NCBI GenBank assembly: GCA_002898795.1
Contig: BEIG01000007.1
Coordinates: 1-51,568 of the forward strand
Direction: 5' to 3'
Source of the DNA: a bacterium HR30
GTDB taxonomy: Bacteria; Desulfobacterota; Binatia; HRBIN30
DNA: 51,568 nucleotides
A program made the position numbers and the translations under genes. Shown in pieces: positions 1-51,568 of this stretch; position 1 is the first letter of the stretch; each line of letters begins with the position of its first letter. The notes below the pieces were generated by a model, which was given only the letters and a program-made list of their open reading frames with translations, had not been told where the DNA came from and did not search any database.

Positions 1-297
1 GGTAACCTCGAAGTGCACGCCAGGTTTCCGCAACGCCAATTTTGTGTGGGTGCGAAGGCCACGGCCGCCTCGCAGTCTTGGGTCGGTTGTCGGTCTCGTG
101 AGCTTGGAAAGGGTTGCGTTTACTTGGGCCTAGTGTTGCGCTCTCCCCAACTGCGCGGGCCGTAGGGTTTCTTCCAGAGAGTTTTGTCACGGGATGTAGG
201 TCGTATAAGGCGTGGACCGCGCTTGCAGGGAAGGGCCCGTTGGTTGCGCCACTGTGTGCCCCCCACTATAAGCGGCCACCGAGAGGAAGAGTCTTAC
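1..297. other. Upstream region, no gene recognised
   Basis: No credible coding region is seen. A weak sigma-70-like pair, TTGTCA at 184-189 and TATAAG at 204-209, could serve the downstream gene, but the 14-base spacer is too short to trust. A purine-rich ribosome binding site (GAGGAAGA, about 281-288) lies just before the ATG at 298. Confidence 0.3.
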
Positions 298-1947
298 ATG
301 GCGGAAATTCATGGCGGGCGAGTAGTCGCACGGGCTCTCAAAGCAGAGAACGTCACGTACATCTTTACACTTTGCGGCGGGCATGTGATGCCCATTTACG
401 ATGGGTGCGTCGACGAGGGGATTCGCGTCATCGACGTGCGCCACGAACAGACCGCGGCCCATGCTGCTGATGGTTGGGCGCGGGTGACGGGGCAGCCAGG
501 CGTGGCTGTTGTCACGGCGGGACCTGGGGTTACCGATGCCGTGACCGGTGTTGCGAGTGCGCACCGTGCCAACGTGCCGATGATCCTCATTGGTGGGCAG
601 GGGCCACGCCCTTTCGCGGACATGGGTTCTCTCCAAGACATGAACCACGTTGAACTCATGCGGCCGATCACGAAGTGGTCGGTTTCCGTGCCCGAAGGGC
701 GGCGGCTGGCTGAGTATGTTGCCATGGCATTTAGGATCGCGACCTCCGGCCTCCCAGGTCCGGTTTTCCTGGAGATGCCGATCGACCAGTTGTTTCAAAC
801 ATACGACGAAACCCGCATCCTGTTTCCCACGAAGTACCGTACCGAGGCAGGAATTGCTGGCGATCCTCGGTATGTCGAGCGCGCTTTCGAGTTGTTACGG
901 TCGGCGCAACGTCCGGTGATTCTCGTAGGCTCGCAACTGCGGTGGTCCAAACGACGGGAAGCTTACCTAAAGTTCGTCGACACATTCGGGATCCCGGTTT
1001 ACGTCAATGGGTTGGGGCGTGGGTCGTTACCACCAGACCATCCGTACTTTTTCTCCCAGACTCGCAAGGATGCTCTTCGGCAAGCGGACGTGGTACTCAT
1101 TTTTGGAACGCCACTGGATTTTCGTTTGGGCTATGGACGCGAGACCCATTTCAACCCTGCTGCGAAGGTCATTCAGGTTGACCTCGACGGAGCGGAAATC
1201 GGCAGGAATCGGCCAATCGAAGTGGGCATTGTTGGAGATACCGGTCTTGTGATGGAGCAATTGACTCAGCTTGCGGAGGCCGAGCGCTTCGACAAGTCTT
1301 TGATCAAGCCTTGGCTCGATGAAATCCGCCGACGCGAGACAGAAAAGTGGGAGCGTATGCGGCCTGAGCTCGAGTCGGACGCAGTTCCGATCAATCCCTT
1401 ACGTGCTTGTAAGGAAATTGCGGATGCTGTGGGGCGAAACGTGATTGCGATTGGCGACGGTGGAGATTTTGTCGCGACTGCAGCTTCCATTTTGCGAATT
1501 TACGAGCAGGGCCATTGGCTCGACCCAGGCCCACTGGGCACGCTTGGAGTTGGCCCAGGGTACGCGATGGCGGCGAAGTTGGCGAAACCGGACCACCCGG
1601 TTGTCATCATTTACGGCGACGGCTCCTTTGGCCTTCACGGTATGGAGTTCGAGGCGATGGTACGGCAGAAAATCCCTGTGGTGGGAATCGTCGGAAACGA
1701 TGCCGCTTGGCAGCAAATTCGCCGGGGCCAAATCCAACTGTACGGGCGGGAGCGTGCTGTGGCTACAGCCCTCGATTACACGCGGTACGACCGAGTCGTC
1801 GAAGCTCTCGGTGGCCACGGGGAATATTGTGAACGGCCTGAGGAAATTCGCCCGGCCATTGAACGGGCCCTGGCCTCCGGTAAGCCAGCACTGGTCAATA
1901 TCAAGATTGGCACAAGTGAGTTTCGTAAGGATGCAATCTCCATTTAA
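298..1947 (+). CDS. Thiamine-diphosphate-dependent enzyme, acetolactate synthase-like
   Basis: A 549-residue protein with the three-domain order of the acetolactate synthase/oxalyl-CoA decarboxylase/benzoylformate decarboxylase superfamily: N-terminal pyrimidine-binding domain (about 5-170) with the activating glutamate E50 in RHEQTAAHAADG, central domain (about 190-325), and C-terminal pyrophosphate-binding domain with a GDGS...GND diphosphate/Mg motif near the 1615-1700 bases. The ATG at 298 is preferred over upstream in-frame codons because family homology begins there and a GAGGAAGA site precedes it. No regulatory small subunit lies next to it, so classical branched-chain acetolactate synthesis is unlikely; the substrate cannot be named from sequence. 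The next gene begins 43 bases downstream. Confidence 0.9.
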   Translation: MAEIHGGRVVARALKAENVTYIFTLCGGHVMPIYDGCVDEGIRVIDVRHEQTAAHAADGWARVTGQPGVAVVTAGPGVTDAVTGVASAHRANVPMILIGGQGPRPFADMGSLQDMNHVELMRPITKWSVSVPEGRRLAEYVAMAFRIATSGLPGPVFLEMPIDQLFQTYDETRILFPTKYRTEAGIAGDPRYVERAFELLRSAQRPVILVGSQLRWSKRREAYLKFVDTFGIPVYVNGLGRGSLPPDHPYFFSQTRKDALRQADVVLIFGTPLDFRLGYGRETHFNPAAKVIQVDLDGAEIGRNRPIEVGIVGDTGLVMEQLTQLAEAERFDKSLIKPWLDEIRRRETEKWERMRPELESDAVPINPLRACKEIADAVGRNVIAIGDGGDFVATAASILRIYEQGHWLDPGPLGTLGVGPGYAMAAKLAKPDHPVVIIYGDGSFGLHGMEFEAMVRQKIPVVGIVGNDAAWQQIRRGQIQLYGRERAVATALDYTRYDRVVEALGGHGEYCERPEEIRPAIERALASGKPALVNIKIGTSEFRKDAISI

Positions 1948-1990
1948 TTCCAAGAGATGAATTCTTTGCATCGGGCCACGCGATCCTGCC

Positions 1991-2722
1991 GTGAACCAAG
2001 CTACCGCCGCGCTCATTGTCATTGGTAACGAAATCCTTTCCGGCAAGGTTGTGGACACGAACTCGAGTTACCTTGCCAAAGAGCTACGAGCCCTCGGAGT
2101 TGCGCTCGAGCGAATCTTGGTGATTCCGGACGATGTGGATGTCATCGCGGAAGCGGTGCTCGATTACTCCCAGCGGTTTCGCTGGGTGTTTACTTCGGGA
2201 GGCGTGGGGCCGACGCACGATGACGTGACCATCGCGGGAGTCGCCCAAGCCTTGGGGGTGCGGGTGGTTCGGCACCCGGTACTCGAAGAGCAAATCCACA
2301 AGTTCTCCTCCGGTGAAGTTGACGAAGCGAGGCTCAAACTCGCAGAGGTACCCGAAGGCGCAGAGTTGATTTACGGTGATGAGCTGGCTTTCCCCGTGCT
2401 TCAGGCACGGAATGTTTTTATCCTTCCAGGAATTCCTGAGCTGTTTCGGGCGAAGTTTCAAGCGCTGCGATCTCGCTTTCGTTCTGCGCCATTCCACTTG
2501 CGCGTGGTGTATCTGCGTGCTGCAGAAACGGCGCTCGTACCGTATCTGAATGCGACGTTGCGAGCTTTCCCTGGCTTGCTCTTGGGCTCCTACCCGAAAT
2601 GGAACGACCCCGAATATCATGTGAAAGTCACGCTTGAGTCCAAAGACCAGAGCTACGTCGAGCAAGCTTTGGCACATCTGCTAGCGCAGATTCCGCCCGA
2701 GATGGTGGTGCGTACGGAGTGA
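1991..2722 (+). CDS. CinA/MoaB-like molybdopterin-binding domain protein
   Basis: A 243-residue protein starting at GTG. It begins with the MoCF-type signature (residues about 5-25, IGNEILSGKVVDTNS) and has the GGVGPTHDDVT loop that binds molybdopterin-type ligands in MoaB, MogA and CinA. It has only the N-terminal CinA domain; the C-terminal nicotinamide-mononucleotide amidase domain of full CinA is missing. Stand-alone proteins like this are usually annotated 'competence/damage-inducible protein A' or 'molybdopterin-binding protein' and resemble the FAD synthetase molybdopterin-binding domain. Its role here is unknown; moaC lies 8 kb away and is not linked. The stop codon overlaps a possible GTG of the next frame. 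Confidence 0.85.
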   Translation: MNQATAALIVIGNEILSGKVVDTNSSYLAKELRALGVALERILVIPDDVDVIAEAVLDYSQRFRWVFTSGGVGPTHDDVTIAGVAQALGVRVVRHPVLEEQIHKFSSGEVDEARLKLAEVPEGAELIYGDELAFPVLQARNVFILPGIPELFRAKFQALRSRFRSAPFHLRVVYLRAAETALVPYLNATLRAFPGLLLGSYPKWNDPEYHVKVTLESKDQSYVEQALAHLLAQIPPEMVVRTE

Positions 2723-2763
2723 ATTTGTGGCACACTGTCTCGGCAAGTGACGAGGAGGTCAGA

Positions 2764-3126
2764 ATGCGCAGGTGGAAGAAGTTTGTTGGGGTGGTGCTGG
2801 CGTGGGCACTGACATCTGTTGTGACATCTGTCCCGGCCCGTGCTGACGATGATTTCTTGCGCGACCTTGGTTGGGGTTCCTTGGCGGTACTGTGCAACGT
2901 TTTTTACGTGCCTGCCAAAATCGCTTGGGCCGGCGTGGGCGGTATCACCGGGTCACTTGCCTACGTGGTGACTTTGGGCGACGCCGATACGGCGAGAAAG
3001 GTTTGGCGGCCAGCTCTGGGCGGGAATTACGTGGTGACCCCAGCCATGTTGCGAGGAGAGGAGCCGCTTTACTTTAGCCCCACGGAAGACGAGCCCCTAC
3101 GCCGGAGGAGAACGAGACGATCTTGA
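2764..3126 (+). CDS. Small exported protein of unknown function
   Basis: A 120-residue protein not assigned to a family. The ATG at 2764 is chosen because a strong GAGGAGGT site lies just upstream; an in-frame GTG at 2719 would overlap the previous stop. Residues 1-27 look like a signal peptide (basic start, hydrophobic core, ARA before DDD). The rest has glycine-rich, weakly hydrophobic stretches (about 32-68) that may associate with membrane, and an arginine-rich end. The stop codon overlaps the TTG start of the next gene by four bases, so the two are probably co-translated and may act together in the envelope. Confidence 0.75.
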   Translation: MRRWKKFVGVVLAWALTSVVTSVPARADDDFLRDLGWGSLAVLCNVFYVPAKIAWAGVGGITGSLAYVVTLGDADTARKVWRPALGGNYVVTPAMLRGEEPLYFSPTEDEPLRRRRTRRS

Positions 3127-3728
3127 ATCGGAAGATTTTGGCGCTGATCGCCGTTGTTTTGGCGGGCGCGGTTGGCGTCTTCGTCGCGTATCAGTATCGC
3201 CTGCGGCGTGAAGCCGCGCGTTGGGAAGGTCCGCTGCGGGAAATCGTCGAGGAAAAGATCGAACACGAGGACGGCGTCACCCGCAGTCGCTTTGTGGCCA
3301 TTTTGCCTGCTCCTGTAGAGGAAGTGCAAACGGTGGTCTGGCAAGTGGAGAAGCTTCAGGACGTAGTGCCAAACTTCAAGATTTCACGGCTCCTTGAGGC
3401 TCATGGAAACACGAAACGGGTGGAATTGGGCATCCAGGCTTTGAGTCTTCCCTTACTCCGTTACGAGATGGAGTTTACTTTGCATCCCGAAGAGCATCGG
3501 GTTACCTTCCGGACGTTGAAGTCTCAGGCGCAGGATATCGAAGGCGAATATAGGCTGGAGCCTTCTCCGGACGGGAAAAAGACGCGGGTGACCTACACCA
3601 CTGTGGCCAAGGAGAAGGTAGCCGTGCCGTTTCCACGGGCCGTTCTGGACAGCGCCGGCAGGGAAACCTTTGTCAATACTGTGCGAGGGATCGAAAAGCT
3701 CTTGCTTGCGACACCACCGGCGGGGTAG
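3123..3728 (+). CDS. Membrane-anchored SRPBCC (START-like) family protein
   Basis: A 201-residue protein with a TTG start inside TTGA, overlapping the upstream stop. An N-terminal transmembrane anchor (about 4-22) is followed by a polyketide cyclase/SRPBCC-like fold (about 50-195): the pattern of a phenylalanine/aspartate-rich first strand, a helix with WQVEKLQDVVPNFK and later alternating beta strands ending in a long helix is typical of such lipid- or hydrophobic-ligand binding domains. No ligand can be predicted. Likely exported or periplasm-facing, co-expressed with the small exported protein before it. Confidence 0.7.
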   Translation: MNRKILALIAVVLAGAVGVFVAYQYRLRREAARWEGPLREIVEEKIEHEDGVTRSRFVAILPAPVEEVQTVVWQVEKLQDVVPNFKISRLLEAHGNTKRVELGIQALSLPLLRYEMEFTLHPEEHRVTFRTLKSQAQDIEGEYRLEPSPDGKKTRVTYTTVAKEKVAVPFPRAVLDSAGRETFVNTVRGIEKLLLATPPAG

Positions 3729-3743
3729 AGCTAGTGACCCCCG

Positions 3744-4367
3744 ATGAGGCGACTGCACGAGGTGCGCTTCCTTGTTGGGGCTGCTTCAGCCCACCAATTC
3801 CCTCACCTGTCGCTCCCTGAGATTGCCTTCGTAGGGCGCTCGAACGTTGGCAAGTCTTCTTTGTTAAATTGCCTCGTGGGCCGTACGATTGCCCGCGTGA
3901 GCAAAACTCCCGGTCGTACACAGCAAATTAACTTCTTTTTGATTGACCACCGGATCATTTTTGCGGATTTGCCCGGGTATGGATTTGCGAAAGTGTCGCT
4001 AGCCATCCGACAACAGTGGGCAAGGCTGATCGAGCAGTACCTCGAGACACGGGAGCAATTGCGTGCTGTATTGTTGCTCGTTGATCTGCGTCGGGGCATG
4101 GAGCGGGAGGAACGTGAGTTGCTCCAGTGGCTCTCGGGACTAGGGTTGAGTTGCGTGGTGGTAGCAACCAAGGCTGATCGGGCCTCGCAAAGCGAGCGAG
4201 CGAAGCAGAGCAGGGCCTTGAAATCCCAGCTTGACCCAATGGGAATTGAGCTCATCGTGTCCTCCGCGGCAAAGGGCGAGGGGATCGAGGAAATTTGGCG
4301 CGCGATCTTACGGTGCTGCGAACAGCAAGCGTGTCGCGCCGGTACCCCACGATCACCCAAAGGTTGA
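3744..4367 (+). CDS. engB: Ribosome biogenesis GTP-binding protein EngB (YihA/YsxC)
   Basis: A 207-residue TRAFAC-class GTPase needed for large ribosomal subunit assembly. All G motifs are visible: G1 GRSNVGKSS at 31-39, the G2 region with GRTQQINFF, G3 DLPGYG, G4 TKAD and G5 SSAAKGEG. Length matches the family (about 200 residues). The ATG at 3744 lies 15 bases after the upstream stop; no strong ribosome binding site is seen, suggesting translation coupled to the preceding genes. Confidence 0.95.
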   Translation: MRRLHEVRFLVGAASAHQFPHLSLPEIAFVGRSNVGKSSLLNCLVGRTIARVSKTPGRTQQINFFLIDHRIIFADLPGYGFAKVSLAIRQQWARLIEQYLETREQLRAVLLLVDLRRGMEREERELLQWLSGLGLSCVVVATKADRASQSERAKQSRALKSQLDPMGIELIVSSAAKGEGIEEIWRAILRCCEQQACRAGTPRSPKG

Positions 4368-4987
4368 CCAAGGTCCCTTCATGGGCAGCCTACGTTTCCT
4401 TGGCTTGGAGGTTCCCCCGCTTTTAAAAGGCTGGGTCCCGTGGACGGCTCAGACCGCGGCGACATCCCGGATGCTCGACCGAAAATCTCCGCATGAGGTC
4501 AGAACAAAGCGCTCTGCCTGCAACGTGGTATGCCGTGCCTTCCGGACCGGGGCGCAAGAAGACCGGTGCTCTTCGATGGCGTTCGGAAAGCGACGAGTGG
4601 CCCGTGTTGAGGCATCCTGCTTAAGATCGGGTCGTGTGCCATCCCGATGTCTTGCGGTCTCCCGTGACGGCGCTCCCTAGAAACCGCGAGTGCAAGACGG
4701 TGAAGCGCCTGCTTTTGGGGTGCCTGGGCCGGAAGAGGCTGGCGAGTCCAAGCCTATGTTTCGAAGGTTAGTGAGAGTCGGATTGGCAGCGCCCTACTCT
4801 TTGGTGCATGTCGTTTGACCTGTCTTGCTTGAAATAAGTCTGGTTTGGGGATCGGCTGGAACATCGCGTAGGATTGGCTTCCGCAGGCGGCGGCTCGGGC
4901 GGTGCGGTCAACGTCTGGGTCGGGTTCAGCGTAGTTCCCAAGGTTGCAATCTCCCCCTCTGCCTTCGCTCATGCTAGACGGGCGGCC
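4368..4987. other. 620-base intergenic region without a recognised gene
   Basis: Open frames here have no family character and are not reported. Local inverted repeats are present: GAAGA/TCTTC at 4558-4574 and GTCTTGC/GCAAGAC at 4649-4655 and 4692-4698, the latter enclosing a small CCG/CGG hairpin at 4662-4670. No T-tract follows them, so they are not intrinsic terminators. The region must hold the promoter of the downstream catabolic operon, but I cannot place it with confidence. Confidence 0.4.
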
Positions 4988-6385
4988 ATGGCTGAGCATG
5001 GAATCAGCGGAAAGCTGACGGAGGCAGAACTACGAGAAGCGGTCCGGAAAGGCGAGATCGATACAGTGCTGACGGTTTTCCCGGACTTGTACGGTCGCCT
5101 GGTTGGGAAACGGATCGCAGGTTCTTTCTTCTGCGATGAGATTGCTCAGGAGGGCATGCACGCATGCGACTATTTGTTGGCGTGCGACATGGAGATGGAT
5201 CCCGTACCTGGATATCGCTTTGCGTCTTGGGATCAAGGGTATGGGGATGTGCGTTGTGTGCCGGACATGAGTACGTTGCGTCGCGCCAGTTGGCTCGATC
5301 GCACCGCACTCGTCTTGTGCGACGTGGTGAACGAAGAAACCGGCCTGCCAGTGCCGGTTGCACCGCGGACCATCCTACGGCGACAGGTCGAGCGCGCTGC
5401 GGCAAAGGGTTTTCTCCCGATGGGTGCTTCAGAACTCGAGTTTTTCGTGCTCCGGGAGACTTACGAGTCGGCCAAACGCAAGCACTTCGAAGACCTCGAA
5501 ACTTTTGGTTGGTACATTGAGGATTACCACACGCTTCAGGGATTTAAGGTAGAAGGGCTGATCGGTGCGATCCGCCGGCACCTCGAGGCCTCTGGAATTC
5601 CCGTCGAGTTTTCCAAGGGAGAGTGGGGCCCGGGGCAGCACGAAATTAACGTGCGATTTACGGATTTCCTCGAGATGGCCGACCGCCATGCGATCTACAA
5701 ACAGCTCGCGAAAGAGGTCGCCATTCAACAAAATCTGGCCGTCACCTTTATGGCCAAGTTCGACGAGCGGCACGCCGGTAGCTCCATGCACCTGCATTCT
5801 AGTTTGTGGTCGGTGGACGGCACCCAACCCCTATTTGCCGGCGATCCCCCAGTCGATGGGAACTTGAGCGGTGCTCCCGATCTGTTTCGCTGGTGGCTCG
5901 GTGGACTGATGCATCACGCACCAGCGTGTACGTTGTTGTTCGCCCCCTACGTGAACTCCTACAAACGCTTCCGGGCGGGTTCGTTTGCGCCAACCGCAAT
6001 TGCCTGGTCGTACGACAACCGCACCGCTGGTTTTCGTGTGGTGGGGCACGGCAAGTCCTTACGGGTGGAGTGCCGCATTCCTGGGGCGGATGCCAATCCC
6101 TATCTCGCCTTTGCTGGAACCTTGGCCGCGGGACTTGATGGTATCGAAAATCACATCGAGCCTCCACCGATGTTCCAGGGAGATGCTTATGCGGCAAGCT
6201 CCTTGCCAACCGTGCCTCGCAGCCTGCCGGAAGCGATTCGAGCTTTCGAGAACTCGCCGCTATTTCGCGGAGCTTTTGGTGAAGATGTCGTGGAGCACTT
6301 AGTCCACTTTGCCCGCACCGAACAGCGAAAATTCGACGAGGCGGTGACCTCGTGGGAGCGTCAGCGCTACTTGGAACGTGCGTGA
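4988..6385 (+). CDS. Glutamine synthetase family protein, gamma-glutamylpolyamine synthetase (PuuA)-like
   Basis: A 465-residue type I-like glutamine synthetase family ligase. Visible signatures are SELEFF (metal-binding glutamates), the GSSMHLH segment with ligand histidines, NSYKRF and the VECRIPGADANPYL C-terminal motif. The ATG at 4988 is preferred over a TTG at 4874 because homologous sequence starts after it and the total length then matches PuuA (about 470). The downstream genes (a PuuD-like hydrolase, a dehydrogenase, an aldehyde dehydrogenase) suggest it attaches glutamate to an amine such as putrescine or another polyamine/amino alcohol rather than making glutamine. Stop codon overlaps the GTG of the next gene. 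Confidence 0.85.
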   Translation: MAEHGISGKLTEAELREAVRKGEIDTVLTVFPDLYGRLVGKRIAGSFFCDEIAQEGMHACDYLLACDMEMDPVPGYRFASWDQGYGDVRCVPDMSTLRRASWLDRTALVLCDVVNEETGLPVPVAPRTILRRQVERAAAKGFLPMGASELEFFVLRETYESAKRKHFEDLETFGWYIEDYHTLQGFKVEGLIGAIRRHLEASGIPVEFSKGEWGPGQHEINVRFTDFLEMADRHAIYKQLAKEVAIQQNLAVTFMAKFDERHAGSSMHLHSSLWSVDGTQPLFAGDPPVDGNLSGAPDLFRWWLGGLMHHAPACTLLFAPYVNSYKRFRAGSFAPTAIAWSYDNRTAGFRVVGHGKSLRVECRIPGADANPYLAFAGTLAAGLDGIENHIEPPPMFQGDAYAASSLPTVPRSLPEAIRAFENSPLFRGAFGEDVVEHLVHFARTEQRKFDEAVTSWERQRYLERA

Positions 6386-7122
6386 GCGAGACCATGCCCG
6401 CCCCAGTGATCGGAATCACGTCTTATGCGCGCGACGAATCGGAGCTCCCGTGCTTTAGCCTGCCTGTGGGGTACGTGGATTGCGTTGTCGAGGCAGGGGG
6501 CGATCCTGTGATTCTTCCGCCGGCGATCGCCGAACCCGCCCGCCTACTCGACTCCATCGATGGATTGGTGCTCTCGGGAGGGGGAGATGTATCTCCGAGT
6601 GCTTATGGCGGGGATCACCACGAAACCATTTACGCTGTGAGTGAGGAGCGCGATCGCTTTGAATTCGAGCTACTTCGTGCAGCGCTCGGGCGAAACGATA
6701 TACCGGTCCTGTGCATCTGCCGCGGATTACAAGTGCTGAACGTCGTCCTTGGTGGGTCGCTGCACGAACATTTGCCGGATGTTTTGGGTGAAACCGTGCC
6801 GCATCGCACGCCGCCCCGGCAAACGTGCCGCCATCAGGTTCGTCTCGACCCCGCGAGCCGCTTGGCCGAAATTTTCGGCTCGGCGGAGCTCGAAGTTTTG
6901 TCTTGGCACCACCAGGGCATCGAGCGCCTGGGTGAAGGACTCCGGGCCGTGGGGTGGGCGGAAGATGGACTGATCGAGGCCGTGGAACACTGCCGCCACG
7001 TTTGGTGTGTGGGGGTGCAGTGGCACCCGGAGATGGATTCATCGGATCGCCGGCAAAGCAGGCTTTTCGCGGCTTTTGTTCAGGCTGCACAGGATTTGTC
7101 CAGGAGGAAGAATGGCCGGTAA
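6382..7122 (+). CDS. Gamma-glutamyl-GABA hydrolase family protein (PuuD-like class I amidotransferase)
   Basis: A 246-residue class I glutamine-amidotransferase-like hydrolase. The nucleophile C113 lies in CICRGLQ, and H215 and E217 in QWHPE complete the triad; the GGGDVSPS loop is typical of peptidase C26/PuuD. It would release glutamate from a gamma-glutamylated carboxylate at the end of the pathway. The GTG at 6382 overlaps the upstream TGA (GTGA); an ATG at 6394 is an alternative start. Its 3' end overlaps the SDR gene by 11 bases, showing tight operon packing. Confidence 0.85.
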   Translation: MSETMPAPVIGITSYARDESELPCFSLPVGYVDCVVEAGGDPVILPPAIAEPARLLDSIDGLVLSGGGDVSPSAYGGDHHETIYAVSEERDRFEFELLRAALGRNDIPVLCICRGLQVLNVVLGGSLHEHLPDVLGETVPHRTPPRQTCRHQVRLDPASRLAEIFGSAELEVLSWHHQGIERLGEGLRAVGWAEDGLIEAVEHCRHVWCVGVQWHPEMDSSDRRQSRLFAAFVQAAQDLSRRKNGR

Positions 7123-7891
7123 GTTGGTTGGAAAAGTCGCCCTGATTACGGGCGCGGCGGGAGGGATTGGTGCGGCCACGGTTCGCCGTTTCGTTGCCGA
7201 GGGCGCACGGGTGTTGATGGTCGATCGCGACGGAGCTGTGCTCTCCAAGTTGGCAGCGGAAGTACGATCGAGCGGCGCTGAGGTGGAGTGGTTCGAAGCC
7301 GACGTGTCCCGGGAAGAGCAGTGCCGCGCAATGGTTCGGCACGCCGAGGACCGATTTGGCGCACTCCACATCCTTTTCAACAACGCTGGGATCTTTCCCG
7401 ACGAGGATGGCTCGGTCACCGAAACGAGCGAGGAAGTGTTGGACCGTGTACTGGCCGTGAACGTGAAAGGAGTGTTCTTTGGCTGTAAGCACGGAATCCC
7501 AGCTTTGCTCCGGGCCGGTGGGGGCTCGATCATCAACACCGCTTCGTTCGTAGCTCTTATGGGAGCAGCCACATCGCAAAGCGCATACACGGCATCGAAG
7601 GGGGCGGTTTTGGCTCTAACGAGAGAGATTGCCGTGGAGTATGCCCGAAAGGGCATCCGTGCGAATGCGCTGTGTCCTGGGCCAGTGAATACTCCGCTGC
7701 TGGAATCGCTCCTTGCTGATCCAGTGCGGCGCGCGCGACGGCTCGTTCATATCCCCATGGGACGCTTGGCGGAGGCGGACGAAATTGCCCGTGCGGTGCT
7801 GTTTCTGGCGTCGGACGACTCATCCTACGTTACCGGCACGGCGTTTCTGGTGGACGGTGGAATTACGGCTGCCTATGTGACTCCGGAGTGA
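7112..7891 (+). CDS. SDR family NAD(P)-dependent oxidoreductase
   Basis: A 259-residue classical short-chain dehydrogenase/reductase. The cofactor motif TGAAGGIG is at 13-20, NNAG at 90-93, and the catalytic Y159-x3-K163 follows an S in the NTAS segment; the C-terminal VTGTAFLVDGG motif is also present. The ATG at 7112 is supported by an AGGAGGAAG site and lies inside the end of the amidotransferase gene. In the operon it sits where PuuB (a flavin oxidase) is absent, so it may oxidise an alcohol group of the gamma-glutamyl substrate; that is an inference. Confidence 0.9.
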   Translation: MAGKLVGKVALITGAAGGIGAATVRRFVAEGARVLMVDRDGAVLSKLAAEVRSSGAEVEWFEADVSREEQCRAMVRHAEDRFGALHILFNNAGIFPDEDGSVTETSEEVLDRVLAVNVKGVFFGCKHGIPALLRAGGGSIINTASFVALMGAATSQSAYTASKGAVLALTREIAVEYARKGIRANALCPGPVNTPLLESLLADPVRRARRLVHIPMGRLAEADEIARAVLFLASDDSSYVTGTAFLVDGGITAAYVTPE

Positions 7892-7897
7892 ACACCT

Positions 7898-9313
7898 ATG
7901 TATAAGCTGCTGATTGGCGATCAGAGGCGGACGGGCAACGGTGCCATCACCGTGATTGAACCAGCGACCGGGCAGCCATTGGCGGAAGTGGCCGCAGCAT
8001 CTCCGGCTGATTTGGACGACGCGGTAGCCGAGGCAAAGAGAGCCTTTGCGACTTGGTCGAAACTGACTCCGGTGGCTCGCGGTGAAATGCTTTATCGGTT
8101 TGCCGAACTTGTCCGCGCTCACGCCGAAGAATTGGCCGTGCTCGAAGCGAGGAACGTGGGGAAACCAATCGCGGATGCCCGCTGGGAAGCCGGCCACGTT
8201 GCCGAGACGATTCGGTACTACGCCGGCGCGGTCGACAAGTTTTTCGGGCACACGATCTCCGTAAAAAAGGGTGGCCTGGATATCACGCTCCACGTACCCC
8301 TCGGAGTGGTTGGATTAATCGTCCCGTGGAACTTTCCCATGGTGATCGCCACGTGGAAGTTGGCTCCGGCGCTGGCGTGTGGGAATACCGTGGTACTGAA
8401 GCCGGCCAGCCTGACACCGCTGACAGCATTGCGCCTCGGTGAACTTGCCCTCGAAGCGGGCATACCCCCTGGAGTGCTCAACGTGGTCCCAGGGCCCGGA
8501 GGTGAAATTGGCCAGCGGTTGGTCGCTCACCCGGACGTGGCCAAGATAGGGTTTACAGGTGAGACAGCCACTGGTCGCGCCATCATGGCCACCGCGGCAC
8601 AGCACATCAAACGGGTGGGGCTGGAGTTGGGTGGGAAGTCACCCAATATCATCTTCGCAGATGTGGATGTCGAGTTGGTGGCTCGGGAAGCTGCAAACTC
8701 GGTGTTTGCAAATGCCGGCCAAGACTGTTGTGCACGTTCACGGATTCTGGTCGAACGGACAGCGCACCAACGTTTTTTGGAGGCATTTGTCAGGGTGACG
8801 GAGAGCCTTGTCGTCGGGGATCCACTCGACGAGCAAACGCAAATGGGTCCGCTGATCTCCGCCCGACAACGGGAGATTTCCGAGACGTACATTGCCGTAG
8901 GCCAAAGCGAGGGTGCACGGCAGCTTTGCGGAGGCCAAAGGCTGCCACGGCCAGGCTTTTTCCTCACCCCGGCGATTCTCGACGGCGGGCGCCCGGGGAT
9001 GAGAGTGGTAGAAGAAGAAATCTTTGGGCCGGTGGCGGTGGTGATGACGTTCGACACCGAGGAAGAGGCCATCGAATTGGCCAACGGTACGATTTATGGG
9101 CTGTCGGGGTCTCTGTGGACCAACGACCTCAAACGCGGCTTGCGCGTGGCGCAAGCCGTGCGCACTGGAGTGTTGTCGGTGAATTCCTCGACTAGCGTGC
9201 ACCTGCAAGCTCCTTTTGGAGGGATGAAACAGTCTGGGTTGGGGCGAGAGCTTGGCATGCACGCCCTCGAACAGTACAGCGAAGTTCGGAACATTTACTT
9301 CGAGACGCAGTAG
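7898..9313 (+). CDS. NAD(P)-dependent aldehyde dehydrogenase
   Basis: A 471-residue aldehyde dehydrogenase superfamily enzyme. PWNFP at 143-147, the general base E243 in LELGGKSPN and the nucleophile C277 in GQDCCA are all present, as is the EEIFGP motif. It lies six bases after the SDR stop. In this operon it most likely converts a gamma-glutamyl-linked aminoaldehyde to the acid (PuuC role) before the PuuD-like hydrolase acts; betaine-aldehyde or aminobutyraldehyde dehydrogenase activity is an alternative. Confidence 0.92.
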   Translation: MYKLLIGDQRRTGNGAITVIEPATGQPLAEVAAASPADLDDAVAEAKRAFATWSKLTPVARGEMLYRFAELVRAHAEELAVLEARNVGKPIADARWEAGHVAETIRYYAGAVDKFFGHTISVKKGGLDITLHVPLGVVGLIVPWNFPMVIATWKLAPALACGNTVVLKPASLTPLTALRLGELALEAGIPPGVLNVVPGPGGEIGQRLVAHPDVAKIGFTGETATGRAIMATAAQHIKRVGLELGGKSPNIIFADVDVELVAREAANSVFANAGQDCCARSRILVERTAHQRFLEAFVRVTESLVVGDPLDEQTQMGPLISARQREISETYIAVGQSEGARQLCGGQRLPRPGFFLTPAILDGGRPGMRVVEEEIFGPVAVVMTFDTEEEAIELANGTIYGLSGSLWTNDLKRGLRVAQAVRTGVLSVNSSTSVHLQAPFGGMKQSGLGRELGMHALEQYSEVRNIYFETQ

Positions 9314-9342
9314 CGAACGTTAGGTCGTTGGGCGTGCGAAGC

Positions 9343-9426
9343 GCCGGGGTGGTGGAAGCGGCAGACACAAGGGACTTAAAATCCCTTGGGGATATCCCCG
9401 TGCGGGTTCGAATCCCGCCCCCGGCA
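9343..9426 (+). tRNA. tRNA-Leu (anticodon UAA)
   Basis: An 84-base class II tRNA. Acceptor strands GCCGGGG (9343-9349) and CCCCGGC (9419-9425) pair fully, with A9426 as discriminator. The anticodon stem AGGGA/TCCCT closes the loop CTTAAAA, giving anticodon TAA. A long variable arm (GGGGATATCCCC) is as expected for leucine tRNA. The T arm is GCGGG-TTCGAAT-CCCGC at 9402-9418. CCA is not encoded. Confidence 0.97.
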
Positions 9427-9835
9427 TTCCTTGCGACCGGGTTGCCTGCCCCGTACACGGCCGCGCTAGCGGTGACCGCCAGCGGTTGGAGCCCCTCGCT
9501 GCTCCACGCCGCGAGGAAGTCGATTCTCGCGGCCGTATAGCCATTCCTACCTGCTGCGCCATTCGAGTGTGATTCAACGGTGGGGGGCTGTTCACCTGAA
9601 GGCTCATCGCTGCCGCTTACCGCACCGCAGCCACACGTGCGTGAGCGACAAAGGGGAAAGCTGATCCGATCGATCCTGACCGGATGGCTTGGAACTGTCG
9701 TACACGGGCATGGCGAGTTCGTGAGGGGCGATGGTACGGGAAGCCTGCATCCGACAGTGTAGGGACTCTAAGGCTTCACGAGCATCCCATCGTGTCCCGA
9801 GAAAGAGCGAGGAACAGCCGGGCTTTCCGCGGCGC
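9427..9835. other. tRNA-downstream spacer with nested inverted repeats
   Basis: No credible gene is seen. Between 9457 and 9536 a perfect 9-base inverted repeat (ACGGCCGCG/CGCGGCCGT) encloses a GCGG-TGA-CCGC hairpin (9469-9479) and a GGAGC/GCTCC hairpin (9488-9505). An 8-base stem GCCGCGAG/CTCGCGGC (9508-9515 with 9526-9533) competes with the outer repeat. No T-run follows. The part from 9540 to 9835 shows nothing I can name. Confidence 0.45.
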
Positions 9836-11101
9836 TTAGCGGGTCGGTTTTGCCCCAGTGCTCGCCCGTTCGAGCGTGGCCACGCACTCGATGTGATCCG
9901 TCTGTGGAAACATGTCGAAGGGCTGAATGTGGTCGGTGTGATAGCCGTGAGATTCGAACCACTGCAGGTCGCGAATCAGCGAGGTGGGGTTGCAGGACAC
10001 GTACACGATTCGTCGGGGCGCAAGCTGCACGATCCCCTCGCGTGTCTCCGCATCGACTCCCTTGCGCGGGGGGTTCAGCGCGATCACGCCCACCGAGCCA
10101 AATCGCTTTTGGAGTTCTTTGACTCCGTCCTGCGCCGTGGCCGTGAGAATCCGCACGTTGTGAAAGCCGTTCCATCGCAGGTTGCTGCGAGCGTCTGCAG
10201 CCGCAACGGGAGATTCTTCGATTCCGACAGTCAGCTTTGCCCTGGGAGCTAGATGGAAGGTCAGTGCCCCGACGCCACAGTACAGATCCGCGACGATGTC
10301 GTTCGCTTCCGTCTGTGCTGCTGCCGCCGCATAGTTGTAGATTCGGTTGGCCACGGGGATGTTCGCTTGCAAGAAGGCCCCAGCGTGGGTTTTGAACTTG
10401 AGGTCGCCGATGCGCTCCCTTAGCGTGGACTCGCGGGTAACAGGGGTAAATCGATCGCCGAAGATGACGTTACCGGGGGATGGATTGTAGTTGTGCACGA
10501 CGCTACGGACGCGCGGCAGTCGGGCCACGCGGCGTAAGAGAGCCAGCAAGGGCCGGTCGAGTTCGCGCGCTGTGACGAGAATCACCTGCACGGACTTTGT
10601 CCAACGGCTGGCACGCAACACGAGATAACGCAACGTGCCGAGACGAGTTCTCTCGTCGTAGGTGGGCAAGTTGCTTTCCTCGAGCAACGGGATGATCCGG
10701 GCCAGTGTGACCTGGATGAACGGGTGATGTACAGGGCAATCACGAATGTCCACGACGGTGTGGGTGCCCGGCCGAAACAACCCAACCAACAGCCCCCGCC
10801 GTTCCGAGCGTCGTAAAACGAGCTTGGCTTGATTGCGGTAGCCGAAAGCCTCGGGAGAGCCCACGATCGTTCCCACGGAAGGCCCAGAGGGGCCCCACGC
10901 TGTTCTCACGAGCTCGGCAAGGTGATCTTGTTTCCACTGAAGTTGCTGGCCGTAGGGTTGCCCGATGAGCCGGCAGCCGACGCACTGCGGATAGTGCGGG
11001 CAGGGCGCCCCGGGTTCCTTAGCGGCTTGGAGACTTGGTTCGCGATCGACGGAAGGTGCCACTGCGGCCCCCTTTTTTTTCCTCGAGGTAGAGGGATGCA
11101 A
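9836..11101 (-). CDS. rlmD: 23S rRNA (uracil-5)-methyltransferase RlmD/RumA-like
   Basis: A 421-residue SAM-dependent RNA m5U methyltransferase. C34, C40, C43 (C-x5-C-x2-C) and C120 match the four ligands of the iron-sulfur cluster in RumA. The SAM-binding DLYCGVGALTF is at 270-280, NPPRKG at 341-346, and the catalytic cysteine C368 in YVSCNP. The usual N-terminal TRAM domain is missing and replaced by a lysine-rich leader. The TTG start at 11101 gives an 83-base overlap with moaC; a GTG at 11062 would shorten it to 44 bases. Which uridine is methylated (RlmD, RlmCD or TrmA-like) is not certain. Confidence 0.85.
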   Translation of the reverse strand: MHPSTSRKKKGAAVAPSVDREPSLQAAKEPGAPCPHYPQCVGCRLIGQPYGQQLQWKQDHLAELVRTAWGPSGPSVGTIVGSPEAFGYRNQAKLVLRRSERRGLLVGLFRPGTHTVVDIRDCPVHHPFIQVTLARIIPLLEESNLPTYDERTRLGTLRYLVLRASRWTKSVQVILVTARELDRPLLALLRRVARLPRVRSVVHNYNPSPGNVIFGDRFTPVTRESTLRERIGDLKFKTHAGAFLQANIPVANRIYNYAAAAAQTEANDIVADLYCGVGALTFHLAPRAKLTVGIEESPVAAADARSNLRWNGFHNVRILTATAQDGVKELQKRFGSVGVIALNPPRKGVDAETREGIVQLAPRRIVYVSCNPTSLIRDLQWFESHGYHTDHIQPFDMFPQTDHIECVATLERASTGAKPTR

Positions 11102-11558
11102 TCTCCATCTCCCGGTCTACCGCCTTGCACATGTCATACACGGTAAGCGCGGCAATTGCCGCGGCAACTAATGCTTCCATTTCCACACCAGTTTTCGCTT
11201 CCACCTTCACGTAGGTGCGAACTTCCAGCTCCCCGGATGCACGTGGTTCGAGATCGACCTGGATTACATCGAGAGGCAGGGGATGACACAGCGGAATCAA
11301 TTCGCTCGTCCGCTTGGCCGCCATGATTCCCGCGAGGCGCGCCACCGAGAATACTTCGCCCTTCTGGATCTGCCCTGCAAGGATTTTGTCCATGGTCGTG
11401 GGATTCATCCGCAAGAGTGCCGTTGCTTTGGCCTCGCGCACCGTGGGAGCTTTCTCCCCGACGTCCACCATCTGGGCTCGGCCGCGAGCGTCGAGATGGG
11501 TGAAGCCACTGGAATCCTTGCGAGTTTCTGTCTGGGGCAGTACAGTTCTTTTTCTCAT
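11019..11558 (-). CDS. moaC: Cyclic pyranopterin monophosphate synthase MoaC
   Basis: A 179-residue MoaC, which converts 3',8-cyclo-GTP to cyclic pyranopterin monophosphate in molybdenum cofactor synthesis. FTHLD...AQMVDV, the [19 protein letters not shown] region, [10 protein letters not shown] and the VYDMCKAVD motif are all family hallmarks. About 20 residues at the basic C-terminus extend past the normal end and lie in the overlap with the methyltransferase gene. The start ATG (11558-11556) shares two bases with the divergent trxB ATG. No other Moa/Mog gene is adjacent. Confidence 0.95.
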
Positions 11559-12495
11559 GACGCACCACAAAATCATCATTCTTGGCTCAGGGCCAGCGGG
11601 TCTGACCGCAGCCCTGTACGCCGCACGAGCAAACCTTGCCCCGGTGGTCATCGAGGGTTTGCAGCCAGGAGGCCAACTCACGATTACCACCGAGGTGGAA
11701 AACTACCCCGGCTTTCCCGAAGGCCTGCTTGGTCCCGAGCTGATGGAACGTTTCCGGAAACAGGCCGAGCGTTTCGGAACCACGTACGTGTACGGAGACG
11801 TGATCGAAGCTGACCTCTCGCAATATCCGTTTCGGCTGCGTACGCACAGCGAGGCCTTTAGCTGCGAGGCTTTGATTATCGCCACGGGGGCGTCGGCGAA
11901 GCTCCTGGGACTCGAATCGGAAAAACGGTTGATGGGACACGGTGTTTCTGCCTGCGCCACATGCGACGGCTTTTTCTTTAAAGGCAAAGAGGTGGTCGTT
12001 GTGGGCGGGGGCGACACGGCGATGGAAGAGGCAATTTTTTTGACCAAGTTTGCCTCTCGCGTCACCGTGATTCATCGACGGGATGAACTGCGCGCATCGA
12101 AAATTATGCAGGACCGCGCGCGCCGGAATCCGAAAATCCAATTCGTGTGGGATTCGGTCGTGGACGAAATTTACGGCACTCCCGATGGGCAGGCAGTCAC
12201 CGGCGTGCGCTTGAGGAACGTGAAAACAAACGCGCTGACCGACTTTCCTTGTGAAGGGGTTTTCATCGCGATCGGGCATCAGCCGAACACGCAGCTTTTT
12301 CGCGGCCAGCTCGAAATGGACAGTGCTGGCTACATTGTCACCCGCAATCGGTCTACGGCGACGAGCGTCGCAGGCGTGTTTGCGTGTGGCGACGTGCAGG
12401 ACCCCACGTACCGCCAGGCGGTAACTGCCGCGGGTACGGGCTGCATGGCGGCGATCGACGCGGAGCGGTGGTTGGAAGCGAAGGCGCACGGGTAG
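11557..12495 (+). CDS. trxB: Thioredoxin-disulfide reductase TrxB
   Basis: A 312-residue flavoprotein that transfers electrons from NADPH to thioredoxin. The FAD motif GSGPAG is at 10-15, the redox-active CATC at 133-136, and the NADPH motif GGGDTA at 150-155, with the C-terminal [13 protein letters not shown] motif. Length and order match the low-molecular-weight bacterial family. The ATG at 11557 is the only start consistent with homology; long in-frame codons upstream lie antisense to moaC. Its promoter must therefore lie within the moaC coding sequence. Confidence 0.95.
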
Positions 12496-12597
12496 CGATC
12501 GGGATTGGCCGCCCCGTCCCGAGAACCTGGTGGCGTCCAAGCTGGCCTGACAAGAGTTTTTGAATCGCGGCGCGTTTCCCGCGTCTAGTCGTGGCTT

Positions 12598-13932
12598 GTG
12601 AGGCGTTGGGAGTGGTCCGCGTGGGTCACGATCGTTTTCGGAGTGGCGGCACTATGGTGCTGCTACGGATCGAGCACGGCTTATGCCTTCGATTCCGTGC
12701 CCTACGGGGACGAACTCGCATTGGCGCAACTTCTTTGGGAACGTGCCGCGGAAGTGCTGCAGGCCCGGACGGCTTTGGAACAAGGACGAAGTGCGCTTCT
12801 TCGTGCGCGCACGTATCCGAACCCATCGCTGGAAGGAGCTTGGAGCGCGGTTCCCATTGGGAAGACGAACCCGCCGGGTTTGAGCGACCGCCTCGATCGA
12901 GTGCCGAATTACTCCGTTGGCTTGGCAGAACTCATCGAAATCGGGAAACGGCAGCCCCGGATCGCAGCCCGATCCCACGATGTCGAACGCCTGAGCGCGG
13001 AGGCGCAAGCGGTACTGGGCGACCGCTTCTTCGCACTTTTGGAGACCATTGGAACGATTGCCACCAACCAGCGACGGGTCGGTGTCTTGGAGGAGCAGAT
13101 TCGCGACGGGAATGAGCTTCTCGAGTTAGATCGTGCCCGCGCGAATCGTGGGGAAATTGCGCCGCTGGATGTGGACGTTGCCGAAGTTGAGCAAGCGCGA
13201 TTACGCGCATTGCGAGACAGTGCCGAAGCCTCGCTTCTCCAGGCCCAAACCGATTGCAGTGCCTTGCTTTCCCTGCCGTGCCCCAGATTTCCGAATGAGG
13301 AGGCAGCTTGGCAGTTTTTGGTGCAGACATACCGATCGGTGCCAGCGACGGATCCAACGATGGAAGAGGTACTGCAGCAACGCCCCGACGCGAGAGCACT
13401 TCAGGCGGCGATCGCTGCGGCCCAGAAGGATGCTGTCGTGGCGCAAAGGCGCGTGGTACCGGACGTGACTGTTCGAGCCGGTTACACTTACGATCAGTTT
13501 ACGATGGCCGGAAACCAGCGAAACAGTCTCGGCTTCGGTGTCGAACTTCCGCTACCAGTTTTCGACCGGGGGCAGGCCGATCTGGTGGCGGCACGCGCCT
13601 CGGAGGTCCAAGCGCGCACCCTTCTGGAGATCCTCCGCCAGAACACGCCGGAACACTTGCGAATGGCGCGCGAGCAGCTCGGCTTGGCGCTCCGGCGCAT
13701 GGAACAACTCGATGTTGGTGTGGCCAAGGCGCGAGCCATGCGCGACACCTTAGTCGAAGCCCAACGCGCCGGGGGGATCTCAGCGATCGAAGTCTTGGTA
13801 GCGCGGCGAAATTACCAGGATCTTGTTCGGGAAAGAATAGAACTGGACCAGGATGCGTTCGAGGCAGCGTTGAGGATCCGCAAACTCATCGGATTGTTTC
13901 CGAAAATTTCTCCGAAGGAGTCGCTGGAGTGA
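12598..13932 (+). CDS. TolC-family outer membrane factor (CzcC-like)
   Basis: A 444-residue outer membrane efflux protein. A signal peptide (about 1-30, ending AYA) precedes two repeats of the outer membrane factor fold: long heptad-like helices (about 40-210 and 245-430) with beta segments such as NPSLEGAWS and PDVTVRAGYTYDQF. As first gene of a three-gene RND set it forms the exit duct for metal or drug export. The GTG start at 12598 follows 102 bases after trxB. Its stop overlaps the GTG of the adaptor gene by four bases. Confidence 0.88.
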   Translation: MRRWEWSAWVTIVFGVAALWCCYGSSTAYAFDSVPYGDELALAQLLWERAAEVLQARTALEQGRSALLRARTYPNPSLEGAWSAVPIGKTNPPGLSDRLDRVPNYSVGLAELIEIGKRQPRIAARSHDVERLSAEAQAVLGDRFFALLETIGTIATNQRRVGVLEEQIRDGNELLELDRARANRGEIAPLDVDVAEVEQARLRALRDSAEASLLQAQTDCSALLSLPCPRFPNEEAAWQFLVQTYRSVPATDPTMEEVLQQRPDARALQAAIAAAQKDAVVAQRRVVPDVTVRAGYTYDQFTMAGNQRNSLGFGVELPLPVFDRGQADLVAARASEVQARTLLEILRQNTPEHLRMAREQLGLALRRMEQLDVGVAKARAMRDTLVEAQRAGGISAIEVLVARRNYQDLVRERIELDQDAFEAALRIRKLIGLFPKISPKESLE

Positions 13933-15143
13933 TCGAACGGTTTTCTTCCGAAGCGGCAGGCCAGGACACGCGCCCCATCTCGGCTTCCGACAATAACGTG
14001 TACGCCCTCTCTTGGCGCAAGACTTTGGCCATCCTCTTTGTCGGTCTCGGCATAACCCTGGTGTTACTGTGGCATCGCCCGAGTTCTCGAGAGCTACCGC
14101 AGTCACCGATTACGGTCGAGGGCCCCACGGTGCGGATGGAGGCAGGCTCTCCCGTCTTGGGATACATCAAGCTCGAGCAAGCACGGTTACAACGGGTGTT
14201 GGAGCCAGAGCCGGTGCCAGGTCGCGTGGCGGTTGCTGAGTCTCGAGCAGAGCCCGTTGTGGCCCCCTTGCAAGGACGTGTCGACGTGGTTGCTGTGCGT
14301 TTGGGGCAACGGGTCAACCCAGGGGATCGCTTGGTGTCCGTTCGTTCCCCCGCCTTGGTCGATTTGCTTCACGAGATCGAAGTTCTGCAGGCAAGCGAAG
14401 CAGTGCGGGCGAAAACCGTGGAGCGACTCGCTGCGTTGGTGCAGTTGCGTGCTGCCGCAGAGAAAGATTTGCTCGCCGCGCAGCTCAAGCTCGAGGAGGT
14501 GCGCCTGTCGCGTCGGGCCGCTGAACTGAAACTCCGCAGTCGTCCGATGCAGGTGTCGTCCGATGGAGCATACTGGCTCTTAGCCCCACGTGGCGGTGTG
14601 GTTGTCGAACGAGACGTACTGGTGGGCGAAGAAGTTGGGCCGGACCGTGCTCAGCCTTTGCTCGTGATTGCCGATCTCAGCGAAGTGGTGGTGACCGCAG
14701 ATGTGCCGGAGCATCGAGCGACCTGGCTGCACGCTGGGGGCAGAGCCAAAATTCGTAGCGGTGCGTTGCCGGGGCGAATTTGGACGGGCGAGATCGAATA
14801 CGTCAGTGAAGTGGTCGATCCGCAGCGGCGAATGGTGAACGTGCGCATCCGGGTTGCGAACCCTGACCACTTACTCCGCCCGAACGCATTCGTTCAGGTC
14901 GTTTTCGATCCGGGCGATGGCGAGGTGGTCGTTGTGCCGGCCGCTGCAGTCGTGACCGATGATCAGCAGGCTTACGTGTTCGTCATGACGAGCCAAGAAC
15001 CGCCCACGTTGAAGCGCCGCGATGTGACCACGGGGCGGCAGAATGAACATGCCGTAGAAATTCTCTCGGGTCTCGAGCCGGGCGAAAGCTATGTAGCTGA
15101 GGGCGCAAACCTGCTTGCCAACGCAATGAACTTGGTTCGGTAG
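13929..15143 (+). CDS. RND efflux periplasmic adaptor (CzcB/CusB-like, HlyD family)
   Basis: A 404-residue membrane fusion protein. A transmembrane anchor lies at about 32-48, followed by a barrel-sandwich half (APLQGRVDVVAV...GDRLVSV), a helical hairpin (about 155-200), the second half-lipoyl (LLAPRGGVVVERDV), a beta-barrel and a membrane-proximal domain ending near LEPGESYVAEGANLL. The GTG at 13929 overlaps the preceding stop (GTGA). It would bridge the outer membrane factor and the inner-membrane pump encoded on either side. No histidine-rich metal-binding extension is visible. Confidence 0.9.
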   Translation: MIERFSSEAAGQDTRPISASDNNVYALSWRKTLAILFVGLGITLVLLWHRPSSRELPQSPITVEGPTVRMEAGSPVLGYIKLEQARLQRVLEPEPVPGRVAVAESRAEPVVAPLQGRVDVVAVRLGQRVNPGDRLVSVRSPALVDLLHEIEVLQASEAVRAKTVERLAALVQLRAAAEKDLLAAQLKLEEVRLSRRAAELKLRSRPMQVSSDGAYWLLAPRGGVVVERDVLVGEEVGPDRAQPLLVIADLSEVVVTADVPEHRATWLHAGGRAKIRSGALPGRIWTGEIEYVSEVVDPQRRMVNVRIRVANPDHLLRPNAFVQVVFDPGDGEVVVVPAAAVVTDDQQAYVFVMTSQEPPTLKRRDVTTGRQNEHAVEILSGLEPGESYVAEGANLLANAMNLVR

Positions 15144-15162
15144 CAAGCCATCCTCTGTCCGT

Positions 15163-18100
15163 ATGTTTGAGCGCATTGTCGATTTGTCCCTTCGCAACCG
15201 CGGCGCCGTGCTGTTTTTCACGGTGGTGGTCGCCCTGGCAGGGTGGCGGGCGTTCCGGGCTCTGACGATCGAGACATTCCCCGATCCGTCCGACACGCAA
15301 GTCAATGTCATCACACTTTTTCCTGGGCAACCGGCAGAAGAAGTGGAACGACAAATCAGTTTGCCCATCGAACGAGCGCTCAATGGCACGCCCGGATTGA
15401 CCCGCTTGCGAAGCATGTCCTTGTTTGGGTTGTCGTACGTGACCCTTACCTTCGACGACGGATTCGACGTACTGTTCGCGAGAGCACAAACCCTAGAACG
15501 GCTGCGTGGGGCTGACCTTCCCGAAGGTGTTGTACCAGAACTCGGTGCGCTCGCTACGCCGATTGGTGAGGTGTACCGGTACACCCTGGAAGGTGCCGGC
15601 GGTGATCCGATGCGACTGCGAACCATCCAGGATTGGGTGGTGCGGCCGAGGCTGCTCCGAGTGGCTGGAGTTGCCGACGTGGTTTCGTACGGTGGCCTCG
15701 TGCGGGAAATCCATGTGCAACCAGTGCCTGCACGACTCGCGGGCTACGAACTCACGTTAGAACAGTTGGAAAGTGCACTCCGCAAAAGCAGCGTGAATGC
15801 CAGTGGCGGCATACTGGAGCACGGGGCGGAGCAGTTCGTCATTCGTAGCCAGGGCTTGTTTCGCAGCCTGCAGGATGTTGCTGCGGTGCACGTTTCCAGC
15901 AGAGACGGTAGCCCAGTGCGGGTGGGTGATGTAGCGACAGTTCGCGACGGGTGGACGCCGCGACAAGGCGTGGTGAGCCGCGGAGAAGAATATGACGTCG
16001 TCCAGGGAATTGTCCTCATGCGGCGCGGAGAAAATCCGTCGGTGGTGTTGAGCCGGATCCGCCACGCCGTCCAAGAGCTCAATGGCAGCGGCTTGCCCGA
16101 CGGGGTGCGTATCAAGCCTTTTTATGATCGAACGGATCTGGTCAACGCAACATTGCGCACCGTAGGCCGCAATTTGCTCGAAGGGGCCACGCTGGTAACC
16201 GTGGTGCTTTTTGTTTTCCTGCTGGATTTGCGCGCCGCGGCGATTGTGGCTTCTGTGATCCCGCTTTCGCTCCTGAGTGCCTTCATTTACCTCCATGCTC
16301 GTGGCATGAGTGCCAACCTGCTCAGTATGGGGGCGATCGACTTCGGAATCATCGTGGACGGAGCGGTGGTGATTGTGGAAAGTATCGTGCTCCACCTTCA
16401 TGCAAAGACGAGGAGCGCTACCGCTCCCGATAACGCCACACTGAACGAGAGCATTCGTGCCGCCGTGAGCTCGGTCGTGCGCCCGACTGTGTTTGCCTTG
16501 CTCATTATCATTGCGGCGTATCTTCCGATCTTTTTGTTGGAACGAGTGGAAGGGCGTATTTTTGCGCCAATGGCCAACACCGTTGTGGCTGCGTTGGTTG
16601 GAGCTTTGCTGTTTTCCATCACGCTGGTACCGGTGTTGGCCACCGTCTTGTACCGCCGCCGCGTCGTCCATCGCGAATCTCCTGTACTGCGTTGGGCGGA
16701 ATACGCCTATCGGCCGGCTCTGGGTTTTGCGCTGCGCTGGCCTTGGTTGGTCCTGACATCGTCGCTGCTGGCGCTAGTGCTGGCTCTCTCCTTGCTCTGG
16801 CGAATGGGCTCGGAATTTTTGCCGGAACTGAACGAGGGCTCTTTGTACCTGACCTTTACCCTGCCGCCGAACACGAGTTTGAATGAAGGGCGTCGCATGG
16901 TGCCGAAGGTGACCGCGCTGTTGCGCGAACAGCCAGAAGTACAGGAGATTCTTACGCAGTTGGGGCGGCCCGAGGATGGCACCGATCCGAAGCTAGCCAA
17001 CAATTTGGAGGTGTTTCTCTTGTTGAAACCGCCTGAGAAGTGGCGTCCACAGATCCGTGGCTTGAGCGACTTGATCGAAGATATTCGTGCCCGGCTCGTC
17101 GAGATTCCGGGTGTGGAGGTCAATTTCTCGCAGCCCATTCGCGACAACGTGAACGAGTCGATCTCTGGGCAGAAGGGGCAGGTGGCATTGAAGCTGTTTG
17201 GGGACGATTTGACTCAATTGCAGCAAATAGCCGAACGGATAAAAGCGGTACTCGCGAAAGTGCCCGGCGTGGCCGATCTTGGTTTGGTGCTGAGCAGCGA
17301 GATCCCGCAAATCAAGGTGGAGCCAGACCGCGACGCTTTGGGACGGTACGGCCTCGACATGGAGGACTTTCAACACATTCTGCACGCCGCAATGGGTGGG
17401 CAACGTGTGGGTGTTTTCTGGGACGGTGAGGCGAAGTTCGATATAGTCCTACGATATCCGCGGGCAGCACGGGCGGACATCGAAAAAATCCGAAATTTGC
17501 AGGTGCCGGTGCAGGGCGGGGTGACCGTTCCCTTGGAGATGTTGGCAAAAGTTACCGTGAGTCGGGGTAGGGCGGCGATCACGCGGGAAAATGGCCGCCG
17601 GTACATTGGCATCCGGATGAACGTCAGCGGCCGGGATCTGGGTAGTTTCGTGGCCGAGGCACGGCAGCGGGTGGACAGTGCTGTAAAACTCCCACCAGGG
17701 GTTACAGCGGAGTGGGGAGGCGAGTTCGAAAGCAAAGAGCGGGCAATGGCTCGGTTGTTCACTGTTGTCCCCGTGGCTCTGGTGTTGACGTTGGTGCTGC
17801 TGTTTCAGTCGTTCCAGCGCTTCGGTCCGGCGGTCCTGGTTCTTCTGAATACGCCGTTCGCCTTGGTGGGCGGCGTGCTGGCGCTTTGGGTCGCAGGCAT
17901 GCCCTTGTCCGTATCTGCTGCGGTTGGATTCATCGCCCTCATCGGGCAGGCATCGTTAAACGGGGTGTTGGTGTTATCGCGCGTGGAGGAAAAACGCCGT
18001 GAGGGGGAGTCTCTGGATGCAGCTATTTTGTCCGGATGCATGGAGCGGTTGCGTCCCGTCTTGATGACCGCATCGTTGGCGGCGCTGGGGCTCGTTCCCG

Positions 18101-18249
18101 CTGCTCTGAGTCACTCGATTGGCAGCGAGGTCCAGCGCCCGGTGGCAGTCGTGATCGTCGGTGGCACGGTCAGCGCCTGCCTTCTTACCCTGGTTGTTTT
18201 GCCTGCACTGTATCGGGTGACCGCTCGCCAGTTGGGTGAGGTTGCGTGA
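15163..18249 (+). CDS. CusA/CzcA-family heavy-metal efflux RND pump
   Basis: A 1028-residue proton-driven RND transporter. The N-terminal first helix is followed by a large periplasmic domain, then the helix-4 signature DFGIIVDGAVVIVE (near residue 392) that separates heavy-metal pumps from drug pumps. Domain duplication (two sets of six helices, two large loops) and length match CzcA/CusA. With the two preceding genes it forms a complete tripartite system; the exported ion (Co/Zn/Cd, Ni or Cu/Ag) cannot be fixed by eye. Its TGA overlaps the next gene's ATG (TGATG). Confidence 0.93.
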   Translation: MFERIVDLSLRNRGAVLFFTVVVALAGWRAFRALTIETFPDPSDTQVNVITLFPGQPAEEVERQISLPIERALNGTPGLTRLRSMSLFGLSYVTLTFDDGFDVLFARAQTLERLRGADLPEGVVPELGALATPIGEVYRYTLEGAGGDPMRLRTIQDWVVRPRLLRVAGVADVVSYGGLVREIHVQPVPARLAGYELTLEQLESALRKSSVNASGGILEHGAEQFVIRSQGLFRSLQDVAAVHVSSRDGSPVRVGDVATVRDGWTPRQGVVSRGEEYDVVQGIVLMRRGENPSVVLSRIRHAVQELNGSGLPDGVRIKPFYDRTDLVNATLRTVGRNLLEGATLVTVVLFVFLLDLRAAAIVASVIPLSLLSAFIYLHARGMSANLLSMGAIDFGIIVDGAVVIVESIVLHLHAKTRSATAPDNATLNESIRAAVSSVVRPTVFALLIIIAAYLPIFLLERVEGRIFAPMANTVVAALVGALLFSITLVPVLATVLYRRRVVHRESPVLRWAEYAYRPALGFALRWPWLVLTSSLLALVLALSLLWRMGSEFLPELNEGSLYLTFTLPPNTSLNEGRRMVPKVTALLREQPEVQEILTQLGRPEDGTDPKLANNLEVFLLLKPPEKWRPQIRGLSDLIEDIRARLVEIPGVEVNFSQPIRDNVNESISGQKGQVALKLFGDDLTQLQQIAERIKAVLAKVPGVADLGLVLSSEIPQIKVEPDRDALGRYGLDMEDFQHILHAAMGGQRVGVFWDGEAKFDIVLRYPRAARADIEKIRNLQVPVQGGVTVPLEMLAKVTVSRGRAAITRENGRRYIGIRMNVSGRDLGSFVAEARQRVDSAVKLPPGVTAEWGGEFESKERAMARLFTVVPVALVLTLVLLFQSFQRFGPAVLVLLNTPFALVGGVLALWVAGMPLSVSAAVGFIALIGQASLNGVLVLSRVEEKRREGESLDAAILSGCMERLRPVLMTASLAALGLVPAALSHSIGSEVQRPVAVVIVGGTVSACLLTLVVLPALYRVTARQLGEVA

Positions 18250-19340
18250 TGGAAGGTGCGCTGAAATGCGGAGACAGTTCGACCAGGCGTTCTCCACACT
18301 CCGAGAGTGCAAGTACGCCCGGGAACTTCGACGGATCTGGGGTTGGCGTTTTGTCGCCGAGCCTTATGCACGAAGGGCCCGCACGAAACGACGCACCGTT
18401 CCACGATTCGCCGGATCTCTCGGTGATTGTGCCTGTTTACAACGAGGCTGACAACTTACCATTCCTCCACGAGCGCCTAACCCGAACGCTCGTAAGCTGC
18501 GGGCGCTCTTACGAAATCTGTTATGTCGATGATGGCAGCACCGACGGTTCGCTCCGCTGGCTTCTCCGCTGTGCGTCGCACGACCACCATGTTCGAGTGG
18601 TCGAGCTCAAGGCCAATGTGGGACAACATGCCGCAGTCATGGCGGGTTTCGCGGTGGCCCGTGGAGAAGTTGTCGTTACACTAGATGCGGACTTGCAAAA
18701 CCCGCCGGAAGAGATACCGCGGCTACTCGGTACGTTGGATCGCGGTTTCGATGTCGTGGCCGGCCGGCGAGGGACGCGCAACGATCCTTGGAGCCGGGTG
18801 GTGGCCTCGGTAGGGGCGAATCAGCTGGTCCGGCTCATGACGGGCACCTCTCTGACCGACCACGGCTGCATGCTGCGGGCTTACCGGCGAGGTGTGGTCG
18901 ATGCAGTCCTGGGGCGCAACGACCTGCGGGCGTTCGTCCCTGTGCTGGCAAACGCCGTGGCGCGGAGAACGACAGAAGTTCCGGTAGCTCATGCCCCCCG
19001 CTGGCGAGGGGAGTCGAAGTATTCTGCGCTCGGATTGGTACGCCTTCTGTGCGCGTTGTTTGTGAGTACGTTGCCTCTTGCGGTGCGGCGGTTGCGCTGG
19101 TGCGGTGCGGTGGCAATGCTGAGTGGTGTGGCCGTGGCCGGTGTGATTGCTCTTCGCCCGGTCGCCGCAGCGGGCGACGTTAGCGGATGGGTCAAGTGGT
19201 GCGGATCTGCCTTGATCTATGGCGGGCTTTTGCTCGTCTCGTTGTCTTTTTTGCTTTCGCTTGGATCTCGGGTTCGTACGCAAGGGAAGCGTAAGCCCGC
19301 CGACCTGATTCGTGCCGTGCACCAGTGGGCCCTCGAATGA
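18249..19340 (+). CDS. arnC: ArnC-like undecaprenyl-phosphate aminosugar transferase (GT2)
   Basis: A GT2 enzyme that loads a sugar on undecaprenyl phosphate on the cytoplasmic face. The core begins at SVIVPVYNEAD and shows DDGSTDGS, VGQHAAVMAGF, LDADLQNPPEEIPRL, DHGCMLRAYRR and GESKYS, a near textbook ArnC series; two C-terminal membrane helices follow. The N-terminus is about 40 residues longer than usual if the ATG at 18249 is used; an ATG at 18366 would give the normal length. I chose 18249 because it overlaps the pump's stop codon. ArnC normally transfers 4-formamido-arabinose for lipid A modification. Confidence 0.88.
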   Translation: MEGALKCGDSSTRRSPHSESASTPGNFDGSGVGVLSPSLMHEGPARNDAPFHDSPDLSVIVPVYNEADNLPFLHERLTRTLVSCGRSYEICYVDDGSTDGSLRWLLRCASHDHHVRVVELKANVGQHAAVMAGFAVARGEVVVTLDADLQNPPEEIPRLLGTLDRGFDVVAGRRGTRNDPWSRVVASVGANQLVRLMTGTSLTDHGCMLRAYRRGVVDAVLGRNDLRAFVPVLANAVARRTTEVPVAHAPRWRGESKYSALGLVRLLCALFVSTLPLAVRRLRWCGAVAMLSGVAVAGVIALRPVAAAGDVSGWVKWCGSALIYGGLLLVSLSFLLSLGSRVRTQGKRKPADLIRAVHQWALE

Positions 19341-19346
19341 ACCGTG

Positions 19347-20270
19347 ATGCGTAGTGTCGTCTTTGCCTATCACGATATTGGGTACGTTTGTTTGGAAGAG
19401 CTCGTGCGGTTGGGCAGCGAGGTCTCGTTGGTGATTACTCACGAGGATGATCCCACAGAAAATATTTGGTTCCGCTCGGTCGCAAAGCTCGCTGGCCGGC
19501 TTGGGCTTCCGGTGTTTGCGCCAGTGGACGTCAATACCCCTGCCTGGATCGAGCGTGTGGCCAGTTGTCGCCCCAACTTCTTGTTTTCTTTTTACTACCG
19601 AAAGTTGCTGCGGCGGGACTTCTTGGAAATCCCTACGCACGGGGCACTGAATCTGCACGGATCGTTACTGCCGCGTTACCGTGGTCGATGCCCTGTGAAC
19701 TGGGTCATTATTCACGACGAAAAAGAGACGGGCGTCACTCTTCACTACATGACAGAGAAACCGGACGCGGGCGATATCGTCGCTCAGCGAGCTGTACCGA
19801 TCGATGATACGGATACGGCTCTCTCCGTCTACGGCAAGCTCACAGAGATTGCACCGGTTGTTTTGCGGGAGGTGTACCCGTTACTGTGCGCGGGGAAAGC
19901 GCCTCGCATTCCGCAGAATCACGGGCAAGCAACGTACTTTGGTGGGCGTCGCCCCGAGGATGGACGGATCGATTGGCGACGTTCGGCGCGGGAAGTGTTC
20001 AACTTGGTGCGCGCAGTCACGCGCCCTTACCCGGGGGCCTTTGCCGTTTGGCGTGGGAAGGAACTGAAGGTGTGGAGAGCGTCGATTGCTGCGTGTTCTC
20101 AAAGCAGCGGCTTGCCAGGTGTGGTATTGCAAGCAACGCCGACCTTGATGGTGCAGTGCGGGTGCGGTGCTGTCGTGTTGGAGGAGGTGCAATTTGATTC
20201 TGCCATGCCCTGTCCCGGAAGCGTTTGGGCCAGCCGACATGGGATCGATGTGGGAGACCAACTGCAATGA
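19347..20270 (+). CDS. arnA: ArnA-type formyltransferase (separate N-terminal ArnA domain)
   Basis: A 307-residue methionyl-tRNA-formyltransferase-like enzyme closely resembling the N-terminal half of ArnA. FAYHDIG at the start, FSFYYR, and the catalytic set N102, H104 (LNLHGSLLP) and D140 (PDAGDIV) fall at the same positions as in E. coli ArnA. In ArnA this domain N-formylates UDP-4-amino-arabinose with 10-formyltetrahydrofolate. The ATG at 19347 is preferred over a GTG three bases earlier. Here the domain is a stand-alone gene; the decarboxylase half follows with an ATGA overlap. Confidence 0.9.
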   Translation: MRSVVFAYHDIGYVCLEELVRLGSEVSLVITHEDDPTENIWFRSVAKLAGRLGLPVFAPVDVNTPAWIERVASCRPNFLFSFYYRKLLRRDFLEIPTHGALNLHGSLLPRYRGRCPVNWVIIHDEKETGVTLHYMTEKPDAGDIVAQRAVPIDDTDTALSVYGKLTEIAPVVLREVYPLLCAGKAPRIPQNHGQATYFGGRRPEDGRIDWRRSAREVFNLVRAVTRPYPGAFAVWRGKELKVWRASIAACSQSSGLPGVVLQATPTLMVQCGCGAVVLEEVQFDSAMPCPGSVWASRHGIDVGDQLQ

Positions 20271-21265
20271 GAGTGCTGATTACGGGTGGTGCGGGATTCG
20301 TCGGGTCGCATTTGGCCGAAGCATTTTTACAGAGAGGCGACGAGGTGACGGTGCTCGATGCAGGTACGGACCATAAAGTGTGCCACCTGCTGGCCCAGCC
20401 CCGATTTCGTTTCGTGCGAGGTAGTGTGCTGGACAACAAGGTGCTGGATTGGCTCGTGGGTGAAGCGGATTTGATTTACCACCTAGCGGCTGTGGTTGGT
20501 GTGGAACACTACGTTTCCAATCCTCTGAAGGTTCTGCAGGTGAATGTCAACGGAACCCAAAACGTACTCCGGGCAGCTTTCGGTCACGGATGCAAGGTGG
20601 TTTTCGGCTCGACTTCCGAGGTGTACGGCCGTAACGGCCGCGTCCCTTGGGGCGAGGATGATGACCGGGTGCTGGGCTCGACGCGGGTGGACCGTTGGTG
20701 TTACGCGACGTCGAAAGCCGTTGGGGAACACTTTTGTTTTGCCTACCACCGGTTGGGCTTGCCGGTAACCGTTTTGCGATTTTTCAACGTTTACGGTCCT
20801 CGGCTGGACTCACTCTGCAGTGGCCGGGTCGTATCGGTTTTCTTAGGTCAGGCCTTGCGTCAGGAGCCAATCACGGTGACCGGAGACGGAACTCAGACCC
20901 GCTGCTTTACCTACATTGCCGATTGTATTCGTGCGACGGTAGCGGCCGGCGTGCAAACGGGAACCGAGGGGGAAATCTTCAACATCGGTACGGACGTGGA
21001 GACGAAAATTGTTGACCTTGCGCGTTTGATCGTGAAGCTGACCGGCTCCTGCTCGGAAATCCGATTCGTGTCCCATGCCGAGCTGTACGGATCCCGTTAC
21101 GAGGATGTTCCACGCCGTGTTCCCGATGTGTCGAAGATGCGGAAGATCCTGAGGGTCGAGGCCATGACTCCTCTGGCAGAGGGTTTGCGGCACACGATCG
21201 CATGGTTCCGAGCACAGGGTGTAGAGCAAACTGGCGCCGCCGTAGGCTATGCGTTTGGGTCTTAA
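20267..21265 (+). CDS. arnA: NAD-dependent UDP-glucuronate decarboxylase/epimerase (ArnA C-terminal-like)
   Basis: A 332-residue extended SDR. The NAD motif GGAGFVGS is at 7-14; S115-T116-S117-E118 in GSTSEVYG, Y146-x3-K150 and R212 in TRCFTY match the catalytic positions E434, Y463, K467 and R619 of the ArnA decarboxylase. The YGPRLDS segment also resembles ArnA. The likely reaction is oxidation of UDP-glucuronate at C4 and decarboxylation to the 4-keto-pentose; a plain nucleotide-sugar epimerase/dehydratase is possible. It overlaps its neighbours on both sides (4 and 17 bases). Confidence 0.85.
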   Translation: MRVLITGGAGFVGSHLAEAFLQRGDEVTVLDAGTDHKVCHLLAQPRFRFVRGSVLDNKVLDWLVGEADLIYHLAAVVGVEHYVSNPLKVLQVNVNGTQNVLRAAFGHGCKVVFGSTSEVYGRNGRVPWGEDDDRVLGSTRVDRWCYATSKAVGEHFCFAYHRLGLPVTVLRFFNVYGPRLDSLCSGRVVSVFLGQALRQEPITVTGDGTQTRCFTYIADCIRATVAAGVQTGTEGEIFNIGTDVETKIVDLARLIVKLTGSCSEIRFVSHAELYGSRYEDVPRRVPDVSKMRKILRVEAMTPLAEGLRHTIAWFRAQGVEQTGAAVGYAFGS

Positions 21266-22139
21266 AGTCGACGTCTGCACTTACGCGGGAATGCGGGCCG
21301 GGGTGCCAAATCTCCTGCGTTTGTTCGACCGTCTGAACATTCGAGCGAGTTTCTTTGTGGCTGTAGGGCCCGACCACTCGGGCCGTGCCCTTCGGCGTGT
21401 GTTCCGCTCGGGATTTCTGGAAAAAATGTGGCGCACGCGTGCCGTGAAGACCTACGGCTGGCGAACTTTGCTTTACGGCACAGTGCTGCCTGCGCCCCAT
21501 GTCGGAAGGCGTTGTGCCGGGCTTCTCCGAGAGATTGTGGCGGCGGGTCACGAACTGGCGGTGCACGGATACGACCATGTACGCTGGCAGGACCGTTTAC
21601 CGAACCTCACCCACGAGGAAATTTCTGCCGAGCTTCGCCGAGCGTGGGATGTCGTGAGCAGCGCTACGGGTACCATCGTTCGAGCTTTTGGGGCGCCAGG
21701 CTGGCAGTGCACGAAAACTAGCTTGTGGTGCGAGGAGAGCCTCGGGCTTCTTTATCGGAGTGATACACGTGGACGTTGCCCTTACTACATCGTGACGAAT
21801 GGGGAGGTGTTGCCGACTCTGGAAATCCCGACCACGCTACTAACATTGGATGAAACATGGGGCGTCATCAGCCACGATGAAAATCGGCTCTGCCGTTGGT
21901 ACGTGCGCCAGTTGCAACCCGACGTTAACGTGTACACGGCGCACGCGGAGATGGAGGGGCGTGACTACGGCGGTTTTTTGCGCTCGCTGCTAGAAGCCGC
22001 CCTTGCCGAAGGGGTCCAGGTCGGGCGTTTGGATCAATGGGTCGGCGATTACTCGGCCGCTCCTCGGTGCCGCCTGCGAATTGGTACCGTGCCAGGGCGG
22101 GCAGGTACGGTGGCTTTGCAAGGAGAGCCCGTTGACTGA
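21249..22139 (+). CDS. arnD: ArnD-like polysaccharide deacetylase family deformylase
   Basis: A 296-residue NodB-fold hydrolase very close to ArnD: VGPD-x2-GR, the KMWRT...YGW block, H105-x4-H110 in VHGYDH, and H232 in YTAHAEMEG. ArnD removes the formyl group from undecaprenyl-phosphate 4-formamido-arabinose. The first catalytic aspartate (D8) is kept, but the second acidic residue of the usual DVD motif is a cysteine (C10). The start overlaps the decarboxylase gene by 17 bases, and an AAGGAGAG site inside its end serves the next gene. Confidence 0.88.
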   Translation: MRLGLKVDVCTYAGMRAGVPNLLRLFDRLNIRASFFVAVGPDHSGRALRRVFRSGFLEKMWRTRAVKTYGWRTLLYGTVLPAPHVGRRCAGLLREIVAAGHELAVHGYDHVRWQDRLPNLTHEEISAELRRAWDVVSSATGTIVRAFGAPGWQCTKTSLWCEESLGLLYRSDTRGRCPYYIVTNGEVLPTLEIPTTLLTLDETWGVISHDENRLCRWYVRQLQPDVNVYTAHAEMEGRDYGGFLRSLLEAALAEGVQVGRLDQWVGDYSAAPRCRLRIGTVPGRAGTVALQGEPVD

Positions 22140-23841
22140 GGCAGCTCCTGTACTGAGTCGGTCGCCGGCACCGCACATGGCTTGGCGCAGTCGTGTGAGC
22201 TCGCCTTGGGTCGCGTGGGTTTGCTTGGCCGTGGGAGCAACCACCGCGTTTTTCTCTACTTTGAACGCAAGCCCTCTCATCGAGCCCGACGAGCCAAGGT
22301 ATGCGGAGATCGCCCGCGAGATGATCGTGCGGGCAGATTGGGTGACGCCCACGCTGAATTTCGTCAAATATTTCGAGAAGCCCCCGTTGGTGTACTGGCT
22401 CGTGGCCACGAACCTGATGTTGTTCGGCCAACACGAATGGGCTGTGCGGCTGTGGTCGGCTCTGTTCGGCTTGCTCGGAGTTGCGTGCACGGGCTTGATC
22501 GCTGCAAGGATGTTCAACCCGAGGACGGGCCTTTTGTCCGCCGCGATTTTGGCCACCATGCCGCTGTACTTTGGTTTAAGCCAGGTCGTAAGTCCGGATA
22601 TGCCCCTGGCTGCTTTGTGTACGGCCTGTCTAACTTTGGCATGGTTGAGCTTTTCCCGTTGGCCAGCGCGCTCGCCGGTGCTGGCTTCGTTGTTTTGGAG
22701 CTCGTTGGCGCTTGGCATCCTAGCGAAGGGTCCGGTGGCGCTGGTGCTTGTCTGGGGTGTCATCGCGGCGTACTCGCTTTTTTCACGGAGGTGGGACGTT
22801 TGGCGTACTTTGTTCTGGGGCCCGGCATTACTGCTCTTCGTCGTCGTTGCTGCCCCGTGGTTTGTCCTCGTCGGTTGGCGTAACCCTGAGTTCCTGCCGT
22901 TCTTTTTCGTGGAGCAACACGTGGTACGATATCTTGACCCGTGGGAGCACCGGCAGAACTTTTGGTTTTACCTCCCAATTTTGTTACTCGGCACGTTTCC
23001 GTGGTGGCTGGTGGGCCTGATGAAAGCGTGGCGTCTAGGTGCTTTGGGGCAAGCGGGAGCTTACAGGGCGAGTGCAGAATCGATTTTTTTGTACGCCTGG
23101 TTCGGGGTCGTGTTTTTGTTTTTTTCCGCGTCTGGCTCGAAACTCGGGACCTACATTTTGCCGGCGTTGCCTCCGCTTGCGATCTTGTTCGCGCGTGTCA
23201 TGGGTGTTGGCGCCGGTGGAGTGGACCGTGAAATGTACCAAGCAACGGCGGTGGCCTCGGTAGCGATCGGGTTAGCAATGTTCGCCGCCGCCCGGCTGGC
23301 GCCTGTGCTGTCGAGCCATCATCGCGCGCAGCTCCTGCCGCCGGCGCTTGCCCTCGGTGCATTCGTGTGCATCACGGGCGGAGGGCTACTTTGGATGGCA
23401 GCGCGTCGCTTCCAGAGGTGGCCATGGTTACCCCTTGTTACGTTGCTCGCATTTTTGTGGCTTCTCGAGACGGTTACGTTCGCGAACCGTTCCATCGCCG
23501 AGCACTACACGCCCTTGGCTGTAGCCATTCGAGAACACTGGCAGCCGGAAGATCGGATCGTTTTGTACCGCCACTACACCCAGGGGATTCCATATTACAC
23601 GGGCCAGCGGGTGATTGTGGTGGGCTCTTGGGGCGAGCTCGATTTTGGCCGCCGTCAAGAAAACCATTCGGACTACTTTTGGCCAGATGACGAACGGCTC
23701 GTCGGAGAGTGGGCCTCAGGGAAGAGGATGTTCCTCGTTTTGAATCGCTCAGATTTCGGGAGGCTAGCGCCTAGCTTGCGTCCTCCCCCGCGTGAGTTGG
23801 CTCGATTTCGGAAAAAACTGGTTGTGACGAACTTCGAATGA
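22132..23841 (+). CDS. arnT: ArnT-like lipid A aminosugar transferase (GT83, GT-C fold)
   Basis: A 569-residue integral membrane GT-C glycosyltransferase. The first periplasmic loop carries D53-E54 in EPDEPRYAEIAREM, and a little further on a KYFEKPPLVYW segment, both diagnostic of ArnT-type enzymes. About 11-13 membrane helices precede a short soluble C-terminal domain. ArnT moves 4-amino-arabinose from undecaprenyl phosphate to lipid A on the periplasmic side. The TTG at 22132 has an AAGGAGAG site six bases upstream; an ATG at 22177 is the alternative. The next gene starts in the ATGA overlap. Confidence 0.87.
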   Translation: MTEAAPVLSRSPAPHMAWRSRVSSPWVAWVCLAVGATTAFFSTLNASPLIEPDEPRYAEIAREMIVRADWVTPTLNFVKYFEKPPLVYWLVATNLMLFGQHEWAVRLWSALFGLLGVACTGLIAARMFNPRTGLLSAAILATMPLYFGLSQVVSPDMPLAALCTACLTLAWLSFSRWPARSPVLASLFWSSLALGILAKGPVALVLVWGVIAAYSLFSRRWDVWRTLFWGPALLLFVVVAAPWFVLVGWRNPEFLPFFFVEQHVVRYLDPWEHRQNFWFYLPILLLGTFPWWLVGLMKAWRLGALGQAGAYRASAESIFLYAWFGVVFLFFSASGSKLGTYILPALPPLAILFARVMGVGAGGVDREMYQATAVASVAIGLAMFAAARLAPVLSSHHRAQLLPPALALGAFVCITGGGLLWMAARRFQRWPWLPLVTLLAFLWLLETVTFANRSIAEHYTPLAVAIREHWQPEDRIVLYRHYTQGIPYYTGQRVIVVGSWGELDFGRRQENHSDYFWPDDERLVGEWASGKRMFLVLNRSDFGRLAPSLRPPPRELARFRKKLVVTNFE

Positions 23842-25652
23842 CTTCAGAGTCTGCTGGTAGCGGAGAGAGCAGAGAGCATTTGGTGGCTACGCCCGAACCG
23901 TCGATACGACCGGCAGATTCCGGCTGGCCGATTCGGCGATGGGTCGAGTTGGGGCTCGCACTGGTTATCGTCACAGCAATGTGGTGGCCCCTGACTTGGT
24001 GGCGGCTCGGGGCAGCGCCGTTTCACACCAAGGGTGAGCCACGGGAAGCACTCGTGGTCTGGGAGATGACTCACGGAGGCGGTTGGATTTTGCCCCGGCG
24101 CAACGGCACAGAGATTCCTTCGAAGCCCCCCATGTTTCACTGGCTGGGGGCATTGGCGAGCTGGGTATCCGGTCGGACGGATGAAGGCACCGTGCGGATG
24201 CCTTCAGCTTTGGCTTCGCTGCTGGGTTTATATGGCGTGGTGTTGGCCGGCAGCGCTTGGTGGTCGGTCAGGGCAGGAATGTTCTCTGCCTTCGTGCTGG
24301 CGACGTCGTTCGAATGGACTCGTGCCGCGACCAATGCGCGAGTGGACATGGTACTTACACTCGGCTTGGAAGCCAGCCTGCTAGCGCTTCTTTTCTTTTG
24401 GCGCAGCCGCAAGGTGGTTTGGTTGGCTGTGCTATACCCGGCAATGGCTTGGGCTGTACTGGCGAAGGGTCCGGTGGGAGTTGCCCTTCCGGCTCTGGTG
24501 ACGATCGGATTGTTAGCGACAACCTGGAATGCCAACGCGTTTCACACCGGGCACTGGCGAGAGGTAGTGGACTGGCCAGCATTGCGAGAGTTGCGTCCGC
24601 TGCGCGGATTGGCATTCGTCGCTGCCGTGGCGGGGGCATGGTATGTGGCGGCACTGTACGAAGGGGGTTGGGCATTTTTCCGCAAGCAGATTCTGGCGGA
24701 AAATATTTTCACCTTCGTGCACGACCCTGACTGGGGCGGCGGACACCGGCACGGATTGTTGTATCTTCCGGTCCAATGGTTCTTGGGCTCTCTGCCTTGG
24801 TCGCTGCTGTGGCCGGTCGTTGCCCTGGATGTTTGGCGGCGCCGGCGGATGCTTGGCCGAAGCGACCCATTGGTCGGACTCATGATTTGGATTGCGGTCG
24901 TGTTCTTGTTTTACGAGTTTGCCGCGAGCAAGCGAGGCGTTTATTTGCTCGCGCTCTACCCGGCGGTAGCACTGTTCTGTGGATGGTGGTGGTCGGAGCT
25001 CTCCGACCTTGAACCCAGTTGGGGGGAGAGATGGCGTACCGTCTTGGCTTACGGGGCCCACGCTTTCAGTGCGGTGCTCGCAGCGGCATTGGCAGGCTTG
25101 GGTGCGGTCAAACTCGGGTTAAGTCTGGGCTGGATCGAGCTGAGCGGAGGTGCGTCGGAGGCGTGGAGGCTGCTTTTGGGTGTTGCGCAAAGGGCTGTTT
25201 CTGGGGCTACGCTGATCAGTGGCGTCGGCTGTATCGTCTTGTGGTGGTGGACTGGTCGGGCACTGCAAGAACAAAAGTGGAGGCGGTCGCTACTCTTGGT
25301 ATTTTTCGCGACCTGGACTGTGGCCGTAACAGTGCGCTCTTGGTGGTTACCAGCGTTTGCGCAGCAAGTGACGTTGCGCGACTTTATGGCGGCGGTGCGT
25401 GCCGCGAGCGGCAGCGAACCGGTTTACTTTTGGGGCATATTTGATTACCAAGCGGTGTACTACTTTTACGGACACATCCCCTTGCTGGGTGCGGATGGCT
25501 TAGAATCCGCTCCAGCATTTTTGTTGGTGGATCGGGAAGCATGGGTCAATCCGGCGAGCAAACTGAGAACACTGTATGAAGAGGTGCCACTGAACTTGGC
25601 TCATGGGGAAGCTCGGCGGCGACTCGTGTTGCTGAGGCGCAAGGCATCCTGA
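23838..25652 (+). CDS. Second ArnT-like GT-C membrane glycosyltransferase
   Basis: A 604-residue multi-pass glycosyltransferase of the PMT/ArnT superfamily. An extra cytoplasmic leader (about 1-35) precedes the first helix. The periplasmic loop has TKGEPREALVVWEM with E67, followed by IPSKPPMFHW; the aspartate of the DE pair in its neighbour is a glycine here, which puts it in a related but distinct subfamily. It probably transfers a polyprenyl-linked sugar to lipid A or a core/surface acceptor. ATG overlaps the preceding stop codon. Confidence 0.82.
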   Translation: MTSESAGSGESREHLVATPEPSIRPADSGWPIRRWVELGLALVIVTAMWWPLTWWRLGAAPFHTKGEPREALVVWEMTHGGGWILPRRNGTEIPSKPPMFHWLGALASWVSGRTDEGTVRMPSALASLLGLYGVVLAGSAWWSVRAGMFSAFVLATSFEWTRAATNARVDMVLTLGLEASLLALLFFWRSRKVVWLAVLYPAMAWAVLAKGPVGVALPALVTIGLLATTWNANAFHTGHWREVVDWPALRELRPLRGLAFVAAVAGAWYVAALYEGGWAFFRKQILAENIFTFVHDPDWGGGHRHGLLYLPVQWFLGSLPWSLLWPVVALDVWRRRRMLGRSDPLVGLMIWIAVVFLFYEFAASKRGVYLLALYPAVALFCGWWWSELSDLEPSWGERWRTVLAYGAHAFSAVLAAALAGLGAVKLGLSLGWIELSGGASEAWRLLLGVAQRAVSGATLISGVGCIVLWWWTGRALQEQKWRRSLLLVFFATWTVAVTVRSWWLPAFAQQVTLRDFMAAVRAASGSEPVYFWGIFDYQAVYYFYGHIPLLGADGLESAPAFLLVDREAWVNPASKLRTLYEEVPLNLAHGEARRRLVLLRRKAS

Positions 25653-25692
25653 GGAAGGCGTGGCTCGGACCACGGTGTGCGGAGGTTCATAG

Positions 25693-26808
25693 ATGGCCGG
25701 CTCTGTACAAGTGCCGTTGTTAGACCTGAAGCGAGAATACGAACTCATCCGCGAAGAGCTCCATGCGGAATGGGGGCGGGTGTTCGAGCGCATGCATTTG
25801 CTCAAGGGGGAGAATACCCTTGCGTTCGAGCGGGAAATCGCCCGTTATGTCGGCACCGCTCACGCGGTGGGGGTGGCCTCGGGTACCGACGCGTTGTTGT
25901 TAGCGATGCGTGCTTTGGGGATCGGGCCGGGAGACGAGGTCGTGTTGCACGCGAACGCGTTTGTCGCAGCCCTGGAAGCGGTGCACCACAATGGCGCGAC
26001 ACCCGTGCTCGTGGACGTGGCTGCGGAAGACTTTGGTCCGGACCCCGCTCAAGTTGCTCATGCAGTCAGTGAGCGCACAAAAGCTATCGTGGTGGTGCAT
26101 CTTTACGGTTTTCCGGTTCCTCTCGATCCGATTGTCCAGCTTTGCAGCAAGCAGGGGATTGCGCTCATCGAAGATTGCTCGCATGCCCATGGTGCTCGCT
26201 GGAACGGGCAGCACGTGGGAAGCTTTGGCCGGGTGGGATGTTTTAGCGCGGGTGTCGTGAAAAATTTAGCTGCCTACGGTGATGCGGGGTTTGTGACCAC
26301 GAACGAAGCCTCTCTCGCGGAGAAAGTACGGCTGTTGCAAGCCCACGGCCAAGCGCGAAAGAACGAACATCAGCTGTACGGATTCAACAGCCGTTTAGAT
26401 GAATTGCAGGCGGCCGTATTACGAGTGAAACTGCGTTACTTGGACAAGCGCAATGCTCGGCGAAGGGCGATTGCAGCGTTTTACCGGGAACGCTTCGCTG
26501 GGCTGCCCGTTACCCTACCCGCGGAGTCTGAGCATAGCGTGTGTGTGTACCACCAGTTTGTCTTGCGAACGGAACACCGTGATGCCCTGCAAAGCCACCT
26601 CAAGAACGCGGGGGTTGACACTGGGATTCACTACCCGGTTCCTTTGCACCGTCAACCGGCTTGGCAGGCGCACTACTTTGGGAAATACTCCTTCCCGCGG
26701 GCCGAGCGGTATGCAGCCGAGCTTTTGTCGATTCCTGTGTTTCCGGAGCTTTCGGATGCCGAGGTAGAACACGTTGCTTCGGCCGTACGTGGTTTTTTCC
26801 TCCGATGA
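25693..26808 (+). CDS. DegT/DnrJ/EryC1/StrS sugar aminotransferase
   Basis: A 371-residue PLP-dependent aminotransferase of nucleotide sugars. SGTDAL at 63-68 binds the phosphate, D161 in IEDCSHAHGA contacts the pyridine nitrogen, and K190 in GVVKNLAAYGDAG is the Schiff-base lysine. These motifs are closer to the GnnB/WbpE/QdtB type (3-amino sugars) than to ArnB, which has an SATAG motif and KNITCAEGG. Still, it is the only aminotransferase in the cluster and may fill the ArnB role. A Gfo/Idh/MocA gene two positions away is the common partner for 3-amination. Confidence 0.9.
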   Translation: MAGSVQVPLLDLKREYELIREELHAEWGRVFERMHLLKGENTLAFEREIARYVGTAHAVGVASGTDALLLAMRALGIGPGDEVVLHANAFVAALEAVHHNGATPVLVDVAAEDFGPDPAQVAHAVSERTKAIVVVHLYGFPVPLDPIVQLCSKQGIALIEDCSHAHGARWNGQHVGSFGRVGCFSAGVVKNLAAYGDAGFVTTNEASLAEKVRLLQAHGQARKNEHQLYGFNSRLDELQAAVLRVKLRYLDKRNARRRAIAAFYRERFAGLPVTLPAESEHSVCVYHQFVLRTEHRDALQSHLKNAGVDTGIHYPVPLHRQPAWQAHYFGKYSFPRAERYAAELLSIPVFPELSDAEVEHVASAVRGFFLR

Positions 26809-26820
26809 AGAAAAGGGGAA

Positions 26821-27762
26821 GTGCTTCCTGAAGTCTCCGTCGTTGTTCCGGTTTTCAATGAAAAGGGAAACGCCGGCCCCCTGGCACGAGAGATCGACGC
26901 GGCGGTGCGGGCACTGGGCCTCGGTTATGAGATCATTTTTGTGAACGACGGCAGTAGCGATGGGACGCTGGAAGAGCTGCTCGACGCGCTGTCAGCCATT
27001 CCTTCGTTGCGCATCCTCGACTTGGATGGCAATTTCGGTGAGGCGGCGGCCTTGACGGCGGGCTTCCAGGCTGCTCGGGGCCGGGTCATTGTTACGCTCG
27101 ATGGCGATGGTCAAAACGACCCCGCGGACATCCTTAAACTCTGGCAGCGGTTCCAGCAAGGTTTTGTGGTGGTTTCCGGTTGGCGGCAGCGCCGTCAAGA
27201 AGGCTTTTGGGTGCGAGTTTTGCCATCGCGTGTGGCGAACTGGCTGATCGCTCGCGTGACGGGCGTTCCGCTGCACGACAATGGGTGCGGGCTCAAGATT
27301 TACAGGGCGGAAGCGGCAAAGCGGGTGCACCTGCCAAAGGGCTTCAACCGTTTTTTGCCGGCTATTTTGGGTGTCCGAGCCAATGAAGTTGCGGAGGTGC
27401 CTGTACGCGATCGCCGACGCCAACATGGCGCATCGCATTACGGTTTGAACCGTACGCTCATCGTCATGCGAGATTTGTTGGCCGTGCCTTTTTTGCTTTC
27501 GAACCCGCGCCTGTTCGAGGCCGTTTGGAAGTGGTTGGGGCTGGCTGGAGTTGTGGCGGCCATCATGTTGGGGGTCGGCGGAAACTTGGCTGGTGGATCG
27601 GCGGCAGCATTCTTTTCTCTGCTCGCGTACGCTGTTTGGTGGAACTTGAGGAGGTTTAACCAGGCGCAACGCATCGGGGTTTATCGTTTACGGCGCGAGT
27701 TCAGCCGACTGGTCGAGGGAGGCGTGTTTGTCCGCCAACGCCAGCGAGTCGGGGAGCGCTGA
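26821..27762 (+). CDS. Polyprenyl-phosphate glycosyltransferase (GT2, DPM/ArnC type)
   Basis: A 313-residue GT2 enzyme with a GTG start behind a GAAAAGGGGAA site. SVVVPVFNEKGN, DGSSDGT, LDGDGQNDPADI and DNGCGLKIYR define the GT-A core; a C-terminal pair of membrane helices follows (about 240-285). It is distinct from the ArnC at 18249 (GEAAALTAGF instead of GQHAAVMAGF, DGDGQN instead of DADLQN), so the cluster appears to load two different sugars on the lipid carrier, matching its two ArnT-like transferases. Confidence 0.87.
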   Translation: MLPEVSVVVPVFNEKGNAGPLAREIDAAVRALGLGYEIIFVNDGSSDGTLEELLDALSAIPSLRILDLDGNFGEAAALTAGFQAARGRVIVTLDGDGQNDPADILKLWQRFQQGFVVVSGWRQRRQEGFWVRVLPSRVANWLIARVTGVPLHDNGCGLKIYRAEAAKRVHLPKGFNRFLPAILGVRANEVAEVPVRDRRRQHGASHYGLNRTLIVMRDLLAVPFLLSNPRLFEAVWKWLGLAGVVAAIMLGVGGNLAGGSAAAFFSLLAYAVWWNLRRFNQAQRIGVYRLRREFSRLVEGGVFVRQRQRVGER

Positions 27763-28730
27763 TGGAAACAATTCGCGTCGGGCTCGTGGGTGCCGGCTAC
27801 TGGGGAAAGAATTTGCTGCGCTTGTTCCGGGCGCGAACGGATGTCGTGGTGTGTGCCGTAGCCGACGTGGACCAGGACGCCGCAACGAGGGTTGCGGGAG
27901 ACCTGCCCGTAGCCCCGGATCTCGAAACGTTGATTCGCCATTACCACCCGGATGCGGTAGCCATCGTTACACCCCCGTCGACGCACTATGAACTGGCGCG
28001 TTACGCTCTGATGCATGGGAAGCATTGTTGGGTAGAGAAACCGCTCGCTCTACGTGCCCGCGAGGCAAGAGAGCTCGTTTCCCTTGCGGAGGAGCATGGC
28101 TGTCAGCTTTTCGTCGACGAGACCTTTCTCTACGACCCTCTGGTCCAAACAGCCCGAGATTGGATCCATGGTGGTAGGCTCGGCCAAGTGTATCATCTTT
28201 CGTTTGAACGTTTGGGGCAGGGCCGCATCCGCCGCGATTCCAATGTTTGGTGGAACTCGGCCCCACACGATCTCTCGATTTTATGTTACTGGATCGATGC
28301 ACCAGTGCGCCACGTGCAAGTGAACTCTTTCAGTTACTTGCAGCCGGGAGTGGCGGATGTGGCGATTGGTACGCTCCTCCTGGAGCAAGACATTTCGGCG
28401 CACGTGTATCTGAGCTGGATGGCGCCCCAAAAGGTGGCGACGGCAACGGTTGTGGGAAGTGAGGGTATGCTCGTGTTCGAGGGGCGATTTGGTCAGCGCA
28501 AGCTCGATTTTTATGAGTTTCGTGTCGCCCGAAAAGAGTCCGCTTCGGGTAACGTGATTCCGGTTGAACGATTTAACTGTACAGAGTCCGTACGCGGGGG
28601 AGAGGAGGAGCCGTTAGCCTTGGCGGTCGAGGCATTCGTTGGTGCGGTGCGAACCGGTGTTCTCCCGCCGAGTGCTGGTGTGTTTTCGCAGCGAGTCGTC
28701 GAAATCCTCGAGCAGGGGTTACCCTACTGA
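27762..28730 (+). CDS. Gfo/Idh/MocA family oxidoreductase
   Basis: A 322-residue NAD(P)-dependent dehydrogenase. The Rossmann motif GAGYWGKN is at 11-18, the catalytic-lysine motif EKPLAL (WVEKP) lies near residue 93, and VDETFLYDP marks the second domain. Its ATG overlaps the GT2 stop (TGATG). In nucleotide-sugar loci such enzymes (GnnA, WbpB, WlbA) oxidise C3 of a UDP-N-acetylhexosamine for a DegT aminotransferase. That role is inferred from context and not proven by a specific residue. Confidence 0.88.
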   Translation: METIRVGLVGAGYWGKNLLRLFRARTDVVVCAVADVDQDAATRVAGDLPVAPDLETLIRHYHPDAVAIVTPPSTHYELARYALMHGKHCWVEKPLALRAREARELVSLAEEHGCQLFVDETFLYDPLVQTARDWIHGGRLGQVYHLSFERLGQGRIRRDSNVWWNSAPHDLSILCYWIDAPVRHVQVNSFSYLQPGVADVAIGTLLLEQDISAHVYLSWMAPQKVATATVVGSEGMLVFEGRFGQRKLDFYEFRVARKESASGNVIPVERFNCTESVRGGEEEPLALAVEAFVGAVRTGVLPPSAGVFSQRVVEILEQGLPY

Positions 28731-28741
28731 ACTTGTGTTCT

Positions 28742-28794
28742 CAGTGTGATTTTCTCGCTGCGAAGAGGTTGTATTCGTGATACTCTTCACACTG
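28742..28794. promoter_or_regulatory. Double inverted repeat before the response regulator
   Basis: Two nested repeats face each other: CAGTGT (28742-28747) with ACACTG (28789-28794), and GAAGAG (28762-28767) with CTCTTC (28783-28788). The 3' arms are contiguous and end four bases before the ATG. No Shine-Dalgarno sequence is visible, so this may be an operator or an RNA hairpin that affects start-site access. Confidence 0.4.
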
Positions 28795-28798
28795 GCGT

Positions 28799-29212
28799 AT
28801 GGCAAAAATCTTGGTAGTCGAGGATGATCCGGATATCATGCGCATCATGACGCACACCCTTCGTGCAGCGGGGCACGTAGTCATCCCTGCGTATGGCGGC
28901 GAAGACGCTTTGCGCAAGGTCAAGCAGCACCACCCCGACTTAGTCCTCACGGACTTGGCAATGCCGAAGATGACCGGTGTGGAAATTATCCAGCAGATTA
29001 AGCGCGACGAGGCAACCAAAACGATCCCGTGCCTAGCGGTAACAGCTCACGTGTGGGAGTTTTTAGCCCACTCCGCTGGCGACGCAGGATGTGACGGGTA
29101 CCTGGCGAAGCCCTTCACGAACCGGCAGTTGGTGGAGTTCGTCAACAAGTACTTGTCTGCCTCTAGTGGAGTCGACACGGCTGGAGGGAAGAACCGGTCA
29201 GTGATTGGTTGA
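28799..29212 (+). CDS. Single-domain response regulator (CheY-like)
   Basis: A 137-residue receiver domain with no output domain. Acidic pocket E8-D9-D10, phosphoacceptor D52, T82 and K104 are all in place. The last 15 residues are a low-complexity tail. There is no histidine kinase in the window. It follows the sugar cluster and precedes the pilin region; single receivers of this kind (PilG/PilH-like) often control type IV pili or motility, but the sequence does not show this link directly. Confidence 0.92.
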   Translation: MAKILVVEDDPDIMRIMTHTLRAAGHVVIPAYGGEDALRKVKQHHPDLVLTDLAMPKMTGVEIIQQIKRDEATKTIPCLAVTAHVWEFLAHSAGDAGCDGYLAKPFTNRQLVEFVNKYLSASSGVDTAGGKNRSVIG

Positions 29213-30212
29213 ACCAACGGCAGGCGCGCAATTGGAAGGTGGAGCCCGAGTCTGCTCTTGCTGCCCCCGGTGGACTGGCCGCAGCCCAGTTTCGCCGCAT
29301 CAGTTCGCACCGGGCTGACTTGTGGTTCCCCTCGGGAAGAGCTGCTTCGTTCTGGTTGGCGGTTGCCCGGTGGTGACGAGGCTGGCCAGGCTCCGGGGTG
29401 TGTTTCTAGGTTCCCCTTTGCTGCTAGCACCTTTGTTCGAACGCTGGCGGGGCAAACCTTCCTGTATGCCGTGGGTCCTTTCCGGTCTTCGCACTGCCGG
29501 TAGGGGCTCACCCCGGACTCGCGTTCGCCCCTGCCCGGTCGGGCCGTTACGGGCTGGGGAGGGGAGAACGGCGATCCGCCCCTCCAGTAGGAGGCAAAGG
29601 CAGTGGATTTCAGTTTTTGTATCGCCGCTTTGCCCAGTTCCTTCGCTATTCCAGTTTTTGTCACTTGCCTGGGGTGTTATCCCCCATAGCCTGTCGCGGA
29701 CTCGCTCCGATAACAGGGCCCAAGGTCCTTCGGCCTCTCCCGGTCCAGGGGAGGCGCACCCCCAAAAATCTGGTGAACCCGTGGGGTAACCACTGTCGGG
29801 CCCATTCATTGAAGTGGGCGATCATCGCAGGGACAGGCAAGACCACTGGGCTCTCCCCGATCCCGTTGAGCAAGATCGGCAGGGCCATGCTGGTCCTTGG
29901 CGGGGCGCGGCACAAACATAGACAAAGTCGGTGGTATTTCTTGCACTGCAGTTCTCGGCTCTTGCGATCAGCGCGGGGCAGCTATCCCGGAACCATCTCA
30001 CGTGGCTGGCGATTTGCCACTAGTGCTTTGCGGTCTACCATGCTGAGTGCCTTCGGAGGGTGCATTTTCCCGTGCCGTCTTTTGTCAACGACTGTCACTC
30101 CGATCGCAGCGCGACGCCCGACGTCAACTTTTGAACGCGCTCCAGGTGACAGGTTTCCGGTGTTGCCGCCCATTTAAGGGTGTCTCCCTATGGAAGGCCA
30201 AGGCACGCGGAG
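29213..30212. other. One-kilobase hairpin-rich non-coding region
   Basis: No reading frame on either strand has family character. Inverted repeats are dense: CCCCTGCCCG/CGGGCTGGGG at 29528-29559 (one mismatch), GGAGGGG/CCCCTCC at 29558-29585 with an inner CGG-CGAT-CCG, TGTTATC/GATAACA at 29675-29715, GTGG/CCAC at 29781-29793, GCCCA/TGGGC at 29800-29819, and CCGATC/GATCGG at 29857-29879. The pattern suggests a structured RNA or a decayed element. The strand cannot be told by eye. Confidence 0.45.
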
Positions 30213-30229
30213 TTGGCACGATCGCTGCT
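30213..30229 (+). promoter_or_regulatory. Sigma-54 (-24/-12) promoter of the pilin gene
   Basis: TTGGCACG-ATCG-CTGCT matches the RpoN consensus TTGGCACG-N4-TTGCW at all but one base, with the essential GG (30215-30216) and GC (30227-30228) exactly ten bases apart. Transcription would start near 30240, leaving a leader of about 190 bases. RpoN control of pilA genes is well established in several Gram-negative bacteria. Confidence 0.75.
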
Positions 30230-30239
30230 GCCACTCTGG

Positions 30240-30427
30240 GCCGTCCAAACGACAAATAGCGTCGGGCAAAACGACGGGAGGCGAGGGACAATGCAAAGGG
30301 CACACGCACCACCGTAAAGAAGTAGAGGGCACATGAGGCAGTCCGGACCGATGGTCCGCGATCATAGGTGGAACAAGGACGCACACAACAACGAGACACA
30401 ATTAAAGGTAGAGAAAGGAAAACAACG
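30240..30427 (+). promoter_or_regulatory. Long pilin mRNA leader with a strong hairpin
   Basis: The leader contains a 6-base hairpin CGGACC-GAT-GGTCCG at 30344-30358. Around 30264-30300 it has GGGCAAA, a possible GNRA-capped stem and GGGAC...GCAAAG, elements reminiscent of the c-di-GMP-I riboswitch, but the closing GGC/GCC pairing is missing. The ribosome binding site is in AGAAAGGAAAA before the ATG at 30428. Confidence 0.4.
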
Positions 30428-30799
30428 ATGAAGGCAATCAGGAACAGCAAAGGATTCACGTTGATTGAGCTACTCGTGGTGGTAGCCATCATTGGCATCT
30501 TAGCGGCGATCGCAATTCCGCAGTTTGCGGCATACCGTCAGCGGGGTTTCGACTCCCGAGCACAGTCCGACCTCCGCAACGCTGCGACGGCCGAGGAGGC
30601 GAACTACGCACAGAACCAAGTGTACGTCAGTTGTTCTGATGCTGCTTGCAATACATCCCTGCCCGGTTTCAAGCTTTCCAACGGGGTTTCGTTGACGATG
30701 ACGGCGGCAACCCAGAGCTTTACCGGGACCTCCACTCACAGCCTGGGTACGGGCAAGATTTGGAGTTACGACTCCGCTGCTGGCGGGATCACGAACTGA
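30428..30799 (+). CDS. pilA: Type IV major pilin (PilA-like prepilin)
   Basis: A 123-residue type IVa prepilin. The leader peptide ends at G9; F10 begins the mature protein, and E14 is the conserved Glu5 in FTLIELLVVVAIIGILAA, the N-methylation and assembly helix. The short globular part has one cysteine pair (C69, C74) and is small, close to Geobacter- or pseudopilin-sized subunits rather than 150-residue pilins. No other pil genes are in the window. The gene is a single-cistron unit with its own sigma-54 promoter and intrinsic terminator. A type II secretion pseudopilin is less likely because of that isolation. Confidence 0.92.
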   Translation: MKAIRNSKGFTLIELLVVVAIIGILAAIAIPQFAAYRQRGFDSRAQSDLRNAATAEEANYAQNQVYVSCSDAACNTSLPGFKLSNGVSLTMTAATQSFTGTSTHSLGTGKIWSYDSAAGGITN

Positions 30800-30825
30800 T
30801 CTCTCCGCTTTCTTCGTCGCTGATC

Positions 30826-30864
30826 AAAAGTGGGTCGGGCCTTCGGGCTCGGCCCACTTTTTTT
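30826..30864 (+). terminator. Intrinsic terminator after the pilin gene
   Basis: A 15-base-pair stem (30827-30841 with 30846-30860, two G-T pairs) capped by a TTCG tetraloop and followed by a T-run to 30864. This is the strongest terminator in the window and separates the pilin from the large glycosyltransferase gene. Confidence 0.92.
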
Positions 30865-30961
30865 ATCTGCCAAATTGTCACAACAGCTCGAGCCGGGCCT
30901 AGGCTGCGACCTGGTGACATACTGTTGTTCGGAAACCGAAGTTCGCTTATGTATCGCGGCC

Positions 30962-33529
30962 ATGGCAGGCGCAGCCGTGAGAGGCTTGGTGTCGTCCCCG
31001 TGGGTCCGGTTCCTGGTAGCATTATTAGGGTTAGCGGTGGCTCTGTGGGGGCGATTCCTGATCCCCAGTCCGGCGTTGGAACGGCTCGGCACTTGGCTAC
31101 TGGTGCTGGGGTGTGTTGCCGCTGCCATCGTCATCGGTGCACCAGCAGCACCCAGTAGCGGGCAACTGGCTACAGAGGCTGGCCCAACGCGGGGGCGGAT
31201 TCCCGTCTTATTGGCGTCCCTGCTCTTAGTAGCCGGTTTCGCAGCCTTCGGTTACGCTAGTTGGTCGCTGATCGTTGCGTGGCGCGCTAACTTCGATTGG
31301 GCGGCGCCGCTCATGGTCGGCGCGGTTGCCCTAGCAACGACTGGGCTCGCGATACTGGACCGTAAGTGGCGGCAGCCTTTGGTTCGGGTTCCAACGAGCA
31401 AACTGGAACTTTTTCTTGTTCTGGTTGTGCTCGCGTGCGGCACTTTCCTTCGCTTCTACCGTATCGATTATTTCCCGCCAACCGATGGATTCGTCGCGAT
31501 CGAGGAGCCACAATCAGGCCAGGGGGCCTGGGCCATCATGGCGGAGGGCGTGAGACCCTGGGAGTTTTTGCTCGACCGTTGGCTGGCGGTGCCGTTTTTC
31601 CATTGGGTTGGAATCTCCATCCTCGCGCTGCGCATTCCTTTTGTGATTGTAAGTTGCCTTACGTTGCTCGCAACCTACATCTTGGCGCGAGAAGTAGTGC
31701 GGTGGCCAGCAGCTCTGTTAGCGACCGCGCTGCTGGCGGTATCGCACTGGCACCTGCATTATGCGCGCCTCGCGCACAACATATTCCCAACGACCTTGCT
31801 GAGCGTCGTGGTTTGGTGGCTTTGTATCCGGCAAGCTCGAACGGGGGGGCTCCGTTTGTACCCGTGGATTGGGTTTTGGAGCGGGTACTCTCTCTATGCC
31901 TACGCAGGGTATCGTGGAATTCCTATTGTGGTTGGAGTGTTCCTCTTCGGGTACACGCTGTACCTTTGGTGGCATCGTAACGACGCCCCAACGCTGCGGC
32001 AAACATGGCGGCTTCATTTGGCGGGGCTTCTCTTGTTCGTTCTGTTCTTCTCTGGGCCCGTTGCGGCCTTGGTCAACCAATTACGGTCGGACCCATCTTA
32101 TTTTCTAGAGGCGTTTTACCGGTCATACGCAAACAAGCAGTATTACGTTTCCGACTGGCCCACTTGGCTCAGGTTGCGGTGGGAACGAATTCTGGAAACC
32201 TCGCGGATTTTTCACCACGTGGGTGACAGGGAACAAGCTTACAATCTTCCCGGGGAGCCCATGCTCGATCCCGTCTCCGGGGTATTGTTCACGACCGCTC
32301 TCGTCTTTTGCCTGGTTTACCCGCGACACCGGTTTCAAGGGTTTTTCGCGTTCGCCTTTCTCTTTCTCCTGCTGGCCGGGGCACTCCTGACGCAGACGCT
32401 CGTGGTGGCGCGGCTACAGATCGTCGTCCCACTCGTGTTCGTTTTGGTGGCATTGTGGGCGGATCGAATGTGGGAGTTGTCCGGCAGCGTGGGACGTCAA
32501 TGGGTGAGAAGCCTCTGGGGGGCATGTACTGTGGCAGCTGTTGTGGCGGCGGCCGTGCTCAACTGGAACGTTTACTTTGGCAAGATGATCCACAGTCCGG
32601 TAATGCGTGCGGTGTACCGAAATTACTACACGACTGCGATTACCTTCCTGCATTCTTTGCCGGACAATGCTTACGCACTGCTCCTGTCGGATATGCGGAA
32701 TTTGTTCATCCCGAACGATTACGCTTGGTGGCGTGGAAATCGGGTACCAGGGGAGGTCACGATTGACATCTACCCATTGTTAACTGGGGCCAAGGCCCCG
32801 TGGGAGGGACGCTTTCTGCACCTCCTCATCCAACGTCCGTTCGAGCAACAAGAGATAGCCGAGTTGGTACGCTGGCTTTACCCCGAAGCCACATGCGAAT
32901 GGATCCGGCATCCAGAAGGCTACCCGCACTTGGATCAAATTGCTTGCACGATCGGCAGGGATGTGCGACCGAAACCCGCCCGCTTCACCTTGCGTGCACG
33001 TTATTTCCGCCCGAACAAGCAGGAGCCTTTTTTGGAGCGTGCCGAACCTGCGTTGAGTTGGGCCTTGTTTCCGGAAGCTTGTTCTCGGTGGCATCAACCC
33101 GAGCGGGCAGACTGTATCGTAGAGTGGGACGGAACCTTTGTGCTGCAAGGAGACAGTCGCCACGAGCTAGCCGTGGAGGCTCGCAACGCTCATGTAGAAG
33201 GTGACGTAGACGGTCGCGAGTTCACGACAGACCGTTCTGTTCCGATCGAGGGCTACGTGCTCGGAGGGGAGATGCGGGCAGCGCGGCTCGTGCTCGACCC
33301 CGGAACGCACCGCATCCGGGTTCGCGCTCGCCCGTTGGGGAACGAAGGGGACCCAGGGGTGCGCTTGCGGCGAAAGGATCCAGTGGGTGGTTGGCAGCTC
33401 GTAACCTTCCTCGAGTCCGAGCAGGACTTGCCAAGTGCTGGGGAGTTGCAGGGCAAGAGCTCGGCTACTGTGGAAAAAGCAAAGCACAGCTCGGGAGAAC
33501 TGGCCGCAGGCGGACCCGTCGAACCATGA
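30962..33529 (+). CDS. GT-C (GT39-like) membrane glycosyltransferase with C-terminal beta domain
   Basis: An 855-residue protein. Roughly a dozen membrane helices (to about 540) carry the GT-C layout: a first helix ending LRFYRIDYFPP, then an acidic loop with AIEEPQSGQGAW. A soluble, extracytoplasmic part follows; residues about 670-820 (ARYFRP..., IVEWDGTFVL..., LDPGTHRIRVRARP) resemble a PA14/carbohydrate-binding beta sandwich. It should move a sugar from a lipid carrier to a surface acceptor. ATG 30962 lies beyond the terminator; an in-frame GTG at 30914 is possible. An ACAACAG/CTGTTGT repeat (30880-30928) sits in the short upstream gap. It overlaps the sulfotransferase start (ATGA). Confidence 0.78.
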   Translation: MAGAAVRGLVSSPWVRFLVALLGLAVALWGRFLIPSPALERLGTWLLVLGCVAAAIVIGAPAAPSSGQLATEAGPTRGRIPVLLASLLLVAGFAAFGYASWSLIVAWRANFDWAAPLMVGAVALATTGLAILDRKWRQPLVRVPTSKLELFLVLVVLACGTFLRFYRIDYFPPTDGFVAIEEPQSGQGAWAIMAEGVRPWEFLLDRWLAVPFFHWVGISILALRIPFVIVSCLTLLATYILAREVVRWPAALLATALLAVSHWHLHYARLAHNIFPTTLLSVVVWWLCIRQARTGGLRLYPWIGFWSGYSLYAYAGYRGIPIVVGVFLFGYTLYLWWHRNDAPTLRQTWRLHLAGLLLFVLFFSGPVAALVNQLRSDPSYFLEAFYRSYANKQYYVSDWPTWLRLRWERILETSRIFHHVGDREQAYNLPGEPMLDPVSGVLFTTALVFCLVYPRHRFQGFFAFAFLFLLLAGALLTQTLVVARLQIVVPLVFVLVALWADRMWELSGSVGRQWVRSLWGACTVAAVVAAAVLNWNVYFGKMIHSPVMRAVYRNYYTTAITFLHSLPDNAYALLLSDMRNLFIPNDYAWWRGNRVPGEVTIDIYPLLTGAKAPWEGRFLHLLIQRPFEQQEIAELVRWLYPEATCEWIRHPEGYPHLDQIACTIGRDVRPKPARFTLRARYFRPNKQEPFLERAEPALSWALFPEACSRWHQPERADCIVEWDGTFVLQGDSRHELAVEARNAHVEGDVDGREFTTDRSVPIEGYVLGGEMRAARLVLDPGTHRIRVRARPLGNEGDPGVRLRRKDPVGGWQLVTFLESEQDLPSAGELQGKSSATVEKAKHSSGELAAGGPVEP

Positions 33530-34584
33530 GCCTTGCTGAACCCTCTTCGCAAGTGTCAGCAATGGAGGAGCGACTGATCTTTGTGGTCAGCCCACCGCGA
33601 TCTGGTTCCACATTGCTCATGCGCATGCTGGCAGCACATTCGCAGATTTATAGCCGGCCAGAGCCGCATATTTTGCCGCCGCTGGCGCACCTAGGCTACT
33701 TCGACACGGTGGATGCCGCTCCCTTCGACCATCTTCAGGCGGCCCAGGCCATTCGGGAATTTGTTGCGGATTTGCCGCGGGGAGAGGCGGACTATTTGGA
33801 TGCTTGCCGGGCGTACACCGACACACTCTACGGCCGGATGCTCATAGCCCGCGGGGGCGGAAAACGGTATTTCCTGGACAAAACCCCAGCCAACGCCTTG
33901 GTGCTGCCGTTCATTAGCCGGCTGTACCCGAGAGCACGCTACGTCGTCCTTTTGCGCCACCCCGCAGCCATTTTCGCTTCTTATGCCAATTCCTTTTTCG
34001 ACGGCGATTATGAAGCGGCGCATCGATTCAACCCGATCCTGCAACGGTACGTACCAGCGGTGGCCCGTTTTCTCCGAGAACAAAAGGTGCCGGTAGAGCA
34101 GGTCCGTTACGAAGTACTGGTACAGCAGCCGGAAGCAGAAATGCGCCGCTTGTGCACCTTCTTGGGCCTTTCGTACGAGCCTGGAATGATCGAGTACGGA
34201 AGGCACGAGTTTTCGGGCCGAGGGCTAGGTGACCCAATCACCGTGCGACGCCAAACCCGCCCGGTGGCGGAATCCGTGGACAAATGGGCGGAGGAGTTAG
34301 CGCAAGACCCACGCAAGTTTGCCTTTGTTCGCGGATTACTTGAGGGGATCGAGGATCGGGATTTGGAGACCTGGGGTTTTCCACGGGCAGCGTTGTTCGA
34401 TGCTGTGGAGCGGGCCGAACAGCGTCTGGGCGGGAAACGGGCGACGGGACGGCCTCGTTGGGATCGGTTCCTTCTAGAGCGTAAGCTTTTGCGTTGGGCA
34501 AGAAAGTTCGTGCACGGAGTGCCAGGTATGGAGAGCTTCGTGCGCCGCGTCCGGTTGGTTTGCGACGTGGTGCTCCGAGGTTGA
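33526..34584 (+). CDS. Sulfotransferase family protein
   Basis: A 352-residue PAPS-dependent sulfotransferase (Sulfotransfer_3 type). The 5'-phosphosulfate loop SPPRSGST is at 22-29, the 3'-phosphate segment is LLRHPAAIFASYANS, and YFLDKTPAN resembles the substrate-side region. The ATG overlaps the stop of the GT-C gene, so a sugar transferred by that enzyme, or its lipid-linked precursor, is a likely acceptor. Sulfation of proteins or small molecules cannot be excluded. Confidence 0.87.
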   Translation: MSLAEPSSQVSAMEERLIFVVSPPRSGSTLLMRMLAAHSQIYSRPEPHILPPLAHLGYFDTVDAAPFDHLQAAQAIREFVADLPRGEADYLDACRAYTDTLYGRMLIARGGGKRYFLDKTPANALVLPFISRLYPRARYVVLLRHPAAIFASYANSFFDGDYEAAHRFNPILQRYVPAVARFLREQKVPVEQVRYEVLVQQPEAEMRRLCTFLGLSYEPGMIEYGRHEFSGRGLGDPITVRRQTRPVAESVDKWAEELAQDPRKFAFVRGLLEGIEDRDLETWGFPRAALFDAVERAEQRLGGKRATGRPRWDRFLLERKLLRWARKFVHGVPGMESFVRRVRLVCDVVLRG

Positions 34585-34677
34585 AAGTGGATGCAAGAAG
34601 AGGCCCGCAGTCCGCGAGCACTAGGGGACTAAAACAACTCGAGCGGCCCCCGCGTAGCGGTCAGGTGAGCTGAGAGG

Positions 34678-37600
34678 ATGCAAAGATCAGCCGAGTTTGC
34701 ACGCGAAGCGGGCCGGTCGCTGATCGCAAGCGGCCCATTTGTTCGCATCGCTGCCACGCTGGCAGCATGTGCGCTCACGGTCATCGCCGTGTACCGTGAA
34801 CGAACCGCTGAGTTTGCCCCGCGGCGCGTATGGGGCGAGCTTTCTCCCGTGTTCGAAACCCTGGGACAGTGCGGTTGGCGCTTGACGAGCGTGGTGCTGG
34901 ATTGGCCGGATTTGGTGCTCGCCTCAGGTGGCCTCGTTACGGCTTTGCTGGTGATCGCGTGGCTGGTTTTTGACTGGCACCGCGGGTGGGTGGCTTCGCT
35001 GTGGCTTTTGGCGGCGTTGAGTGCGGGCGTGGGGCAATGGGCGTTTCTTCGGGGCAAGGTGTCTGTTGGCGTGGGGGCTTACGCTTGCGCGCTTTGCCTC
35101 GCGGTGGCCTTTGGGTGGCTGGTCCAAAGTCGGCAAGCCTTAGGGCCGCGAGCGGTGACGAACAAAGATTACGCCGCCGGGCTTTGGGTGCTGATCATTG
35201 CCTTGTTCCTGCGATTGTGGGCGCTCGACGAACTGCCCAGCCGGTTCGAGGGCGAGATGGGCCTCTCCATGCTGGCGGGGTCGAGCTGGCAGAGCCTAAA
35301 GAATTACCTGGTCGACGCTTTGACAACAGCATCCATTGGTTGCGCACATTTGTTCGTGCAGTTGGCTTCCTTCCTGGCCTTGGGTGATTCGGTGTTCGCT
35401 CTGCGCGCGAGTGCGGTGCTCATGGGAGCTGCCGTGGTGTGGAATTTGTTTTGGTTGTTGCGAAGGTATGTGGGGCCACAGGGGGCATGGTGTGCCGCAT
35501 TGTTGGCAATTTCTAGCGCCGAGCAATTGTGGTGGTCGCGGAGCGAGAATTCGTATTTCATCGCGGTTTGTCTGGCCGGTGTGATCACCGCCCGCCTCAG
35601 CGCTTGGCTTTTGGCTAGCCCGAGTTGGCGAAAAGCCATAATTGTTGCGGTGTGGATGGGCCTTACCCGCCTGTTCTACCTGGCTGCGGTCACGTTGGTG
35701 GCCATACCGTCATTGGTGCTCCTCCACCGCATGGTTTTCGATCGGACACACGTGCGGCAGTACGCGGGGGCTTTCTTCGTTGTTCTTTTGGGAGTGGGAT
35801 TGTGGGCGTCGAGCCTGTCCCTGGTTCATTTGGTCTCGAAGGGGGAATGGCGTTGGATTCACCCTGCTGTGCATGGCGAGTTAGCGGATGCCGAGAGCAC
35901 GCCTCTTCTGCAACGTGTTGCCGCCGTTGGGGAGCGAGTGGTCCAGAACGCACGCCAGGTAGCACGGCAGTGGACCATCGAGACTGGTTTTTCGCAGTGG
36001 TATCAGCGCCAAACTTGGCCTTACCCGCCAACGATTCTTCATGTGGGGATCGTGGCTCTGGGGGTGCTGGGCGTTGGGATTGCGCTTGCACAGTGGCGTT
36101 ACCCCTTTCCGGCGATGTTGTTGATGTGGTTCTTCCTCGCTTGCTTGCCTGCACTGCTCAGCATCGAACCAGCCGAACGTCGAATGGCCGCGGCGTTTCC
36201 CGCATTTTACGCGCTTGCGGGTTACGGCTGGGGTCACGCCGTGAACTGGATTTGCAGCAGCAGTTCCACGTTTCTGAAGGCGAGTTGGCACCTGGCTGGG
36301 TGGATCGTGTTGGTGATGATTGGTTGGTCGAGCGCTTCTTCGCACTTGACGCTCCCGAGAGCGGAGGTCGGTTTGGCGACGTTGGGGCGTGCCACGAAGC
36401 ACGTTTTCCGTGCGAGCGAGGCGGTGTATTATGAGATGGATGAGGCGGCGTTTCCGTTGCTGGTGATGGTCCACTCTTCCCTTTTTCGCCAACGCCTCCC
36501 TTGTACCGAAGCGTTGGCACCTGCGTCGTGGCTCACCACGTTGCTCGAGCAACCTTGCAGCTTCAATGATGTCGTTTGGCGACTGATGTCTCCAACGCTT
36601 CGAGCGCAGCGGCAGGCCCAGTACGTACCACCGTCGCAGTGGTCCGTCCTCCTTGCGGCGGTGCCCGACGCCGAGCGCAAACGACAGTTGCTGCGACATC
36701 TATTTCCGAACGGACGCGAGCACTGGATCGGCACTCCGGATTGGAACTTCAGCCTCACCGTGTTCACGGTTACGCGGTCTGATCTAGAGGCACTTCAGCG
36801 CTTCGAGGTGGTCGAGGAGCCACCACTTGCTGGCCCCGGTGTTGAGGAAAAGGAAGCGGGCTGCACAATGACGTTGCGCGGGGCCCTTTTTGTTCCGCGC
36901 GATGGTTGGTATCGCTGGCGGTTGGCGGCACCGTTCGAACCACTTGCCTGGACGATTGGGAACGAGTCGGGCACGTTCGAGGTTCACTCGAACGTGCCAC
37001 TAACAGCCGGGTTCCACCTGGCGCAATGGAAAGTTCGTGGGCCGTGCGGGGAGCGACCTGCCTTGTTTCTGAAGGAGCACGGCGAGAGCGAATGGCGCTC
37101 AGTACCGCTGTGGAACACGGAATTGGGGCGTGACGAGCTGACGAGGGCGACGCGAGTCGTCGCGCACGAAGGCTACACGAGTCACGGCCGTTTCGGAGAA
37201 CAGTCAGGTGAGTTTCTCGACCTGGGCATTGCCGATACTAGTGGCATGGTGGCTCTTGTCTGGCGCGATGGCCGTTACGAGTTTCTGGAATTGGACGCCG
37301 CCGGACAACCGCTGGCGTCGTACCGCGTAGACATTCCCGGACACACCGTGGTCAACGGCTTCGTACCTGGCCCGCAGGGGCGACGGTTCGTGCATACGGA
37401 GTCGGGAATGTGGGTGACGGATCGTGAGGGCCGCATGTTACGCCGTTGGCCTGTGGGACCAGGGCCGATTCGGGCCCAAATTGTTTGGTGGGACGATGGC
37501 AACACCTTGCTGGCTGCCGTTCCTGCTGCAGCCGAGGTTCAATGGTTCGATCTCGCAGGTCGTCTGCTGGGAGCCACCTCCACCTTCGATGGGGGGCCGC

Positions 37601-38019
37601 GCCGTTTTCTCGAGCCTACTGCACTCGCGTACGACCCTTCGCGACGGATCTTTGCGGTTGCCGAAGCGGATGGCCGTATCCTGCTGTTGCGCATACGTGG
37701 GTCGAATCCCTTGGACCTGGCGTTCGAGAGAGAGTTGCGGCCGCCTTTAAGTGTGCGCCGGATGGCAGTGCGCGTTCTCACGTTTGACGGACAGGGAAGG
37801 TTACTGGTCGGCGATCCTGAAAGGCCCGCGGTCTTCGCTTACGACAGTGCGGGACAGCGCTTGATGGCACAGCAGCCGGAAAACGACTGGATGAGTCAAG
37901 TCCCGGCCCTGGGGGTAGTGCGCCGGATTGTGCCACTGGAGGGGCAACTTTTGGTCCTGGCGGGCGGCCATGGGGCGGTTCGCTTCCAAGAGGGGCGCTT
38001 TGCGCAAGGCTTTGACTAA
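34678..38019 (+). CDS. Giant GT-C-like membrane protein with PA14-like and beta-propeller domains
   Basis: A 1113-residue protein. The first ~560 residues form many membrane helices with a GT-C-like opening (LRLWALDELPSRFEGEMGL) and the FFLACLPALLS...ERRMAAAFPAFYALAGYGW segment found in GT39-type proteins. Residues about 715-830 (ALFVPRDGWYRWRLAAP..., LTAGFHLAQWKV) look like a PA14 fold, and 840-1113 are repeated short beta blades, a degenerate beta-propeller. The ATG at 34678 has a GAGAGG site. Same architecture class as the protein at 44573, although blade sequences differ. Substrate unknown. Confidence 0.75.
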   Translation: MQRSAEFAREAGRSLIASGPFVRIAATLAACALTVIAVYRERTAEFAPRRVWGELSPVFETLGQCGWRLTSVVLDWPDLVLASGGLVTALLVIAWLVFDWHRGWVASLWLLAALSAGVGQWAFLRGKVSVGVGAYACALCLAVAFGWLVQSRQALGPRAVTNKDYAAGLWVLIIALFLRLWALDELPSRFEGEMGLSMLAGSSWQSLKNYLVDALTTASIGCAHLFVQLASFLALGDSVFALRASAVLMGAAVVWNLFWLLRRYVGPQGAWCAALLAISSAEQLWWSRSENSYFIAVCLAGVITARLSAWLLASPSWRKAIIVAVWMGLTRLFYLAAVTLVAIPSLVLLHRMVFDRTHVRQYAGAFFVVLLGVGLWASSLSLVHLVSKGEWRWIHPAVHGELADAESTPLLQRVAAVGERVVQNARQVARQWTIETGFSQWYQRQTWPYPPTILHVGIVALGVLGVGIALAQWRYPFPAMLLMWFFLACLPALLSIEPAERRMAAAFPAFYALAGYGWGHAVNWICSSSSTFLKASWHLAGWIVLVMIGWSSASSHLTLPRAEVGLATLGRATKHVFRASEAVYYEMDEAAFPLLVMVHSSLFRQRLPCTEALAPASWLTTLLEQPCSFNDVVWRLMSPTLRAQRQAQYVPPSQWSVLLAAVPDAERKRQLLRHLFPNGREHWIGTPDWNFSLTVFTVTRSDLEALQRFEVVEEPPLAGPGVEEKEAGCTMTLRGALFVPRDGWYRWRLAAPFEPLAWTIGNESGTFEVHSNVPLTAGFHLAQWKVRGPCGERPALFLKEHGESEWRSVPLWNTELGRDELTRATRVVAHEGYTSHGRFGEQSGEFLDLGIADTSGMVALVWRDGRYEFLELDAAGQPLASYRVDIPGHTVVNGFVPGPQGRRFVHTESGMWVTDREGRMLRRWPVGPGPIRAQIVWWDDGNTLLAAVPAAAEVQWFDLAGRLLGATSTFDGGPRRFLEPTALAYDPSRRIFAVAEADGRILLLRIRGSNPLDLAFERELRPPLSVRRMAVRVLTFDGQGRLLVGDPERPAVFAYDSAGQRLMAQQPENDWMSQVPALGVVRRIVPLEGQLLVLAGGHGAVRFQEGRFAQGFD

Positions 38020-38104
38020 GCTTACTCGGTGGCCAAACTTTGGATACGGGCAGCGATGTCGGCGAGTTACCGTCGTTGCCGAGGCCGAAGAGCAACAGTT
38101 TTGG

Positions 38105-39001
38105 TCAGTGCAGCCGCTCGCAAACCCGCAACTTGGCACTGGCAGCTCGGGGGTTCTCGGCAAGCTCCGCTTCGCCCGCTCGAAGGGGCTTTCGCGTCAG
38201 GATGCGAGCGGTACCTTGCTCCTGCTCTCTGCGGAAAAACCTTTTGACGATGCGATCTTCCAGTGAATGGAACGAGAGCACGGCCAGTTTTCCGCCCGTT
38301 CGCAAAAGCGAGAACGCCTGGGGTAGCGCGGTTTCTAGCGCAGCGAGCTCGTCGTTTACGGCAATCCGCAGCGCTTGAAATACCCGCGCAGCAGAGCGGG
38401 CTGCGCGCCAACGCACCGCTGGGGGAAGGCCTGCTTGGACCGCTGCGGAAAGCTCATTGGTTGTGCGAATGGGTCGTCGTTCCACGATGGCGCGGGCAAT
38501 GCGCCGCGCGTACCGTTCCTCTCCGTACTGGAAAATCAGATGAGCGAGGCGGCGAACGTCAAGTTGGTTGACAAGATCGGCCGCAGTGGGAAGCGCACGA
38601 TCCGTGGGGTCAAAGCGCATGTCCAGAGGTTCGTCGTGACGAAAACTAAAGCCGCGCCCTGCTACATCGAAGTGAAACGAGCTGGCCCCCAGGTCGAATA
38701 GGACGGCGGCCACCCCTGTGAAGCCGTGGGCCTGAGCGATGTCGGAAATTTGCGCGAAACTCCCATGAGCGAGTATGACACGCCCCTCGGTCACTTCCGC
38801 TGCGAAACGCTGGCGCGCGTATTCGAGCAGTTCCGGGTCGCGGTCGATCCCCAGCACTCGCCCGTTTGGCTTCGTGGCCTCGAGCATCGCCTGGGTGTGG
38901 CCACCTCCGTCAATTGTCGCATCCACGCAGCGGTCGCCCGGGGCCAGGGCAAGCAGGTGCAGGATTTCCCGCGTGAGAATGGGTGTATGAACTGCGCCCA
39001 T
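38105..39001 (-). CDS. rsmH: 16S rRNA (cytosine(1402)-N4)-methyltransferase RsmH
   Basis: A 298-residue RsmH (MraW). HTPIL near the start, the SAM loop DATIDGGGHTQAML at 27-40, DLGASSFHFD, GFSFRHDEPLDMR and the LSFHSLEDRIVKRFF motif are all diagnostic. The ATG at 39001 has a GAGAGGGTG site; a GTG three bases upstream is an alternative. RsmH is normally the second gene of the division and cell wall cluster, but here no mraZ, ftsL or ftsI is present. It follows a LamG-domain gene by seven bases. Confidence 0.96.
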   Translation of the reverse strand: MGAVHTPILTREILHLLALAPGDRCVDATIDGGGHTQAMLEATKPNGRVLGIDRDPELLEYARQRFAAEVTEGRVILAHGSFAQISDIAQAHGFTGVAAVLFDLGASSFHFDVAGRGFSFRHDEPLDMRFDPTDRALPTAADLVNQLDVRRLAHLIFQYGEERYARRIARAIVERRPIRTTNELSAAVQAGLPPAVRWRAARSAARVFQALRIAVNDELAALETALPQAFSLLRTGGKLAVLSFHSLEDRIVKRFFRREQEQGTARILTRKPLRAGEAELAENPRAASAKLRVCERLH

Positions 39002-39008
39002 CACCCTC

Positions 39009-40019
39009 TCAGGGCCTTGTTTGTTCCATGAGGGTGAGAATCTCCTCGGGTTGAAGAACGCGGGGAAAAACGTGGAAACCCCGAATGCGACTGTTGGCGC
39101 CTCTCGCACCGCCTGGGTAATCGGACCCGATATACCATGGAGTGCCTGGAGGGATGATGATCTCGTTTGCGTACTCCACGCTTCGCACCGGACGCCCATC
39201 GATGAAAAAGGTCGCAACAAAGTCTCCCCACGTGGCCGCTACGTGGTGCCATTCGTCCGCTTTCCAAAGAGCAATGCCGTAGCTTGCGTCCGCTTCTTGA
39301 CCCAAGCTGTCCGCGATTAGAAAACGGAGAAACGGCCCATTCTTAAAAATCGTCACCCTGTTCTCGAATGTGTGGGGCATGCGCCAAGTGAAGTAAGCGT
39401 TGTTGCTGCCGCTGTCTCCGGCCCAGGCTGGCTGGAGCCAGAAAAGGACGCTCCCCGCATTCGATCCAACTCCCTCCGGAGGAGGTGCGACAAACAGGGC
39501 GTTTGGGCCGAACACTGCTCCGAATTCGTCGTACTGCACGTCTTTCTCCGCAAGCGTGTGTACGGCTCCGCTGCCTTTTTGCGGATCGTCAAAGGGGAGC
39601 GAAAGAACCGCTTCACCGATCAAGCCTTCGGCTGGCTCGGCTCCGAGGTTGCCGAAAGGCATTCGATCCATAGGCAGCACCTTGGGACGCGTCGCCAACT
39701 CTGCCGATGACGGACTCGGCTCACCCTTCGAAATGTCTATCGCCCCTTCGGGCACCAACACTTCGCCGCGCGGGCGCAACAGGTCGCGCCGCTGACTTCT
39801 CGTAGCCCCGGATTCGGACGATGGGCCGCCCGCGAAATCTCCAAAAGCTGCTTCCTCTCCCGTGCCACGCGCGGGCCCGCCCCGAATGGGGAATGTCGGT
39901 ACGGCTCCGCTGTGACGGCTGGCCCGTATCGATTCGTCGGTGGAGGATCGGGGGCGTGTCAGGATCCACAGAGAGAGACAGGCGAGTGCTCCAAGCAAGG
40001 CAACCAGCCAGCGTTGCAT
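39009..40019 (-). CDS. Membrane-anchored LamG/concanavalin-like domain protein
   Basis: A 336-residue protein. One N-terminal hydrophobic segment (about 4-22) acts as signal anchor, then a low-complexity linker (about 25-130), then a laminin-G/concanavalin A-like jelly roll (about 145-336) with EWHHVAATW...FFIDGRPV and WYIGSDY strands typical of LamG_3. Such domains bind glycans or proteins at the cell surface. It is the first gene of a minus-strand pair with rsmH, an odd pairing. The ATG at 40019 has no strong ribosome binding site. Confidence 0.8.
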   Translation of the reverse strand: MQRWLVALLGALACLSLWILTRPRSSTDESIRASRHSGAVPTFPIRGGPARGTGEEAAFGDFAGGPSSESGATRSQRRDLLRPRGEVLVPEGAIDISKGEPSPSSAELATRPKVLPMDRMPFGNLGAEPAEGLIGEAVLSLPFDDPQKGSGAVHTLAEKDVQYDEFGAVFGPNALFVAPPPEGVGSNAGSVLFWLQPAWAGDSGSNNAYFTWRMPHTFENRVTIFKNGPFLRFLIADSLGQEADASYGIALWKADEWHHVAATWGDFVATFFIDGRPVRSVEYANEIIIPPGTPWYIGSDYPGGARGANSRIRGFHVFPRVLQPEEILTLMEQTRP

Positions 40020-40117
40020 AGTTGCTTCGTTTAGCCCCCGTGTGTCGCCAAGAAAAGCGAAAGGCCACCAGCAGAGTTGAATCCCGCACCCTTGCAGGGT
40101 AAGCGAAGCGTCTTCCC

Positions 40118-40891
40118 ATGACCCAAGCAGTGCAAGAACGGCAGCTCCGCACGCCGCGAAAAGTGGTGCTGGCCCTGCCGGCCTATAACGAGGCGCCCAA
40201 TTTACCCGCCTTGCTGGAAGCCGTTCGAGATGCGTTGGAACCGCACTTCGTGCCTTATGAAGTGATTGTCGTGGATGACGGTAGTACGGATGGTACAGCT
40301 CAGGTCGCACGCAGTTACGCCCGGGAAATGCCTATTGTGCTGTTGCAGCATGAGAGGAACCAAGGGCTCGGTGTGACCCTGCGCGATGGTCTCAAGGCCG
40401 CCCTCGAACGTGCCTCGGAGCGCGATGTCATCGTAACCATGGATGCGGACGCGACTCACCCTCCTGGTTTGATCTTGCGCATGTTGCAATTGATCGAAGA
40501 GGGGTTCGATGTGGTCATTGCGTCGCGGTTTCAGCCTGGCGCCCGTGTTCTCGGTGTTTCGCTACTTCGAAGATTGATGACGCGGGCAGCATCGCTGCTC
40601 CTGCGGGCCTTGTTTCCTATGGGCGTGCGAGACTTTACCTGTGGCTTTCGGGCTTATCGGGCCTCGGTGATTGCCACAGCATTCCGGACGTACAACGATG
40701 CGTTTATCGATCAGGCTGGTTTCCAGTGCATGTTGGACGTTTTGTTGAAGCTCCGACGTTTTGGGGTCGTAATGGGCGAGGTGCCCATGGTGTTGCGTTA
40801 CGACCGCAAAGGCGGAGCGAGTAAGATGAAGGTGTGGCGCACGGCTTGGGCAAGCTTGCGACTCATCTTGCGCCGTCGGTTCGAAGGATAA
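40118..40891 (+). CDS. GT2 family polyprenyl-phosphate glycosyltransferase (DPM1-like)
   Basis: A 257-residue soluble GT-A enzyme. LALPAYNEAPNL, VDDGSTDGT, NQGLGVTLRDGL, TMDADATHPPG and RDFTCGFRAYR give the dolichyl-phosphate mannose synthase pattern, without a C-terminal membrane domain. It is transcribed divergently from the LamG gene across 98 bases and likely supplies a lipid-linked sugar for one of the neighbouring GT-C proteins. Confidence 0.88.
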   Translation: MTQAVQERQLRTPRKVVLALPAYNEAPNLPALLEAVRDALEPHFVPYEVIVVDDGSTDGTAQVARSYAREMPIVLLQHERNQGLGVTLRDGLKAALERASERDVIVTMDADATHPPGLILRMLQLIEEGFDVVIASRFQPGARVLGVSLLRRLMTRAASLLLRALFPMGVRDFTCGFRAYRASVIATAFRTYNDAFIDQAGFQCMLDVLLKLRRFGVVMGEVPMVLRYDRKGGASKMKVWRTAWASLRLILRRRFEG

Positions 40892-40996
40892 ATAAGCCCG
40901 GCTCTTTTGGGTTGCTGGCGCGGATCGGCTTCAGCGGTGGCGGACGTACTTTGATGTGGCTCCGCCTTCGAGCTTTCCTGCCGGTTCCTGCCAAGT

Positions 40997-41017
40997 GCCG
41001 GGAGCACTGCCCCCGGC
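40997..41017. terminator. Hairpin between convergent genes
   Basis: GCCGGG (40997-41002) and CCCGGC (41012-41017) form a 6-base-pair stem between the ends of a plus-strand and a minus-strand gene. No T-run is present on either side, so a terminator role is only suggested by position. Confidence 0.25.
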
Positions 41018-41037
41018 GCCCGAGGCGAGACTAAGAC

Positions 41038-43701
41038 TCAGCGGTTGTTGCGCGTAGCCTTCTCCCAGCCGGTGTCAGGCAGCCCCACGGCTTCTTCCGG
41101 AGTCAAGCCTTCGTGAGCGAGGGTGTCGGGATAATTTTTCACCATGAACCAACCCGCTTCGTCGCCCCCGGTGGGGATCACACGAAGTTCCAAAGGTTCG
41201 CTAGGTTTCACCGCATCCGCCGGAACTTCCACCAACAGCACTCCGCTCCGTCCCGCTGTGGCTGCCCGAAAAAGGAAGGTCATCCGGTAGGGGCCGGAGC
41301 TCCAAATTTCGTTTTGGAAGTCCTGGCTTAACTGGAACCTAAGGGCAAATTTGCCGTCGACGTACAGTTCCCCTTCGAACGGCACCTCGGAAAACGATGC
41401 GGTGACAACAGCCACGGTACGTTTCCGCGCAGGAATCGGGGCCGTTGTCCAAACCACCTCGCTGTCGGGATCGCGCACATAAGCCCACCACGACTCCGTG
41501 CCGCCACGATAATCGGGATAAGGGTTTTGCGTGTGACGGAATCGTCGAATACCGCCAAAGCCTTCGATCAACTGTACGTCCTCTGCTTTGCGTACGGCTG
41601 GTTGCGTTGGTGGGAGGGAGGCTACGGTGGGAATTTCCGCCACGCTCGTTACTCCCGTCACGTCGTTGCCGGCAGCATCGGTCAGCCGCGCAACGAAGTA
41701 CCAGTCGCCGACGGTTTCACAACTTTGCACGAGTAACAAGTTGTTGCCGCTTTGCAGAGAGACGGCCTTTCGCAGGGGCGTTGGGCCGAGGAGCAGCGGA
41801 ATGGGCGACAACAAATTCCCATTGAGCCACACGCGGGCTAAGTCTCCACCGCCGCTCAGCTCTAAGAAGACTTCTTGTTGCCGTTCGGAACGCACGTTAG
41901 TGAGGGCGTAGGCGCAAACGTACTCTGGGTTGCCGGGATGAAGTGGGTCCGAGCCGGCAAAGAAACTGTTGAAGTCCACCCGAACGTTGCGCTGAAACAT
42001 CGGGCGCCAGTAGGCGTCGGCAAAAGTCGCCCGCACCCGGTCTTTGGAAATTTGCTTCGGATCGATGAAGTCACGGCGGATTCCGTTGCCGTCCGAGTTC
42101 CCAAAGAGCCCGAGGGCCAGCCATTGGGTCAGAAACATTTTCCGGGCTCGCACTTCAGCAATCACAAATTCCCTTTGGCCTCCTGGAGCAACGATTTCTT
42201 TCAAGATCGTGTAATCGCTGAAGAAGGAGAGGTCCGAATCGCGAAGTTGGTACAAGATCGGCCCGTCTACGGTATACTCGGAGTAAAACGCAGGGTCTGC
42301 GATCAAGTACCCGATATCCCGGGTCTGGATGTAATAGAGGGGGTCTACCCGATTGTAAAACAGGGGAAAAATCTGCGGCTGATTCACTTCGGTGGCGGTG
42401 AGCATCAGCCGTCGATACTTGGAACGTAAGGGTTCCATGAACTGGATCGACTCGCGATAACCATACTGGAAGCCACCGTAGGTGGGGGCGGAGTATTTGG
42501 GATACTCGCGGAAGTAGAAGGTCACGTAGTGGTACGACTGTTGCCCGAGAAAATAGGCGACGACTCCGAGACTGGCGATCTGGAGTGTTCGAACGAGCGG
42601 CCTCCAGCGAAAAACCTGGAGAACCCAAAGTGCCGTTGCCAGCCCCAAGCCGGTCAGCAGGCTAAATGCGGGCACCCCGATAAACGCCCGCGTGGCTGAG
42701 GGGATTTCGGTCAGCAACGCGGCTCCAGTCGGGTACACCGCGAGCCACCACAGCAGGAGTTTGCTGAAACGGTCGCGCCGGAGCAGTGCCGCCGCGATAC
42801 CAATCAGCAAAAAGGGCAGGTAGATCGGCAAAAGCTCGCCAAACTCGCGCACGGCGTGGCGTGTGATGGGATCGCCTCGCTCGAACAAAAACACTGGATC
42901 GAAAAACGCCTTGTAGTGGAGCCAATAGCGGGTTGCTTGCGGTAGCCAGGGCGCATTCCAGTCGAATGCTGCAGTGCGTTGCACATAGATCGTACCCTGT
43001 GGATGGCGCTGGTAAAAAATGACCAAGGGGGTGATGGTGACCACCCCGACAGCCACAGCCAACAGCGTCTCTTTCCAGCGACGGACCAGGGTTGGGGCGT
43101 AAAGCACGGCAAAGCCCAGCAGAAACAGGGGGACGACGACCGTGGAGATCGCGTAATTGTAAGGGCAGGCGGCGCAAAAGAAGGCGGCCCAGGGCAAGGT
43201 CCGGCGTCCCTTCGTGTACAGGATCAGGAGCCACACCGCCATGCCGAATAAAAAGGCAAAAGGGGTCATTTCAAAGGCGATGCGACTGAGGTGCAGGTGC
43301 CATGGGGCAAGGGCAAGAAAGATGGCGGAGAACAAACCGACCCACGGATTGAAGAGCTCCTTGCCGATGAGGTACACGACACCGATCGAGAGAACACCGT
43401 AGAAGGCTGCGGGAAAACGGGTAGAAAACTCGTCGAGACCGAACAGTTTTACGGCCAACGCCGTGGAATAAATGTATACAGTGTTCTTGTACCCACCGAA
43501 CGACCACACGAGCAGCGGTAGGAATTGCCCGTTTTCGTCGTAACCGCTTTCGGCGATCGCGTAGCCATTGTAGCCGAACGCAGCTTCGTCACAGAAAAGC
43601 CCGGCAGGCACGTCGCGAAGCTGATAGAGGCGAAGCCAAGCGGAACCAACGAGCACCACGCCAAGCGCCAATCGCCAGAGCCATTTTCGGTCCGTTGCCA
43701 C
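41038..43701 (-). CDS. GT39-like membrane glycosyltransferase with C-terminal jelly-roll domains
   Basis: An 887-residue protein with a GTG start eight bases after a perfect AGGAGGAG site. GT-C hallmarks: first-loop LRDVPAGLFCDEAAFGYNGYAI with the acidic DE pair, a WHLHLSRIAFEM segment and about 12 helices up to residue ~430. Beyond ~560 the chain is soluble, with at least two beta-sandwich regions: EVFLELSGGGDLARVWLNG...SLQSGNNLLLVQ (about 600-660) and GELYVDGKFALRF (near 780), which resemble sugar-binding jelly rolls. It is the second gene of a pair with the DPG-synthase-like GT2 upstream, probably its donor-forming enzyme. Confidence 0.8.
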   Translation of the reverse strand: MATDRKWLWRLALGVVLVGSAWLRLYQLRDVPAGLFCDEAAFGYNGYAIAESGYDENGQFLPLLVWSFGGYKNTVYIYSTALAVKLFGLDEFSTRFPAAFYGVLSIGVVYLIGKELFNPWVGLFSAIFLALAPWHLHLSRIAFEMTPFAFLFGMAVWLLILYTKGRRTLPWAAFFCAACPYNYAISTVVVPLFLLGFAVLYAPTLVRRWKETLLAVAVGVVTITPLVIFYQRHPQGTIYVQRTAAFDWNAPWLPQATRYWLHYKAFFDPVFLFERGDPITRHAVREFGELLPIYLPFLLIGIAAALLRRDRFSKLLLWWLAVYPTGAALLTEIPSATRAFIGVPAFSLLTGLGLATALWVLQVFRWRPLVRTLQIASLGVVAYFLGQQSYHYVTFYFREYPKYSAPTYGGFQYGYRESIQFMEPLRSKYRRLMLTATEVNQPQIFPLFYNRVDPLYYIQTRDIGYLIADPAFYSEYTVDGPILYQLRDSDLSFFSDYTILKEIVAPGGQREFVIAEVRARKMFLTQWLALGLFGNSDGNGIRRDFIDPKQISKDRVRATFADAYWRPMFQRNVRVDFNSFFAGSDPLHPGNPEYVCAYALTNVRSERQQEVFLELSGGGDLARVWLNGNLLSPIPLLLGPTPLRKAVSLQSGNNLLLVQSCETVGDWYFVARLTDAAGNDVTGVTSVAEIPTVASLPPTQPAVRKAEDVQLIEGFGGIRRFRHTQNPYPDYRGGTESWWAYVRDPDSEVVWTTAPIPARKRTVAVVTASFSEVPFEGELYVDGKFALRFQLSQDFQNEIWSSGPYRMTFLFRAATAGRSGVLLVEVPADAVKPSEPLELRVIPTGGDEAGWFMVKNYPDTLAHEGLTPEEAVGLPDTGWEKATRNNR

Positions 43702-43721
43702 GTTTGCTCCTCCTGGCTGTT

Positions 43722-44480
43722 TTACTTGAGCACTGGGGGAGAGTTTGCCTTGGACACCTGCAGCGATAACGCCCGCAATTCTTGTACATGTTTGCGGATT
43801 CGCCAGACCTCGAAGTAGGCTTCCAGTCCTCGCCACAAGCTTACGGTCGAGTCAGGAACGTTGGTCCAAATCACAGGCACTTCGGCCACCTTCCGCCCGA
43901 GTGCCAGGGCGACGGCAAGGAGCTCGACGTCGAACGCGAAGCGGTCGACCGAGAGGTGCTCCCACACGGGTGCCAATCGCTCTCGCTGGAATAGCTTGAA
44001 ACCGCATTGGGTGTCGCGGAACGGAAGTCCTACGACGAGGCGTACCCACCAGTTAAACAATTTTCCCGCGCGCTCGCGGAGCAAGTTCTGCCGTTTTCGG
44101 ACTTCCGAGCCCGGCAAGGCCCGACTGCCGATAGCCAAGTCGAACCCTTGCTCGAGCGCTGCGCTGAGTTTCGGTAATTCCTCGATCGGGGTTGAAAGGT
44201 CCGCATCGGTCAGAAGAACCCAGGAGCCCCGAGCGTGGAGTGCCCCGTGTCGTACGGCATAACCTTTGCCCCGATTTGGCTTGTAGCTCAACAAGCGCAA
44301 AGTGGGTTGCTGGCCAAAGTGCTCTCGAACAACTGCTGTTGTCGAATCGGTACTGCCGTCGTCGACAACGAGAACCTCGTGATCGTAAGCTTGCTTCTCC
44401 AAATACGAAAAAATCCGCTCCAACGAGGGCAAGATGCGCCGGGCCTCGTTGAATGCCGGAACAACGACAGAAAGCTTCAT
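43722..44480 (-). CDS. GT2 dolichyl/polyprenyl-phosphate glucosyltransferase-like
   Basis: A 252-residue GT-A enzyme. SVVVPAFNEARRILPSLE, VDDGSTDST, GKGYAVRHG, LTDADLSTPIEELPKL and FRDTQCGFKLFQR fit the ALG5/polyprenyl-phosphate beta-glucosyltransferase group. It lacks membrane helices. Twenty bases separate it from the GT-C gene that follows, and it is divergent from the Agl23-like gene. Likely a cytoplasmic enzyme charging a polyprenyl carrier. Confidence 0.9.
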   Translation of the reverse strand: MKLSVVVPAFNEARRILPSLERIFSYLEKQAYDHEVLVVDDGSTDSTTAVVREHFGQQPTLRLLSYKPNRGKGYAVRHGALHARGSWVLLTDADLSTPIEELPKLSAALEQGFDLAIGSRALPGSEVRKRQNLLRERAGKLFNWWVRLVVGLPFRDTQCGFKLFQRERLAPVWEHLSVDRFAFDVELLAVALALGRKVAEVPVIWTNVPDSTVSLWRGLEAYFEVWRIRKHVQELRALSLQVSKANSPPVLK

Positions 44481-44499
44481 GCCGGGCGCAAAATGTTAG

Positions 44500-44567
44500 T
44501 TGACAACGTCACGAGTGGCATATACACGACTTCGGCTTTGCGCGGGCAAAAAGCCCGCACGAGTGGC
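44500..44567 (+). promoter_or_regulatory. Divergent promoter region with direct repeat and leader hairpin
   Basis: A perfect -35 hexamer TTGACA (44500-44505) lies 15 bases before TATACA (44521-44526), a short but possible sigma-70 promoter for the plus-strand gene. CACGAGTGGC occurs twice, at 44510-44519 and 44558-44567. Between the copies GCGGGC-AAAAA-GCCCGC (44542-44558) forms a stable hairpin that ends 14 bases before the ATG, so it may control translation. Confidence 0.4.
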
Positions 44568-44572
44568 GTCGT

Positions 44573-47332
44573 ATGGCAGAGAGAGCAGTGATTCGCAACC
44601 AGTCTGGGGCGCTTGCGGCAGACTCCGTGTCGACTCCGCCGCCACAGAGTTGGTGGGATCGACCCATGCTGGGGAGCTATAGCCGCTGGCAGTGCCTTGC
44701 CGCGACGGTGTTTTTGATTGCGGTGGTCAATCGGCTCGTCTGGCTCGGAGAGCGCCCATTTCACCACGACGAATCGATCCACGCTTTCTTCTCCTGGAAA
44801 ATCGTCGACGAAGGGATTGCGCACTACAGATACGACCCCGTCTACCACGGTCCCGTGTTGTACTACTCCTCGGCCCTGGTGATGTGGCTGCTGGGAGATT
44901 CGGATTTTACCGCTCGGCTCAGTGCGGTCTGTTTCGGACTGGGTATCCTGGCCTTTGCTTGGCCACTGCGCCGCTACGTCGGACCCACGGCTGCGTTTGT
45001 GTTCTTGGTGCTGTTTACCTTCTCGCCGGCCCTCACGTACTTTACCCGTTTTCTCCGTCACGATGTATACGTGGGCCTGGGCAACATCATGGCCATTTAC
45101 TTCGTGTTCCGCTTCGGAGAAACGCGACAGGATCGGTACCTGTATCTCTCTGCCCTAGGGCTGGCGATTGCCTTTTGCAACAAGGAAGACATGTACGCCC
45201 TGATTCCGGTGACGTTACTGAGCCTCGTGCTGATGCTGGTCTGGGAGGTACTGTACGCTCCGCGGTGGCGCGAGCAATTGTCGGCTGTTTGGAGAGAAAC
45301 CACGACTTTCCTCCGCGAAAAGTGGATTCCCATCGTGGCCAGCGTGATCGTATTCGTGCTCGTGTCGCTCACCTTTTATACTTCGTTTTTTACCCACCCC
45401 GAGAATTGGAACCCGGTGACTCCCGCTTTGACGTATTGGTGGGGACAACATCAGATCAAGCGCATTGGAGGGCCGTGGTGGTATTACTTCCCACAACTCA
45501 TTTCGTATGAGTTTTTGATTTTTGTCCCTGCATTCCTCTTACTCCTGAAACCGTTGGCTACCACCCGGGGGGGGGAGCGGCAAAGCACGCGAATTCTTTT
45601 TTACATCACCGTCGGCACCTTTGTCGTGTTCGTGGCGTGGTGCTTTTACGACTGGCACCAAGCGGGTGTGGTGATTCTCGTGCCACTGGCGTTTGCGGGC
45701 CTGACGGTCATGCAACGCTGGTTGCCCAATCGGTTTCTTCGCTTCATGGTGATCTACACCATTGGGTGTGTCGGCTTCTATTCGTGGGCGCAGGAGAAGG
45801 TTCCCTGGCTGTTGTTCCCGATCTTGATGCCTATGTCTGTGTTAGCTGCGGCTTGGTACGCGGAGCGCGTGCAGGCCGGGACCTTCCGACAGCCAGTGCC
45901 CGTGGTCATTACCGCGGCGCTGGGTGGACTGACTGTTTGGATTTTGATTGCGAGCAACTACTTTTATGGCGCGCCGCGGCCTGCCGAGGCGCCGGGGCCA
46001 CGCACGGCTGAGCTGTTAGCGTACGTACAATCGACCTACGACATCCATATGGTGATGAAAAAAATCGAAGAGGTCGGGGCCAAACTCGGCACAGGGCAAA
46101 ACACGCGGTTGCAGGTTTCTGGCAATGCAACTTGGCCTCTAAGCTGGTACTTGCGCCACTATCCGGTCAATTGGGCTGCCGACGTGCGGCGGGTGGATAC
46201 ACCCGTTGTGATCGTGGACAAAGAGCTCGCTCCCAACTTCGACAAGGTACTTTTAGAGCAGTACGACAAAATCCCCTTCGCAATTCGGGGCTGGTGGGAG
46301 CCGGACTGGTCGAAGATGAATGCAGTGACGTTGACGCGTTGGCTCTTTACTCGCCAGGCATGGAGCCCCGTGGGCTCGAGCGATGCCGTCATGTACGTGT
46401 TGAAGGACCTCAGGCCGGGCAAGGAAGTAACTCCGATCGCGGTGAATCCGCCTCCAGCACCACGTCCGTACACGATGCAACCTTCCTTCGAAAAACCGGT
46501 GGCCGTATGGGGGAAGAGGGGTCGCGGGCCCGGAGAGTTCGAGGAGCCACGCGCTCTTGCTTTGGATCGTCAGGGGTTCTTGTACGTGGTCGATAGTAAG
46601 AACCACCGTATTCAACGAATCTCCCCCGAGGGTCGGGCAATGTCGGTGTGGGGAAAGCAAGGAGATGGCCCTGGCGAGTTCAACGATCCGTGCGGGGTTG
46701 CCGTGGGCCCGGACGGCTCGGTGTATGTCGCTGACACGTGGAACCATCGGATCCAAAAGTTCACTCCCGATGGTAAATTTGTGACCGAATGGCGCGAACA
46801 AACCTCGGGCTTTTGGGGTCCCCGCGGTATTGCCGTGGCACCCGATGGTAGCGCTGTCTTTGTCACCGATACGGGGAACAAGCGCGTGGTGAAATTCGAC
46901 CCCAATGGACAGCAACTGCAGGTATGGGGCAAGGAGGGGTCTCGCCCTGGCGAGTTCATCGAGCCGGTGGGGTTGGTGTTCAACAGCGAGGGGGAGTTGT
47001 ACGTAGCCGATACCGGCAACCGGCGCGTACAGGTGTTTCGTCAGGATGGCTCCTTTGTTCGCGAACATCCAGTATCCGGTTGGGAGGAGTTTTACACCGA
47101 GCCCTACTTGGCCATTTTAGGCGACGATCTCATTGCGACGGACTCCTTTAACCATCGGGTGGCGCGATACGACAAAACCGGCAACCTGGTATTCGTGTGG
47201 GGCAAGAGCGGTGCAGACCCCGGTGACTTCAATCGTCCCATTGGCGTCGCGGCCGATAACGAAGGCGGAGTATACGTTGCGGACACGATGAACCACCGGA
47301 TCCAAAAATTCGTGATTCCAGTGAACCGGTGA
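44573..47332 (+). CDS. Agl23/TIGR03663-like GT-C protein fused to NHL repeats
   Basis: A 919-residue fusion. The membrane part (about 30-470) carries the marks of the TIGR03663/Agl23 'flippase activity-associated' family: GERPFHHDESIHAFFSWKI in the first loop, the HGPVLYYSSAL stretch, and SWAQEKVPWLLFPI. After a soluble linker, residues about 642-919 hold six NHL repeats of the form GEF-x2-P-x-G(V/I)AV...YVADT-x-NHRIQKF, a complete six-bladed propeller on the outer face. The family is linked with glycan export and protein glycosylation in archaea; here it may couple a sugar transferase to a docking platform. Confidence 0.85.
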   Translation: MAERAVIRNQSGALAADSVSTPPPQSWWDRPMLGSYSRWQCLAATVFLIAVVNRLVWLGERPFHHDESIHAFFSWKIVDEGIAHYRYDPVYHGPVLYYSSALVMWLLGDSDFTARLSAVCFGLGILAFAWPLRRYVGPTAAFVFLVLFTFSPALTYFTRFLRHDVYVGLGNIMAIYFVFRFGETRQDRYLYLSALGLAIAFCNKEDMYALIPVTLLSLVLMLVWEVLYAPRWREQLSAVWRETTTFLREKWIPIVASVIVFVLVSLTFYTSFFTHPENWNPVTPALTYWWGQHQIKRIGGPWWYYFPQLISYEFLIFVPAFLLLLKPLATTRGGERQSTRILFYITVGTFVVFVAWCFYDWHQAGVVILVPLAFAGLTVMQRWLPNRFLRFMVIYTIGCVGFYSWAQEKVPWLLFPILMPMSVLAAAWYAERVQAGTFRQPVPVVITAALGGLTVWILIASNYFYGAPRPAEAPGPRTAELLAYVQSTYDIHMVMKKIEEVGAKLGTGQNTRLQVSGNATWPLSWYLRHYPVNWAADVRRVDTPVVIVDKELAPNFDKVLLEQYDKIPFAIRGWWEPDWSKMNAVTLTRWLFTRQAWSPVGSSDAVMYVLKDLRPGKEVTPIAVNPPPAPRPYTMQPSFEKPVAVWGKRGRGPGEFEEPRALALDRQGFLYVVDSKNHRIQRISPEGRAMSVWGKQGDGPGEFNDPCGVAVGPDGSVYVADTWNHRIQKFTPDGKFVTEWREQTSGFWGPRGIAVAPDGSAVFVTDTGNKRVVKFDPNGQQLQVWGKEGSRPGEFIEPVGLVFNSEGELYVADTGNRRVQVFRQDGSFVREHPVSGWEEFYTEPYLAILGDDLIATDSFNHRVARYDKTGNLVFVWGKSGADPGDFNRPIGVAADNEGGVYVADTMNHRIQKFVIPVNR

Positions 47333-47854
47333 CGGTTGCCAGTAAGGCGCCTCGGTGGCTGCTTCGCGTCGTCGCCTGCGAGCTGCCGCTCGCAGTGCCA
47401 CGGCCTGCGCTTGGATTGGCGGGGGCTTGCAAGGGAAGGAAAGGGTTTTGTCTGGAAAGATCCTGAGCAGGTGCTCGGGACTTCCCCCGTCGAGTGAGAT
47501 CCCGTGTCGGCTCCGGTTGGCACCGCAACTGGAAGTGCTGGCGAGGAGAGGAACTGTTTAGAAAGCCTGGCAACGAACAAGTGCCCTGCCGGCGTTGCGC
47601 CTAGCGCTTGCCGGCCGCCATGCGGCCTCTTCACCCGGGGCTGGCATCCTTTTGCGTGCACCTGTGGGAACTACGGGGAAGCCAGTTTGTTCTGCTGGAG
47701 ACCGGAAGCGCCAACCACTTGTTTTTCCGCCATGTGCTTCCCTTGGGCGTTCAGCCGACACAACCACTCGACCCGGGCGATCCCACGGTTTTTCCTGCGG
47801 GTCTGCTGGTTGGGCTCGACACGCGCCTACGCGCGGATTCGGTCGTCAGGTTGG
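47333..47854. other. 522-base region with no supported gene
   Basis: TGCGAGC-TGCC-GCTCGCA at 47377-47394 is a perfect 7-base hairpin without a T-run. A plus-strand frame from an ATG at 47620 to 47982 (120 residues) has some protein-like character (HLWELRGSQFVLLETG) but no ribosome binding site, and its 3' end runs antisense through the neighbouring GT2 gene, so I do not call it. Confidence 0.4.
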
Positions 47855-48595
47855 CTAGCGTTCCGAAACGATCTTTTGCCGGAGTCGGAAGAGGTCGTAA
47901 AAGGCTCGAAGGATCACTCTTGGATGCGCACCGGTTTGAGTCCCCGCAGTGCGCGGGTAGTGGTGGACCCCCACTTCTTTGATGCCAAAGCCCTTACGTA
48001 CCGCGCGCCCATACAGTTCCGCATTGATCAAAGCCCCGGTGGATTCGAGCGTCACGTTGTCCAACACCTTCTTGGGAATGAGTTTGAAGGCACAGTTGAG
48101 GTCGCGCACTCGCACGTTGAGCAGGATCCGCACGAGCCATCCCCCGAAAAGTCGCGCGTTCAGCCGACGAATAAATGGATCGTTACGCTTGATGCGGAAA
48201 CCAGTGACAATGTGATTTTCGTCGGTAGCCAGGGGTAGCAGCAGCTCCAACTCCCGAATGTCGAATTGGCCGTCGCCGTCCATGTAAAAAACAAATTGTT
48301 TTTCCGCAGCATCGAAGCCAGTCCTCAAAGCAGCTCCGTAGCCTCGATTCTGGGGATGGTGCAGTGCACGCACTCGAGGAAACTCACGGGCGAGAAAATC
48401 GATGATCTCGCCGGTGCGATCCCGGCTGCCGTCGTTGACGACAATGACCTCGTAGTCGAGCCCTGTGGTGTCGAGATACGAGATCACCTGTCGGGTGACT
48501 CGTTCGATGTTCGCCTCTTCGTTAAAGGCAGGGAGTACCACGGAAAGCTCCCTGACCACGCTCGATTTTCGGTTGCTTTTCTCGGCCTGACTCAT
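47855..48595 (-). CDS. GT2 family polyprenyl-phosphate glycosyltransferase
   Basis: A 246-residue GT-A enzyme of the DPM group: SVVLPAFNEEANIERV, VNDGSRDRTGE, NRGYGAALRTGF, MDGDGQFDIRELELL and VRDLNCAFKLIPK. No membrane helices are present. Its start lies only 26 bases from the divergent zinc-ribbon gene. It should provide a lipid-linked sugar for one of the local GT-C enzymes, probably the Agl23-like protein whose 3' end faces it. Confidence 0.9.
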   Translation of the reverse strand: MSQAEKSNRKSSVVRELSVVLPAFNEEANIERVTRQVISYLDTTGLDYEVIVVNDGSRDRTGEIIDFLAREFPRVRALHHPQNRGYGAALRTGFDAAEKQFVFYMDGDGQFDIRELELLLPLATDENHIVTGFRIKRNDPFIRRLNARLFGGWLVRILLNVRVRDLNCAFKLIPKKVLDNVTLESTGALINAELYGRAVRKGFGIKEVGVHHYPRTAGTQTGAHPRVILRAFYDLFRLRQKIVSER

Positions 48596-48621
48596 ATGAT
48601 CCCCAGCCTTGGAGTAGCTTT

Positions 48622-49701
48622 ATGATCACGGAACTGCGTTGCCCCTATTGTGGTGCCTCCTATCGTTTGAAGTCGGAATACGTGCCTAGCGAACCGGTTC
48701 GCTTCCGTTGCCGACATTGCCAGCGCACGTTCCCTTATGTTTCCAAGGAACCGAAGCGCAAGACGACAATTAGTCGTTCGCAGCGAGAGGAGGAAGAGCG
48801 GACGCCCTCTCTGATCTTTAAGGCACGGGAGAACCCCCCCGGCCCGTCCGAAACAGTAGCGCAAGACGACGAAGGGTCCACCGAGAGCGAGGTCCTCGGT
48901 CAAGCGCAACCTCCTGACACAGACGGGAACGCGCAAGCCGGTGCCGCAAAGCAGCAACGCAAGGTTGGCAAAGGTCGCTCCGCTGACAACTTTAATTTTA
49001 TTGAAGACGAGTTCTTCGTGGAACCCGAACCGACGCCAGACGAAGAAGGGGACTGGTCTCGCCCCGACGAGACCAAGCGGAAACCGTACAATAAAGGTCG
49101 CGGGACGAAATTGGTGGTTCGTCACGACGACCGCGGGCAGTTCCGCACCCTGGTGTTCTTGGTCTTGGCGGCAGTAGCCTTTTACGCGGTGTTGACGGGC
49201 AGTTTGTTCGCGCGCCCAGACCGCGCCGAGGCGTTCGTAACCCGTATCCCCTTGATCGGGCAAGGTGTAGGCGAAGAACGGCTGTGGGCTCAGCGTGTGC
49301 GCTTGGAAGAGGTGGAAGCCGTGTTGCAAGAAACCAAGGATGGCCGCCCTGCGCTGGTGATTAGCGGGAAAGCGGTGAACACGGCGACAAGCCCGCTGCA
49401 AGCCGTGCAACTGTCGGCGGAGCTTTTGCGCGGAGATGGCAAAGTCACGGATCAAAAAACCATCTTTGTGGGGAATATGGTTTCGGCCCGTGTTTTGCGG
49501 GACTTGACCCCGCAAGAGATCTCGATCCTGCAGCAGTTGAGTCCGCCAAGACAATTCGCGGTGGCCCCCGGAGAAGCGGCGCCGTTCGCGATCGTGTTCT
49601 TTTTCGAGCCCTCCAAGCGGCACGAGCCGCAACTTGGGGAGGAGTCGAAGCTCCCGAGCGAGTTCCGACTGAGGGTGGTGGCAGCGCGACGTCAAGGTTG
49701 A
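48622..49701 (+). CDS. Zinc-ribbon, single-pass membrane protein with DUF3426-like domain
   Basis: A 359-residue protein. C7, C10, C30 and C33 form an MJ0042-type zinc ribbon. A charged, disordered linker (about 45-170) leads to one transmembrane helix (about 174-196), then an extracytoplasmic DUF3426/FxLYD-like beta domain (about 240-355) with [25 protein letters not shown]. Proteins of this layout are common in deltaproteobacterial lineages, and their function is unknown. The stop overlaps the end of the convergent tatA gene by ten bases. Confidence 0.85.
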
Positions 49702-49901
49702 TCCGTTTCCTTCGCAGGTGATTGCTCGTCGCTATCCTTCTTCGGGGTTACGTCGATCTCATCCGGCATACGCAGTTGCTTTCGAAAGTTCCGGATGCTG
49801 CGCCCAAGGCTCTCGCCGAGTTCCGGCAGCCGACCAGCCCCAAAAATGATCAGGACAATGACTAAGAGGATGACCAGTTCGCCGAATCCGAGCCCGAACA
49901 C
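49692..49901 (-). CDS. tatA: Sec-independent (Tat) translocase subunit TatA
   Basis: A 69-residue TatA/E-type subunit of the twin-arginine translocase. [28 protein letters not shown] contains the short N-terminal helix, hinge and start of the amphipathic helix; an acidic/basic soluble tail follows. The GTG at 49901 is chosen because TatA proteins start directly before this helix. tatC and tatB are not nearby. It lies 62 bases downstream of the TetR-type regulator on the same strand. Confidence 0.88.
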
Positions 49902-49963
49902 GCTCGCGACTATACGCGAACACGATTTTGCTCCGCAAGGTGGCATGGGCCGCCGCGGTCGCA

Positions 49964-50692
49964 CTAGGCGTTCGGGTGGTGCCACCTTACTCGAAGAGTC
50001 GGCCTATTTGGAGACGCGCTGGGCGCCGGCGCTCCTCTGAGGGTGACTGCGTCCATTAGGGTTTGCACGAAACCGCTGAGAACGTGAGGCGGCTGGTGCG
50101 AAAACTGTAACTGCGCCACCATGTGGGCCGCGCTGATCACGAACAGAGCAGCAAAATGCGGATCGAGATGAGCTTGGATGTTGCCCTCCCGTTGGCCTCG
50201 GGCAATGGTTTCGGCAATGATCTCGACCACTTCACGCTGGAACTCCAGGTAACGCGGCCATACGCCCTCGCGAATCGACGTGCTCCAGTCGAGCCACACT
50301 CGAGCGTAGTCTTCGTGCGTGACCACCGAGGCGGAAAACTCCTCGGCATGGCGCAAGAGAACTTCGTTAGCGGGCAAGTCACGTCGACCATGACTCCGGC
50401 GGGCCATTTCGAGATAAAAGCGGGCCACTTCGTCGAGCACCGCGTCCACCAGAGCTTTGCGTGTGGGGAAGTAGACGAACACGGTGGCAACAGCGACCTT
50501 TCCCTCTTTCGCGATTTCTGCATGGCGCCCTTCGCCGAGCCCACGCCGTGCGAAAACTCGCAGCGCACAAGCAAGCAATTGCTGGCGTCTAGCTTCCGGG
50601 TTAAGGCGCGATGCACGCCGCCTGGGTTTCTCCACCGTCAAGCGGCGCTTCGATTGCACGCGGTTGGTCGTCCGTAGACGGGTTTTTGCCAT
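49964..50692 (-). CDS. TetR/AcrR family transcriptional regulator
   Basis: A 242-residue regulator. After a basic, disordered leader (about 1-32), an N-terminal TetR helix-turn-helix (about 33-80) shows [37 protein letters not shown]-like spacing and the following [12 protein letters not shown] helix. The C-terminal ligand-binding half is all helical and of the TetR_C type with unknown inducer. It is divergent from the ferritin-like gene and probably controls itself and/or that gene; tatA follows it. Confidence 0.9.
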
Positions 50693-50989
50693 GACCCGGC
50701 GTTTTTACCACGCGGCATTCGCGGCTGCACAATCTTAAATGTCATTCAACGGCGCAAGAATGGGGTCGTTCATGAGGCCGGGGTACACGGTCTTCGTGGT
50801 TAGCTCCGCGGCACGCGCGGACGCACCTTCGAACGTTGGTGGTGCCGCCTTAGCTCGTGCCCACTAAGGTACCGACCTGGGCCATGCCCGCTCGTGCCGC
50901 ATCGGACGAAATTTCCTTGGTTCCTGATTGACTCGTTCGCGCAAGGGGTGTAGTGAGCAATTTATCAATAAGTCGGCGAGGAGGAACCC
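50693..50989. promoter_or_regulatory. Divergent regulatory region with possible TetR operator
   Basis: Just under 300 bases lie between the TetR-family gene and the ferritin-like gene. CATTC-N10-GAATG at 50743-50762 is an inverted repeat 50 bases ahead of the regulator start and a reasonable operator candidate. A TTGACT (about 50926) may be a -35 element for the plus-strand gene, but no good -10 follows. GAGGAGGAA precedes the ATG at 50990. Confidence 0.3.
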
Positions 50990-51568
50990 ATGGCGAGCAA
51001 AGGCGGGGCAGTGCAGGAAGCCCGCGAAGCGGGAGAAGCGCAAAGGGGTACCGACTGGAATGTCGTTGCCACGTTGTCGGGGCGTCGTCCTCAAGGCGAA
51101 GTGCTCGACGAGTACGAGGCCGAGTTTCGCCAGCGTTACACGCGGTGGATGGAAATCCTCCAGCGAAACGCCGAACGTTTGGCTCGGGGACAGTTTTCCC
51201 TCCATTGGATGGATACGACCCAGGCTCACTGGGGACCTCGTGCGAAGCCGTCTTCGCGCGGGCTTTTGTACGCCGACGTCAACCGTGTACCCGGCTACGG
51301 CGAAGTGCCCGAAGTGGCATCGTGGCTCAACTTTGCCCCGCGCGGCTCCGTGCGTGAGCGTTACCGCGAGGAGATGCCCGAGGTCGACGACTACACCGTG
51401 TTGGAGCGGGACGAGGTGTGGGCGGAAAACGTGATGGCGCTTTACGAAGAAGCAAAGGCGCGCCAGTGGAATGCAACGAGAGACATCCCTTGGCACGAAC
51501 TGAAGCCGTTACCGGAGGACTTAGAAAAAGCCACCTGCCAGTTGTGCACTGGGCTGACCGAGGTGGAG
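50990..51568 (+). CDS. Ferritin-like domain protein (partial, runs off the window)
   Basis: The first 193 residues of a longer protein; the frame stays open to the last base. The ATG at 50990 has a clear GAGGAGGAA site. Residues about 160-193 (WNATRDIPWHELKPLPEDLEKATCQL...LTEVE) match the start of a ferritin-like di-iron fold seen in ribonucleotide-reductase-like proteins, where iron-binding carboxylates follow shortly. The preceding ~150 residues form an N-terminal region with repeated tryptophan and acidic segments of unknown role. The oxidase substrate is unknown. Confidence 0.7.
   Translation, partial: MASKGGAVQEAREAGEAQRGTDWNVVATLSGRRPQGEVLDEYEAEFRQRYTRWMEILQRNAERLARGQFSLHWMDTTQAHWGPRAKPSSRGLLYADVNRVPGYGEVPEVASWLNFAPRGSVRERYREEMPEVDDYTVLERDEVWAENVMALYEEAKARQWNATRDIPWHELKPLPEDLEKATCQLCTGLTEVE

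Follow-up and report, generated by a model that had tools for sequence, protein, structure and literature searches.

Two probable Arn-type envelope sugar pathways encoded side by side in a bacterium of the phylum Binatota

A compact row of nine genes, all on the + strand and either no more than 40 bases apart or overlapping slightly, occupies positions 18246-28730 of a 51,568-nucleotide stretch of DNA (the window) from an uncultured member of the Binatota phylum (genome G000; 3.73 Mb, 211 contigs, 95.8% complete), and raises the question of whether its products build one envelope sugar or two. An earlier note read the row as a hybrid, in which either the DegT-family aminotransferase replaces ArnB at C4 of aminoarabinose (Ara4N) or the locus makes two modifications; its list and location of the nine genes proved correct, all nine being found on the + strand with Pfam and NCBIfam models. 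Comparison of 98 genomes, including that of the window, splits the row into module B (GT2a/ArnC-like, formyltransferase, decarboxylase SDR, ArnD-like, ArnT1) and module A (ArnT2, DegT, GT2b, Gfo/Idh). Gene content, gene order, conserved catalytic residues, independent occurrence of the modules and the positions of the aminotransferases in trees are best explained by two neighboring Arn-type envelope pathways, a reading that we consider probable and for which we infer all substrates, acceptors and activities.

To judge by its sequences, module B encodes an aminoarabinose (arn) pathway of the split-ArnA form, with conserved catalytic residues and predicted activity. It begins with GT2a (18246..19340, although the real start may lie at about 18366), an ArnC-like polyprenyl-phosphate sugar transferase (PRK10714, 242 bits; solved ArnC structures, 220-231 bits; 44% identical to E. 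coli ArnC over 252 residues). The two halves of ArnA are encoded separately: the N-terminal half as a formyltransferase (19344..20270; PRK06988, 388 bits, above the cut-off of 316; 42% identical to its E. coli counterpart) and the C-terminal half as a UDP-glucuronate decarboxylase SDR (20267..21265; 30% identical) with a UXS-like sequence (200 bits to UXS1 and 135 bits to ArnA in the PDB). They are followed by an ArnD-like deformylase (21249..22139; PRK15394, 206 bits; 35% identical to E. coli ArnD) and by ArnT1 (22177..23841; 31% identical to E. coli ArnT over 309 residues), which has the C-terminal domain (PF18583, Arnt_C) and aligns to solved ArnT along almost its full length (5ezm, 190 bits, residues 12-552). 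ArnT1 contains the RYA and YFEKP motifs, which include residues that a mutational study (PMC5377068) reports to be needed in ArnT; it is 71% and 62% identical to relatives within the genus, ArnT1 of other genomes having been placed by a search with G005 ArnT1 as query. Matches of the ArnC-, decarboxylase-, ArnD- and ArnT-like genes to the Arn models are far below the NCBIfam cut-offs. The window genome also encodes LpxC and two UDP-sugar dehydrogenases.

All five enzymes that the earlier note had placed in the order of an Ara4N pathway are thus present in the cluster as homologs, and most of the catalytic residues that it named hold. The formyltransferase has the N/H/D set, N102/H104/D140 of E. 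coli being N103/H105/D141 here when counted from the GTG at 19344; the decarboxylase has S117, E118, Y146 and K150, but the equivalent of ArnA R619 is R284 and not R212. These catalytic residues are kept in 31/31 formyltransferase rows and 30/30 SDR rows, window included, the rows having been filtered by coverage and score, with some genomes appearing twice.

Relatives of the window ArnD are found in 44 of the 98 genomes (E<=1e-25); the surroundings were fetched for 34 of these genomes and the other ten were judged from coordinates alone. ArnC, formyltransferase, SDR and ArnD are all present in 28 of the 34 fetched surroundings, the exceptions being four loci with no SDR match (L088, L091, L099, L160), one cut by a contig end (L098) and one with ArnD alone (L090). 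By coordinates, an ArnB-like gene lies within 10 kb of ArnD in 16/44 genomes; together with a truncated arn cluster in G060 (L162), this makes 17 clusters with a linked ArnB. In 14 of these 17, the SDR is 61-69% identical to that of the window, which is why it is assumed to carry out the decarboxylase step of ArnA there. There is no ArnB-like gene within 10 kb of ArnD in the other 28/44 (7 in group f1, 2 in f3, 14 in f12, 2 in f5, 1 in f6 and 2 in f9), a count that takes in contigs cut short, including both f9 genomes (G065, G080) at contig ends. In G015, which has arn genes, no ArnB-like match appeared at E<=1e-60. Among these genomes it is thus common for arnB to be unlinked or missing, and a cluster that lacks arnB need not on that account make a different sugar.

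The window cluster likewise has no ArnB, and no member of the ArnB clade was found in the genome. A canonical arnB elsewhere in the genome, which the earlier note had said would count against its proposal if joined with a clear placement of the DegT/Gfo pair in an unrelated O-antigen pathway, did not appear when the genome was searched; what did appear is an ArnB-like enzyme on contig 23 (G000:C23), 43% identical to E. coli ArnB (the window DegT is 32% identical) and sister to the ArnB clade. Its cluster is of the exopolysaccharide type (Wzz, Wzy, a phosphoglycosyl transferase and further sugar genes) and is also kept in genomes with no ArnD match (G007, G011, G013, G017, G023), so that a role in Ara4N synthesis would be a second job for this enzyme. 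It scores 394.6 bits against the NCBIfam ArnB model, for which the cut-off is 631 bits and E. coli ArnB scores 740. Five linked ArnBs of the class that were scanned score just 399-474 bits, the lowest (398.9) being close to the C23 score, and the cut-off was therefore dropped as a test in favor of trees. The unlinked C23 enzyme would be the simplest supplier of the missing ArnB step.

Two trees, both quick searches with SH-aLRT support only, place the aminotransferases. In the tree of 74 rows, the DegTs of module A cluster with DesV, QdtB and 7b0d, and a 100% split separates this cluster from ArnB and WecE. With 84 rows, of which five are from module A (5/18 rows kept), all 17 linked ArnBs group with L151 (G003), L165 (G080) and the ArnBs of E. 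coli and P. aeruginosa (94%), and the C23 enzyme and 15 orthologs form their own group (98%) inside a wider one (88%) with 14/14 f12 enzymes. Support for the ArnB group is 93-94% in all, and the forks parting it from the exopolysaccharide-type group have 82-91%, so this split is moderate. Two aminotransferases left out of the tree, on G004 contig C190 and G006 contig C339, score higher against the window DegT (338 and 298 bits) than against the C23 enzyme (218 and 223 bits). The phylogenetic check proposed in the earlier note therefore puts the window DegT on the 3-aminotransferase side and not with ArnB.

This aminotransferase (25693..26808; PF01041; DesV 316, QdtB 291, WbpE 235 and ArnB 174 bits, structure 2oga being presumably DesV) is the second gene of module A. 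It is preceded by ArnT2 (23838..25652; PF13231), an ArnT-like membrane glycosyltransferase with no Arnt_C match that aligns to the first part only of solved ArnT (5ezm, 43 bits, residues 29-400) and has KGEPRE and IPSKPP in its first loop in place of the RYA and YFEKP motifs described in PMC5377068. This strict pattern was not found in L047, L048 and several other module-A loci, and is therefore not universal. After DegT come GT2b (26821..27762), a second ArnC-like GT2 (PRK10714, 142 bits; solved ArnC, 132-136 bits), and a Gfo/Idh/MocA sugar dehydrogenase (27762..28730; PF01408), the presumed C3 oxidase. The dehydrogenase matches the UDP-GlcNAc 3-dehydrogenase model at 115 bits, under the cut-off of 450, and because of this weak match the substrate of module A may be guessed to be a UDP-hexose.

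Close relatives of the window DegT (at least 49% identity) occur in 19 of the 98 genomes, the window counted, and in 18 of the 19 loci this gene, GT2b and Gfo are neighbors, although Gfo is in two pieces in one of these (L051). The 19th locus (L061, in G004) breaks off inside DegT at a contig end; Gfo of G004 starts at G004:C263:1192, its coordinates being those found in L178, where it is preceded by the end of DegT and by GT2b. A PMT/ArnT-like gene adjoins the trio in 17/19 loci, the other two (L057, L058) being on short contigs. In the named collection, Gfo is at least 38% identical in 21 of 34 loci, ten of which belong to genomes already among the 19; the trio of DegT, GT2b and Gfo is complete in 19 of the 21, the exceptions being a locus that starts inside GT2b (L183) and one with no DegT match (L185), and the other 13 of the 34 are distant (29-34% identity) with no GT2b match. 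In L188, L193 and L203, the cassette is accompanied by a membrane protein of family PF03706. Key residues of DegT and Gfo are invariant among the relatives compared, and the Gfo motif VWWNSAPHD is invariant save one column in 17 aligned sequences including that of the window. A YdjC-family gene beside module A in one genus (L054, L055) was considered as a NaxD-type deacetylase and rejected, because the L054 gene is HpnK (315 bits, cut-off 233) and YdjC genes are widespread (70/98 genomes).

The modules occur independently of each other. Of the 19 module-A genomes, ten have an ArnD match and nine do not (E<=1e-25; G021, G034, G041, G054, G060, G064, G072, G074, G079), G060 being the genome with the truncated ArnB-bearing arn cluster mentioned above. 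In G027, G047 and G087, arn genes and a linked ArnB lie on contigs other than that of module A, with no SDR match in G087. G003 has arn genes and ArnT2 without the trio, and G005 (100% complete) keeps arn-ArnT1-ArnT2-GT2b, followed by genes that on reading of their sequences are PriA-like and deformylase-like, with no module-A DegT (E<=1e-100) and no Gfo (E<=1e-40) in its genome. Since GT2b and ArnT2 persist there without DegT and Gfo, GT2b may not depend on a 3-amino sugar. A single row joins both modules in the window and in G001, G002, G004, G008 and G010, and probably also in G006, where both are at contig ends. These observations, a self-standing DegT-GT2b-Gfo trio in genomes with no ArnD match and arn genes elsewhere that come with an ArnB of their own or lack the cassette, support the suggestion of two modifications.

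The alternative is that Gfo and DegT supply the arn enzymes: either DegT would aminate C4 in place of ArnB, or UDP-xylose from the UXS-like decarboxylase would be converted by Gfo and DegT to a 3-amino-pentose that formyltransferase, GT2a, ArnD and ArnT1 carry instead of Ara4N. It draws on the absence of ArnB from the cluster, the SDR nearer to UXS1 than to ArnA, the fused row in five genomes besides the window and probably in G006, and a mutual exclusion in the taxonomic order of the window (15 genomes, G004 being 85% complete). In that order, 11/15 genomes have ArnD and 7/15, all inside the 11, have module A, its DegT and Gfo (Gfo at least 55% identical) being found in the same seven. An ArnB-clade enzyme is present in none of these seven versus three of the other four ArnD-bearing genomes (G003, G009, G012). 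This exclusion fits replacement of ArnB by module A and keeps that reading alive, but the genomes are related and the exclusion therefore represents few events. Against such feeding, SDRs of the window type are present in 14/17 ArnB-linked clusters; arn clusters have neither a linked ArnB nor module A in G005 and in four of the five fetched f12 contexts (the fifth being L090, with ArnD alone, and nine further f12 genomes being judged from ArnD only); and DegT, Gfo and GT2b travel jointly in the nine genomes with no ArnD match. The position of DegT on the 3-aminotransferase side and the arn genes of G005 without such a DegT or Gfo disfavor, in particular, the proposal that DegT replaces ArnB at C4. 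We therefore regard the feeding of arn enzymes by module A as unlikely. A specific form of it, in which the arn enzymes of the order have been re-tooled so that the UXS-like decarboxylase, Gfo and DegT would make a UDP-3-amino-3-deoxy-pentose, destined via formylation, polyprenyl transfer, deformylation and ArnT for lipid A as a 3-amino isomer of Ara4N, seems slightly less probable again.

Module A could instead be a pair of the GnnA/GnnB type that makes UDP-GlcNAc3N for a diamino lipid A backbone, with no polyprenyl-linked sugar. The best NCBIfam model for Gfo, although matched at only 115 of 450 bits, and the standing of the window DegT as the sole protein of the genome, apart from the C23 enzyme, with more than 300 bits to the DegT family would agree with this, but DegT and Gfo flank a polyprenyl-phosphate-type GT2 in 18/19 loci, an ArnT-like gene adjoins the trio in 17/19 and no lpx gene was seen in the row, which makes it quite improbable. 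It is very improbable indeed that chance alone has placed an Ara4N pathway next to an O-antigen sugar pair that is decayed or unrelated: DegT/Gfo pairs are common in O-antigen clusters, and distant pairs (about 30% identity) with no GT2b match exist, but gene order and strand are kept in G001, G002, G008, G010 and, up to the contig end, G004, the key residues of DegT and Gfo are invariant, and the genes overlap or almost touch.

According to the preferred reading of two pathways, the module-B decarboxylase would make UDP-4-keto-pentose, a 4-aminotransferase encoded elsewhere, presumably the ArnB-like C23 enzyme, would add the amine, and the formyltransferase would protect it; GT2a would then move the formylated sugar to polyprenyl phosphate, the ArnD-like enzyme would take off the formyl group and ArnT1 would transfer Ara4N to lipid A. 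In module A, Gfo/Idh would oxidize C3 of a nucleotide sugar, DegT would aminate the product, GT2b would attach the resulting 3-amino sugar to polyprenyl phosphate, and ArnT2 would transfer it to an envelope acceptor. If this is true, an uncultured phylum is predicted to carry two cationic-sugar modifications in its envelope, and the conserved cassette of ArnT-like glycosyltransferase, DegT, GT2 and Gfo/Idh is proposed to serve a polyprenyl-linked 3-amino sugar. Among the open papers of PubMed Central that the searches listed, no description of a cassette for such a sugar was found, nor any paper joining Binatota with lipopolysaccharide and lipid A; the text of a study of Binatota genomes (PMC8262859) contains none of six envelope terms.

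The closest known system to module B is arn (pmrHFIJKLM) in its split-ArnA form, which it resembles in having ArnC, formyltransferase, decarboxylase, ArnD and ArnT in order with catalytic residues kept, and from which it differs in the absence of arnB from the cluster, in scores mostly under the NCBIfam cut-offs and in the second cassette that follows it. Module A may be compared with FlmF2/NaxD/FlmK of Francisella and Lgm of Bordetella, which modify lipid A with amino sugars: by homology only, it shares the logic of a GT2 acting onto polyprenyl phosphate (GT2b in 18/19 module-A loci) and an ArnT-like transferase (PMT/ArnT-like in 17/19). Unlike those systems, it is not accompanied in the row by a separate deacetylase and possesses its own dehydrogenase and aminotransferase, and therefore would build its own 3-amino sugar. 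In pairing Gfo/Idh with DegT it is like the 3-amino-sugar enzymes GnnA/GnnB and WbpB/WbpE, and its DegT groups with QdtB and DesV, which also act on 3-amino sugars, but it is unlike all of these in that a polyprenyl-phosphate-type GT2 and an ArnT-like enzyme are conserved alongside the pair.

Directly upstream of GT2a, the ArnC-like first gene of the arn row, and on the same strand as that row, reading by eye places a putative RND heavy-metal efflux set (window 12598-18249) comprising an outer-membrane factor, an adaptor and a CusA-like pump. The putative pump ORF and GT2a share a 4-base overlap, and comparison of loci shows that the pump also adjoins arn genes in G001 and G002. Just after the Gfo/Idh dehydrogenase gene that ends the row is a single-domain CheY-like response regulator (window 28799-29212), which is retained in the same two genomes. 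Farther downstream, four very large membrane proteins (899-1113 aa, window 30830-47332, one on the - strand) appear by eye to be GT39/PMT-like, the last of them with apparent NHL-like repeats, and a gene at window 33490-34584 was likewise read as sulfotransferase-like.

Among the compared genomes, G015 (listed as 100% complete) has an arn-type cluster (L097), and a search of its genome found no ArnB-like match at E<=1e-60. In G062, of the same genus, ArnB, the 4-aminotransferase of the arn pathway, is present at locus L091, where no match to the UDP-glucuronate decarboxylase-type SDR of module B was found. The ArnD search revealed an in-frame TGA within the ArnD-like gene of G008 (L072, G008:C5:76779-77660).

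In three loci (L188, L193 and L203), the DegT-GT2-Gfo trio of module A (DegT aminotransferase, second GT2 and Gfo/Idh dehydrogenase) is accompanied by a membrane protein of family PF03706 (LPG_synthase_TM), which may act as a flippase for lipid-linked sugars.
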